Assembly: GCA_032358255.1 (NCBI GenBank)
Contig: JAULBX010009769.1
Coordinates: 1-64,000 of the forward strand
From: Heterotrichella gracilis
Taxonomy: Eukaryota > Sar > Xanthophyceae > Tribonematales > Xanthonemataceae
Direction: 5' to 3'
DNA: 64,000 nt
In this document: piece after piece, positions 1-64,000 of the stretch
Layout: every line of letters begins with the position of its first letter
Position numbering within the stretch: the stretch's first letter is position 1
Made by a program: the position numbers and the translations under genes
Notes under the pieces: model-generated
Told to the model about the DNA's origin: nothing
The model's input: only the letters and a program-made list of their open reading frames with translations
The model's database searches: none

Positions 1-76
1 GCTGCGTGGCGCCGCATGTGCAAGACTGACTGCTAATCTGGCTATTTTGCTGGAATGCATGTAACTAACTAACTAT
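1..76 (+). repeat. Interspersed repeat, copy 1 of 3
   Basis: A stretch of about 70 bases containing GGCGCCGCATGTGCAAGACT recurs at 50403-50480 and, more diverged, at 54178-54252. After the shared core all three continue with similar words (a CTGGC block, TTGCTGGAA or TGCTCCAGC, then a GACTAAC-like block). It lies just upstream of the first visible lipoyl synthase exon. The family is unknown. No coding potential, terminal repeat or target duplication was seen. Confidence 0.6.
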
Positions 77-287
77 TCCTCCACTCCCTATACCCCCTGA
101 GCCCCGCTCACCTTGAACGGGATGAGCCAGTAATTACAGCACGCGCAGTCACTGCCTGGGGCAGCGAGAACCATATCCTAACCACTGTCACGCCATATCA
201 CAGAACCCTAAATGTGCCTGAAACTGTACCCAAACCTCACCCCCGCACCACCATCTCCTCCTTACAACTCCCTCCCCCTCCCTCCAG

Positions 288-2050
288 ACCTCGCGCGCCC
301 CTCCCCCCTTGGACCCAGAGGAGCCGGAAAACACAGCGCGCGCGGTGGCAGCCTGGGGCATCGACTATGTGGTTCTGACCAGCGTGGATCGGGACGACCT
401 GCCCGACGGGGGTTCGGCCCACATTGCAGCAACCATCCGGGGGCTGAAGGAGCATACGCAGGTATGTAGGGTTGTTGTGGGTGGGGGGTGCATTGTATAT
501 TGTAACGTTGGTGGGGTGCATAGTGCAAATTTTTAGCAAGGTTGTGCCACGCCAAACCCTTACCAAGGGTTTGCGCGCTGTGTGTGTAGGGGCGGTAGCT
601 GGTTGAGGCACAGCAGCAACAGCACGTGCATTATCAAACCTCTGGGGGGCTGATGTTTAATGTCAAACCCTTACTAAGGGGGTGCACGTTGACAACCCTC
701 CTCGATGGTGTGCATGAACAGAACCTTGGGCTGTGGTTCTCCAAACCCTTACCTAGGGTGTGCCTGCGTGTGTGCAGGGTCGGCTGCTGGTTGAGGCGCT
801 GGTGCCTGACTTCCAAGGGGATGCAGAGGCAATCGCGCGGGTATCAACCTCGGGTCTGGATGTGTTTGCACACAACGTGGAAACGGTGCGTGAACCTGGG
901 ACTCTGAACCCTAAAGCGGTGTTTTCAGGTGGACAGATGTCTAGCCTGACGTGGTTGCGCACAAAGGGGGAACCCTAAACCCCTTGTCAGGAAACCTTGA
1001 ATAGGAACTCTCACCTTGCTTGCGGGAACTCGAACTGGAATTTGATGAGTCCTTGAAAGGCACTGCATTAAGTCTGTGTTAACAGATGGCAGTCGACGGT
1101 ATTCATTCCCATGTGGGTGTGCAGGTTCCCCGGCTTCAAGGGGTGGTACGAGACCACAGGGCCAACTGGGAGCAGAGCCTGGGAGTGCTGCGGGCGGCAA
1201 AGGGGCACGGGGTCAAGGTGAGGGTGTAGTTTATGGGCTAGGGTTTTTGGGAGATGAGGGTTGAGCGATGAGGGTAGGAGCCTGGCGGTGCTGCGGGCGC
1301 AAAAAAGGGCTCGGGGGGTGACGCTAACGTGATTGAAAGACACGAATGGGCATTTAAAGCGATACAATGATTATTCGGCACAATCATATGGAACACAGCA
1401 CCACACGTATATGTACATTGAGCACTCGTCACATTCACACACATTATCAGGCTTTGCTACCCACTCATGCCCGTTCCCCTTCACGGGCGCAGGTGACCAA
1501 GACCTCTATCATGCTTGGCTGTGGAGAGACCGCTGAGGAGGTGGTGGAGGCCATGAGACTACTCAGGGAAAGCGGTACGTGCTCAGGTTTTTCTTTTTTG
1601 CTTCTTGGATGTTTTAGAGTGAAGGATTTTTAGGTGGAGGATTCACGGGACAGTGGTGCCTGCTTATCCCATCCCATCTTCTCTGCAGACGTGGATGGGT
1701 GGTGGGGTAAAATACTGGAAACAAAATAAAGATTAAAGTTATTATAAAGTAAGAATATTTGTAAAGCTAAACAAGGGGAAAGTAATCGAGAATCTAATAA
1801 TAAAATTTACTTTGCAGGTGTGGACGTGCTGACCCTTGGCCAGTACATGCGCCCCACCAAGCGCCACATGGCGGTTGCGGAGTACGTCACACCGCAGGCA
1901 TTCGACACATACCGCCAGCTGGCGGAGGGCATGGGGTTCCTGTATGTGGCTGCCGGGCCAATGGTGCGATCCAGCTACCGCGCAGGGGAGTACTTCCTGA
2001 CCAATGTGCTACGCAAGGGGGAGGGTGTGGCCGCGGTTGCGGAGGCGTGA
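288..2050 (+). CDS. lipA: Lipoyl synthase (radical SAM), 5'-partial
   Basis: Inserts two sulfur atoms into protein-bound octanoyl groups to make lipoate, in plastid or mitochondrion. Exons by phase-consistent GT-AG junctions: 288-461, 778-885, 1125-1217, 1493-1574, 1818-2050. The product matches the family throughout: [28 protein letters not shown], the [12 protein letters not shown] block, [42 protein letters not shown] and the C-terminal [10 protein letters not shown], which holds the conserved RSSY motif. The exons with the N-terminal cysteine motif and the radical-SAM CxxxCxxC lie upstream of the window. GPMVRSSY mildly suggests the plastid form, but this is not decisive. Introns hold decayed exon copies at about 1265-1325, and the 3' flank at 2120-2200 and 2268-2355. 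Confidence 0.95.
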
Positions 2051-2119
2051 TGGGGCAGGGGAGGTGTGGGGTAGGTGTGTGCGCTCGCGCCTGAGATTAG
2101 GGTTTGGATTTTCTGGACT

Positions 2120-2355
2120 TGGCTCTGAGTTCAATGGTGCGGTCCAGCTACTGGAGTGCGATTTATTTCTTGACAAACGTGCTGTGCATGGGGTGGACAT
2201 AGGGGCTAGGGGGGAGCTGGGACCCTGGCGGGGCAGAGGGGTGGGGCGGGTTTGAGCATTGTTTTTCTTTGTACTTGGCTGCGGGGCCAATGGTGTGGTG
2301 TTTACCTTAAAAGACACCGCGCGTGACAGCAATTTTTCTGAGGAGCGTGGTGCGC
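2120..2355 (+). repeat. Two decayed copies of the last lipoyl synthase exon
   Basis: 2120-2200 repeats the true exon from about 1960 to 2020: ATGGTGCGGTCCAGCTACTG here against ATGGTGCGATCCAGCTACCG there, followed by a recognisable version of the TTCCTGACCAATGTGCT block. 2268-2355 repeats the part that begins at TATGTGGCTGCCGGGCC. Both lie after the stop codon and neither keeps a reading frame. Confidence 0.75.
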
Positions 2356-3373
2356 AAGCCTCCTTTTAGGGTGGGGGGTGTAGCGCACACAGGTCGCAGG
2401 AATTGTACCATTGTAGTGGAGGTGTGCAGGGCTGCTGGAAGTACATGATAGTGCCTGTTGCGTCCAATTGACTCTTTGGGGCGTAGGGAGTTGGATTCAT
2501 TGATGACTCAGTAAGTAATGACTTGGCAAGTAGACACTGGCCCGGCCAGCGTGCACACATGGCATATGTTTTATTCAATGTCATTGAGACTGGCAGGGTG
2601 CACACATGCCATGGCCCAGCGGCAGCCGCTGGCGCCATGTCATGTTTCATTCAATGAGCTCAGACAATGGCATTGTCAATGCCAGTGCAGATGAATGGGA
2701 AACAACGTACCCTACTATCATCGTGTCACAGAGCCTGTTCACTTTCTGCGATATTATTGGCCTTAGTGGCCTTATTGGCCTTATAATATTATTAATGGGA
2801 GATGCGACCATGCATCACAATGACATACACAAAACATGTGTACCGCCATGTTCCACACAAAAGCAGTGGGCACTTCGATGCATGCACGGTGACCCAAGGC
2901 TTGCCCCCAGTGGCAGTGGCCCTAGGTATCCTGGTAACCATGGTCCCCTAACTCCACAATGCGCATTCCTTTCTGTCCTTTATTTACTAGAGCTACTTCA
3001 CCACCATCCACTGCAGTCATGGCGTAAGGAACTGCGGCTGGGGGATAGTTGGATTGCTGAGCACCATAACCCAGCCTGGCCACATCCCATGGGTGTCAAC
3101 TGTGATGAGCTGGGATCAGCCAATTACTGTCCAATACTATCCTTGATCAGCTGTCATCACACGTCGCTGTCCTATGCTTTCTTCACACCATCTGTGATCA
3201 GCCAGCGGCGTCCTACGTATCTGTGATCAGCTGTAATCAGCAGTGATCAGTCATCGCTGTCCTATGTTTTCTTGATCACCTGTGGCCCCCTACGCCGAGT
3301 GTATACCAGATGTAGCATCTTTCCATTGTCAGCTGTTATCAGCTGTGATATGCTGTGATCAGTCATCGCTGCC
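2356..3373. other. Intergenic, with TGATCAGCTGT-rich diverged repeats
   Basis: No gene was recognised; long open frames here have no conserved features. From about 3110 to 3412 a unit containing CGCTGTCCTATGTTTTCTTG and many TGATCAGC words recurs with changes (about 3151-3189, 3243-3300 and the true copy 3358-3412). The last copy overlaps the end of the glycine-rich gene on the minus strand, so the repeats are derived from its final codons and 3' flank. Confidence 0.6.
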
Positions 3374-4634
3374 CTATGTTTTCTTGATCAGCTGTGGCCC
3401 CCTGGGGCGAGGGGGTCCCCTCCCCTTGGCTGCCTCAACCTGGGAGATGCCACTTGCGGATAATTTGAGTGGGACGCCGACACCATATCCCAGGCCGTAT
3501 CCCAGCCCCACCTGCGGGGATTGGAGAAACACAGCTGGGATCAGTAAGATATTGCACTCCCTTTAGATCTGAGGGGGACACCCACGTAACCCGTGGTGAT
3601 GTTGGTTCACAATTCAGGGAGGTGTGTGGGGTCCATACATCTTTTGAGGGCCTCAAGCGCCGCCAGATCTTGCAGTTGCATTTGTGATGCAGTTGCACTT
3701 GCAATTGTGATTGTGACAGCACTTGCCACTTTCAATGCAACAACAGCTGGTACTTTACTGCAATAGGGTTTGCCACATCAGTGGAAGAACTGGCAGTTCC
3801 ACTGCAACAGCAGCTGTCACCTTAATTGCGATCCTGAATGCTCTTGTTCACATCGTGAACAGTGGTTGCAGTTGCAATGTCAGTGATAAACTTGTGATCA
3901 AATGTGTAGCAGTGGCCTTACCCCGCAGCCTGCGCCCACCCCAAACATGATGCGCACATTGCTCTCAAGGGCAGTCAGGGGATCCCAGGTGAGGCCGCCT
4001 GTCATGCCAACACCCACACCCTGCACAGGAAATACCCTTGGTTATGGTTGATCATCTCATAATCACTGGCTGTGAGGGGATCCCATGTGAGGCCGCCTGT
4101 CATGCCCACACCCACACCCTGCATAAAGGCATGGAACACCCTTGGTTAGGATTATGAGGCTGTCGGGTCGGTTCAAGAGAGTTTGGTGGATGCGAACACC
4201 CTAAGCCAGGGTTTGGTATAGAGGGTTGCATGGGGTACACGCGCGCTATCTCAAGGCGTAGAGCACCCAGGCGGGTTGGCCCCTGGTCAAATTTTGTCTG
4301 GCCATGTACTGCTGCAAACCCTCCTACACGCAAAACCCTAAACCCTAAACGCTATATGTGGCGCAAATTCCAATCCAGTTGTGTTAACCCTCTTTGTCTA
4401 CACCCTTCCGCTCGTGCGCGGCAAACCCTCCGCGAGGTTTGCATGCAGTAAGGGTAAATCGCAAGGGTGTGTGCTTACCACGCCGCAGCCCATGCCCAAT
4501 CCGGCCCCTGCGTTCCGCCTGGCCTTGCGCCACCACCGCCGGACCTTCTTCAACCAGCGGTTCTGGGTGCGAACAACGTCGCCGCTGCTGACTGGGAGCA
4601 CTGCGGTCTGTGGCTGCTGCATGGTGGTCAACAC
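3374..4634 (-). CDS. Small glycine-rich protein, TGD5-like
   Basis: Three exons in consistent phase (4634-4479, 4020-3922, 3511-3374) give about 130 residues. The N-terminal third is basic (WLKKVRRWWRKARR). Then follow glycine zippers: GAGLGMGCGVGVGVGM, an acidic linker WDPLTALESNVRIM, FGVGAGCG, and VGLGYGLGYGVGVPLK. The tail is basic and proline-rich. This order resembles the small glycine-rich plant protein TGD5 of the chloroplast envelope, which helps lipid transfer from ER to plastid; the identification is by pattern only. A second ATG lies four codons in. A decayed copy of exon 2 lies at 4069-4130. Repeats downstream duplicate the C-terminal codons. Confidence 0.65.
4069..4130 (-). repeat. 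Decayed copy of exon 2 of the glycine-rich gene
   Basis: On the minus strand this repeats the acceptor and first half of exon 2 (true copy 4020 downward): a GTGGGTGTGGGCATGACAGG block followed by a GGCCTCAC-TGGGATCCCCT block. It sits in the intron just before the true exon and keeps a CAG acceptor, so it could compete for splicing. Confidence 0.8.
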
Positions 4635-5330
4635 TTCTAAAACTGGAAAACCCTTGAAGGTTGCAAGCCCGAAGGAAGCCAGTGGCAGTGATAGAAATTG
4701 TTGGAAAGAGTGTGCTGAACGTGGTGGTCAAAACTATTAAACTGTATATCTGTTAAAACCCAACAGTCTCACTGAAACCAATGTGAAGGAGAGCGCGTCT
4801 AATTTGTCAGTATCATGGAAATGGCTCTGCGCAGTTTCAACTGCTGCCTACTGACTTGCACCACTTATGCATGCAGGTGCATGGACGGTTTGCAATAGAA
4901 CACTGTAGGCTGCCCGAGGCTGCCTGGTCCCTCGACCCTTTTCTATTGCCTTACCCCGCGTATGAGTTAATAACGAGATATGTAAGCCTGTAACGGGCAG
5001 AGGTGGGAGTGGGAGGCAAGCGTTACGCAGTTTGATTGGCCTTTTTTCGCATGCATGCATACGACTCTTGCATATGACTCTTGCAAAGGTCGTGTGAATA
5101 GCACAACACTGCGCGAGGGCACGTTTTTCAACAAGCCTCGCAAAAATGCAAGCGACCACCTCTGCCACTGGGTGAAGTGTAGAAGGAACGAGTGGATAAG
5201 GTGCACCTCTAGAGAGAGGGCAAGGCGGGTGTTGGATAAGTTTGTCCGACCAAACCTATGCACTGTAGCTAGAGCCCTTGGGCAGAGGCGTTTATTCTTC
5301 AACCTGCGAGCAATAACATTAACAACTTAG

Positions 5331-6590
5331 AGCCCTTTGACGGAGTTCGCTGATGCGTACTATTTGTCGGAGCGTGCGTTTGAATTTAAACTCCCGACAC
5401 AGCCTATCAGTCCCACCTATGCCTTTGGCGAAGGCCCCATGGTCACCAAGAACACACTAGTGGTACGCAAACACTTTCTGATAACACCCACTTCCTTCCC
5501 TATCCCGGTTTGGTCGGGTTTAACCCATTGTGGCTCAGCTGATATGCATGCATGTTTATGCATGCATTCGCAACAGTTGCTTCACCTCTCCCTCCACAGG
5601 GCTTTCCCTGGTCCTTTGCATGTGGCATGTTGGGGTGTAGCGTTGTAGGTGCAACCAACCAGGTGGAAAGGAACGTTGTAGGCATGCTACTCTTGGCTAG
5701 GTGTACTGTCCCTGGCTACGTGTATGTGCCCTACTTGGTGTACCCTAATAGCTGTACTTGGTGTACCCTAATAGCTGTACCCTAAATATATATTTGGTAT
5801 CCTAATAATTGAACTTTGCCACGCGCAGGTAGGGATGATGGTCCTGGGATGTGCGCCGCTGTGTATCTTAATAGATTAACCCTAAACCCTAAACAGTGCA
5901 GGTTTGTGGCGCTGGTTCTGGAGCGGCATACCCTACTGGATATACCCTAGTAGCTGTACCCTAATCGAGGGTTACTGTGCAGGTGGGGGCGCTAGTTCTG
6001 GGCATATGCGCCGCTGCATACCCTGTGGTAGTGGCACCTGCACTGGGACTGGGGCGCAGGGCGCCACTGGTAGGTGGTGGGAGGGTGGGGGGCGGGGCAG
6101 TGGATGCATGACCCAATCAGACAGGGGAATTACGCTGTCGCAGAGTCTGACTCTACATTTATCCCAGTCCTGACTTAACTTTCCTCTCAGGTCTGACTTA
6201 ACGTTCGTCCCAGACCTGGTTATCAGTTTATCTTATATCATTTAAATTGCTCAGCTCTTCTTGCAGGAGCTCCCTCCATCTGACCCTCGGATCACACCCG
6301 GTTTCCAAAAGAAAGGTAAGTGCTTCTCTTTAGAGTTTTAAGGCGTTGCTGCATGGGCTTTTGATGTTCATGCATCTTGGGTGGACGGAGGTTGGCTGCA
6401 GCAGGGGGTGTAATTATGGAAAGGACTTTGGCACAGGCCTGTGCAAGGGTCACCCACCTGTGCCGCTGAAAGGCATGGCTACACTAGGCATTAGGGTTTC
6501 CCATGCCCCCCATTAGGGTACTGACCATGTGGCGCCTCCCCCCCTGTAGGCATGTGGAAGGAGATTGAGAAGGGGCAGAAAGACAGCTGA
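5331..6590 (+). CDS. Small membrane protein, N-terminus unresolved
   Basis: Four exons fit in phase: 5331-5462, 5983-6069, 6267-6315, 6550-6590. They encode an acidic-aromatic segment (TEFADAYYLSERAFEFKL, then AFGEGPMVTKNTLV), one hydrophobic helix (VGALVLGICAAAYPVV with more small residues after it), and a short polar tail (ELPPSDPRITPGFQKKG, MWKEIEKGQKDS, stop). The shape, a single helix with polar ends of about 100 residues, is that of small subunits or assembly factors of organelle membrane complexes. I do not recognise the family. The first exon with the start codon was not found; the promoter side would face the divergent gene starting at 4634. Two decayed copies of the helix exon precede the true one. 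Confidence 0.5.
5822..5957 (+). repeat. Two decayed copies of the membrane-helix exon
   Basis: 5822-5868 (GCGCAGGTAGGGATGATGGT and on through GTGCGCCGCTGTGTA) and 5899-5957 (GTGCAGGTTTGTGGCGCTGG) mirror the true acceptor and exon at 5977-6030 (GTGCAGGTGGGGGCGCTAGT, then ATGCGCCGCTGCATA). A CCCTAAACCCTAAAC island at 5879-5894 lies directly between the two copies. Confidence 0.75.
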
Positions 6591-6705
6591 CGTGGCAGCC
6601 ACCCCACCCCATTGCATCCCAGTTTATTGCATCCCCGTCAGCCACACCGCAAGTCCCAGGATCGTTACCTGCCTGGGGGCTTGGGCCAGCCAGGGGACCA
6701 TATCA

Positions 6706-9700
6706 ATGTCTAAAATGAATGGGTTGCCGAAGGTGCCGCAGCTGCTGAGGCAATTCACAACAGCCCTTAGACGCTCCCCTCAGCTTTCAACACAGTCTCC
6801 CGGCAGCTTGGCACACCCCACATCATCCCTCAAATGGGAAGGGTTCAAATTGGCGTCCACCCTCTCGCCAGCATACAGCTCCTTCCCATGGGCACAAATG
6901 TTCAGCCGCGGGGTCACACATTTGGCCCAAAATGTATCCCATAGCACCCGCATGGTAGCATCTGGGAGCGCACAGCAGGCAGCAAAGCAGCTACCCACCA
7001 GCGGGTTACACATGCAGCGGGGCATGGGCACGTTCCTTCGGCGGATGTCGGGCCCCTTCGGCGCTGCAACCAGTCATGTCGCCGCATGCCGTCATGTCGC
7101 GGCGTCGTGTCATGCCGCCGCCGCCGCCGCCTGCGTCGCCGGCAGCCGTGCCGCGGCGGTGCGCGGCGCATGTCCGCATGTGGCGGCGCCGGCGGCGCGC
7201 CACCTGATGGCGTCATCATCCGGCGCCGCCCGGGGCGTGATGACGTCATCAGGATTGCGACGCGCGCCAGGGGTGCTGACGTCATCGCGCAACGCCGCGC
7301 CGCTTTTGCTGACGTCAGCACGCTTCACGGTGACATCAGCAAGGCAATCGGTGGCGCATTCTCACATACGGCGGGGGTTGAAGACAACTGCGGACGCACC
7401 CTCCCAGTGGGCTGCGTTTCGCAAGGCGCGCATCATCGCACCCCCCATAGGCTTCCTGGCAGGTACGTCACTTCATTGTGCTTCCCTACCATTACTGTAT
7501 GTATTAATCTAAGGGTCAAATGCTGTTCACTTGCCTCATCTTGAGGGCTGGCAGGTAATGATTTTTGCGGAAACAGAAAATGACATAAAGTCATATGACA
7601 ATTGCCTCATTTCAAATCTCTACATGGGTACTCACATTACAAATAAAGCAGTGTGTTTAACTAGGGAATTTTGGTATAAGGATGTGCAAATCGATGTTAT
7701 TTTGCTGCTTGCAGGCCTGTTTGGCAGCTTTGTGGGTGTGGGCGGTGGCGTGGTCATTGTGCCTGTCATTATCAACATGTGCAAGACAATACCCCAAAGG
7801 TGAGTGGGGGCTGGTTGGGAATGTGGAAAATTCAACAACATTTCTTGGTTGTGAATGTGAAGTGCCCTTCCCCCTATGTTACTTGTGTATAAATTGTAGT
7901 CAACGTCATGTCATCCTCAGGCCACAATACACGAGTCCGATCACTAGTACAATATATACCTGTTTTATTTTTTCTTTCCCCTTGCCCTTGGCAGGGTGGT
8001 ATCCGGCACATCCCTCGCAGCAGTGGTATCCACCGCCCTCGCCGCCACCCACACCTTCATAGGCGCAGGCCATGCAGACCTCACCGCAGCCCTGCTGGTG
8101 AGCTGCACAGCCATGGTGGCGGCGCCCCTGGGGGCCCGCCTGACCACCACCCTGGATTGCAGGAAATTGAGGCTGATTTTGGGGTATTGGCTGCTGCTGG
8201 TGGCGCCTTTGTTGCCGCTCAAGGTGAGGCTGGCCATAAATGGGCCAGATCCTAAACCTATATCATATAAACAAATCATTCTACAAGCATTGGGGGCCAA
8301 ACAGGGAGTTAAACTTCTATTTTGAAGATGTAGTAATTGTTGATTATACCATATCTTAGGCTGCAACCAGGGTACATGAAATTGTTCACTTTTCCCCCAG
8401 GCGTACACCCTGCCAGAGCAGGGGCACCCCAAATGAGCCAGCAAATCCCGATGACCTCCCCGTCACTCCCCCAGTGCTACCCACCCTGACCACCTCAGCA
8501 GTGGTGGCAGGGGGGGGGCAGGGGGCCGAGATATTACATCTGATATCAAGACCTACTGATGATTTCATGTAATAAATCCATTTGTTTAAAAAATGATTGA
8601 TCCCCTTCCCAGGCGTACATCTTTCAGAGCACGGAGAGCAGCGCTGACAGCCACGGCCATGACCTCCCCAGCACTCCCACAGTGCTACCCACCTTGACCA
8701 CATCTGCAGTGGTGGCAGGGGAGGAGCAGGGGGAAGGAGAGGGGATGGGGGGTTGGGAGCGCGTGCGCAAAACCCTAGTGATACCCTCCGTGGGCACTGG
8801 ACTTTTGCTCATGGCCACTGGTGCAGTGGCGGGGCTGGCGTCTGGCCTGCTGGGGATAGGTGCGAAAACCTAGGCATGGGCTATTGTTCAAACATACCAC
8901 GGACCTTGGAATCCCATGCGCATTTCTTCCACCCAACCCCACATCACACACCACACATACGCACCCAGACACCACCACCACCATCACCACCCCACCCTCC
9001 CATGCAGGCGGCGGCACCATCGCCACCCCCCTCATCGCCATCTTCACAGGCCTACCCCAAGCCACTGTGCTGGGTACCTCGTTGCTAGCCATGGTGCCGC
9101 CATCGGCAATCGCGCTGGCGCAGCACCACAGGTAAACCTGGATACCCTCCATCCCTATGTGCACCACAGGTGAAACCCTAAACCCTAAACCCTTAACCCT
9201 AAACCCTAAACCACAGGTAACCCTGGATACCCTCCATCCCAATGTGCACCACAGGTGAAACCGGATACCCAACATCCCTAGTTACACTACTCACCTGGAA
9301 TCCGACTCTGGCCAACCTGGATGGCGCATGGCGTCTGGGCCGGCGCTGGGCGGCTATCAATACAGTGAATGCTCATGCTGTGCAGTGTAAAATTTTCTCA
9401 TAATACAGAGATATTCTTCAATTCTACAAAGTGTAAACCCTTTTATCTTCTTCCAGGCTGGGCAACGTGGACTGGCGCATGGCTGCTGGGCTGGCGCTGG
9501 GCACCACCGCAGGGAGCCTACTGGGGAGCAACATAGCGGTGCAGGCGCCACCAGGTGAAGCATATTTTTACGGGGGATATCCATCAGACGATTACAACAG
9601 TCTTCATAGCAGGGCATGTTGCCTCCTTGTGGATGCATACACTGTGGCCGGCGTGGCGGTGCTGCGCATGCACTGCACCAGCATGCACTGCACTGGGCAC

Positions 9701-10054
9701 CTGCTCTGCCCCATGGTGTGCTTGCTGTACTGTACCACTGAACATGCAAAGGTTGCCAACCCCAACCCCTTCAAACATAAACCCTGGAACTGTGGGGTGC
9801 TTGAAACCCTAAACCCCAATCTTCTTACTGTAGACCCTGAAAGGGACTCCCCGGGTGCCTGCAGGTGTACTCAAGCTTGCCTTCACTGCTGACGTGCATT
9901 TTTGGGAAGGTGCATTAAAACCCTAAACCCTAATCCTCTTACCCTAGACCCTAAAAGGGACTCCCGGGTGCCTGCAGGTGTGCTTGAGCTTGCCTTCACC
10001 GCTGGGATGCTCTTGCTGGGGAGGGCCACGCTGCGGTCGGCAAGGAGAGCCTAG
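6706..10054 (+). CDS. TauE/SafE (TSUP) family transporter with long organelle leader
   Basis: Seven phase-consistent exons: 6706-7462, 7715-7799, 7995-8223, 8613-8859, 9008-9131, 9457-9554, 9978-10054; about 538 residues. The family moves sulfur-containing or other small organic anions across membranes. Both halves show the glycine-rich signature: GFLAGLFGSFVGVGGG and GAVAGLASGLLGIGGG. Helices follow in the usual order (VVSGTSLAAVVSTALAA, LTAALLVSCTAMVAAPLGA, TVLGTSLLAMVPPSAIALA, and a last helix LELAFTAGMLLLGRATL). The first 245 residues are Arg/Ala/Ser/His-rich with almost no acidic residues and end in RRGLKTTADAPSQ, like a mitochondrial or plastid leader but unusually long. The start is the first ATG in frame (MSKMNG), 116 bases after the previous stop. 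Exon copies lie in several introns. Confidence 0.9.
7238..7317 (+). promoter_or_regulatory. Three TGACGTCA palindromes inside the TSUP leader exon
   Basis: The octamer TGACGTCA, the classic bZIP/CRE site, occurs at 7241-7248, 7277-7284 and 7310-7317; the first extends to the 14-base palindrome TGATGACGTCATCA. They lie within coding sequence of the Ala/Ser/Arg-rich leader. They may be regulatory or only by-products of local repeat expansion, since weaker relatives (GCGTCATCA, GTGACATCAGC) flank them. Confidence 0.45.
8394..8525 (+). repeat. Decayed copy of TSUP exon 4 with acceptor
   Basis: Repeats the true acceptor and start of exon 4 (8605-8722): CCCAGGCGTACACCCTGCCAGAGC here, then an AATCCCGATGACCTCCCC block, a CCCACCCTGACCACCTCAGC block and CAGTGGTGGCAGGGG. 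Its frame reaches a TGA after ten codons, so splicing to this acceptor would truncate the transporter. Confidence 0.85.
9127..9263 (+). repeat. Tandem donor-side duplication split by a telomere-like island
   Basis: 9127-9177 starts at the last bases of TSUP exon 5 and its donor (CACAGGTAAACCTGGATACC). 9212-9262 is a nearly identical copy. Between them, at 9174-9212, is a pure island of CCCTAAA-type repeats. The island exactly fills the seam between the two copies. Confidence 0.9.
9295..9360 (+). repeat. Decayed copy of TSUP exon 6
   Basis: CCAACCTGGATGGCGCATGG at about 9312 followed by CGTCTGGGCCGGCGCTGGGC mirrors the true exon at 9460-9512 (GCAACGTGGACTGGCGCATG, then GCTGCTGGGCTGGCGCTGGGC). 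It lies before the true exon. Confidence 0.7.
9806..9900 (+). repeat. Copy of TSUP exon 7 with its acceptor
   Basis: A unit of about 90 bases runs from an AACCCTAAACC word through GGGACTCCCCGGGTGCCTGC, a CAG acceptor and CTTGCCTTCACTGCTG. It is repeated at 9917-10008 as the true terminal exon. The telomere-like word is part of the duplicated unit. Confidence 0.85.
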
Positions 10055-10910
10055 ACCAAAGTTCATGGGGGGGCATGGGACTTTTATTGCAATGCCAGGG
10101 GGGGTGGATTGGGGCGGTGCCAGTTTCACCTGGGTAGGGTAGGAGAAGACATGTCGTATACGTGTGCATGTTACCAGTCCCGGTGTACTCATGCCCTTTT
10201 GACATTGTGTGGGGGTCTCCGCCCACCTCAATGTTCCGGTTTTGGGGACTGGCTACCCGGACAACCCCAACATTGCTATTGGCGACCACAACTCAATAAT
10301 GGCGATGGTCGCCGCGGTAATTGTGGCACAATTCCCCAACTGCTGCGCCAGTTAGCTGCACCAGCTAGCTGTGGACGCTGAGGTGTTCTGTACTGGACGG
10401 CAGCTGGGTTGTTATGTATTCATGGGTTGCTGAGATCTGGGATAATCCAATCATTGGTGGGTGGGCAGGCATGCTGCCAAAGCCCGGACTGCAAAGGCTT
10501 GCTCAAAACAAGGCTTTAGGGCTGTTTAAGGCACCATGGGCCTTCAGAATAGTGCGTAACCCAATCACCTGCTCAGTGTCAACACCTTTCCTATTGGGTT
10601 TCAAAGTTACCCTGTAAAATCAAAGATAATAAAATAAAGAAAATGTCCAAAACCAGCGCGAGTCTGCAATAAGTGTTTCCGTGCGCCTTGCAACAGCAAC
10701 AGTACGGCATTTCGCATCCCTGCACAGTATTGCAGACCCACTCTTTAAGGTGGTTTCCCCGGGAGACCCTCTCAGGCGTCTTGTGTCTCTGCCATTGTCT
10801 TCTTGTGGCGCTGCCATTGATGCATGCATGCATTGCGCTCAAACAGTCTGTAGCGGCGTCAGTCCTGGCAGGTTCCTCCACAGTTTTGTAATCCAGCGCT
10901 CCATCTCCAG
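10055..10910. other. 3' flank and spacer, no gene recognised
   Basis: Open frames here have no recognisable features. TGTAA words, a common algal polyadenylation signal, occur at about 10614 and 10887, but too far from the stop at 10054 to be assigned. TGCATGCATGCAT lies at 10818-10831. Confidence 0.4.
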
Positions 10911-13653
10911 GCTTGTGAATATTGTACAGACTGCGGGGCAGGTGTGGTGCCCCGCTTTGGAGGCCCAGGTGTGTTTACCCTCACACAAGGCACGTGCATG
11001 CGTACGTACTAAAAACACTTACTGGGTACAGTGTCTGGGTGAGAGGCTGCCTCATGCTGTGTTGTTGCCCGCTGCCGCACTTGCATATACACACGCACGT
11101 GGGGTTACCGGTGTGGCTGAACACACTCTTGTATATCGTCAGTGTAACGACTCAGGAGCCAGTGAGCCCCCCGTTTCCCCCGTTGCCCCTGCGTGCCTTT
11201 AATCCGCTGAGCGAGAGTCCTTCCACATAGATCTCCTGGGTCTTTATGACCGAGTTTAGTCCCTGCTCGACTTGCAAGTCCAACAACCGAGCAATTCTTC
11301 TACCATTACGGGTGGCTTTACCAATGCTCTTGTGTTCCACAGGCTGGCACTACAATAAAGAGCACCAGTACTCCTACTCCTACAAAGTACAGCCTACGGA
11401 TAGAGCACCCTCCGTCTTCCCTTCTCCAGCTGGGCCTTTGCCACCAGGAGCCCCCGGGGCCTCCCCGGGGCTGGTGTGGGTCCCCACCGGTGTCCGGCAG
11501 CACAGGTACCACACTGTGTACAGTGCGACGTCAAGGATCAGCTCTGCACCATGGAACCCCGCACCAAGGCACCCCAGCGCCTGCCTGGGGGAGACGTCAA
11601 GCCAAATGGTGTGGGTCCCCACCTTGGTCCCCAGGGCCTCCCCAGGGCAGACCCCAACACGGCTGGTGTGGGACCCCACCAGGGTCCGGCAGTGCAGGGC
11701 CTTGCCCACCAGGATCCCGAGCGCCCTCCCAGGTCAGACCCTGGTCCCCAACCGGCTGGTGCGGGTCCCCACCCGACGAGACCACCACCGGTCCCACAAC
11801 CCACCGCTGTGCTCCCAAAAACTACTGCGCCGGTCCCACAACCCACACAGTCGGAGGTGAGGAGGATGCTGCGCACCATGAAGTCCGAAGCGCTCAAGAA
11901 GAAGCGGAGGGTGTTCAAGCAAGTGCTGCGCGATGTCCTTCCCGCCATCTGGATCACCTCTCGCCCCTCCAAGCCTAGGAAATCCTGCGACATCCACGAG
12001 CTTGCCAGGAGGCTCAAAAACACCACGTGCACGCCAGACCAGTGGAGCTTTGCAAAGGCAAGGATTGAGGCAGCGCTGGAGTGGGCAGCGGCGGACCAGG
12101 TACTGTTCCCCACGGCGCATACCTGCACTTTGAGTGGGGTGTATCAGAGAAACAATATGTATGCAGGGACAGTGGAAAACTACAATGCATATGTTATATA
12201 ATTCTTCCATGCTGCAGTGCCACTTGTAGGTAGAGGACTGTCTTTGCCCGCTGTGCACATGGGGAAGGGGCATGCGTTTAATCCTCATGGGAGAAGTTTG
12301 TTAGTGGCTCATGAGGAAGGGTAGGATTGTGCTATTTCCAGGGTATCCCAACCCTAGGCTAGGGTTCAGCCTCAGTCCCGATCTTCTCGGAAAAATTGAT
12401 GTACTTGTCTCACCTCCATTAAATCTCTGTAGGCCTTGAACATAAGTTCCCAACCATTTATAATGCCTCCCGCCTCCCGGATCCCACCTAACCCTACTCC
12501 GCCCCGCAGCGGATGAACGAAGACCAGCGGAGCATAGCCAGGGGGTTTCTGGACAAGGTGCGCGACTCGCCCTCGGAACACGTGTGGACCCTGCCCCCCT
12601 GCGTGGCGGAAATCAAGGCGGCTGTTGCTGCGGCGGTGGAGGATGCGCTGCTGGCTGCTGGGAAGGATGTCCAGATGGTGCAGGCCTGCCAGGTGAGATC
12701 TTGCGTCCACTGAAGATGTTAAAGATAAAAAGTATGTTTTAAAAACTAAAACATGTTTTGAGAACCAGCGTTAGTTGATACTAAAGCATGTAATTTTTTC
12801 AACAACTCATCATTAATGTTGCACAATTCACAATTCACATTTCACATTTTGGTGAATTGTGAATTGTTACAAATTCACCAATATCGTTACAGGAGTTTGG
12901 TAACATTTTGCAACCATGTTACAGAATGATAATAACAAACGACATACATTCTTCAGGTGCTGACCCCTGCAGAAATAGAATGGCTGCGACGGGAGGCTCC
13001 AGAAAGGGCAGCCTTAGCTTTGCGGGCGCGAGCAGAAAAGCTGCATGGACAAGCTGAGGCACTCGTGTTCAGAGACGCACGCTTGGCGGCAGCGAAAGCA
13101 GCAAGGGAAGCTGAGCTGGCGCCAGAAAACAAGGCGCTGGCGGCGCAGGAAGCTCGGGATGCAAGCATGGCCCTGACGGCACTTGGAGCGCAGCCTGCAT
13201 CCTACCCCGCCGCCGCAGTATGGTCACGAGGGGTGCAGCTCACGCTCCAGCGCATCATCTGTTGATGATGAGGGGAGGGACAGCGGCTCACACATGGATG
13301 CGCATGCAGAGTATGCGGAAAGAGCACCTTCGCCCTGCGCCACCACAGATGAAGTTATGGAGTGGGTGCGGGGCCGGCTGCGGAAGGGGCTCCACGACAC
13401 CTTGGACCGCTTGCAGGAGCTGGTGGATCACGAGGACACCCGGGAGCGGGCGGGGCCGGTGCAGAAGCTGCTGCAGGAGCTGGTGGCTGACTATGGGGCG
13501 CCTGTTGAGGAAGCGTTGCAGATAGTGAACCTCTGGGTGAGTGAATCTATGGGCCAGGGGCATAATGGACGCGCACAGGGCCCTGCGCGGTCAGGGGCGA
13601 AGCGCAAGGCCTTGTCCCCGCCAGGTGGTCCTTCATCATGGGGAGCGGAGTAG
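10911..13653 (+). CDS. Unrecognised multi-exon gene, model incomplete
   Basis: A small exon 10911-10968 encodes a cysteine cluster (ACEYCTDCGAGVVPRFGG) that could bind zinc. In matching phase an exon begins at 11343 (GWHYNKEHQYSYSYK). The next 350 bases are repeat-rich and their splicing is unresolved. From about 11853 coding is clear: a basic segment SEVRRMLRTMKSEALKKKRR, WSFAKARIEAALEWAAADQ to 12099, exon 12510-12692 (MNEDQRSIARGFLDKVRD), exon from 12957 (LTPAEIEWLRREAPERAAL, then an Ala/Glu/Arg-rich probable coiled coil). Near 13180-13260 the best frame switches by one base to a frame ending DEVMEWVRGRLRKGLHDTL, a second helical stretch, a basic GAKRKALSPPGG and stop at 13653. The switch is either a frameshift or a base-call error; no GT-AG pair joins the frames. 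Possibly a nuclear protein; no family assigned. Confidence 0.55.
11470..11795 (+). repeat. Tandem repeat of about 75 bases, GGTGTGGGTCCCCACC core
   Basis: Four diverged units each contain CTGGTGTGGGTCCCCACC or a close variant, at about 11469, 11608, 11664 and 11756, each followed by a GTCCGGCAG-like or CCCAGGGC-like block. The first unit ends in GGCAGCACAG followed by GTACC and the third in GGCAGTGCAGG, so the array may be copies of an exon end rather than coding repeats. One frame stays open through it, encoding Gly/Pro/His repeats. Confidence 0.7.
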
Positions 13654-14833
13654 CCTAGGTTTAGGGTTTAGGGTTTAGGTTTAGGGCCAGCCTGTTCAGC
13701 CGCGTGAGCCGCCTGCCAGGCAAGGGGGGCGAAGGTGGGGAAGGCGGGTGCAGGGTGGGGGCAGACATTGGTATATCCTAGGGTGTTGGGCATCTTTAGG
13801 TCCGGGAGCCTGGCGGGGCGTACGTCACTGTTTTACACAGCCCACCTATACCCCATTTGTGTTCCGCACACATAATGGGGGGACATGGCGGGGGAAAAGG
13901 CATGGTGCTTGTGAATGCAGTGGGTATCAAAGCACACGTTGTTGCTGTAGCATAGATGTGTTAGTGCTTGGTTTATTGATGTCCTAGTGCTCCCCTTATT
14001 GATGTTCTAGTGCTGGGTTTTCCTCATGACGGTAGGCTAGAGGCTGTGCGCTGGCGCTTTTGTTTTGAGGGGTAGGCGCTCTGTGCCCTGTGGGCGATGC
14101 TGCATGGGCCACTGGGTATTACATGGAGGATCCCAGCGGTGTTGTTGAGCTTGAGTTGAGGTAGCTGTTATGGTCCCCTGTGTGGGCATTTTCTTTGTTT
14201 CTTCCTTTCGTAGCTGTTATAGTTAGAGAAAAACAACTCAGACCAGAGCGACGCGACAGTGTATTTTAGGGAGCTGGTTGAAACCCAGCCAACCTGGCAG
14301 GTCATTAGGGTGGGACAGTCAACAAAGTAGTTTGGAGTGATCAACCAGCAGGTCTGTTTCGAGCTTTGGGGAACACCGCATGCGTGCAGTGCACTGCCAG
14401 TGGCGAATAGCCGCCGGCAGTCCTTTGTGAACAACTTGGATGTCAAATTAGCTGTTCCCACCATGAACGAATTGAAATGCCCTTAGCCTTGATTGATTGA
14501 GTCGGGGCGTACCAATCCAACAACACAACAACCTCTGCAGCCATGGCAGCTGCAGCTGGGCGTATCCACTAGGAAGTTGGCAAGGGCGAACCCTACTGGA
14601 AACCCTAGCTAAGGGTACTGGCCAAGTATCCTAGATCTGCAGACTCGAGTCTGCAGATGTATGCATGCATGCAAAAGCAGCTCGAGTTATGCTGGTGGTT
14701 GGTTATCGATGGCCTACATACCTTTCAGTTAGCTGTTGCTGGAAACATCTGTTTTGAGCCAAGGAGCCTGCTCCTAGTGACGTGATTCCCGATGTACAAG
14801 TGAACCAAACCTGATGCAATGTAGTACCACAAG
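13654..14833. other. Spacer with telomere-like island
   Basis: TTTAGGGTTTAGGGTTTAGG with a trailing TTTAGGG occupies 13658-13686, only five bases after the stop codon of the preceding gene. The rest holds no recognisable gene. A TGCATGCATGCA word lies at 14660-14672. The PIG-O promoter should lie in the last few hundred bases; no clear TATA box was seen. Confidence 0.5.
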
Positions 14834-17800
14834 ATGAATCTCGGCCAGCAGCTACGGTCTTACTCAACCACAAAGCCAGCTTCCACCTTTCTCTTGATCG
14901 TGTTATCGTATACTGGAGCCATCGCTCTGTTCACAAAGGGCTTTTTGCTCACCCGTGTCGAGCTCCCATTGCACAGTGCCTGCTCGGATGTTCAAACTAC
15001 AGACAGCAACAGCTCGTGCTGGTTCCCCAGAGCTTACGAGAGGGCAGTCTTCATTGTTTTAGATGCTGCCAGGTTTGACTTCCTGGTGGATTGCGAGAGG
15101 GGAGAGAGTGCCAGTCAGGATGCCCTGGCTAGTCACTTGCCTGGCTTTGCCTCGCTGCTCCAATCTGCGGTGAGTGTGCTTGTTGATGGGTGGAGGCAGG
15201 CTTGTGAAGGTGGTGGCCAACGCCCAGTGGGTGGGCTTGCTAAGGCACGCTGGTGGCAGGGAATCACACCAGTGACAAGGCTTGTACTGGAACACACGGT
15301 GGAATCCCAAAGCAATATTTTAAGTTTACACTGCCTGACAAACCTCCTCACATTTCTCAAGCAGCTGTGCTTTACTCAACGCCATCGCAAGTGCACTCTA
15401 GCCACCCTTGCAACTATTGCATCAGTCAGGAATGTCAGCTTGCATGCTCTCCTTGCATTTGACTCGCCTTCGACTCGGTGGTTGACATGCCAGTGCTGGG
15501 TTCATCCTAGTGCTGTTTTCAACCTTGGTTTTTTTATTATTCTAGTCTCGTTTCACTCTGCAGGGCCCTGCCGCCAAGCTGATGCGCTTTGTGGCTGACC
15601 CACCCACCACCACCATGCAGCGACTCAAGGCACTGCTTACGGTAGGGTTTCGGAAGGGTTTTGGTAGGGTTTCGGTGGGGTTTGGCCATCTGGTAGGCTG
15701 CACTGAATGGCCAGTCCAGCAAGGCATAGTATGTAGGGGAAATACGAAGGGCCATAGCATTTAGTGGGAGACGGGCTAAAACATGGCCTGTGGTGAAAAA
15801 AGGTTTATTGGCGGTGATGGAGGAGTACAGTACGAACTTTGTGATGGGCTGTATTTAACTCCATCACGATAGATGGTTGGAAAGGACAGAAGTGGGTGTG
15901 AACCCATTACGCAAGACCCTCAGTCTCCCCACCGGGTTGGCAAAACCCCTAGAGTGATAAAAACCCTGACCAGCAGCCAATTCCAAACCCTTCCCTAGGG
16001 TAGCCTGCCCACGTTCATCGACATCGGCAGCAGCCTGGCAGCACCCACACTCACCGAAGACAACCTCCTATCCCAAGCCACAATCCCAGGGCCTGCCCAC
16101 CTCGTTCCACAATCTCAAACCCTAGAGCAAAACCCTAGCATGAGGGCACCCCAAACCCTACAGCAAAACCCTAACATGAGGACAACCCCAAAACCCTAAC
16201 CACCAGTCAATCCCAAACCCTTCCCTAGGGCAGCCTGCCCACGTTCATCGACATCGGCAGCAGCCTGGCAGCCCCCACACTCACCGAAGACAACCTCCTA
16301 TCCCAAGCCGCATCCCAGGGCCTGCCCATCGCCTTTGCTGGGGATGACACTTGGGTGGACCTGGTTGGTCCCCTGCTCAACATTTCCTTCCCCTTCCCTT
16401 CGCTTGAGGTGCACGACCTTCACACGGTGGATGACGGGGTGTGGCAGGTGAGCGGTGGGTACTGGTGGGGTGTGGGGTACTTAATGAACCGTGTGGGGTG
16501 GATGCAGTTTGAGTCAAGTCCCACTGAGCGGAAGGTGGGAAGCCTTTGTTATCCTACATCACAACCCCTACTCAGCAGACTGATCACTCTTTATACTCCC
16601 TTTTTACCTGCAGCATTTGCTCCCCCTAATCCGCCAACCCGCCACCTGGCGCATCCTCATTGGCCACTACCTGGGCATAGACCACGTGGGCCACATGTTC
16701 AGCGCCGACCCCCACCAGGAGCCAATGGCGGCCAAGCTGAGGCAGATGGATGGCCAGCTGGTGCAGGTGGGGATGCAGTGTGTGAAAGAATGGGATTCAA
16801 AATTCCAAGCTGGCTGTGGCTAAACAGGAGAAGAGGAGTGGGAAAGAGGATGTGTGTAGCGTGTAGGGTTTATAATTTATTGGCGTGTTCAGTGCCAATC
16901 CCCGCTAGCAGCCGATGGGTGCCAAGCTGTGGCAGATGGATGGCCAGCTGGTGCAGGTGGGGATGCATTGTGTAAAAGAAAGAAATATATTTTGAATTGA
17001 ATTGAGAATCAATCGATTGAAATTGAAAAGGGGAGGGAGAATGGGTGGAGAGTGTATGATGTAGGGGTAATGAATGTGTTTGGTGCCAACCCAAAGGCAG
17101 ATGGATGGCCAGCTGGTGCAGGTGGGTGCAGGGTTTAGGGATCAGGGTTTTGCTGGGTATGGGAGAGGGTGTAGGAGGCCAGGTTAGGGTCGATTTTAGG
17201 TGTTTGAGGGTTCAGTAGTGACTCCCATTGGATGCCAATGGCTGACCGCCAAGCTCAGGCAGATATGGCAGGATGCAAAGTGTTTTGAAATGATGAACGT
17301 AATCTACTACCACCATCCCCAATCCCCATTACCCTCCTTAGGTTGTTGAGGCGCTGGTGGCTGAGGCGCGCCAGGTGGCGGGCACACATCCACCCTGCTG
17401 CTGATGATGGGCGACCACGGCATGACACCTGGCGGGGACATTATTGCCGCACAACCCCCCCACACACACCACACCCCTTTGACGCCGCCAACACGTCTTC
17501 CACCATCATAAACCCCCTTTACCCTCTCTAGGTTGTGGAGGCGCTTGTTGCTGAGGCTGCGCCAGGTGGAGCGCACACATCCACCCTGCTGCTGGTGATG
17601 GGCGACCACGGCATGACACCTGGCGGGGACCACGGGGGGGGCACACCTGATGAAACAGACACCTTCATCGCGGCTGTGGACCCTAGGGTGTTGGCTGAGT
17701 GGCGGGCGAAGGAGGGAGGTGACAGGTGGGTGGAAGGGGGAGGGGCCACTGCAGTTTCACGTACGTCAAAGGTACATGGTAGGTGAAACTGCGAGTGGCA

Positions 17801-20800
17801 TATATCTTTTCTACTTCAAGTCGCCGTCACCGCCACCCCCTGTCACAACCACCCCTACCACAGCAACAAACCTGACATCCTGACTTGTGGTGATTTTCTG
17901 CCATGCCCACAGCAGGGAGCACAAAATTTCCGTCCCCATTCCTCTAGACCTGGCCAGCCCCCCTTGCTGCCCCCACCACCCCCACCAACCCCTAGGCGGG
18001 TGTGTTAGCACCATGCCCCAGGTGGATTTTGCGCCGACCCTGGCCGCGCTGCTGGGGATCCCCATCCCATTTGCCAGCATCGGGAAAATATCGCCCGAGC
18101 TGTGGGCGCTTGCACATGGAGGTGGTGGTGAACCCCCATCCCAATGTGCGAATGAGGATGGTGCTGGGGATGGTGCTGGGGATGACAATGAGAATGGTGC
18201 TGGGATTGGCGCTGGGGATGCTGTGTGGCTGGATAGCTATTTGCGCGCCCTGCGGACCAACGCATGGCAGGTGAGGGGCTATACCTTACCCTAAACCCTA
18301 ACCTTGAACCCTAAACCCTGCAGGTCAATGCATACCAGGTGAGGATAGCATTTTACCCATCTCCCCCACACCCGTCTTACCTTTTTATAAGCCGCAATGG
18401 GCCATGGTTGAGTACAGCCTCTTCCATGACCAGAAAGTGCCACTGTTCCTGTATAGCACAATGACAGGATGACCCAGCGAGTGCTGGTTTTGCCCCCAGG
18501 TCGACCGCTACCTGACCCGCTATGCGGAGCGCGGCTGGCTGCCACCTGGCGCACTGCGCCACCTCAGCAGCATGCACCAGGCACTGGAATACAGCAGTGG
18601 GGAGGCGGACGGTGGTGCTGGTGGTGGTGAGACTGGGGCGTGCAAGAGGTGAGTGCCGAGGCAGGGTGGGCAGGGGAGTAAGGGAGGGTGGGTGGGTGGG
18701 GGAAGCCCCTTCGTATTGAGAAACCTTGAGACTGCACTTTGACACCCCGCGATGCCTCTGAAACCTAAAAACTGATTTTTAAATCCCCAATGCCTCAATC
18801 CAGGATACCTTGCTACCCACAAGGTCATTGATACATGCATTGATTACCTGGATGCCACTGCCTGTCTGTCCGGACAGCAACGTGCGCTGGTGCCACACCC
18901 CATGCTCAACCCAAAACCCTACAAATGCAATGATACGAACCATTAATACCCTATGCTTCTCAACCTTTTTAAAACCTTAAAACCTGATCTAGGATAAGCC
19001 CACCGGACCCCATTTCTTTCACAGGTACATTGATTACCTTGACGCCGCCACCCGCATGGCCCGGCAGCAGTGGGCGCAGTTCCACACCCCCGCCATGTGC
19101 CTGGGAGTGGTGTGGTGTGCTGCCACCGTGGGGGTGGAGGTGGCGGTGGCTGTGTGGGCATGGGGCGGCGGCGGTGGGGGGTGGGTGGGGTGGAGCGCGC
19201 GCAAGCGGTGGTGTGTGGGGGTGGCGGTGGCGGCGGTGGTGTGGAAGGGGGTGTCTGTGATGGGGGACACTTTTATTCGAGGGGAGGCGGGGATGGTGGC
19301 GGTGACGTGTGTGGTGCTTGTGCTTGCCCTTAGGGGGACGATGCCACAGCGCAAAGGGGAGGGGAGGGAAGAGGGCGGGGACGGGCGTCAGCATGGCGGG
19401 GATCGGAGGCATAGCAGTGGGGATGCGTCAGTCAATGGGGATGCGCCAGGCAATTGTGTGGATGCGTCAGCCAAAAGCGGGGATGCCCTAGTCAATTGTG
19501 GGGATGCAGCAGTGGCTGGCAGGGCGGCAGTGCAGCCTGTAGCACAGCCTGAGGCAGTGGGTGGTGCAAGGAGGGGAGTGCGCGTGGGGGTGGGGGTGGG
19601 GGTGACGGCACGCGGGGCGGACGTGCTTACAGGCGCGCTCCTGGCGCTGCATGTGGCGGCGTATGGCGTGGGTGCGTTTGGAGGTATGTCACTAGGAGCG
19701 TACGGCAGTGGTTGTGCAGTTGCTATAACTGGTAGTGTCACAGTTACCTGTCGCAATTACCATATTCAATTGCGTGCATGCCCTAGGTTGGATGCATCTA
19801 CATGGTTGTTCAACTAGGACTGGTCCAATTAGCTGGTGGCTTGCACCCTGTGCACCTAACTACTCCACCCCAAACCCTCAACCCATACTCCTTAATCCCT
19901 GACCCTGCGCACTTGACCGCTGACCCTCCACCTCAAACCCTGAACCCTATGTGTCCGCAGGCAGCTTTATTTCCTCCCCTCCTACTTCCATCTGGCATTC
20001 CCCCTTCGGGCTTGCAGCCACGGCTTTCCTCCCCATCCTCGCCTGCTTCGCCATGTTATCAACCACCCTGGTGCGCATGCTGAGGTGGCACCACCACACG
20101 CCGCCAGGTGGTGCCACAGGGTTCCGCATGCGGATGCCGGGTGGAACCACAAGGTTTCGCCTGTGGATGGCGCTGGCGCTGTGCGGCTATGGCTTGGCCG
20201 CGTACCAGCATTGGGCGAGGGGGGTGGGGGGTGGGAGGTGGGGCTTTGCTGATGCGGATGCGGCTGCAAGGGGTGTGTACTCGGTGGGTGCAGTGGGGAG
20301 TGTGGGGGTGTGGTGGGTGGTCGCAGGATTGCGCAGTGGTTGGGGCAAGGGGTGGATTTCCTCCCCAGCAACGGGGGATTTCCTCCCCTTGTTTCAGTTT
20401 TCATGCGCCTCCCTTGTGGCTGCGCTTTTGCCCGTGGTGCTGGTAGTGCTGCAGCTGCGGGTGGTGGGGGCGGTGGTGGGGGCGGTGGCGCAGGGGTGGG
20501 TGTTGTGCTGGCTGGTGGGGGTTGGCGGCGGTGGTGAGGCTGGTGGTGTGGTTACGCCGATGCTGTGGGCGGCGATGTGCTCTCAGTCGCTGTTCAGTAC
20601 TGGGCACAGCTGCGGGTTTGCGGGATTGGACTACGCTGCAGGTGAGGGAGGAGGGTGTTGTGGTTGGGTGTGTGTGTGATAGGTGTGTGTGAGGGGTTCC
20701 ACGGTAATGTGCCGGGGCTCTTTTATGAGTAATTGCACGCCTTGACAGGTGGCATGCTTATTTGTTGTGCAAACCAGGAGGACTTCAATTCATCACTTTT

Positions 20801-21579
20801 ACATTAAGCCCTCCTGGTGCAAACTCTGTTTCCATTTCCATGGAAACCTGTACTGTTTTCATACGTAATGAAAGACGCCCGACGCGTGCATACCCTTGCG
20901 CATGGTTTCTGGCATACCCTCGCACAGGGCCTCGCACCTTCTCCCTGACCTTGTGCCACACCCTTGTGTAGGGTTTGTAGGGTTCCGCTCCTACTCTCCC
21001 TGGCGCAGCGGCCTGCTCCTGGCCATCAACACATTCGGCACCCATGCGCTGTTCACCCTGGCTCTCCCCCTCCTCATTCGACAATATGATCACCCCCTGC
21101 CCACCCATCCGCTCACCACCACCACCACCACCACCAAGCCCCCTCCACCACCAACCGGTGGAGATAACACCCCGGTGCAGAAACCCTCCACAGCCATGGA
21201 ATTAGAACCCTATACCAGCACTGGGGAAGAACCCTTAGGGTACGGCTGTGCTTCACGACACCCTAAGCACATAGGCGATACAGGCGTCGACAGCGGTTGT
21301 GGCTGTTCATATGCATACAGCGGCTGTGGTTGTTCATGTGCGTACAGCGGGTGCAGTGGTCTATGCTGTGTGATGGCCCGGCTGTGGACGTACCACTGCG
21401 TGTGGGGTGTGTGGGTGCTGGGGGCGATGGTGGGGGCGGGGTGGCACCGGCGCCACCTCATGGGGTGGGCGGTCTTCGCCCCCCGCTTTGTGTTTGAGGT
21501 GGGGTGCTTTGGGGTGGTGAGTGGGATGGCGGGGGTGGTGGCTGCTGCTGCTGCGTGGGCGTTGCCTAGGCCTGGCTGA
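14834..21579 (+). CDS. PIGO: GPI ethanolamine phosphate transferase 3 (PIG-O / Gpi13)
   Basis: Adds ethanolamine phosphate to the third mannose of the GPI anchor in the ER lumen. Ten exons in phase: 14834-15169, 15564-15641, 16229-16447, 16614-16766, 17532-17725, 17913-18270, 18500-18648, 19025-19683, 19961-20641, 20972-21579; about 1144 residues, close to the family's usual length. Seen in order: an N-terminal signal-anchor helix; the alkaline-phosphatase-like domain with AVFIVLDAARFDF, the nucleophile block DPPTTTMQRLKALLT, TFIDIGSSL, FAGDDTWVDL, metal ligands in HYLGIDHVGH and MGDHGMTPGGDHGGG, then LLGIPIPFASIGKI. A long multi-helix C-terminus contains FSTGHSCGFAGLDYAAGFVGF. Loops carry Gly/Asp and Cys/Tyr repeats (19408-19510, 21292-21365) likely grown by tandem duplication. 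Many introns hold exon copies. Confidence 0.96.
15962..16150 (+). repeat. Recent copy of PIG-O exon 3 with acceptor
   Basis: 15962-16079 matches 16194-16311 over 118 bases with about six differences, covering intron end, the CTAG acceptor and the codons for GSLPTFIDIGSSLAAPTLTE. The copy keeps the frame through LLSQA before diverging, so it is young. The spacer between the copies is filled by AAACCCTA and AAAACCCTAGC words (16117-16200). Confidence 0.92.
16885..17255 (+). repeat. Three decaying copies of the PIG-O exon 4 end
   Basis: The true exon ends GGCAGATGGATGGCCAGCTG, GTGCAG, then donor GTGGGGATG (16741-16772). Copies with GATGGATGGCCAGCTGGTGC follow at 16931-16970 (with the donor and the intron words TGTGTAAAAGAA) and 17096-17126; a weaker one with GCCAATGGCTGACCGCCAAG is at 17229-17270. 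All lie after the true exon. Confidence 0.88.
17332..17480 (+). repeat. Copy of PIG-O exon 5 with acceptor
   Basis: CCCTCCTTAGGTTGTTGAGG followed by copies of the codons for STLLLVMGDHGMTPGGD mirrors the true exon at 17523-17640. The copy lies before the true exon and loses the frame in its first third. Confidence 0.88.
18255..18345 (+). repeat. Duplicated exon end flanking a CCCTAAA island (PIG-O)
   Basis: The end of exon 6 with donor, AACGCATGGCAGGTGAGG (18259-18276), recurs as GTCAATGCATACCAGGTGAGG at 18323-18343. Between them lies CCCTAAACCCTAACCTTGAA and CCCTAAACCC (18290-18320). Confidence 0.7.
18828..18915 (+). repeat. Decayed copy of PIG-O exon 8 start
   Basis: ATTGATTACCTGGATGCCAC and, further on, CAGCAACGTGCGCTGGTGCC mirror the true exon at 19028-19085 (ATTGATTACCTTGACGCCGC, CAGCAGTGGGCGCAGTTCC). 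It lies upstream of the true acceptor. Confidence 0.75.
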
Positions 21580-22643
21580 CTGGACTCAACTGTTTTTTTA
21601 TTTGGAGATTTATTATTGTCACATCATGTGTTTTAAACTATAAATTATTTTACTGCACGCTGTGGCTGCCGCAAGCAATTTAATTTATTGATTAACTTAA
21701 TTAAAGGGAATGAAGCGCGCGCGCATTGATTCAGTGAGTACGCATACTATGGCGGTGCCCTATACCACGGTGGTCCTGGACCACCCGAACGAACTGTCAC
21801 AGTGATAGTCTTTGTAACGTTAACTGCTGATCAGCTGCGACAGTCGACAACACTTGCTAATAATTGCAAAATGTGAAACATCATTATGACAGCCACTGCT
21901 GCAGCGGGCTGGCCAGCGTATTCTAATACTTAAAACACTGACTGCTGCGTTGACCGCGTCCCAGACGTGTTCAGCAACTTGCCAACATGCCCATGCCAAC
22001 GCTGCGCAGCAGCAGCAGACTTGGGCGCGAGCATTGGTGCTGAACAGCTTTGCGCAATGATTGGGTTCCCCACTACGCGCATTGAATATTTGATATAAAA
22101 CAATTCAAGACTGACAACAGGTGAAAATGGCCAGTCCTCCAATTTTGGGTACTGCACAAAATAATAATAAACAAACATGTATGTATATAATTCAGCAGAT
22201 TTCTACGCTAAGCAAGCCAAGTGGGTCTGTGAAATAGCCCAGGTCTCGGCAGGCAAGTTGTTGAACGTTTATCCGAAAAGGGGAAGGAACTAAAAGCAAC
22301 GCAGTCTGAGAGCTCTCAACGCATATCTTTCGGGGATATGCCGAAGATATAGTCTCATCTTTCACATGGTCTAAGCACAAACAGCGTGAACTGGCAAGTG
22401 TACCGAACCCAGCGTGGCCCCAATCTGGCTTCAAGACTCGTCCAAACCCAGTGCATGTAGGACTGGGGATCCCAGGAGGGTTGGCACAATCCCAGCTGAT
22501 ATGGGCTTGGGAGGCAGAACTGGTCACGGGGGCACAGCATTCCAACCGACAGCTTTGCGGAGCTTTGCGCTTTGCTTTGCAACACTGTAATTAGGTCAAT
22601 CGATAAGTGCTGCCCACTGCCATGAGTCCTTGCCAATGGATCC
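21580..22643. other. AT-richer spacer between convergent genes
   Basis: PIG-O and the PC-esterase gene end towards each other here. The sequence is AT-richer than the genes and contains no recognisable coding exon. TTTGTAACG lies at 21810-21818. Confidence 0.5.
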
Positions 22644-25600
22644 TCAGTACTCGTCCGTCCCCAGCGCATGGAGCAGCTTGTAGAGCTGGTGTATCCACAG
22701 CTGGTAGGGCCCCGGGGTGCAGAAGTGGGAGCAGTCGTTCTTGGTGTAGTTGTTTGCATGGTAGCGCCACAGGTGGAGGGAGGTGGTGTGCACGTCAAGA
22801 ATGGGCAGGCCAGCGCCGCGCATAATGGGGAAAGCCTGCGAGTGGGTAACAAAGCTTATTCTGTTCTATGTATCTCTGGGCAAATGAAATGTGGCCATTT
22901 GAATGTGGCAATGGACCGAGGTGAGAATAGTTTTTGGTTCTTGGTGGTTGTTTGCGTGGTAGCGCCACAGGTGGAGGGAGGTAGTGTGCACGTCTAGGAT
23001 GGGCAGCCCAACCCACGCATGATGGGGAAGGCCTGCAGCAAAAGGTGGGTTAAAACGTGAACCAGGCAGTGTTTATTAACAATTTACCTCGAAAGCAATG
23101 GGTATGGTGGTGGTGGGCGTGGGTACTTGCGACGAATCCTCATGAATTTTGGACTGTATAACCATGAATTCAGTATTGTGCCCCCCCTTACTCACCACCT
23201 CATTGTAGTACCCCTTGTTCCCTGTGGTGAGGTTGGTGGCTGCGCACGACAGGCTGGTGTTGGACACAAAGGCACCTGCGGGTGCGGTGGAGGGTGGGGA
23301 AGGGTGAGTGGGGAGGGGTGGAGCGGGCACAATGTGAGGGTTTGGGGGGGGGGGGGGAGTGTACGGTATAAGTGGGTAGTGTTGACATAAAGGCGCACTT
23401 GGGGAGGGTGGGGTGGGGTGTGGGAGTGGGAGTGTGAGGGGGGCAGAGTGCACCATGTGAGTTAGGGTTACAATCAGGATTAGGATTAGGGTTGCGGGTA
23501 CCTGTGGAGGTGTTGAAGTGCTGGGGCGGGGTGGCCATCCATATGGTGAGCGGGAGGGCAGCTCGATTTGCCTGGAGGTATGCTGCGGCGCCCTGCAGAG
23601 GGGGGAAATGCGCTGCTGACGGAGAAATACTTTGCTTGGGATTGTCATTGGAGCGAAGAAATTCACATGAGGTGTATTCGTGCACCCCATGCAGCTCAAG
23701 TGCGGTAGTGTTTTCATACAGCTCATTAGGGTTTTCATAACGTTCCGTCACGGTTTTTGAAACCCATGTGATAGTAATAATTAAACTACCTTCAAGTGCT
23801 CCTCATACAGCTTCCCCTGGCGGCGGAAGGCGCTGGTCCAAATGGGGGTGGGGTAGTGCAGCCCGAAATTCACAACCACGATATCGTTTTTGAATCCCGG
23901 GGAGTGCTTGAGCAGCGCGGGGAGCAGCTGGTTGTAAATTCCATCCCCGTGGTCGACACGTAGCACGCACATCCTGGCATCGTCCATGAGGGGGAGGCAG
24001 TATGGCAGGAAATTGGCCTCTGCCACGTCAGCAACCACCAGGGTGGATACTGTCATGTTCTGGGGGAGGGGAGGGGATGGGTCAGGTGAATGCAGATTGG
24101 CCTTTCGTGTTCACACGATCACCAAAAACCCACCAAATTGGACCCGGACCCCACTCCATCCCCCACCCCACCCAGCTTTGTTGCCAAGGGCCACACCCGC
24201 TGGGGAGTGACAGCAAAACAACAGGTTGCAATTCCGGGAGTCCCCGATGAACCCCAACAAAACCCTAAACACCTTCCAGGAAATAACTCCACCCCTCCCC
24301 AGAAAATCTGCAAATTGAGCCCGGAACCCACTCCATCCCATGCCCAACCCACCTTTGTACCCAGGGGACACGCCCGTTGCGGTATGGGTGCAAAGCTGGC
24401 CATGAAGCACTCCTATCCCTCCGCCAAAAACCTGCAAATCGCACCTTAGTCGCCAGGGGCCACGCCCGCTGCGGTATGGGTGCAAAGCTTGCCATAAAGG
24501 ACTCCACCATGTTGTACAAACCCTACTAAAACCCTAAACACCTTCTAGGTATTAACTCCACCCCTTCCCAAAAGAGCACGCAAACCAGCCCGAAACCTCC
24601 CCACCCGCTTCCCCATCCATGCCACACACCTTTGTGCCCAGGGGCCACGCCCGCTGCGGTATGGGTGCAAAGCTGGCCATAAAGCATTCCATCATATTGT
24701 ACAGGTTGCGGGTCTGGGAGTCCCCGATGAACCACACAGTGCGGCCCCGGATGAGGTGGAACAGGCGGCAGGGGGTCAAGCCATACAGGTCCATGCCCAT
24801 GTCAGCGGCTGTGGTCACCAGATCCTAGGGGTGGGGGTGGGGGTGGATGTAAGGCGTGGTTGTATTGGTGCTGCTGGGAAGGGCCGTACCAGTGGAGGTG
24901 GAGGGGTTTTTGCACAATTGTTGTTTTAGGGGTGATGGGGCGTGCCCAGGGCTTCAAAATACGATGTATATCCAAAACAAATAGGTACATTAACGTATGT
25001 TTACCCTTTTTTGGAAAACTTACTTATTTTATGTTGATATACATGATGGGGCGCGCCCTTTTGGCTCCACAAAAGCTGGAGCAGAGGTTGCAGATCAAAT
25101 GCATAACAGTGCATTACTTCTGCATGTAAAAAACACTGTGACATGGCATCACGATCCCCTGCCATACCCCCCAGCAAAGACCACATTTGCGCTCACCAAG
25201 GTGTAGTTCTTAAACACATCAGTGCAGCTGACCTCCATGCACATTCCGACCCATATATTACGGGTCATAATGTTATGCCATACCATTATGACCCCTGCCA
25301 TGGCCCCCAGCAAAATGTCCCCATTTGCACGCACCATGGGGTAGTTCTTGGGCACATCCTTGCAGCTGACCCCCATGCACATTCCGCAGCATTTGGTGGG
25401 CCCATCCGGGTGGCACGTGGCGCAGCTTGCCTTGATGATGGAAGGGGAGTCACTCATATCCAGAACCAAGGGGAGGGTGTGGTTGGCTTCCCGCTGGCGG
25501 TTGGCCTCTGTGGGGTTCCAGACAGGATTTTAGGGTTTTAAAAACCCTGAAACGGCATCCACACACCCTTCACACAAAAGGTCCATAACTCCGATTAGAG

Positions 25601-25920
25601 GTCAATGCAGCCTACACAGGACCATTCCAGCTCAACCTTGTACCCTAAAACCCTATACCCAAAACCGCAAAAGCCTAACACTTGCGCACCCTACACAGGG
25701 ACCGCTCCAGCTCCTCAATGCACCCAAAAATCCTAACTCCCGAACCCTAATACCCTAGCACTTGCGCACCTCGCTGCACCCTACACAGAGACCGCTCCAG
25801 CTCCACATTGTGGCTGGAGGTGTTGACCAATAGGGTGTAGTGTAGGGTTTGCTTGTGGTTGATGCCCCCTTCTCCCCCTATCAGCTGGCCCAGGGACAGT
25901 AATAGTAGCGTAAGGAGCAT
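22644..25920 (-). CDS. TBL-type PC-esterase (SGNH, wall or glycan O-acetyl family)
   Basis: Seven exons in phase: 25920-25770, 25507-25335, 24824-24630, 24059-23790, 23592-23502, 23275-23196, 22835-22644; about 380 residues. The chosen start opens a signal peptide, MLLTLLLLSLGQLIGGEGG; an in-frame ATG also lies at 26001. Next come a cysteine-rich segment (CATCHPDGPTKCCGMCMGVS), the catalytic FIGDSQTRNLYNMM with the GDS serine, VVNFGLHYPTP, LTIWMATPPQHFN, and the last exon with KNDCSHFCTPGPYQLW, which supplies the conserved Asp and His of the TBL DCxHWCLPG motif. Plant relatives O-acetylate wall polysaccharides; mammalian CASD1 acts on sialic acid. Here the substrate is unknown. Probably a secretory-pathway protein. 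Introns carry many exon copies. Confidence 0.85.
22935..23040 (-). repeat. Copy of the last PC-esterase exon start
   Basis: On the plus strand TAGCGCCACAGGTGGAGGGA followed by GTGTGCACGTC and GATGGGCAG repeats the true exon region 22763-22840, including the CTGC acceptor side. It lies just before the true exon in transcript order. Confidence 0.88.
24128..24530 (-). repeat. Three tandem copies of the end of the GDS exon
   Basis: Units of about 150-200 bases contain, on the plus strand, CACCTTTGTACCCAGGGG, GCGGTATGGGTGCAAAGC and GCCATAAAG-like words. They derive from the exon end at 24630-24690 (CACCTTTGTGCCCAGGGGCC, GGTATGGGTGCAAAGCTGG). Several units begin with AAAACCCTAAACACCTTC. Confidence 0.85.
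25185..25275 (-). repeat. Copy of the cysteine-rich exon end
   Basis: GCTCACCAAGGTGTAGTTCT with GCAGCTGACCTCCATGCACA mirrors 25329-25385 of the true exon (GCACCATGGGGTAGTTCTTG, GCAGCTGACCCCCATGCACA). It lies after the true exon in transcript order and keeps a donor-like GTGAGC. Confidence 0.85.
25590..25765 (-). repeat. Two decayed copies of the PC-esterase exon 1 end
   Basis: CCTACACAGGACCATTCCAG at 25611 and CCTACACAGGGACCGCTCCAG at 25689 repeat the true exon end CCTACACAGAGACCGCTCCA (25781-25800). Each is followed by CCCTAAAACCCTA-type or similar words before the next copy. Confidence 0.8.
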
Positions 25921-26026
25921 GGCTGGAGGATGACATATTGTGGTTCTGTGGGAGTGGATCCCGGTAGTCGAGGATTGTAGGGCAGGTCTGTGGGGTGGCA
26001 TGGCTGCCGCTGCTGGGGGTTGTCAC

Positions 26027-26975
26027 GCTGTTCTGTGGGGATGGTGACGCCAGCGGCTGGGGGTTGTAGTGCTAGGTGGGCTGTGTGGCGGATTTAGCTG
26101 CAACGTCCTTCATGATAAGTTGGCCACAATGGCACAAGCCAGTGCTTATCTTGGAGCATTATTGCACTTGGCAGCATTGGCTCCTGCATTGCTCAGAAAA
26201 TACCCTCTTTATGTGGTGGGGCCATACACCTCGCCAGGTGTAGTGGTCGAGGTGGTGGCACAGGTGGTGGTGGTGGTGTCGCTGAGTCTGCCGTGCTGAG
26301 GAGTTGTGGGCTCATTCACGCCAGGTGGCTTGGTCGGTGTGGGGTGCAGGTGGGTGTCGCCGCGACCTGAGGCCATGCAAGGGAAGTGCCTCACCCGCTT
26401 CAGAGGGTACACCACCAGCACCCACCTACACGTACAAAAGTGGTGTTTTAATGTAAACTCAGATATGGTGCAAGACTTGCCAAGGCATTGAGGGTGTGGC
26501 CTCGGCGTGAGAGGCTCGGCAAGGTGATGTCATACCACCTGTCATACCACCGTGTGCTCTGCCCCCGCCCGCTTCACAGCCAATCTATAGGTTTACTAGT
26601 GGTGTCATACCCACAAGTAGTATACAACGTTTAATTCAGGCTAACTTAGTGGCGTAAGCTGTACAAAGGCGCCTACTATTTCTGGCTGTACTGCAGAGAC
26701 CCTTGTCACTAAGGGCTATGTGCAGGTGGCTACCTACCACCGTTGGACCCAAGGTAGCCTCAACAGCATGCAAGCAGTTATATGGACCTATGGTAAGGCT
26801 AGAGTAGTGCTCAGAGACGCCTTTGCCCCTGGGTAGGCGGACCCAGCTGCCCACCAAATACCTACTGGGCAGTATGGTTGACCACATTCCGTCACCTTGT
26901 CCACAAAAATGGCACACCAACGGTATTTCCTTGAAGGTCTCAAACCTTCCTGATTGACCCAACTGGACTCACCTG
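26027..26975. other. Spacer upstream of the PC-esterase gene
   Basis: No gene recognised. GGTGGTGGTGGTGGTGTCGC-type simple sequence lies near 26262-26282. The PC-esterase promoter should be at the low-coordinate side. Confidence 0.4.
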
Positions 26976-27173
26976 CTACCCTTCAATACGCTCCTTCGCA
27001 GCTAGCTTTAGCAGAAAGTCCCAGCCGGGGTGGTGGGCGCCAGTTGCAATGTGGTCAACAACGCCGATGTGGGTCGTATACTGGACACGCAACGACTCCG
27101 TAGGCGCTTTTTTCACAACACGCGCGAATGCTTGTCGCGTGCTCTCGCCAGTTTGTGGGCCGCAGCTGATGTG
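26976..27173 (-). CDS. Orphan terminal exon candidate, function unknown
   Basis: On the minus strand an acceptor (GTGTAG) is followed by 65 codons and a stop. The product, with segments STRQAFARVVKKAPTESL, RVQYTTHIGVVDHIATGAHH and PGWDFLLKLAAKERIEG, has the composition of a real protein rather than of noise. No upstream exon in matching phase was found, and the plus strand is also open here (RILDTQRLRRRFFHNTRE), so the strand is uncertain. No family was recognised. Confidence 0.3.
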   Translation of the reverse strand, partial: HISCGPQTGESTRQAFARVVKKAPTESLRVQYTTHIGVVDHIATGAHHPGWDFLLKLAAKERIEG

Positions 27174-28002
27174 CTACACCCACAACTATGTTGTGGCGGC
27201 AACCTGGGGTTCGTTTCAGCGTTTGTGCAGACCTCTGAGGGTTTCAGGCGAGCCCAGGTGTGCAAGTAAGATGCAAATGTTCGTTACCTATGGAATTACT
27301 TGGTGGTATATACGCGTACTGAAGCCCTGTATACGTTTGACTGTTTATGGGCATGCGTGCACATCTGTTACCCCCCGTTTACACCCATGCATGTGCTGCT
27401 AATGTACCACCCCTGCTTCTTAACCCATCTTGTCCCATATGACGTGAAGTCCATTTACCTGTTCACAACAAATGCAATATACTGTGACGGTAGAGTTGGT
27501 ACCAGGCAAGGATTGCCGGATAAAAAATCCAGGGCAGACACATCGCTATGTGGTGCCAGTAACCCGCAGCCATATTTTATCGGTAAAAAGTAATGCATAC
27601 AATGCCCAGGAAATATGGTCCTTGCTACGCTAGCACTAATATGGGTACCAGTGTACCATGCAATCTGTCCGTGACCTTTGTATGCATCAGCTGGTTTGCA
27701 ACCATGGGCGCCTTGCTTTTTGGACAACTCCTTTTGTTCCAGAGGCGATGGTGTAATAGGGTGTCTGCTAATCAAAATAGTGTCCTAACCGCTCAAATTA
27801 CTCCAAATGCTACCACATATAAAATGGCCTAATGACCCTCTTTTCCTGCAAAGATTGTGTCGGGGCATAGTACAAGGATTATCCCAATTTAAACCCAGGG
27901 GAGAGCCCGGCCCACACACATCAGATCCACACCACACGCCACCCTGAATGCCTGTGCATGACCCCATCACCATTTATCTTGGACCGTCATAGATTTCAAG
28001 TG
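27174..28002. other. Spacer without recognised gene
   Basis: Several open frames on both strands lack recognisable motifs. A possible donor follows a minus-strand segment ending PSQYIAFVVN near 27461, but its phase does not fit the exon at 26976-27173. Confidence 0.35.
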
Positions 28003-29325
28003 CTACATGGTCTCCTTCCACACAGTTGCCGCAGCACGCAGCCACGCACAGCACCAATCATGCTCCTCCCTCGCTGCCGTGTCCTGGTCAGGATCATAAC
28101 GAACATCATCTGGGGGCAGCTGCTGCTCAGTGAGCACCCTTATGCAGCCTGCCACATCCACTGACATGCCGTAATCGCCATGGCGCCCCTGGATGCTGAC
28201 CCCATTGCCCTGTGTCGTTTCGTGCCACCCACTGCGGCATGGAATGATGCGCAGGGCAGGGTTAATTGGCAGCTGCAGCTGCACGCCGAGGCCACCTGTC
28301 AGTGACAGTGTAGTGAGGCTTGGCATGGCGGGCAGGACCAGGAGGTCCATCATCTGGCAGACGGTCAACACCTGGAGGTTGGTGAGGGCAGCCAGTGCTG
28401 GCGTCAAGCGCTGCGTGGACACGCCTCCATCTCCACTGATCCCCCCTAGGTGGAGGTGTGTCAGGTGGACTAGCTCTGGGAGCATCGCCATGGCATCCAT
28501 GTCCTCCTCACTGGAGCAATAGAATGAAAGGCTCTGCAGCGAGGTGGGCAAGCTGTATGGCTGGAGATACTCGCCAAAGCATTCCATGTCCAAGGACTGC
28601 AGCTGGGTGAGCTGGCGCAAAGAAGTGCCAACTGAAGGGCCGACGGGACAATAACACTCACCCACCTCCAGCCTGGCGAGGGCAGGCTGGTTGGCCAGCA
28701 TTGGGCCACAGTCTTGTCCATTCCACCTGACAATTGCTGTCCTGAGCTTGGGGAGGCATGGGAGCTTTGGCCACCATGGCTGCGCAGCGGGCGCTGGGTC
28801 CCAGGCACAAACTTGGAGCTCCTCCAGGTTGACCAGCGCCGACATGGCAGGCATGTAGGGCGCAAACTGCTCTTGGGTGCCTACCAGATCCACATTCAAG
28901 TTGGTCAGGGAGGTGAGTCGGAAGGTGGCCTCAAGTAACTGCCCAGGGGCGTCCCCTTTGTATGATCAATCAAAGCCAAAGTTGAGAGATCGCAGACAAG
29001 CTGGGTTGAGGCTGTTGAGCACCCGCAGCACCTCATGCGGCTCGCCATCCAATTCCTGGATGTACTTTGTGGCAGCCAGCTTGGGGCACAGCCAGTTGAG
29101 CAATAGCTCTGTGAGGAGACGACCGCTGATTCTCTCCCATGCCACACTGGGGCCTGCCAGGGCCTGATGCCAGCGCTTGCACACCAGCTGCAGCTGCGCA
29201 CACTCACTGGGCCGGCTATAAAAATCAAAGCCATCCGAATGTATCATCCCAAGGATGTGCTGCAGCAGGTCGTCTGGGAGGGAGTGTATGGGGGTGCTGC
29301 TGCTGGCCACGCCTGGCTGGTTCAT
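28003..29325 (-). pseudogene. F-box / leucine-rich repeat gene with one in-frame TGA
   Basis: F-box proteins recruit substrates to SCF ubiquitin ligases. The start chosen is the ATG at 29325 (MNQPGVASS), shortly after an intron acceptor at about 29349. Residues 14-70 form the F-box: HSLPDDLLQHILGMI, then CAQLQLVCKRWHQALAG and WERI. After LRSLNFGFD the same frame meets TGA at 28966-28968 and continues open for more than 320 codons of leucine-rich repeats: LLEATFRLTSLTNLNVDLVG, LVNLEELQVCAW, LTQLQSLDMECF, LVHLTHLHLGG, LTNLQVLTVC, MPSLTTLSLTGG. The stop exactly separates the two domains in one frame. Options are a recent nonsense mutation, an unseen short intron, or a sequencing error. The C-terminus after the repeats ends CCAWLRAAATVWKETM. 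Confidence 0.75.
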
Positions 29326-29440
29326 GCTGAGCTGGCGGGTGGCACCTGCAAGACAATGTGAGAGCATGATCAGGAAACCAGCTTTGTTGATACATCCAGA
29401 CCATACAGACCCTTGGTTATATGATGGAAACAAAGGGGGG

Positions 29441-30966
29441 TAAGCTGTTGCTGTGATGGCTCCCCAGGCCCTGCAATATCAGCTCAGACCCGGCCAAAAC
29501 CTGGAAATCGCTAGCGTTTCAAGTACTCTTGAGCATACCAGTGATGTTTTGCTGCATGCAATACATAATCAGGCCATAAGTGCTTTAAAACACCCCCACT
29601 GTTATCAGCAACAGATACCACCCTGGTTCGGCTAGACTGTATGCGCTATGGGTACTGTTGCACTGCCGAGCAGTTTTGGAAAGCAATAACTATTGCTCCT
29701 AGATCCTTGGGCTTGGTAGCAGATTTTTCCTAACTAAGGGGAACTAAAGGGAACTAGAATAGAGAGCGAGAGGCGCTAGGATTTGGTCTCGTGCCATGTT
29801 CAAAACAGGCCTCTGGGCACTTTGCACTCGCAACTTGTTTAGGGTTTAGGGTTAGGCCCCAGACAGGGCTCTGTTCTGTTTTCCACCAGCAACACCTTGA
29901 GTAGCGGTAGCACGACGACGCCGACACAAATTCTGGAGCAAAAACCCAACTCGAACAGATTGCACTCGACACACTAGCTGATACTTAGGAGGCATCTATG
30001 CCCTGGCCCAGCGTGAGAACTTCGTGGCTATGTATGCATGCTTTCCTACCTGGCTGTCTGCACAGCCCCTGGCAGCGTTGGTGGGCTGGTTCTCGTGCCT
30101 CGAGGACTTACGGCTTTTACCGGCCTGCCAGTAACCTTTCTCTCTTCTTGTCGGGCTCTGGTTGGTTGTTGGGTGATCCAAGTGCAGGGATCCAGTTCTA
30201 CACACTGGACGAGACTCGCCACAATGATGGGACTAATAGACCCTGACCAACGTGCTGCAGGTGAAGTTATGCACACGGGTGACAATTTTTGGGGTGGAAA
30301 GGCTGCTCTGTGCTGGTCTTTTGCCAGAAATCTCGGCGCTCGTGCATGAATAACGTCCTTTCCCAGTTTCTTTTCTTATTATACATACTAACATGCCTGT
30401 GAAAAATGGTGCCCATAAATCATTTTATTCTTTTATTTTGGGTCCTTGCCATACTCCTCAGACCATGGCTTAGGGGTCAGGAATATTCTATCCTTGATAA
30501 TACTGGCGCCAGGAGCGAACATGTTTGCGCATTTCCACTAAGTGTCTTGCAAGTGCATGGCCTCGTGTTGAGTATGTTTACACAGCGGCACAACAGCACC
30601 AGCGCACATCCACCCTGGGTGGGCCTCCGGGCACAAAGCCACAACATATTGCCATACCACTGTAAGAACCGACTCCCCGCCACCGTTGTAACACCTTTCT
30701 TACAACAACATGAGCCCCACCTGCCCGATACACAACCACGTACATTGTCAAGTCAACATCAGCGTGCCAATTTTGCAACTGGGCCCAAAGGCCTTGTAGG
30801 GTCTGGGGTCAGGGTTCCAAGAAACCTAAACATTGAGCCCTAAACCCTTAAACCAGGCCCATAATGGATCAGCCCAGCTGGCAGGTTTGCAAAAGGCTTC
30901 ATGGGCCTGGTTTCGAATATCACTGGGTGCATTGAAACCCTAAACCCTATGCTAAGCCCTACAAGG
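29441..30966. other. Spacer without recognised gene
   Basis: A GTTTAGGGTTTAGGGTTAGG island lies at 29836-29856 and CCCTAAACCCTA words at 30838-30850 and 30935-30947. Open frames in this stretch show no conserved motif. The 3' flank of the minus-strand AP-4 gene lies at the right end. Confidence 0.4.
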
Positions 30967-33900
30967 TCAGCCAAACAGGTTTGCAAAGGGGTCCATAGGT
31001 TTCTTGGGGCCAGTGGATCCCATGGGTCGCATCGCGCCCCCTGGGTGGGTGGGCTTGGGCTGCGGATGGTGGGGTTGTTGTGCTGCTGGTGGTGGGGGGA
31101 GTGGGCCGCCCATGAGGAGGTCTGGGACGAGGCCGGTGGGTGGTGGGGGTGGTGGGGCGTCGTAGGGGAGGAAAGAGGCTTGTGGGGGGCCTGCAGGGGT
31201 GTGTTGGGGGTGAGGATGAATATACAAAAGGGGGTCTTCTTCAGTACGACTGTTGCAACCTCCAGCCAAACCCTACCCTAAGAAATATACCTGGCAAGTA
31301 AATGCATTCCAGGTCAGCATGTCTAGGTATGCCTCACCCCAGTCGAGGGCAGATGCTTGGCTGTCATCGGTTTTTGATGTAGCACGTAGAGTACTCACTC
31401 AATCGTGATACCACGCAAAGCATCAATGCCAAACCCTAGCCAAGGGCACATGCGGCACCATTACCAATCCCTAGTATAGGGTTTCATTTACCACCGCTGC
31501 CAACCCCCCAGCCCCTCACCTGGCATGCCCCCCAGGAGAGAGGGTGAAGGCACCGGTGGGGGCCCACCAGCCCCCATCATGAGGTCATCCAAGCTGATGG
31601 CAGGGCGGGAAGCTGTGGGTGTGGGTGCGGGTCCGGGGGGGACAGGAGGGGCGCCGGCCATGGAGAATGGATCGACTGCAGGAGGGGAGGGTGGGCGGTG
31701 GGTGGGTGGCACTGTGTGCGGGGTGGTGGTGGGGCAGTTTGTTCTCATGATAGGAACAATGGCGTCCAACGCTAGCGAGCCTACCTTTACTCACTCAATC
31801 ATCTGGCAGCACTCTCCTAGCCATACACTTCAAATCCGATCCCCCCACCCTCCCCCCCGCGCCCACTCACAACCCCGCACCCACCTTGCGCAGCAGGCGG
31901 CGGCCGATCACCCACGCTCAAATCCATCAGCATGCCAATGGTGTCTGGAACTGCACCACCACCACCACCACCTCCGCCCGCCGCAGGTGCAGGCGCCAGA
32001 AACCCCGCATCCGCATCCAGCAGCGGCGGCTCAAACCCACCACCACCACCACCGCCACCACCACCCATCGGCGGGGGTGCGCGGGTTGGGGAGGGTCGGC
32101 GGGTGGCGGCCCTGGCTGCTGCCCGGGATGTGCTTGTGGATGCGCCTCCTCCCCCAAACAGGGAGGCAGCCAGTTTGGTCTTTTCTGCCGAGACCTTGGG
32201 GGCCTCCGGGTGGTGGGCTGGTGGCTGCCCCGCGGGCTGTGGGGATGCGGCGGTGTGGGGTGGGGGTGCGGAAGTGGGGGTGGTGGAGGGGGCTGCGCCT
32301 GCAGGGTGGGGAGTGAGAGGTGTCGGTGGACCACATGACAAATGCACGACGCTCTATAAAGGCACTTTGACTGGAATTGAAGTGTCAACAATGCGCGCAA
32401 TCAAGAGGTACGTGGGCACCAGTCAGCAGCAAGATAGGGCTGGGTGGCGCAAGGTGTGCACATGGCAATTGCCCACCGCCATGACTCAAAAAAAATAAAA
32501 TTGGGCCACTGCTCGCCGTACTGCTGGGACAAAAGAACAATACACATTTGACTTGCCTAAAAAACAAAAAGGAAAATGGACTGAAGAGTAATAAACAGAC
32601 AATAACAACAGTAAATGAGTAGACAACCTGCAGCAGAAGGGGAGGCATTGCTGCCATTCACACCTGAAGAGGAAGCAGGCCTCGCTGCACCAGAAGCCGC
32701 AGGGCTCGAGTCATACTGCGCTGGGCCCCACTTGCGCGCACTGCCCCGCAGCACCAGCTGAGGCCCTTGAGCAGCCTGCGGTGCCGCCGCCGCACCACCA
32801 CCGCCACCACCGCCGCCCCACGCCTCCACCCCGCCAAGCGCATCCAGCCCCCCGCCGTAGCCCATACCCTCCGCCGCCTCGCCGCCGCCGCCGCCGGACA
32901 TTGACATGACTGGCGGCTGCGCCGCCGGCGCGGCGGCCGGCATGGCGGGGCGCTCATAGGCGTCGAACCGCAGCTTGTGCGCCGCCAGGTGGTCGTCCGA
33001 GTGCGCGCGGCGCATCCCCAGGGATTCCCGCTGGTCTTCGGGGATGTAGGGCGCAGCGCCGGCTTGCAGGGCGTGCGTTACAAAGAAGGAGACGAAGGGG
33101 AGGTCGGGGTCGACCACGATGTCCTCGCAGGCGGCGTCCTCGGGGAGCGCGGCGGCGCGGGTGGCGGGAGGGGCGCTGCGGGGGGAGATGGGGCATTGGT
33201 GAGGGATCACAGGAAAAGTTGGGGAGTTTTGTAGATAATCAGAGGCTTGCCGCCACACGCTACGTGGGTACCCACCACCTGTCACAACCACCATCACCAC
33301 CACACCCACCTCAGCAGCACCCTATGACTCCACACCACCGCCGTCCCACCCACCCATCATCACCCAGTCTCACCGCCATCAACACCACCGCACCCGCCAC
33401 CACCCACACACCCACCTGAGGAGCGCCCTCGCCTCCATCGCCCGCTGCTGCAGCTCCATGCTCCTGGACCCCGCAGCGGCACCCACCAGCTCCTCACCCC
33501 CTGGGCCAAGCGGCAACCCCGACTGGCAGCACAGCTTGGTCACAGCAGTTAGCAAGTAGCCCTTCACTGAATCGCTCACCTGGCGGGTGGGACGGGGGAT
33601 ATGAGGGGTTGGAATGGGTGGTGAGGAGAAGGGGTGGGGGTGGATGGGGAGGGTGGCGGGGGTGGTGGTGGTGGGTGGGGAATTTGGTGGTAAATGCACA
33701 AGGGGAGGGGCCCTTAGCGCCAGCCCCGATCGCACAGCACAGCTTGGTGACAGCTGTCAGGAGGTAGCCCATCACCGAGTCGCTCACCTGGAGGATGGGA
33801 AGGAGTGCATAATGTGTTAAAATGAATAGGGAGATAGATGGGTGGGGTAGTGGATGGGGGCAAGGGTAATAAGATAATAATAGAACTATGTCCTATTATT

Positions 33901-36900
33901 ATCTTATTACCCTTGATGGGGGAGAGTGGCGGTAGTGGTGCTGGTGAGCGGGAAATTTAGTGGTACAAGCGGGGAGGGAGGGGGCCCGACTGGCAGCACA
34001 GCTTGGTCACAGCAGTTAGCATATAGCCCTTTACCGAGTCGCTCACCTGGAGAGGGGGAGGTGGGTGAGGAGGGTGGCGGCGCTTCATGTGTGTGCATGT
34101 GAGTGGGGAGGGTGTCCCCGGCACGAAGTTGAAGGAAAGGAATGGATGGAGAGAAGGGTGAGAGTGCGAGCAGTCAGTAAAGAGATGGATGTGCCTGCAT
34201 TCCAGCCCCGGTGTAGCCAGGGTATCGGTGCTTGGTAAGCCACGCCGCAGTTCACAAGTCAAGGGCGGCGGTACCCCGTGGCCTATCCTAACAACACCCC
34301 TAGGAATGTAAAGTTTGTGCAGGGTACAATTACAATTAGCCCTATCCTTGAATTAATACCCTGTTGAGGGTCAACTGGAGGGTTTTTGCTTAGGGCAGTG
34401 CTTGGGGTTTCCCACCTGCTGCGTGTCCACCACCCCGCACAGCTTGTCCACCACCGCCTGTGCGCCCATCTCGGACAGGGTGCCATACTCCCCAAGAACC
34501 CACGCAATAACCTGCAGAAGGGGACATTGTTACATCCAATTAAATATTGTAATCCTAGACGATAAGCATTCTGGCAAGGTGTCGTATTTCCAAGCACCCG
34601 CCGCAGTTGCAGGCGTGGGTAGTGGCTGCTGTTCATCAAGTTGCAATTTCCCCCTCAATTTCCAAACATAATCCAATTTTGGTGGAGGTTCAATAACAGT
34701 CACGCGCACCTTGATGAGCACCTCCGGCAGCTGTGCTGAGTCCAGCAGGCGCAGGTATGACTCCACTGCCTGGCACCTCAGGTCGGCATCAGCCTGGTCA
34801 TCGTCCTCCCCCGCCCCCTCGGCGATGAGCCGCATGAGGTTGTGGGCAAGGGGCTCGGGGACCACCTCCCCACCAAGCTCAAACACCTGCAATAAAACAT
34901 CATTTCCTCACAACTTTATTCTTATCTTCTTTACGCCCCTTTTTGTCTGTGGTGAAGCAGGGTGGAATGACTTCACCAGTGGTTTTTTGGCGGCTGACAT
35001 TGCAATGTCCACTACATCATACGTCCAGCCCAAACCCCATGAGAAACTCTGCCTTGATGACCTCATCGGTGACTTTAGGGTTGGAGAATCATGGGTTAGG
35101 GTTTCAGGGTTCCACAGTAACCCATCACCTTGTCGATTGCTTATAGCAGCTACCAATTTACGCCCTCACCTTTGTCATAGTGTCAATGAACCACTGGGTG
35201 TCGGGCGCATATTTCTCAGCAAGCTCACTGACTCGCTGCACCACATCGGCTTTGATGACCTCATCGCTGGTGGCGCGAAGGTAGTCAACCATCTTGTCAA
35301 CAATCACCTGGGAAGCGTTTACATAGATTGATTAACCAAAAGTAACCTATAGTGCATGAACACACATGGAATTTGATGATGCCATGGAAAATTGCATGCA
35401 CCATGCCCGCTCTAAGGCGCGCGGGTAGGGAACCATTGTGCCAAATCTTGCCTGGGGAGGATGCGCATGGGTGGGGGGCTGAGCAAGGCATGGGGACTTG
35501 ATGCACCCTGCTGGGTGACACTTCTTTCAACATGCCATGCAAGTAGGAGCATCCAAGGGGGGAGCAACACCAGGCCCCACTATCCGCCACAGGTTCCTGA
35601 ACCCTACCCGGAACCCTACCTCCACATTGTTTGGCTTTGTCATCTTGCACAGCAGCTCCAGCGTCTTCTTCTTAAGGGTCACGTCGGGATCCTCTAGGCA
35701 GTCAATCACAGCCACCTGAATTTAAAAGTTGTGATCATCGTGATCATCATGTAGAATTGCATGTGTGCCATATGAGGGATGGTACACACTGTGCAAATGG
35801 AATACAGGATGATATCTTCAGGGTCACGTCGGGATCCTGTAGGCAGTCAATTACAGCCATTGTCCTGGGTTGCAAAGAACAACTGAGGTCATGATCACAG
35901 AAACCCACACACTGGTGAAAAACCCTACAGACCCGTAGCAAGGTCTAGCTGACAAGGCATGGTGCGCCCCATGCAAAGGGAAGAGAAGAGAAACCCCCTC
36001 GACAACCTAATCCAATAACGAAAAACAGAAACATGCCCTCCTCTGGACCCCACTCTCCACAACAGCATCCCCCCAGTCGCCCAAAACAACAAGATCAAAA
36101 TCTCCACCGGCGCCACCCAATTACCAATCCCCACACCAATCCCCACCTGGTGCTCCGCCGCATATGATGGGTGTGTGCGCACGATGCGTGCCAGCGCGTC
36201 TATGCCGCAGTACTTGAGGTTGTGCGAGCCTGCCTTCAGAAACCCGGAGATGGTTTCCGCAGCTGCGGGAATAGGGGGATTTGTGAGTAGGGGGAGGGTT
36301 ACTTAGTAAGGTACATGCAATCCAGCAATGCAGCCAGGTCATCAGTCAGTCTGGCACACGAGGGAGGGTCATTCCAGGGAAGCTGGGATGGGAATGAGGT
36401 TGCGCAGAGTTGAAGATTTCGGGTATTTTGCACGTGATTTATAGGACCGGCTTTGCATCATTACAAGATCATTACTTGACAGTCACATATTGTCCTCCTC
36501 TTATTCCCACTTTCTGGTAGCGGATTCCTGTCATCATCAATTCCTAGCCTATCCCCAACTCTAACCTGATGTGCGTGATGCATGATTTGCACGCACTTCA
36601 AACCTGCCTAACACCAGCAGATATCCCCAAACTCTGCAAAAACCTGGCCATGTTCTAAACCCCAGCCCCCGTCCCCACTCACCTGTCTGCAGCAGCGCTG
36701 GGCTCGGGTAGATGGCGGTGATGGTGCGCACGCACCCCCAAACCCTCAATTTGAGCCCTATCACCCCTCCCCACACCCAACCCCTACCCCCTCTTGCCTG
36801 TCTGCACCACCCCAATTCTTTCTTACTTACTTACATCCCTACTCTAACCACCATACACTCCCTCACCTGTCTGCAGCAGCGCGGGGCTCGGGTAGATGGC

Positions 36901-39900
36901 GGTGATGGTGCGCACGCATTCATACACTATCGCGTTGCCGATAGTGTGGCTGCGGTTGGCAAGGCGCATGGTTTCAGAGATGACGGCATACATGTTTTCG
37001 CTGCTGGGCTTGTCCCCGGCACCCAGCGTGGCTAACAGGCGCAGCAGCTTGATCTGTAGGGGGGGAGGAGGTAAGATTGTCAAAGAAATCGTAGGTGTTT
37101 CTTAAATTGGCGACAGGTGGTAGTGTATCTATTGAAGGTGATAGGGTTTCTGTGTGGCCATTGTATGAACGACGCGGGCGTGCGGTGATAGGCGTACGTC
37201 TTGGGCAGCCGTTTTTGGCCACATACTGTTTCTTTAATTCCTTATTTAATCCACTTTATTTACCTGTAGGAACGGCACAGGCGTGCAGTGGTGGCGTGCA
37301 TTGTGGGCAGCTTATGCTTCAAGATTTTTTTTTGTTTGAATGAAATACATTTAATCTTTTTCTTTCGTTCATTCATTTACCTCTGTGAATGGCGCAGGCG
37401 TGCAATGGTAGTCGTACGTCTTGGGCTCTGCCATGCACTTTTTCCTTATCCAATTGTTCCCCCTAATTCGCTTTGCTTACCTGACTGAATGGCGCGGGCG
37501 TGCGGTGGTAGTCGTACGTCTTGGGAAGCCTGTGCTCCGCCACTTGCCTATATTCCTATTATTACAACCTTTACTTTATTCCAATTTATTTACTTGTATG
37601 AACGGCATGAGGGTGCGGTGGTAAGCGTACGGCTTTGGCAGCTTATGCTTCAAGCCTTAGGATAAGATACATTAAAATATGCGATACATTCACCTACCAA
37701 TCCGAATGGCGCAGGCATGCGGTGGTAATTGTACGTCTTGGGCAGCCAGTGCTCCACACTTTCTTTATTTTCTTTATTTTCCACTTTAATATCATTTAGG
37801 TTACCTGTATGAACGGCGCGGGCGTGCGGTGGTACTCGTACGTCTTGGGCAGCCGGCGATCCGTCACTTGCTTGAGGATGGACACAAAGGATGGGATGAG
37901 CTGCTTGTACAGGCGAGGGTCGTGGCGGATGACGTCATGCAGCGCGCAGAGGGAGGCTCCCATCACGCTGGGATCCTGAAGAAGCGTTGGGAATTTTGTG
38001 GGTGGATGGGGCGTTGAAGACAGGGTATTATCATACTATTATGCAATGGTGGGTGGGTGGGGTGGGTGCGGTGGGGTACGCAATGCGGTGGTGGCGTGCG
38101 GTGAGGGATCGAGGTGCATGTACAGCGGAGGACTGTGCCGAATCACATCCTGAAGCGCAGTGAGGGAGGCGCCCATCGCGCTGGGGCCCTAGGAGTGAGT
38201 AGGGGGCGGGAGTATTAACTAGTGATGGTTGGTGCTGGCGAAGAGGGCAGCGGCGCCCATCATGATGGTGTATCATAACTGGCGGCGCACGATGTTCTCC
38301 TCCGCTGCTGAGCTGAGGCTCTGGTCCAGGCCCGCGCATGGAGGTAAACTAAACCTAAGGGTCTTGCCGTGGACAACAGCTCCACAAAACCCTGAACCCC
38401 AAAGCTGGGCGTAGCACCTCCACGCCACCACCACCAAGACCACCACCACCGCCGATGATGACCACCTACCCCATTTCCACCACCCACCTTGTCGCACAGC
38501 AGCAGGCGCAGGTGCTTGTCCAAATCCTGTCGCGCAAGCGACCCGCTGAAATCGGGGTCCAGCTGGTAAAACCGCTGGAGCGTCATGGCCGCCTTCTTGC
38601 GCACCGCCTCCTTTGGGTGGGCAAAGAGTGCCACCACGGGCTGCAGCACCGCTGACATGAGCTCGGCGTTGATGAGCTTGCAGGTGGCGGTGAGGGCGGC
38701 ACACACTGGAGAGAGTGGAAAGGTACGGTCGGTAATATTCCAGGGTGCAATGTTGGGGGTTACTAGAGGTGCTGGTGAGGGTGCTGTGATTTGTTTCAGG
38801 GATCGAGAGGAGGGGGCAGTGCTCCCGCTAGCTGCAGCACTACTGACAAGAGCTCCGCGTTGATGAGCTTGCAGGTCGGGGTGAGGGCGGCGCACACTGG
38901 GAGGTGGGGTATTTGGAGGTGAGTAGTTTGATTGTGGGGAATGACAGCGAGTGCTGTTGGAGCATGGCTGGCAATGAGAGCTTGCAGGTGTCGGTGAGGG
39001 CAGCGCACACTGTTGGTGGTGGGGTGGTGGTGGGGGAATTTGGAGGCGGGAGTGAGAAAGTGTGTCAGGAGGGTGGTGGGTTTTGAAGAGAGGAGGTCCT
39101 TTGTGTCAGGCGTGGCAGGTAAGGGTTAGGTCAGCAGCTGCATAGTGTGTTTGATGTTAAGCCCCATCTGCCACCTGCTATGAGTCATGCTTATGCCCAA
39201 TGCAACTCGATGTGTACACTTCCCCGCACGCATGCAAGAGCAGCTGGACACTGTTTCTGAGCCACCCAGGGAAACCAAAACCCCACAACAGCGCTTCCAG
39301 TGCGTGTTCTCCCACAACCATCGAGTGGCGTTGCCGCAGAGAGGTCCGGAGTTTGTGCTGCGTTGTTCGCCAGACCCATTTTCTAATGCAGGACGACAAC
39401 GACAGTCAGAGTGGGTTGTTGCAGTGAGCTAGAATGTGCCCAGCTATTTGCTTACCGACGAGATAGTTGTCGCTCTTGAGGTCACTGGTGAGGGTATTAA
39501 CCAGCAGGATGATCAGCTCGCTCCCGCTGTCCAGGAACAGGGTACTGGCCAGGTACGCCACCTACAACACACAGCTCCTTTTCTAGCTGAGCTAAAAGTA
39601 CCTGGAATGTTGCCAGTATGATCCCTTGTGCAGAAAAAGGGACCTTGCACACAATGCATGCATATGGCATGTCAACATAATCCTGTATGAAGGGACTTCA
39701 AAACCTGCCGGTGTATCTTACTTTTGCAAAATCAGACTTTTCTGTGGCATTAAGACAGGTTTTTCGTAGTGCATGCATATGGAAATGCAATGAGTGACCC
39801 ACCTTTTTGGTGAGGATGTTGCTGTCGCTGCACGACTGCAGGCTGTACACGTACGCCCAGCTGGCGTCGTGGCCCAGCATGTCCACGTAAATGAGCCGCA

Positions 39901-40081
39901 CGAGCATCTCCTTGGTGTGGCGCTTATCCAGCTTGGGGTCCTTGATCCGTGGCTTGAGGATCTCGACCTCCCGAGACACGATGGCATCCTCCTCGGCCTT
40001 GGATTTGCACTCCCCGATGGCCCTGATTAAGGAATCGAACTCCCGGCTCCAGGCCTGGGTTTTCTTCAGCAGCAGCGTCAT
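30967..40081 (-). CDS. AP4E: AP-4 complex subunit epsilon
   Basis: Large subunit of the AP-4 adaptor, which sorts cargo at the trans-Golgi network. Fifteen phase-consistent exons: 40081-39803, 39561-39456, 38705-38488, 37975-37805, 37053-36867, 36262-36147, 35715-35620, 35307-35170, 34886-34710, 34511-34416, 33579-33416, 33175-32664, 32298-31885, 31675-31520, 31190-30967; about 1017 residues. The adaptin trunk is strongly plant-like: EFDSLIRAIGECKSKAEED, LVRLIYVDMLGHDASWAY, VCAALTATCKLINAEL, SFVSILKQVTDRRLPKTYEY, APFIQIKLLRLLATLG, HNLKYCGIDALARIV, AVIDCLEDPDVTLKKKTLEL, HNLMRLIAEGAGEDDD, IAWVLGEYGTL. The C-terminal 430 residues are Gly/Ala/Pro-rich and show two DPF motifs (VDPFSMAG and the C-terminal MDPFANLFG) instead of an obvious ear domain. 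The start MTLLLKKTQAW fits the family's N-terminus. Divergent from Nup62. Confidence 0.95.
35815..35865 (-). repeat. Copy of AP-4 epsilon exon 7 start
   Basis: AGGGTCACGTCGGGATCCTG with TAGGCAGTCAATTACAGCCA mirrors the true exon at 35676-35716 (AGGGTCACGTCGGGATCCTC, TAGGCAGTCAATCACAGCCA). It lies upstream of the true acceptor in transcript order. Confidence 0.88.
36678..36740 (-). repeat. Copy of AP-4 epsilon exon 5 end with donor
   Basis: CTCACCTGTCTGCAGCAGCG at 36679 followed by CTGGGCTCGGGTAGATGGCG and GTGATGGTGCGCACGCA is nearly identical to 36862-36918. It lies downstream in transcript order and keeps the GTGAG donor. Confidence 0.92.
37110..37865 (-). repeat. Array of about seven copies of the AP-4 epsilon exon 4 end
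   Basis: A unit of about 105-110 bases recurs at about 37170, 37265, 37380, 37480, 37592, 37696, ending in the true copy at 37805-37860. Shared words on the plus strand: TTTACCTGTATGAACGGCGC or variants, GGGCGTGCGGTGGTA, CGTACGTCTTGGGCAGCC. Each unit therefore holds the donor side and the codons for LPKTYEYHRTPAPFIQ, followed by AT-rich spacer. Copies lie in the intron after the true exon. Several keep a usable GTA donor (TTAC or TTTAC on plus). Confidence 0.93.
38085..38195 (-). repeat. Copy of AP-4 epsilon exon 4 start
   Basis: GAATCACATCCTGAAGCGCA, GTGAGGGAGGCGCCCATC and GCGCTGGGGCCCTAGGAG mirror the true exon at 37925-37985 (GATGACGTCATGCAGCGCGC, GGGAGGCTCCCATCACGCTG). It lies before the true exon in transcript order and keeps a CTAG acceptor. 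Confidence 0.8.
38825..39015 (-). repeat. Two copies of AP-4 epsilon exon 3 start
   Basis: GATGAGCTTGCAGGTCGGGG with TGAGGGCGGCGCACACTGGG (38861-38902) and GAGAGCTTGCAGGTGTCGGT with GAGGGCAGCGCACACTG (38975-39013) repeat the true exon at 38671-38710. Both are upstream in transcript order. Confidence 0.88.
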
Positions 40082-40623
40082 CGTGGGTGGGTTATTGGGG
40101 TGGTGTAGGTAGAGCGGTGCACTGGCTCCGCATCTCAAGGGCGAACGGCCATTTCGAGGGATGGCAGCCAAAAAGGACCCCAACAAGTGCTTGAAACAAC
40201 GGTGCTATGGATAGTACAACTGTGGTGAAGTGCTGGACAGTCTGTTGTCAAATAGATATCACCCAAAAAATTATGCAGTGAACGGTGGTGCCCGCAGTGC
40301 CCACTTTGGCTGGACCAACCCCCCCATAATAGCTGACTTGTGCTTTTACAATAGGCGAGCGGTGTTCCATGTTCTCGGGTTTCTTGCACACCGTCTTGTT
40401 ATCACGCAGATGTTTGCTTGATATGGCTGCAGGGCTTTGCAACATTGTTTAAATTTAGTCCTCTTCAACGGTTTGAATCAACCACCGAGCAACCTGGCCG
40501 TCCATGCTCTAGCACCTGGTGTGACCTAGGCCTTGACAAGGTCAGCTAGGCCCCTTGCTGCTCTCGCACTGGGTTACAGGCCAAGAACCAACACCTGAGT
40601 AGCACTCTTACTGTAGACCCACG
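40082..40623. promoter_or_regulatory. Shared promoter region of AP-4 epsilon and Nup62
   Basis: 542 bases separate the two divergent start codons, so 5' leaders and promoters of both genes must lie here. CCCCCCATAATAG at 40319-40331 is AT-containing, but no certain TATA box or known motif was found. Confidence 0.45.
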
Positions 40624-43600
40624 ATGGCGTTCACCTTTGGAGGTAAGAGGCCCTCCTTGACCTGCCCTCACCCCAACGCTGCATGCACAGCTCAGACGTG
40701 GCAGCCAGTGCTGTATACGCCTTGCAGCTGAGCACCGTTCCTGCTGGTAACGAAAAACCGGCCTGATTGGTCGTGGTTGACGGCCAAGGGGGGTGTGCAT
40801 GCAGGTGGCACAGGTGGCGCGTTTGGGGCGCCCTCTGGCGCGCCCTCTGCACCAGCTTTCGGTGAGTTCCCAGGCCCCTTATTCTGTCGCTACAAACTAG
40901 CGTTGAGAATCAAGAAACAGCGTCTTGGTGCATATGCATGCATATACGCTCAACAGAATGGGCAGCCATCAAATAGCTTAGAAGCCAGCACGGCAACTAG
41001 GAGTGTAAATCTACCATTCGGGAGTCATTTAACACCCTGATGCAACCAGGAGAATGCATATGCGCTCCACAGATGGTTACAACCTAGCGACACAGGGTCA
41101 ACAAAGAGGAGGCCACCCTGGAGTTATTGCGTTTTTGGAAACGCACCCATCCTTAGGGCAGCACAGGGACCACATGCTTGCACATGCACAAAGGTATTCC
41201 AACTCCAAACAGCCCACATGCCACACAACACGCACACACCCCTTCCTCACCCACCACCGCCAACACCACCCTCCAACCCTTGAACCCCCCGCTCCCCAGG
41301 CGGGTTTGGAGCCACCACCGCCCCCGCCTTTGGAACCACAGCCGCAGCCCCCACATTTGGCGCCCCGGCAGCCGCCCCCACATACGGCCAAGCCTCATCA
41401 GCCTTTGGCCTCAGCACCCCAACCACCTCCACAGCACCAGCCGCAGCCCCTGCACCCGCTGGCGGTGGGTTCAGCTTCGGCGCAGCAGCCCCTGCGCCCG
41501 CACCCGCAGGGGGTGGGTTCAGCTTTGGGGCGGCGAGTGGGGGGTCCCTGTTTGGAGGGGCTGCGCCCGCTGCCAGTGCTGCACCATCCATCTTTGGGGC
41601 GCCAGCTTCAGGTGAGTGGCGGGAAGCCTGAAACCCTGGATCCGGAATACCAGCTCTGCCTTTTGTGCTGTACCCCACCTATGGGTGCACAGCAGCATAA
41701 GTATATATGGTAAAAAAGCCCGACATCGCTCTTACGAACCAAAGGCAGAGCTCTTCCTCTGGTAAGCGAGAGCAACACGTCCCCTGAATGCAGAGTGTGG
41801 GACCAGACCGCACTGAACACCCACCCCCTGGCCCCCTGCAGGGCAGCTACCGATTTGGCGATTAGGGTTCGGGAAGGGAAAATAAATTTTTTAATTGATA
41901 ACCAGCAACTGCTAAAAATAAATTTAGCAGTTTCTAAACTTATTTTATCAAATAGAACTCCGCAAATGCTCTTGCAGGGGCTGCTACCGGCGGCGGGTTT
42001 GGTGGTTTTGCCGGGGTGGGCGCCACCACCACCCCCTCCTTCGCCCTTGCCCCCCCCGCCACCTCAGCACCAGCCGCAGCACCCACCTTCGGTCTGGCTG
42101 GTGAGTGCCCTCCCCTCCCCTCGTCTCCCCTCCTCACGTCATATCAACTCTGCCCCTAAACCCTGATTTTATCTTATAACTGTGATCCAATAAGGTGATG
42201 CAATTGTGATTAAAATGTGACCCAGTGGGTGTGGCTAATCGTGCCTGTTTGTTACAGTTACAATTTGTTGCAGGTATAGCCTCAGCTGGCCACACCCACT
42301 AGATCGCATGTTGGGTCACACTTGGTTGACGGGGATTTAAAATTGGCTGGTGGGGTTGCAATTCAGTGTTGCACTCCCTGGCAACCCACATGTTTCTCTT
42401 GTGTAATGTTTCACAACTAGGCGGCCCAACCTCCCTCCCGCGTCCCCCACCCCTCCCCCAACCACCTCCACCACCCCTCACCCCCTTGCAGCCACCGGCA
42501 GCGCCCCCTCCTTTAACCTAGCCGCCACCCCCACATCCGCCGCGTCCACCCCCGCATTCAGCTTTGCACCTGCACCGGTCGCCTCCGCCCCCGCGGCCTC
42601 TGGCGCGTTTGCCCTCAACCTCTCTGCACCGGCATCGGCGGCGCCAAGGTGAGTGCCAATCTAGGCACGGGGGTAGCAGTATCCATTTGTGCATTTGGAT
42701 TGCAATGCTTGAATGCCTAGCTATCCATGTGAGTTTAACCATGAAACCTTTGTTGATGGCATTTCCAGAAACTTGTTTAGCTTTTTTGGTAATAAATGTG
42801 GGGCCAATGTGGCTCCGGTAATTCACATATTGTTTAGCGAGCGGGGTGACTTTCTTAAGCGCCCCCAACAGTCTTGTGAGCCCGGGTTGGCTCCCTGAAT
42901 GTGATAGTCAAATAAATCTTGTAATCTTGTGACAACCCCAGGCAACCCAGGATGCATTGCACACACCCCCGTATATGCCAAGCTCTGCATCCACACACCA
43001 CACACCACACACCTCCTGACCCCACCCCCCACCCCACAGCGCGCCCGCATCCGGTGGGTTTTCCTTCGGCGCCCTCGCCCCCGCCGCATCCACAGCCCCC
43101 ACCACAACAGCCTTTGGCGCACCCACCACCACCACCACAGCCGCACCCACCTCCGCCCCCAGCTTCTCATTCGGGGGCGCAGCCACCACCACAACCACCA
43201 CCGCACCCCCCGCAGTGCCCCCACTCCCCACCCTCTCCTTCGCCACCGGGGCAGCCGCCACCGCCACCCCCACCCTGTCTTTTGCGGGTGGTCTGGGGGG
43301 GGCGGCGGGTACCAGCGCTGGTACTGGTGGGGGGTTCAGTTTAGCTGGTAAACTTCCTGTGGGGGGGAGCGCGCCGTCTTTCTCCTTCAGTACAGGGGCG
43401 GCCAGTGCGCCTGCTTCCGCGCCGGCAGCAGGTGCGCTTAGGGTTCAGGACTTAAAGTATGAAATGTAGGGTGTAGGGTTTCTCCTTCAGTACGGGGGCG
43501 GCCAGTGCGCCCGCATCGGCGCTGGCAGCAGGTGCGCTTAGGGTAGTATGTTATACAATGTATGCTAGTGTTTATTACAATATATATGTGCCTGTTGCGT

Positions 43601-46087
43601 TGCATTCCAGCCAATAATCCCCCTCTGAACTGCAATCTTCCCAGGGGTATGAGACAAGTATTATCTTATTACGGTACCCTTGATCTTTCCCATTCCCACA
43701 TCTCACACACGACATCACCAAGGGACCTTCAGACTGTCAATTTTTGCTTAATCTCAATCCCCCCTTGTGTCTCCCCAGGCTCAGCCCCTGCAACAATCTC
43801 CTTTGGAGCCCCACCAGCATCCACCACCACCACCACTCCAGCCACCTCCGCAGCACCAGCCGCCACCAGTGGGGCTCCACCCGCCACACCCACCCTGGCA
43901 CTGGCACTGCCATCCGCCAGCGCAGCCACCTCAGCGCCAGGTAGGTTTACCCTGCTTTAGGGTTTAGGGTTTAAGCCACATGCACCCACTTCTGCGCCAG
44001 GTAGGTTCCTCTGTGTGAAGTTACCCTTTTGCCGTTTAATGTTTAGCATTTGGGTCCCAAGCTGAAACGGGTGTGAAAAATTAACCAATCCAAATTATAG
44101 TACATGCCCTCACTCCTGCCCCCTGCACACCCCTTTATCCTTCCCACCCAATCCCTGCCATTCATCACCACCCAACTTTTGCCCCTCCTCTCACCCGTTC
44201 CCCTCCACCAAACCCAAACCCCTGGCATTTACCCTTCCCCCTCCACCCCACCGCAGCCGCCACCGCCGCCGCCGCCGCGCCAGTCACCGCGCCCTCCGAG
44301 ATCAAGGGGAAGAACGTGGATGAAATCATCACCGAGTGGAGCTCCGAGCTTGAGAAGCAGAGCCGCGCCTTTGTGAAGCACGCCTCCAACCTGGCTGACT
44401 GGGACAGGCAGATCCTGGCCAATCGGAATACCCTGCTGGAGCTGGAGGAAGACCTCAAGAAGGTGCGGGGGACACTGCTGCACCCTACTGAACCCTATTC
44501 TGCCCTCGGAACTGAGCAAGAAACAGTCGGGAATAAGGGTTGGGAAGTTAGGGTTTAGGGCACTGAGATTGAGAAGCAGGCCGTGCATTTGTGAAGCACG
44601 CATCCAACCTTGCTGACTGGGACAGGCAGATCCTGGCCAACCGAAACACCCTGCTGGAACTGGAAGAAGACCTCAAGAAGGTGGGTATTGTGTGCCTTTT
44701 GTAAGTGTATGTATGATGTCAAGGGTCTCTAAATTTGTCAGTATGGGGAAAAGTGAAGGTTGGGAAACAGGGAGGGTGGACTTCTCGTGTGGCCTTGTCT
44801 GCTGGACAGAAAACAAGCGGCTGTGCATGTTCAAGACCCTTGACCCGCCTGTCCTTGTCAACCGAAACCCTAGAATTGGACCCTAGACCCTGAACCTAGA
44901 CCCTCCCCGTGCAGATGGCCAGCAGCCAGGACGGTGTTGAGAAGCGGCTGTGCATGCTAGAGGCGCACCAGCGTGAGGTGCATGAGGCCCTGCTGGGCAT
45001 GGAGGGGGAGGCGAGGAGGATGTATATGGTGAGGCCAGAAACACCACCACACATGCACGCACCACCCCACTGCATGCGTACCCATGCGCACACCACCGTG
45101 CATAGTTTGTTAAATTCATACAAAGCGCTGCTTGGGATGGAGGGGGAGGCAAGGAGGATGTACATGGTGGGTCACAGATCTACACCCACCATGTGTGTAC
45201 ACAGACGCACATTGCCCGCACCTACACGCATGTCATTTCCAGAGTCTGTACTGTGCTAATGAAGTCTTGCGCAGTGATGGAGGAGCAGAGAAAAGGTAGC
45301 ATGACATGGGAGGAAAGCAGCCCATAAAGCAAACACTTCCTGGTTTTGTGTGAAATGAAATAAAAGGATGGGAACGATTTTGTAAAATAAAATCTTCATT
45401 CCCGTAGGAGGAGCGCGCGGTGATGGACGATGATGCAGTTGAGCGTGAGCGGCTGTATGACAAGGCTGAGGCGCTGTCATCGGCACTGGTCCGCATGGGA
45501 GCGCAGCTGCAGGCAAGTCAGTCAGCTAACGTGCAGATTGCATGCATTCGGGTAATGCAGCAAGATGAGCAACGTATCTCTCACAAGCTCGTTTTGTTAT
45601 TTTGTACAAGCGCCATTCTTATGTTCATCTGTTTCGGGGTACTGTCTGTCTCCTTTGTTACACGTTTCTGCATTCTTTCTGCTCTATCATGTATAGATTC
45701 TTCCTCCTTACACCCTCCTGCCGCAGGGCGTGGCCACGGTTGCATCTACGCACCTCCACCCGCATGGTCAAGATCCTCAAAACCTTGAATCATATCGAGG
45801 AGAGGAAAAAGCCTATCCTAAAAATCAAACAGAAAGAAAACATGTCTGTTTTTCTGCGTGTGCGGCGTACCCTTTCCATGGATATATCAGGTTATGATTT
45901 ACTTCTTCACGCACCCTGTCGCAGGGCGTGGTTGCGGACGTGAACGCGACTGCGTCCGCCTCTGCTGGCGACCCCTCCACCCCTATGGCCAAGATCGTGC
46001 GCATCCTCAACAACCAGCTGCACGCACTGACTCAGATCGATGCGCGCACAGCGCAGCTAGAGGGGGCGCTGGGGGGCGTGGTGGCAG
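40624..46087 (+). CDS. NUP62: Nucleoporin Nup62 / Nsp1
   Basis: FG nucleoporin of the central channel of the nuclear pore. Eleven exons in phase: 40624-40642, 40805-40861, 41300-41611, 41978-42100, 42492-42648, 43040-43431, 43779-43940, 44257-44462, 44915-45028, 45408-45512, 45925-46087. The start is MAFTFG. About 420 residues of Ala/Pro/Thr-rich FG repeats follow (GGFSFGAA, PTFGAP, PSIFGAP, PSFSFGGA, ISFGAPP). The conserved coiled coil starts at SEIKGKNVDEIITEWSSELE and runs through FVKHASNLADWDRQILANRN, LLELEEDLKK, HQREVHEALLGMEGEARRMY, RERLYDKAEALSS and KIVRILNNQLHALTQIDAR. The intron after 45512 begins GCAAGT, a GC-AG intron. The last exon after 46087 is unresolved; candidates begin at 46179 and 46277. 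Exon copies occur in several introns. Confidence 0.94.
42213..42325. repeat. Foldback repeat in a Nup62 intron
   Basis: TGTGACCCAGTGGGTGTGGC at about 42217-42236 is matched on the opposite strand by TGTGACCCAA, ten unrelated bases and TAGTGGGTGTGGCC (42289-42321). The pair could form a hairpin and resembles a small foldback element. No target duplication was identified. Confidence 0.6.
43475..43545 (+). repeat. Copy of Nup62 exon 6 end with donor
   Basis: TCTCCTTCAGTACGGGGGCG followed by GCCAGTGCGCCCGCATCGGC, GCTGGCAGCAGGTGCGCTTA repeats 43381-43440 with a handful of changes. AGGGTGTAGGGTTT, a telomere-like tract, lies at its left edge (43467-43480). Confidence 0.93.
44546..44690 (+). repeat. 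Copy of Nup62 coiled-coil exon end with donor
   Basis: From about 44565 to 44682 the sequence repeats 44347-44462 at roughly 90 percent identity, including GCTGACTGGGACAGGCAGAT and GAAGACCTCAAGAAGGTG. The frame is lost near the start of the copy. GTTAGGGTTTAGGG directly precedes it (44546-44559). Confidence 0.94.
45115..45175 (+). repeat. Copy of Nup62 exon 9 end with donor
   Basis: CTGCTTGGGATGGAGGGGGA followed by GGCAAGGAGGATGTACATGG and TGGGT mirrors the true exon end at 44991-45030. A weaker copy of the same exon's start (AAGCGGCTGTGCATG) lies upstream at 44815-44829. Confidence 0.9.
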
Positions 46088-46939
46088 GTGGGTGGCTGGG
46101 TGGGTGGGGCGGGGAGGAGGTGGGGCGTGGTGGCAGGCTTTGGGGTTGAATCCAAGCCTTAAACTTGAACCACGGCAGATGAGATGTCCTTGGATGCGAT
46201 TTCCCCTGTGATCGCCGTGTTTAGGGGTTTAGGGTTTGTACTCCCGCTGACATCCGAACCCAACCCTGCCCACAGGTCGGCATGGTGCCAACGGCGTGCA
46301 CTGAGGCTCCCGAAGTGGCTCTGGGCTGCAGCTTTCTTTCACACCTATCCCCAGCGATAGATGATGAAAGGGAAGGCACAAGGTGGGCATGTTTGGCTTG
46401 ATTTCAAGCTCTGGCAAAGAGGCAGGACATGGGCTACAGGGCACAGCAACCAGCCCGAACACTGGGCAAAAGACCTTACTAGCCAAGTACCAAAGAAGGC
46501 AGTTGGAGTAGACCGCTGGGAATGCCTTGTTGTTTGTAGGCTTGTTGCAGTTACTGTAAAGGTGACATCCCGGGACCCGGTGACATGTGCACGGTCTGGG
46601 AAATTGCTCTAGCCTAGAAGCTTCAAGCTTGCTTGTCAAGGGGACCGACCCACCGCATGGCGGCTGCCCATTTTTTGCACGCTGGTGGCGCTTGGGTTTC
46701 TTTCCTTCCCTTGTCCTAAGGCTTTCAGTAAGTGGAACTCTCAGTACGAGTCAAATGTTGCTGCGGAGCAGCCAGGGCTGTCACAGTGTCCCGTGTGCAG
46801 AACCATGATGGGCGCAGATGGCAGAATTCTTTTATTAATCTGATGGACCATACCAGGTAATGCTGAGCTTCTCAGCTGACAGTGTCTCACTGAATGGGAA
46901 TTTATTAGTTGGCCAAACCATGGTCCAGGTTTTTCTCGG
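46088..46939. other. 3' flank of Nup62 and spacer
   Basis: Holds the unresolved Nup62 terminus and a GGGGTTTAGGGTTTG tract at 46222-46236. Nothing else was recognised. Confidence 0.4.
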
Positions 46940-48236
46940 TGATACGGCACCACTCGTATCCAACCAGCAGGGGTTGTAGTATCACCGCATGCTGTCCATG
47001 TCAAAGGTTACAGACCACACGGGAGCACATAGTAGAGGACGTACTATGCACTGCAGAAAGGGACAAGCAAAGGCCTTCAAGTACCAGGCACTTTGCCAGC
47101 CAATCAACACTCCCTTACTCAGTTCACTATAATATTCAACCTTCACTATAATATTCAACCTCCAAGTTGGTAGACTACCCTAATCAAAACCCTAAATGAT
47201 CAGTATTTCTATTAACAGTCCCGCAGCATACCTCCCCTCTCATGAGAGAAGCGAGCACCTGCGAGCGCTACATACATCACAGTCAAAACCATGATTTAAC
47301 TTGATCAGTTCATGTGCGGAAACAGAGTTTGATGTATTGAAAATAAAGCCAATAACACACGATGCTGCCGTACTCCAAAGCTGCATGACAGAGCGCTAAC
47401 TCCGCGTACACCATGACGCGCCTAGGACCACGCTAAGTCCACTCTAGGAATATTTACTATCATACAGCCAAAAAGCCTAAGCTTGCATCATGTATCATAA
47501 TCAACCTATGGTACACAGTGCAGCTGAATCAACGTACCATCATCAGCTACAAACTGTCTTGAATATAAGGATCTAACTATGTCACAATCATGTCTTGCGC
47601 TATCAATGTTCCAATCAATCAACGCTATAGCAATCTGAATGTTGTGGTGTTCCATAGCCAGAATCCTCCGAGCTGCTAATCTGGAAATCCAGCTCAGGCC
47701 CCACAACTTGGTGTATCCATATATCTCAACAACTGAATGCCAGTCAATATGGACGGTTGAATCCTAACAAGGAAACATTACTGACTATGCTGTCAGCACG
47801 TACAACACTGTCCAACGTTTACACGCACGTCACTGCGTGAGGATGTTGTTTGCGTAACACCTCGGGCTCTTCAAGCGGTTAGCTGAGGCTCGAGTGCGCG
47901 CAGCATGCTGATCAATACTCACAACTCGGTGTACTCAGTGCTACGGCAAGGACCTCGGCCCAACTACCGATGCTCGCACTGTACACACATAGAACTGCGG
48001 CTCACCGTACCCCTTGAACGGCGTCCATATGCAGTTGCACTCTCTCGACTTGACAGGTCTGCCGTGCTCTCGACGGGTGCAGCACATCTTGGCAAGCTAC
48101 CGCGTGTGTGTCATAACGACAACCACCGGTGTCGACACAAGCTCTGAAACCAGTTTGATACGGCACCACTCGTATCCAACCAGCAGGGGTTGTAGTATCA
48201 CCGCATGCTGTCCATGTCAAAGGTTACAGACCACAC
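46940..48236 (-). mobile_element. TRIM-like miniature LTR retroelement fossil
   Basis: Identical 81-base direct repeats lie at 46940-47020 and 48156-48236. Each begins TG and ends close to CA. On the minus strand, three bases inside the repeat at 48156, is TGGTTTCAGAGC (48141-48152), which differs by one base from the usual plant primer-binding site complementary to initiator methionine tRNA. The 1.1 kb interior is AT-richer than its surroundings and codes for nothing recognisable, as in non-autonomous TRIM elements. The identical ends suggest a young insertion. No clear target duplication or polypurine tract was found, so a simple local duplication remains possible. Confidence 0.45.
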
Positions 48237-48254
48237 AGGAGGCAGTGATCCCTA

Positions 48255-48445
48255 GGATATGTGCACCCTAAAGTGCACATATGTGCACCCTAAAGGTTGC
48301 ACAGGGTCCACTACAGACCACACACGCGGTGGTTAGTGCATTTGACTAGTCTCAAATGCACTAACATTTGAGTGCATTTGAGACTAGTCAAATGCACTAA
48401 CACACAAATGTTAGTGCATTTGACACAAATGCAAATGCACTAACA
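48255..48445. repeat. Cluster of nested hairpins
   Basis: GTTAGTGCATTTGA and its reverse complement TCAAATGCACTAAC alternate so that 48332-48365, about 48371-48403 and 48410-48444 can each fold into a hairpin; 48333-48402 together form a larger inverted repeat with arms of about 29 bases. Just before, GTGCACATATGTGCAC with flanking CCCTAAA words (48258-48298) forms another palindrome. This may be a foldback element or replication-prone hairpin site. Confidence 0.8.
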
Positions 48446-50240
48446 CGTGCTCCCGCAGCACTCGGCCTGGTAAGCATCAGACGTTTGCTGTTGTGATGTG
48501 ATCCAAATCCATCATCAAGAAATCTCCCTTCAAGTTGGGATTGCATTCATGATTTGCCCGCAATCGGTTCTCAAGTGATGATGATGATCGAAGGATGGTA
48601 TTTAAACGTTGGCGAAGGCCGCAGCCACGGGGTCCAAATTTAAATTTTGATGCCACAGCTGTCCTAGTTGCCAGGCACTGCAAGTGATCTGAGATTCCAA
48701 ACTTTTGAATGAAGGTGAACAGATTAATTACGCCACTCGCAAATAGCCTATAGGCTGCCAAGGCCCATCATGCGGCGTACAAGACCACCGTGGCGCTCAG
48801 TGAGCGCTAAAACTTTCACTAAGCAAGTCTTGGGCCAAACACTGCCGAGTAAATAGAGTCACACTGCGTCGTATATCTCCAACTGCGACACAAACACCGT
48901 GGGCATGATGTAGGTTTTCATGGGAGGCTTGCGTGGGCAAGCCTTAGGCGTGCACACATTTTTCGGGAAAATGGGTGAATAAAAGCGCAGGCGCGCGTCT
49001 ATTACCCTAAACCCTAATTCAGTCCAAAACCTGGCTCATGCAGCCACTGCGGCATTGCAAACTTGTTGCGAAATTCTGACACAACATGTATCATGAAGAG
49101 GACCATATAAGCGACTGTCATTAGGCATGAAATAGATGGCTCAGGTCCAGAGGAAACCCTAAACCCTAAACACAAGCGCACCGCTCCCCCATGCCGCACA
49201 AGGCGGGGGGCTTCAAAACACTAAACAGGGGAGCGCAGAGCACAGCCCTGTGGGGATGAGGTGGGGTATCGCCCCCACACGATGTGCACATCTTTGCTTG
49301 CTAGACTACATAAACCGTAAAATGGGCCAGGTAAAAACCCTGAAACAAATTAAGGACCAGGCGAAACCCTGTAGCAGCAAAGAGGGCCAGGTCAAACCCT
49401 CTGACAGAAAAGCGGGCGGGGTGAAAACATGCGACAGGAAAGGTAGCTGGCCCCTTAGACTGGCTGGCAGGAAAAGGGAGGCACGGCTCTAACCCTAAAC
49501 CCTAAAACCCTAAACTCTTGACCCTTTTTGCCACCCCAACACGAAAATGCCGCGGTGGATGAGCGGCACTTAATATGGGGAAGCACGAAATTGGCTTCAA
49601 AAAAGAAGTTATATTTTTTGGCTGGGCTTGCACGCAGCAATAAAAGGGAGGTTGGTGCACGGGCAATGCAAAGCCGATCCTGTTAATTTCACACATATTT
49701 TGGTCGCTGATGGGGGGCCTGTAGTTCAGCTGAACTGTCAAGCTCGGCAGGGAGACTGGGTAAACGCCAATAACACACACACTGCACCACTGTTGCGCAT
49801 GCCCAGAGGCCACTAATACAGGGTGGGAGGGTACCACATCGCATTGTTCCATCTCCCCACTTCATATCCATCAACGTTGGACCCTAAAAAACCTAAACCC
49901 TACACATATCCAAACGCTGCTGTTGCTGTTCTCCAACCACGGCCCATGGCAGACCCTACACCAGGGTCCACAGGCTCCTGCAATACCCTGTGTTAGGGTT
50001 CCAGGGGCACGCTGCCATACCCTAGTCAGGGTTCACATGCTCATGTTGCCCTCTACGCCCACCATCCTCAGAACACGGCGGACCCCCAGAACCCTACGCT
50101 AGGGTTCAGGGTTTGAGAGCCTGGGGATGGGCTGACGGCGGGTTGGATGAACCAGAAGGAATAGCATAATCCATGATAGAATTTCCATGATCCAGCAAGC
50201 CTTAAAGCCCTCCAGAGTGCCTCCCCCAGTGCCCTGATCA
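48446..50240. other. Spacer with telomere-like islands and a 30-base tandem repeat
   Basis: CCCTAAACCCTAA tracts lie at 49003-49018, 49156-49170 and 49494-49514. At 49324-49442 a unit of about 30 bases (GGGCCAGGTAAAAACCCTGA and variants) repeats four times; the plus strand is open across it from an ATG at 49256 to 49492 and would give Lys-rich ten-residue repeats such as GQVKPSDRKA. I do not consider this a proven gene. TACGCTAGGGTTCAGGGTTT lies near 50094. Confidence 0.5.
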
Positions 50241-53200
50241 TCACGAGGCATCTGTGCTCAGGGGCTCATACTTGATGGGCGCCATGCCGGGCCCGAGCAT
50301 GTAACTGCTGCCTGCACATTTGAGGGAAGGGGGCGGGGTCAGAAAAAGGGCCCCGTGCACATTTGAGGGGGGCAGGGCGCGGGGGCAGCAGCGCCGGGAC
50401 CAAACTGCGTGGCGCCGCATGTGCAAGACTGACAGCCCACTGGCATGGGTTGCTGGAAAGGCATATGATTCACCAACTGACCACCTACCCAGTCCCCATG
50501 ATCCAATGTGGTTTACGATCATCTTGACATGCCACCAATCTCCCGTGCACACCGCCCCCACCCCCACCACCCACCTGGCGGTCCCCCTGGGCCTCCATAG
50601 CACCCATTCGACTCCCCTCCTCCCCCTTCCCCCCTGGCGCCCACCCCCAAATATGACCCCCCAAGGGGGCCGTCCCCGAGGAAAGAATTGGGGAGGGACG
50701 CCATCTCATAGGTGCGAGGGTACCCCCCTCCATACATGTTGGGGTTGGGGCCCCCCATCGCCCCCCCTGGATGGGGGTGGGGAGGGTTGTTGTTCCCAAT
50801 GGGGATGCCATCCAGGGATATGAGGGGGTTTGGGGGGGTGGGGCCGGACGGGTAGTGGTGCGGTGGGGGGCCCGAGGAGAGGGGGCGGTGGCCTGGAGGG
50901 GGGGTGACCAGGGGGGTTACAATTTGACACTGGCAGTGGGTAGGGGCTGCCTGAATTGACATTGGTTGCGACAGCATATCTGTGAGTGGTAACAGTGATA
51001 GCTATCAATTGTTGGGGCTAAACCCTAAACCCTAAACCCTAAATAGCTGCGTGTATGCACTGCGTTGTGCATGTACTCCATACCTATGCAACACACATAG
51101 CTGGTGATTTGTCAGCATGTGTGTGTCGTTTGCCTATCACCTGCGCATGCTGCCTAGTCCACAACCCTAGCTCCAAGGTCACACTCCTCGGAAGGGTGTG
51201 GGGCGTGCATCTAAAACCCTAAATCCCCTGCCTAGGGCTGCGGCTGCTGCTGCGCGCAAGCTGACGCACTTGGCTCAAAACTCTAAACCCCAAACCCTTA
51301 TCTGCATGCACCTGCCCCCATCCCCTGCCTGAACGGCTGCGGCTGCTGTGCATTTGATGATGCTTGGCTCAAAACCCCAAACCCCAAACCCTAATCGCCA
51401 CGCACCTGCCCCCATCCCCTGCCTGAATGGCTGCTGCTGCTGCGTATCCCCCTCCGCCACCGCCACCACCGTGCATAGCATGATGGTGTCTGGTATGCAT
51501 GGGTAGGAGGAGACTACCCACTGCGCCTGCTGGAGGGGCGTCAAGATCTGCACAAGGGGGGGTAAAGGGGAGTCAAGATCTGTGCGGGAGGGGGAGGTCA
51601 AGGGTAAGAAAGACAAGGCCAGCTTGTTTTGAGGGGGGCTCAAGCTGTGGTGTCATTGTGCAGTTAACGCAGCTCTGAGGAGGAAGGTACCAGCCCTGGG
51701 TTGCACTTCAGAGCTCTCAAAGTAGGGAATTTATTTACAAATTTACTCGTTGGCAGGGACAGCGGAAACCCGTGAGGACTCACATGTCTCGAGGCGGTGA
51801 GCATCAACTCCAGCACCAGCGCCTGCTCCTCCCGCAGATTGGCACGCAGCGAGTCGATCCCCGTGCACGCCTTCACATACTGTATGCTGATCTCCTGGGC
51901 TCCCGGGCCCTCGGGGATGGCGGTCTGGGTAGGCGGGAGGGATGGGTAAGGGGACGCCATTTCAAGCAGCAATCAGACATTTAGCCTGATGGGCCACCCA
52001 GCACCCAAGCTCCGACATGCATGGGCAGCCTCCACGCTGCCCAACACCACAAAACCCTAGCGCAACCCTAGCCCACCTGCCCCGGCCACAACCCCCATCA
52101 CGCTGCACTCAGCGGCCAAGAACCACCCACACCTCATTCCCCGCAAGCAAGGCCCATGCACACACTCCACCCCACCATGCACCACGACTATTCCACACAC
52201 GCCATCTCACACCCCACCCCTCACCCGCTGCGCACCCACACATCCAGACCCCCCAATGCACCGGCATGCACCTCCACACCCTGCAAAACCCTAACTCAAA
52301 CCCTAGCCACTCACCGAGATGAACGAGCAGCACTCCCTCCGCCGCTCCAGTATGCGCGACAGGCGGGACATGAACAGGCGCCGGAGCTGGAGCAGCTGGG
52401 CTCGCTGGGTGGAGCCAAGGTCAAGGGCAGCCTGCGTGAGGGAATTGTGGAGGGTTTAGGGTTTTGGCGGCAGCATATGGAGCCACTGTGCTGTGTCCCC
52501 CACGCCCCACGCCTGCACGCAACCCTCACCAGCCAGGCCCAGTTTACGGTTGCCAGGGGACCACAAGGGTGCAATCCTCTCCCACCCCAGATTCGCCTCC
52601 ATGCCGTTAATGGTCCCCTCGTTCATTCTCCTGGCCGCCCTTGCGCAATCCTGCCACCACCCCATCACCACCACCATCATGCCACCCCCCCTCACCATCA
52701 TTACCACCACCACCACCACCACGCCCTCTACCGCACATCCTACCCAATCCCCACTCACCAGCAGCCTCTCCCAGCCCTGGTTGGTCTCAATGCCGCTGAT
52801 CGCCCCCTCGTCCTCCATCTTCTGGCAGCAGAAGCTGCGCACGCACAGCGGGTTGTACTGGCTGGTCACAATCATGAGCAGGCCCTGCAGTAGGGTGGGG
52901 GGTGTCAGGGGGGAGATAGTGTGTGTGTGTGGGTGGGGGGGGGGATAGCACACAGCGGGTTGTACTGGCTGGTCGCAACCATCAGAAGGCCCTGCAGTGG
53001 GGGAGAATGCGATCAGCGAGGATGGGACCAGGGGCAAGAGGCACGTGCACAGGTGGTTACACTGGCTGGTCCCTCTGCATAAGGTGGGACATGCTAGCTC
53101 CAGTGATCCAGCGTAGAGGTCCGGGTTCAGGTGTGTTTTGCCGTACCTGCGCAACCGGAGGTTTAGGGTTTAGGGTTTTCGTGCTCACCAGTTCCTGAAT

Positions 53201-55189
53201 GAGCTGCTCCACCCTTGGCAGCGCACGCGGGTTGCTTGATCGCTCCACCTCACCCAGGTGGATGGCCATCTTGTTGACGTACTCCTGCAGGTGAGGGTGG
53301 AGGGGAGGTTAGGGCTTGGATGTGAACGCAAGGGTTTAGGGTGTGGCAGGGTGTTGGTGTGAGCAACAAGGGGGTTCAGCGCCACGAAGCAGGAACCCGA
53401 ACCCACTCCAACACTAACCCAATTGACGGTGCGCGGGTCTGCCGCTGCAGTACCAAATTGTGCTTCTGTAGAATTCGTGGATTTAGTGCTTTTAGGGTTT
53501 CTCCGCGCAGCGCGCGCACCTGCCACAGCTGCACCAGGTCGCTCCTGCTGAGCTGCTGTATGTCCTCCGTGGTCAGGGTGATGGGCCCTTGAGGAATTCA
53601 GGATTTCTGCCTACGCGCATGCACCTGCCACAGCTGTTGCCCCACTTCTCCTGTGCAGGGCTTTTAGTTTTAGGGTTCCAGGTTTCAGGGTCTGCGCACC
53701 TGCCACAGCTGCACCAGGTCGTTCCTGTTGAGCTGCTGTATGTCCTGCATGGTCAGGGTGATGGGCTCGCCCTCGCGCACAGTCAGCACCACGGGGGACC
53801 GGCCCACCTCAGGCAGCTCGACCACCAGGGAGGAGAGGCTGCTGCCGGGGCCCTGAATAAAAAAATTAAAATAGAAATAAGTACCCATCCTTGAACAGGC
53901 TGCAGATCCAGGGGGGTGATTTGAAAATTATGGAGGTGAACTCAGGGAGGAGGGGGCTGCTGCTGGTGCCCTGAACAACCCAGGAGACGAGTGTGAATGC
54001 AGAGAGTTTAATTTCAAAGTTGGGTAGGAGTTGCTGCTGGACAGTCCAGGGGGTTCAGTTCAAATCAATGATCACACAGAATTGTGGCAGTTTTGAAGCA
54101 ACTTCAACTCTGGAGCAATTCAAGGCGACTTTGCAATACAGGCAAGAAATGGCAGATAGTGCCAGGGTGAAACTGTGTCTTTGGCGCCGCTTGTGCAAGG
54201 CTGACTGCCACCTGGCTGTACTGCTCCAGCGCATGTATGTGGCTGACTAACCTGCCATACAATCAAATCCAGAGTAACCCAAGCCAGCTGGAGTTCAAAT
54301 CAAAATATGCGGAGGGTGGCGTGAAAAGCCAGGTGTGTGCACATGTGAGGTGGGGGGCACGTGGCGTGTTGGTGGTGGCGGGGGGCACACTTTTGGTATG
54401 AGTAGAGTGTTTGCTGGACTGCTAAGGGAAACTCTGGACACACACAGTGCAGAGCTGGCCAGCAAGAAACCTCCCCCTGGTCGAATGGCTGGCTTGTTTG
54501 AGTGGCATGGGGGCACACACCAAAGCTAGCCTTGCTGTACTGCTGAACTGCACGTGACTGTTGACTGGCCAGCATGCCGCACACCTGCTGACTGGCCAGT
54601 ACCCGCCTGCAGTTAGCGGGCTGTTGCAGCTATCTACACACACAAGGGCGTAGAGGAAAAGCGTGGTACCTGGCCTCCTGGTTTCTCCTGGCCTGGTAGA
54701 CTTCAGCTGCTCCTCCAGAAGCAATACTGCTTAACTGCACCCACTCAAGTAAAGAGGACATTGACACCACCCACTGCTGACTAGAGCTACCTACCTATGG
54801 TTGTATAGGGTGCACACACACAAGGGCTAAGAGCAGGGTGCAGTGGGTAATACCTGGCCTCCTCCTGCAGGGCCTGCTGCCCTGCTTAACTTGAACTGCT
54901 CCAACTGCTGGTCCTTCACCGCAAGGACCTTCTCCATGATCTTGTTCCGTCCATCCACCGCTGACTTCTCTGCAGTGATGGCTGTCAACTGGCTGGTGAG
55001 CTCCACCACCCGGCTCTCAAGCTCTGTTAGGCGGCCCTTCTGGCGCTCCCGAAACCGCCGCTGGGCCCTCCTGTTCTTCTCCTGGACGCTGATCTTTCCA
55101 TCGAGCTTGGACCGGGTGGCGCTGGTTGGCTGCCTGTCCTTCCTGCCTCGCCCCTTTTCTTCAGAATCTGAATACTCGCTGCTGCTCAT
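50241..55189 (-). CDS. bZIP transcription factor with DOG1-like C-terminal region
   Basis: Nine exons in consistent phase: 55189-54854, 53852-53700, 53284-53189, 52884-52759, 52431-52315, 51924-51784, 51547-51406, 50979-50575, 50311-50241; about 528 residues. After an acidic-basic N-terminus (MSSSEYSDSEEKGRGRK) comes the basic region KNRRAQRRFRERQKGRL, with the N-xx-A-Q-xx-F-R pattern of the Pap1/Yap type, then a leucine zipper (LTELESRVVELTSQLTAITA). A conserved helical region follows: LNRNDLVQLWQEYVNKMAI, YNPLCVRSFCCQKMEDEG, RAQLLQLRRLFMSRLSRIL, SLRANLREEQALVLELM, ILTPLQQAQWVVSSYP, resembling the DOG1-like C-terminus of plant TGA bZIPs. The last 160 residues are Gly/Pro/Asn-rich and end KYEPLSTDAS. 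Exon copies occur in several introns. The likely site type TGACGTCA occurs three times in the TSUP gene of this window; no link is shown. Confidence 0.9.
50403..50480 (+). repeat. Interspersed repeat, copy 2 of 3
   Basis: Shares GCGTGGCGCCGCATGTGCAA and the following GACTGAC with position 4-30, then CCCACTGGCATGGGTTGCTG and a GATTCACCAACTGACC end. It lies in an intron of the bZIP gene. Confidence 0.7.
51205..51345 (-). repeat. Two copies of bZIP exon 7 end plus telomere-like word
   Basis: The true unit 51364-51430 reads CCCCAAACCCTAATCGCCAC, GCACCTGCCCCCATCCCCTG, CCTGAATGGCTGC. It recurs at 51281-51345 (CCCCAAACCCTTATCTGCAT, then GCACCTGCCCCCATCCCCTG) and more weakly at 51214-51250 (AAAACCCTAAATCCCCTGCC). 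The telomere-like word is part of the duplicated unit. Confidence 0.9.
52545..52640 (-). repeat. Diverged copy of bZIP exon 4 end
   Basis: On the minus strand this encodes RMNEGTINGMEANLGWER, similar to the true exon end KMEDEGAISGIETNQGWERL (52759-52830). It lies after the true exon. An in-phase role as a separate exon is not excluded but is not needed by the model. Confidence 0.65.
52930..53100 (-). repeat. Two copies of bZIP exon 4 start
   Basis: CACAGCGGGTTGTACTGGCT with GGTCGCAACCATCAGAAGGC and CCTGCAG (52941-52998) repeats 52844-52890. A weaker copy with GGTTACACTGGCTGGTCCCT is at 53055-53075. Both are upstream of the true acceptor in transcript order. Confidence 0.88.
53508..53590 (-). 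repeat. Copy of bZIP exon 2 end with donor
   Basis: CGCGCACCTGCCACAGCTGC, ACCAGGTCGCTCCTGCTGAG, CTGCTGTATGTCCTCCGTGG and TCAGGGTGATGGGC repeat 53694-53766 with about four changes. A short third copy (CACCTGCCACAGCTG) is at 53622-53637. TTTTAGGGTTTC lies just left of the copy. Confidence 0.93.
54178..54252 (+). repeat. Interspersed repeat, copy 3 of 3
   Basis: TTGGCGCCGCTTGTGCAAGG, CTGACTGCCACCTGGCTG and a GTGGCTGACTAACC end match the other two copies at lower identity. It is also inside a bZIP intron. Confidence 0.6.
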
Positions 55190-56479
55190 CGAGTCCCACC
55201 AAGTCGACTGGCTCTCGTTGTGTGTCCTATTAGGACCAGGCTAGCATGAGAAAGCCTTTGTAAGGCAGGTGAAGGGCGGAACGCTGCTGCGGTTTAGGCT
55301 AGCGATGGGCTGCACGCATGGTACTAGGTTCGCCTCCTGCCAGTACTTGGTGGACCCTCCTGTACCCGGAGTTGAAAGCAATGCAGGTGCCAGGCAGGGC
55401 AGCAGTTCGGCCTCCCCACTCCGGCGAGCAGCCTCTACGCAGAACAAAGGCAAGTAAGGGACAAATGCAGCACCAGTGCAGGGCTATATGGGCAATTAGG
55501 TGACGTAGGGTGATGGGCAAGGCGGGTGTCAGCAACTGCATGTGGACCAGCACCCCAGAGCTTCATATCTGAGTGCACCACGCGGGTTGAAAATGACGCA
55601 AATTGGGGCCGCGACCAGCACAGAAAGGTCTTGCGTGGATATAAAGACAGGGAGCAAGCGTCTACGACTGGTATGACCCGGTATAAGCCCCGAACGGGCA
55701 GGTACAGGTTGCAAAAACTACAAGTAAGGCTGCAAGATGGGTGCCTTCTACCAGCAGCCTGGGTTCAGCCCCTCACCTCGCAGGGGACGACCACCCCAAA
55801 TGCGTTTCCAACTGGCTGGTGAATGTGGGTCTGGATACCCGGGGCTTCAGGGCGGTTACCAACAGGGTTATTGGGCTTTACTGCCGTTTGTCAACGCTTA
55901 TGTGGGCTGTGAGGGGGTCGGGTACAACTTACATAACCCGACCGTGCTTGGCACGAGACACGGACCTTTTCCCCCTGTATATCTCGTCATCGAGATGGGT
56001 AATTTGCCACACCCCCTGACCTGGATCCTGCTGAGGATTATTTACGCCCTGGGTTCTGGAAATACATTCGGGTGTCGGTGTTAGGCACCCTAGGTAAGAG
56101 GGCGTTATTGGGCAATGCAGGACCTCCAAGCAATGGTGGGGAGGGTGTCCAGACGGAATGTACGCGAATTGTACGACACCTTCCATTTGGTTACTGGATG
56201 ATCAGCTTGAACCAGCCAATTAAAAGCCAATCTCCGTCCTTTGATCAGTTTAAAAAGCAATTGCAGGGACATTTACATCATAAATATCAATTGTGATCAT
56301 TTTCTGACGTCCTTATATGATACCTGTGACAGTCAAGGTTAAATGGGTGACCTGGAAATGCACAACATTTGAGAATCATCCTTGGATCTCCCCGCTTCAT
56401 TCCCTGCATTTTATCCCTACCCCAGGTTGCCCAAAAGGGGTCTCTAACCTTTACCTTTAAGAGTTGCATAATCTACAAC
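55190..56479. other. Spacer upstream of the bZIP gene
   Basis: No gene was recognised. The bZIP promoter should lie at its low-coordinate side. Open frames lack known motifs. Confidence 0.4.
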
Positions 56480-57145
56480 TGGCAAAACCTTTCAGCAGGC
56501 AAAAACTGAGCGCGAAAGCCCACGCACATGTTGCTGTCCACATATGACGCATACAACAGTGAGGCAGCCGGTGATTTGACACCAGCCTGCTGGCCTAGTT
56601 GCTCGGGTGGGGGGCCAATTGCAAGCCTGAAATAAGGCAAGCAGCTCAACCCTCTCGCGCTGCTGCCACATGGAATGTGAATCCCCTGCTGCTCAACAAG
56701 GCTGACACGGAGGGCCTCTACCTCACTCAGCCTGGGAGTCGCCCCAGCCGCTCAGATGGCTTCCTGTTCCCTGTCGAAGGTGGGCTGGGGCAGGTCCTGA
56801 GCAAGGTAGAAGCCATTCGTGTCAGCCTCGCAGAGCAGTAGGGGCTCAGTTCCATATTGCAGATGGAAACCGGCAACTGCAGCTTCGCAGCAAACACATT
56901 GAGGTACGCCAACTTCTCCGGCACAGACTGGCGACCCAACTCCTCCAGTGCTGGGAGGCCCTTGTCAGCAGCCTTTTCCCAAGTCGCCAGCGAAGCTTCA
57001 AGCAGAGGCCGTCCCAGCACTGGAGCAGCTAATTCCCAGACTGTGCCAGAGAACCTGCCGCACCTCGAGGTGGCGCCCCCCCCCCCCCCCTTAAGCGTCC
57101 ACCTGCACAAACAACCACGCTGTTCACAATTATGCTTTGCCATAC
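56480..57145. repeat. Decayed segmental copy of parts of the next two genes
   Basis: 56484-56640 resembles 58808-58965, the leader and first codons of the coiled-coil gene (CTGAGCG-GAAGCCC, CATGTTGCTGTCC, GAGGCAGCCGGTG, ACCAGCCTG-TGGCCT). 56860-57080 on the minus strand encodes KAADKGLPALEELGRQSVPE, a diverged version of the last exon of the membrane protein gene (EAVDKGAAALEELVRQSVPE at 57600-57700). The two pieces are adjacent here but lie about 1 kb apart and in the other order in the true locus. A run of 15 C lies at 57076-57090. Confidence 0.75.
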
Positions 57146-57506
57146 TATGGACAGCACCACTGCCAGTACACTGTGCACGGCAGATCCCGCATTAAGACCC
57201 AAAGGGCTTGCTCTGGGCAACAAGTGATGCCAGCGCTGTGCACGTGATTTGAAAATGTGCGGCTTAAATCTGAACATGCAGATGTTCAGGTGGAAACAAA
57301 TAGGGTTGGGGAAGGGGTGGTGGGTCAAAGCAGGGTGGTGAGTCAAAGCTAACCTGGTCCCGAGTCACTGCTGGACCGGCATACCCTGGTAGCGTGCCAG
57401 CTCTGGAGAGCCAGCGCAGCAGGCCGCTGGTGTCCTGATGTTCCTGGAGCAGGACATGCCTGAATGCTGTTGGTGCCACCTAACACCATCAAGACCTATT
57501 TACTGC

Positions 57507-58549
57507 TCAACGAGGCTGACCCGAAGGGCCGCAACCTCGCCCCCGATACAGCCCTTCCTCGGGGTACTCGCTGACTGGGAACAGGAGCCCGTCTGCAAAC
57601 TCCAGCTCAACAGCGGACACCTTCAGGTGCCCCAGGTTCTCAGGCACAGACTGGCGAACCAGCTCCTCAAGTGCTGCAGCGCCCTTGTCCACAGCCTCCT
57701 TCAATTTGCCAACAAACTTGGCAGAACGAAGCTGTAGGGTTCCCCCCACGAAGAACTCCACCTGCACAACATCCACACCGCTCCCACCCATGCTTTTGCC
57801 ATACTTTGGACAGCAAAACTGCCAGTACAGTGTGTGCGCAGCAACAAAGCTATCCAACGATGGCCGCACCAAAAAGCCAACGGACAAGACCCACAGGGTT
57901 TGCTCTGGGTAACAATATTAGCCAGCGTGGTGGAAGGCTTGACATTTCGAACAGAAAGAAGGCAAAGCTATACACAGGACTCACCCTAAGGATCTGGTTG
58001 CCAGCTTCGATCTCCCTGGCCACCTTCCTCAAGTGTATGTCGCGGAAGGTTAGGACAGCGTCAACCGCCAAGGAAAGCACAGTCGCTGACGTAAGCGAGA
58101 GTGCAAACTGCACATGCAAAGAGTAGCATTTAACAGGTGGAAAGTATGATGTATGGTGGTTTGGGTAGGCTGGAGGCAGGGCAGAGCGTACCTGCTCCCA
58201 GACAGGCAAGGTACCCAGGCCCGGGAACAGCGTCAAGGGCACGATGGCCCCAAAGAAACCAGCCACATAGGGCGCCACCTCGTTGGACTCAGTTGCAGAC
58301 GGTGGAGTGTCGTAGGAACTGCCCCTGGTAGCCTGCAGTCCACACACAAAACTAACAGATACCAACCCAACAACCAGGTTTAGGTTAGCAGGACCGGCAA
58401 GGCAGAGAAGCACGACTTACCTTTGCTGTCGTAAACTTGCGTTTGAGGCTGCGCTTGTAGTTTGAGCTTGGGATTAGGCCCCTGCAAAGGCGCTTGTAGG
58501 TTGGGCTTGGGCCCACACCAGGGCGCAACCTCGAGGCGGTACACTGCAT
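57507..58549 (-). CDS. Plastid-type two-helix membrane protein, family unknown
   Basis: Four exons in phase: 58549-58421, 58332-58192, 58107-57985, 57761-57507; 215 residues. The N-terminus is basic and lacks acidic residues (MQCTASRLRPGVGPSPTYKR, then SLKRKFTTAKATRG), like a chloroplast transit peptide. Two hydrophobic stretches follow (VAPYVAGFFGAIVPLTLFPG and FALSLTSATVLSLAVDAV), then FRDIHLRKVAREIEAGNQIL and a soluble domain VEFFVGGTLQLRSAKFVGKL with EELVRQSVPENLGHL. It ends in a Gly/Arg-rich tail. I do not recognise the family. A diverged copy of the last exon lies at 56860-57080. Divergent from the coiled-coil gene 330 bases away. Confidence 0.7.
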
Positions 58550-58879
58550 CCTGAGACAGTGCAAGGGTCAGGTGACAACGATGCTCAGGCGACTTGTACA
58601 CCGAGATGTGGGTGGGGCTGTGCACAAGTCTACAACACGCAAGTGGACTACAGACAGGCCTGTTGTAGTCACTTCATATGCATGCATGCATGCATGCATG
58701 CTTGGAAATTGAAAATCATTTATAAAAACAATTGGGATACATTTAAAATCCGGTCCAATTTATCAAAGCCTCTAGGTTTAAAAGTTGCAGTAGTGTATAA
58801 GCAGCTGAAGAACTTCAGCAGGCGTCAACTGAGCGTGCAAGCCCGTTGCGCATGTTGCTGTCCCAATAGAACGTATACA
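58550..58879. promoter_or_regulatory. Shared promoter region with a TGCATGCA tract
   Basis: Only 330 bases separate two divergent start codons. The centre holds a run of CATG repeats (58679-58703, TGCATGCATGCATGCATGCA), an RY-type palindrome that also occurs singly in other spacers of the window. TTTATAAAAAC at 58719-58729 is a plausible TATA box for the plus-strand gene, about 150 bases before its ATG. Confidence 0.5.
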
Positions 58880-61800
58880 ATGCTGAGGCGGCCGGTGGTT
58901 CAAAACCAGCCTGGTGGCCTGGTGGCTCGAGTGGGGCCCCAGTTGCAGCCTGTGCACTCCGCCCGTTTCATCCCAAGGAGGTTTCTGGGAAGGGCACAGC
59001 AGTGGCGGACGTATGCCGACAACCCCAACGGCTCTGCGCTAACTGAGGTACCGAAAGATGGCAGGACCGAGCTGGAAAGGAAGGAGGAAACCATCGTCGT
59101 TGTGCCTGCAACTGCACGGGCACAGCCAGTGGCACAGGTATTTTAACGTGATCTCTTGCCCAGGCTTCGTACAGTAATGCAATTGCTGCTGATCTGGGTC
59201 ACCAGGGGCTAAGTTCCATGTCTGCTTTTGCCTGCGGGCTTCTGGGATAGGGTTATTGGGCGCTATGTGTGAAACTATATGCATGCATGGTACCACCGGT
59301 GCTTTCCCTGCCAACGGCGTTGCTGTGTATGGGTGCAGCCACAGGTTGTGAAGACACCGCAGCAGAGCAGCAATGGTGGCCAGTCCGTGCCTCCCGAGGT
59401 TCAAAAAGCCAGGGCAACCCAAGATAAGGTGCAGGCGATGCGCTCCTTGCTCGAAAGTAAGTCGACGCCCCTCGGTGCAGTTTGGGCCACCATGCACAGG
59501 TTGTGACGCGTTGACTAGGCTCAGGCAGCAAGGCCTTTTGGGCAAGCATCGGTTTCGAGTAATAGATCGTTTGTTGTGGCTGAAACGAGACTTGTAGACT
59601 ACACATCTTGGCAAACGACCCACTTCATACCAGCTGTCCTGCAAAACGCAAATGGGGTGGTCCACCGGTTAGTCTAGTGCAGTGAATGAAGGGCTGAAAG
59701 TTGGATGGACGCCGTCGCTGCGTGCACCAGTTCCGTAGAACGGTTCGCATGGTGCAAAGCTGACGTCGCTGTTTGAATTCAACACTTCCTACCACCGACC
59801 CTACCACACATGCCGTGCCTGTCGATACCTTGGCAATCGCCACTGCGCGCATCCCACCCTTACCCGGCCCGGCCAGCGACTCTCTGCGCTCCTTCTGAAA
59901 CGGAGTGTGCTGAAAGTTGAGCTCTGGCTCTCATTTCCGATTGGCATGATCCCATGTTTTGACCACCATGCGTACAGCGCCATGGGAATATATTCACAGT
60001 TGGTAGATGCCCACTTTTTCCCTGCAAAACAGCAGCAGCATATAGCAGTTACGGGCATTCCTCTAGTGTGCGCCCACACCTACCCCTCACCCCATCTCCA
60101 CACCCACACCCCAACCCTTCTTCTCTTTTACCCTCCCCACTCACCTCCTGGACCCCGTCACCCACAGCCACCAGTGCTGAGTGCAGTTTAACCCATCAGG
60201 CTGGCCTAAGGCTGACCTGTGTGGCCTCAAGGCCAACAGATCATGTAGCCACCAGTGCCCACCCCGTTGTCATACCCATACCCACCCCACCCCCGTATAC
60301 CCCTCACACCTCCCCCCAACCCCCCACACACATGCGTTGCTCACAAGCACCCCGCGCCCCACTTTGCAGCCACAGTTGCTGAGCGGGACCGGTTCAAGGC
60401 GGAGCTGCGGGCTCTCAAGGCCACGAGAGCGTATGTAACCACCAGTTCCACCCCGTTTTTCATACCCATGCCCACCCCAACCCCCTTGCACCCCTCACAT
60501 ACCTCCCCTCCCCCTTTTTACCCTCCCCGCTCACCTCCCGGTCCCTTTCTCCCGCAGCCACCAGTGCGGAGCGGGACCGCTTCAAGGCGGAGCTGCGGGC
60601 TCTGAAGGCCAAGGACAGTGTGCGGCGCATGCGCGAGGTGGAGCGGGAGCTTGCGCTGTCGCGGCAGGAGACGGCAGAGGCAAACGCACGGGTGAGGGGG
60701 GTGTTGGTGGGGGTTGGGGGGGTAACGACGAACGCGCCGGTAGAGGGCGGTGTGTGTGGTGGTGGGTGGTGAAGGAGGGGTGCAAGGTCAAGGGCAAAAA
60801 CACTGTGGGGGCTTGCGCGAGGTGGAGCGGGAGCTTGCGCTGTCACGGCCGGTGACAGCAGAGGCAAACGCGCGGGTGAGGGGGTTAGGGTGGGGGTTTG
60901 GCAAGGGTTACATGCGCCGTTACAGGTGGTGTGTATGGATTTTGGTGGTTTTGGGTGGTGGGGGAGGGGTGCACGGGCAACGGCTGGGTAGTACTGTCGG
61001 GGGGGTGGATTGAAGCGGGAGGTTGTGGAGGCCACGGCATGGGTGAGGGGCGGGTGAGGGGTAGGGGGTGAGGCAGTGCTCAATGCAAGAGTGGGGGTGG
61101 GTGGGGAGGGGTGCGAGCAGGGGAAGGAAGTGCCCTTCTGAATCGCCTACACTTTGCTGCCCATGGTGACCAACAAATAATGCGCATTGGCGAGCGAGCG
61201 CCTCCCTAGAGACCGCTGTGCTGGATGCCAAACAGCGGCTGGGAGAGCTTGAAGCCACCTGTACCCTCCTGAACCCTAACCCTAACCCCAAACCCTAGCT
61301 ACATAAGGGAAGGCCACCATCCGCTCTGTGCCCTTACTGCTGTCACCAACACCCACTCCCTCCCCGTTTTTTCAGGCCAGGCGGGCGAACGAGTCCCTTG
61401 AGACTGCTGTGCTGGGTGCCATGCAGCGGCTGGAGGAGCGGGTGAGGGGGTCCCTGGAGGAGGAGGGGAAGCTGGACAAGAAGCTGCTGGAGGTGGGTTT
61501 ACAGGATTTATGAGACATAGGGTTTATGGTTTTTTACATGCATTGCAGCAGAGGCAAGTTTAGCAGTCAGTCTTGCACATGCAGCCCTTACTGGAGTTCC
61601 TGTTTTTAAAAAACTGTTCAACTTTTCAGGAGCAGCTGCGTTACGCCATCAGCATCGCCCAGCAGTCAGAGGCTGAGCTCACGAAAGTAGTACAATGTGA
61701 CAAGATATGGTCTTGCAACAAGAAATCAGTATAACATGACAACTAAACAAAGAACGATGCTGACCCTCTCAACTCGTGCAAATCTCTGCAATTAACACAC

Positions 61801-63653
61801 CATTCATGATTTTCAGGAGCAGCTGCGGTACGCCATCAGCGTCGCCCAGCAGTCAGAGGCTGAGGCGGTGGCTGCGGTGGCTGCGGCGGAGCAGCGCGCG
61901 GTGGGGGCTGCGGAGGAGGCCATGGCGGCTGTGGAGCTCAACACTGTTGCAACGGTGGAGCTGGCCAAGGTAAAATGACAAGAAACTGGATGATGAAACA
62001 GGAGAATGCATGGTAGTAAAATATTATACTACCTGGACATGGGTCAACAGAAGCACCCTAGGGTTTAGGGTGGCGGAGCCAGGTGGGTGGTGGGGGCTGC
62101 GGAGGAGGCCATGGCGGCTGTGGAGCTCGACACTGTTGCAACGGTGGAGCTGGCCAAGGTGTGGGAGGTGGTGGTGGGTGGCGGGGTGTGGGGGGGGTGG
62201 GGAGCATCGGGATGGTGGTGCTGGGAGTGATGGGCTCTGAGGATGGTGCAGTGCGTTTTTCCTTAAATCGTCCTGCCGAACCCGTTCCCTGCCACCAAAG
62301 CCCGGCGCCAGCCTGGCCGAAACAGCAGCAGCAGTGTCCGCCTGTGCATAACCCTGCACACACCCTTGCAGTACCAGGCCAGGCCCAGGCGGCAGCAGCG
62401 CTGTCCAGGAAGCTGCATCAGTACTTCACCCTACCCACCACATATCCAAAACCCTAACCCAAACCCTACCCGTTCCCCGCAGGTTAGCGCCAGCCAGGCC
62501 CAGGAGGCCGCGGCGCACTCCGCCACAGCCGCCAGCGCAGCCCTTGAGGAGCACAGGCAGGCGGTGCAGCTGGCGGCACAGGTGGGGGGGAGTAGGAGGC
62601 TGTTACTTCCTGCACAGCTGAAACAGTGCACAGCTGAAGTGCACACTGCACGCTGTGGGTTCTGCCGCCGCAGTTGCCAACAAACCTAGGCATGGGGTAG
62701 GAGGTGGCTGGGAGGGGCGGTAGGGGGCGATAGTGTGTGGATGGGGTTGCAGGTAGGCATGCGGGGGGCGACATTCTTTGAGCTGCACCCCTCCCCAACC
62801 ACTATTCCTCCACCCCATATTTAAAGGTCCTGTCCTCCGGCACTAACCCCCACACCCCACCACCTCGACTCGACTCATAAACACAAACCCCACCACCCCA
62901 CTCACACACACACCCCACCACCCCCCAGGTCCAATCGGCAGCCGACCTCGCCAACCGCAGGGCCCTGGCCAGCCACCGTCAGGCCACAGCCCTCGCCACT
63001 GAGGTTGAGGGGCTGAGGGAGGGGCTGCGGGCGGAGCAGGCGCGCGCGGTGGAGGCGGTGGCGCGGGCGGTGGCTGCGGAGGGGGAGGCCAGCGAAAAGA
63101 TCGGCAGGTGAGGCCCTAAACCCTAATACCCTAATACCCTAATACCCTAATACCCTAAACCCTAAGATTCGAAGCCCTAAAACCCTATACAGCTTGGTGG
63201 TACCACGTGGGGGCGGTGGCTGCAGAGGGGAGGCCAGGCCAGCAAAAAGGTCGGCAGGTGGGTGGTGGTGTGGTGGTGGGTGGTGGGTTGCAGCGGGGGG
63301 TTTGCATAGGGCTGTTTGTACCATGTGCACACCCCTCACTCTTAACGTACACCCTTGTGTAGGGCTTTTGTATTGTTTGTTTACTGCTCACATTGACACC
63401 TAACCTTGCGTAGCCTTGTGAAACACCCTAACCCCGACCCGTGTGTGGTTTTGTGGAACCCTACACGCTAACCCCAGCCTTTGTGTAGGCGTTTGAACCA
63501 CTATACCCTAAACCCCAAACCCAAACCTTTGTGCAGACTCGAGAAGGAGAGCAAATCCAAGCTGGTTGAGCTGGAGAAGGCCTACGAGGTGCTGAGGGCT
63601 GCAGAGCGGCAACGCGCGGAGACGGCAGAGGCGCTGGGGGCCAAGCACCTCAA
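58880..63653 (+). CDS. Plastid-type coiled-coil protein, 3'-partial
   Basis: Exons in phase: 58880-59137, 59345-59456, 60558-60691, 61376-61492, 61817-61969, 62483-62581, 62929-63107, 63537-63653. The start MLRRPVVQNQPGGLVARVGP opens an Arg-rich leader (RFIPRRFLGRAQQWRTYAD) typical of organelle import. Then come heptad-rich helices: KVQAMRSLLE, ERDRFKAELRALKAKDSVRR, EVERELALSRQETAEANAR, LETAVLGAMQRLEERV, EQLRYAISVAQQSEAEAVAA, QAQEAAAHSATAASAALEEH, ANRRALASHRQATALATEVE and LEKESKSKLVELEKAYEVLR. Composition is Ala/Glu/Arg-rich. Such N-terminal coiled coils occur in plastid structural proteins and in some starch synthases, but no catalytic domain is visible here. A possible next exon begins at 63832; otherwise the gene continues past the window. 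Nearly every intron carries exon copies. Confidence 0.8.
60165..60445 (+). repeat. Two copies of coiled-coil exon 3 start with acceptor
   Basis: True: CCCGCAGCCACCAGTGCGGA, then GCGGGACCGCTTCAAGGCGG (60551 on). A good copy is at 60366-60430 (TTGCAGCCACAGTTGCTGAG, CGGGACCGGTTCAAGGCGGA). A poor one is at 60165-60230 (CCACAGCCACCAGTGCTGAG). The decay increases with distance from the true exon. The spacers between them are also alike (CCCACCCC-, CACCTCC- and CCGCTCACCTCC-type blocks), giving a unit near 190 bases. Confidence 0.92.
60800..60885 (+). repeat. Copy of coiled-coil exon 3 end with donor
   Basis: GCGCGAGGTGGAGCGGGAGC, TTGCGCTGTCACGGCCGGTG, ACAGCAGAGGCAAACGCGCG and GGTGAGG repeat 60631-60697 with about six changes. 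Confidence 0.93.
61185..61260 (+). repeat. Copy of coiled-coil exon 4
   Basis: GCGAGCGAGCGCCTCCCTAG, AGACCGCTGTGCTGGATGCC and AAACAGCGGCTGGGAGAG mirror the true exon at 61386-61440. It lies before the true exon and is followed by CCCTAACCCTAACCCCAAAC (61262-61290). Confidence 0.85.
61625..61695 (+). repeat. Copy of coiled-coil exon 5 start with acceptor
   Basis: TTTTCAGGAGCAGCTGCGTT, ACGCCATCAGCATCGCCCAG and CAGTCAGAGGCTGAG repeat 61811-61863 almost exactly. The frame is still open across the copied part, so this is a recent duplicate that could serve as an alternative acceptor. Confidence 0.93.
62055..62170 (+). repeat. Copy of coiled-coil exon 5 end with donor
   Basis: From about 62085 to 62162 it matches 61895-61972 with very few changes (GGCTGTGGAGCTCGACACTG, GTTGCAACGGTGGAGCTGGC, CAAGGT). 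CTAGGGTTTAGGGTGG stands just before the copy (62057-62072). Confidence 0.94.
63108..63265 (+). repeat. CCCTAATA array and copy of coiled-coil exon 7 end
   Basis: Directly after the donor at 63107 lies a tandem CCCTAATA/CCCTAAA array (63113-63190). It is followed by a copy of the exon end at 63208-63262 (GGGGGCGGTGGCTGCAGAGG, GGAGGCCAGGCCAGCAAAAA, GGTCGGCAGGTG). Confidence 0.92.
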
Positions 63654-64000
63654 GTGGGTTTGCGGGGGGGGGGATGGGTGTGGGGGTGGGGGTGGGGCGA
63701 TGGTGCATGCTGGGCGGCAGGCACATACGCACATATGGGCGGTGGCTGCACACATGCATGGCTCATTGATGGTCCAAAAAGCTGGTTGAGGTAGAGCTAG
63801 TGTGGGTGTGAGGTCCTGCGTGCTGCTGGCAGGCAACTGCGCCCGGGCAGTGGAGGCGCTGGTAGCGAGATGCACCTGGATGAGTGGGGGGCAGGGGGGG
63901 GTGCATAATGCCCGCAATGCTGTTTCGAAACCTTGTTGCAGTAGATGAGAGGACGAGGACAGCAGTGCCGTGCGGAGGGCATTGATGTAGCAGGCTGCAA

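Follow-up and report, generated by a model that had tools for sequence, protein, structure and literature searches.

In the genome of the xanthophycean alga Heterotrichella gracilis, two copies of the same exon border lie on either side of a short run of telomere-like repeat, an arrangement that raises the question of whether the doubling of the border and the arrival of the repeat represent one event or two. The locus lies within a gene of the TauE/SafE (TSUP) type, identified by Pfam (TauE, E 1.8e-22) on manually joined exons, and a sequence-only reading that preceded this analysis had proposed a single event. The window, that is, the whole analysed stretch of 64,000 nucleotides (assembly GCA_032358255.1, contig JAULBX010009769.1, positions 1 to 64,000), holds the following features at this seam:

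9127..9177, plus strand: left-hand copy of the donor region that is doubled in the TauE/SafE (TSUP) gene, identical to 9212-9262 at 49 of 51 bases
9173..9212, plus strand: CCCTAAA-type island of 40 bases with one imperfect unit, its ends overlapping the copies by a few bases
9212..9262, plus strand: right copy of the duplicated donor region, recognised by its identity to 9127-9177

The two copies are near-identical, as had been claimed, and the distance from copy to island is zero on both sides. The island had been described as a pure repeat of 38 bases; it is of the CCCTAAA type, but the strict seam at 9178-9211 measures 34 bases, the telomere-like run at 9173-9212 measures 40, and one unit is imperfect (CCCTTAA). 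Exact filling of the seam, as asserted in that reading, holds at 9127 but not at the other places, where either the spacer is longer or the telomere words lie within the unit. The unit itself, previously taken as the exon 5 donor region, does carry the donor, but only about five of its bases are exonic and the remainder lies on the intron side, a division that we read from the sequence. A few bases appear to be common to copy and island at some seams, for example at 9173-9212. A third, weaker copy of the donor unit, with 80% identity, is located at 9246-9290. The intron of the TauE gene also appears, by eye, to repeat the beginning of the next exon in degenerate form (9308-9352 and 9457-9520).

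TTTAGGG is very likely the true telomere repeat of this genome (68.5 Mb in 903 contigs), because CCCTAAA arrays are found at contig starts or presumed ends. The 45 exact CCCTAAA 49-mers are all confined to 11 contigs, of which six carry them in the first 200 bases in the plus sense and the remaining five in the minus sense, at places presumed to be the opposite contig ends. A telomeric 21-mer has 901 matches in the genome (overlaps counted), many of them internal, and the islands thus consist of the organism's own telomere repeat at internal sites, the defining property of interstitial telomeric sequences (ITSs). A TERT domain (contig C626) and a Ku domain are both encoded in the genome. Chlorophyll a/b-binding proteins account for 43 exon matches, and the organism is therefore taken to be photosynthetic.

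An island between copies had been claimed at six further places in the window, four of which are real (43467, 44546, 62057 and 63113), whereas 5879 is weak and 18290 lies at chance level; two cases with telomere-like words inside the duplicated unit, 9806-10008 and 51205-51430, are likewise real duplications. The corresponding features, together with two others, are:

9796..10024, plus strand: acceptor and exon start, doubled as 9796-9910 and 9909-10024 (83%), with a telomere word in each unit
15960..16335, plus strand: acceptor and exon start in two copies (93%), with degenerate CCCTA words in the spacer
43381..43544, plus strand: duplicated border, 43381-43444 and 43481-43544, with TAGGGTGTAGGGTT in the spacer
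44341..44683, plus strand: end and donor of a Nup62/Nsp1-type exon in two copies, 44341-44465 against 44560-44683 (90%)
51223..51447, plus strand: duplication with an offset of 94-97 bases and telomere-like words inside the unit
61606..61864, plus strand: acceptor and exon start in two copies (88%), the spacer lacking a telomeric 7-mer, a comparison case of the same class
61885..62160, plus strand: exon end and donor in two copies, 61885-61971 against 62072-62160 (93%), the exon recognised by eye
63065..63260, plus strand: exon end and donor in two copies, 63065-63110 against 63211-63260 (84%)

At the four real further places, the island leaves part of the seam unfilled. The spacer of 94 bases at 44341..44683 terminates in TTAGGGTTTAGG directly before the second copy, that of 100 bases at 61885..62160 terminates in TAGGGTTTAGGGT before its second copy, and that of about 100 bases at 63065..63260 holds a CCCTAA(TA) array at 63114-63187, while the units 43381-43444 and 43481-43544 themselves carry TTAGGG words. 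The Nsp1-type exon is supported by an Nsp1_C match on 44259-44462 (E 2.2e-13), and by eye the sequence after the second copies near 44 kb and 62 kb looks intronic and has a donor of its own. The pair at 15960..16335 is of the same class as the named seams and was absent from the earlier reading. Flank-to-flank local scores, compared with random window positions of the same gap and with telomere words unmasked, were 47 at 9178 (matched by 45 of 1423 positions), 54 at 43467 (23 of 1437), 60 at 44546 (21 of 1428), 62057 reaching 63 (13 of 1434) and 63113 reaching 34 (60 of 1426); the weak place at 5879 scored 26 (132 of 1438), and 18290, with a score of 13 matched by 440 of 1430 positions, shows no duplication above chance. 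That 1-4% of random positions equal the scores of the good seams is attributed to the window being rich in duplications.

The association was compared with chance in a sample of 254 kb, comprising the window and 19 stretches of 10 kb (L009-L028, with L014, which consists of N, left out), from which 55 survey islands of at least 12 bases were taken, and in 27 longer islands collected separately (7 + 20 loci). Islands distributed independently of duplication breakpoints, the outcome named beforehand as contradicting the proposal, were not what was found. At a score of 12, abutting repeats were present at 20 of the 82 islands (13 of 55 survey and 7 of 27 separate islands), whereas random positions had them in 133 of 4000 cases and other microsatellites in 13 of 185; the remaining 62 of 82 islands lack an abutting repeat at this score. 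Further controls for the 55 survey islands gave 76 of 2500 random noncoding positions, under a noncoding rule that only 23 of the 55 islands themselves satisfy, and 59 of 1566 for local shifts of 0.4-2 kb. In an unanchored test with telomere words masked in the flanks, a flank-to-flank repeat score of at least 28 was reached by 15 of 55 survey islands and 198 of 4000 random positions. The 27 separate islands alone were significant in the unanchored test at scores of 18 (9/27) and 20 (8/27), and not significant at 24 (4/27, p = 0.08) or 28 (3/27, p = 0.15). An early shift test, which had counted 28 of 75 islands in spacers against 2.95 expected, was set aside, as islands within units had been miscounted as spacer. 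Clean seams outside the window are present at L048 (27 bp), L042 (26), L003 (31), L023 (27) and L030 (56, repeated), and direct repeats flank the insert on both sides, the form by which a staggered break is recognised. Border-plus-telomere units have also grown into small tandem arrays of at least three copies at L030 (182-432), L043 (about 200-480) and L047.

Gapped direct duplications occur about every 5 kb (48 pairs in the window and L009-L028 without L014), this set being drawn from BLAST pair lists, which miss the pair 43381/43481. Among the 72 pairs before filtering, the offsets cluster near 100-140 and 180-220 bases. A telomeric 7-mer is contained in 20 of the 48 spacers, against 6.4 +/- 2.3 expected from random segments (maximum 14 in 500 draws) and 10.7 +/- 2.8 from noncoding segments (maximum 21 in 300 draws, above the observed 20), so that the excess of telomeric words in spacers is smaller when measured against noncoding segments. 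Telomeric density per kb is 30.2 in spacers, 9.0 in copies and 4.5 outside. An exact telomeric 7-mer is absent from 28 of the 48 spacers, and telomere DNA is therefore not required for duplication. The most similar listed pair, 36678-36734 and 36862-36918, is identical at 56 of 57 bases and was read as a minus-strand donor; its spacer contains one AAACCCT word and no island.

The duplications are biased towards exons and their borders. The coding score exceeded the random-segment median in 22 of 23 pairs at 84% identity or above, a figure biased upward by use of the higher-scoring copy of each pair, and few of the closest pairs look noncoding. Of the 48 pairs, 13 have an AGGT donor immediately within the 3' edge; the rate over the genome would give 4.3 and that inside the units 7.0. 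Other recognisable duplicated exons include a bromodomain in L030 and a PC-esterase below the Pfam cut-off. Random breaks do not account for the exon bias and the donor-near edges; gene loss would purge exon-internal events, yet it leaves the scarcity of purely intronic ones unaccounted for.

The copies diverge by 2 to 25% in a graded manner. A frame could be assigned to 32 pairs but not to 34 others; in 20 of the 32 a frameshift separates the copies, and the 348 substitutions are distributed over codon positions 1/2/3 as 100/99/149, in frames from a crude codon table of which some are probably wrong, diluting any third-position signal. It follows from the frameshifts and this spread that one copy is usually free to decay, and a general role of second copies as functional alternative exons was rejected on these same counts. 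The second Nsp1 copy (44560-44683) is the exception to this pattern, with differences mainly at the third codon position (2/0/10) and one frameshift; though intronic in look, it is possibly an alternative exon, to judge from its substitutions. The regions near 44 kb and 62 kb, spacers included, each occur at one place in the genome, in a search that skips very common words. A mobile element or introner as the source of the spacers was rejected on this result, the many similar insert copies that characterise introners not being found for these two regions.

The explanation that we consider rather probable is that, when a double-strand break was repaired, one edge was doubled and telomeric DNA was incorporated as filler. 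The break would have been staggered, or one end would have been extended by re-copying, and sealing by end joining would then have doubled some 25-150 bases beside the break and trapped additional sequence in the seam. Telomeric repeats may be a frequent component of this additional sequence and would have arrived in the same event, whether synthesised by telomerase or captured as a fragment. Where the doubled piece extends across a splice site, one copy would keep the site and the gene would survive, and the other copy, with the filler, would join the intron and decay. The ancestral state predicted is an empty site that gained island and second copy together. Fill-in of staggered breaks, or end re-copying with end joining, yields the observed form, and similar duplications are described in the cited passages of PMC8355091 and PMC2671141. 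The earlier claim that duplication and insertion are one event thus stands as the most economical reading of a single island between copies; insertion of the island at a later time, between two copies already joined, is a possible but less economical history.

The route by which the telomeric DNA may have entered bears on a more specific proposal, that a broken 3' end receives a TTTAGGG tail from telomerase and that this tail, by re-annealing, primes copying of the border for a second time, which we regard as possible but doubtful. Telomerase acting on an abutting 3' end predicts G-rich runs beside the left copy and C-rich runs beside the right. Ten islands fit this prediction and 18 do not (p = 0.18), among 28 of 31 rows, three without a clear side being omitted and some seams counting as two rows, and simple addition to the abutting end was rejected on this count. 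The opposite geometry, in which a telomeric end re-primes copying, fits 18 of the 28 sided islands and speaks for the proposal, but the result is not significant and several seams were counted twice. The encoded TERT domain also speaks for it, as does the register: of 75 G-strand 3' edges, 53 fall inside the T run, where 3/7 would be expected (p = 1e-6), compared with 26 of 70 for 5' edges. The survey (29/39) and the separate loci (24/36) agree in this respect, with one entry counted per similar flank because tandem arrays such as L047 inflate the numbers; T follows GGGTTT in 15 of 27 cases on this basis and in 20 of 32 before it. Such a 3'-edge register is expected from the end of a telomerase template and hints at it, but variation in T-run length or decay could produce the same register, and survey islands of at least 16 bases alone gave 9 of 14 (p = 0.09). 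Nor was telomerase-RNA-like filler recognised among the flank words, the top words being telomeric or near-telomeric and the next reaching only 5 of 94, and readthrough of the telomerase RNA was dropped for want of a candidate word. The priming of re-copying by telomerase or telomeric DNA, also part of the earlier claim, is thus suggested by register and left unproved by orientation. A wider role of telomerase in this lineage as a break-repair enzyme within genes, in which ends broken close to a splice site would receive a tail that primes re-copying of the border, and introns would grow stepwise through such telomere-sealed doublings, is unlikely.

Three other accounts place the islands or the copies outside such a repair event. 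Telomere-like words might be intron features, such as splicing or promoter-type boxes, with the duplications merely nearby; CCCTAA contains CTAA, which we take to be branch-point-like, and several islands lie, by eye, near an acceptor-like AG. Abutting repeats, however, are present at 24% of the survey islands, compared with 3-4% of noncoding or shifted positions and 7% of other microsatellites, and both orientations occur in genes read on the plus strand (C-rich at 9173 and 63114, G-rich at 44548 and 62059), which makes this account improbable. An assembly artefact, arising where overlaps went unmerged or haplotypes were set next to each other, could be suspected in a draft of 903 contigs, but it is hardly credible given the graded divergence between copies and the single genome place of both tested regions. 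Alternatively, the islands may have arisen earlier by another route and, being fragile, later broken and led to duplication of their flanks. ITSs reportedly break easily and favour rearrangement (PMC11626172), and the unit-plus-island arrays at L030, L043 and L047 indicate that islands do get re-duplicated. This sequence of events is nevertheless unlikely: plain duplication predicts two islands, whereas 9173, L048, L042 and L003 have one between the copies and none at the outer sides, which is why the repair of a break with telomeric filler as one event is favoured.

Four known systems come closest to this arrangement. In the passages cited from PMC2246262 and PMC7215372, short mammalian ITSs are described as inserted at double-strand breaks, with changes at the break site that include target duplications, random filler and in-register bases. 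Target duplications are given there for 6 of the 130 loci in rodents, 4 of the 25 in primates and 3 of the 66 in the horse, two further horse loci combining deletion, addition and duplication. The islands described here resemble these ITSs in being short internal telomeric runs with target duplication; they differ in that 20 of 82 abut repeats, often exon borders, and in being read from one genome, whereas duplications are a minority in those accounts and empty sites are available. Vertebrate duplications by capture of nearby DNA, as summarised in the abstract of PMC2671141, reach up to 619 bp, are closely linked, bear hallmarks of synthesis-dependent strand annealing and include exons and intron splice sites; that abstract makes no mention of telomeric filler, and the present cases are short-distance direct repeats around a spacer. 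According to passages of PMC8355091, fill-in of complementary 3' overhangs by CST-Pol alpha, which also fills in telomere ends, followed by end joining leaves the overhang doubled; those experiments used Cas9 nickases in cell lines, and the passages do not mention telomere inserts. New introns in Daphnia, as presented in the parts cited of PMC4202315, are ascribed to staggered breaks and consist of intragenic inserts accompanied by direct repeats; the exon-shared repeats there are 4-12 bp, the word stem "telomer-" does not occur in the text covered, and in H. gracilis it is existing introns that look lengthened. A search by title and start of abstract, covering few subscription papers and extending to no preprints, returned no paper that links exon-border duplication to interstitial telomeric repeats in either algae or plants.

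Insertion of telomere repeats and short duplication are each known as outcomes of repair, and in the mammals studied only a minority of loci show the two together. Because this genome holds hundreds of internal matches to the telomere repeat, and about one quarter of the sampled islands lie in seams, a comparison of strains could test where the telomeric filler comes from and how it relates to the growth of introns, in an organism far from mammals.
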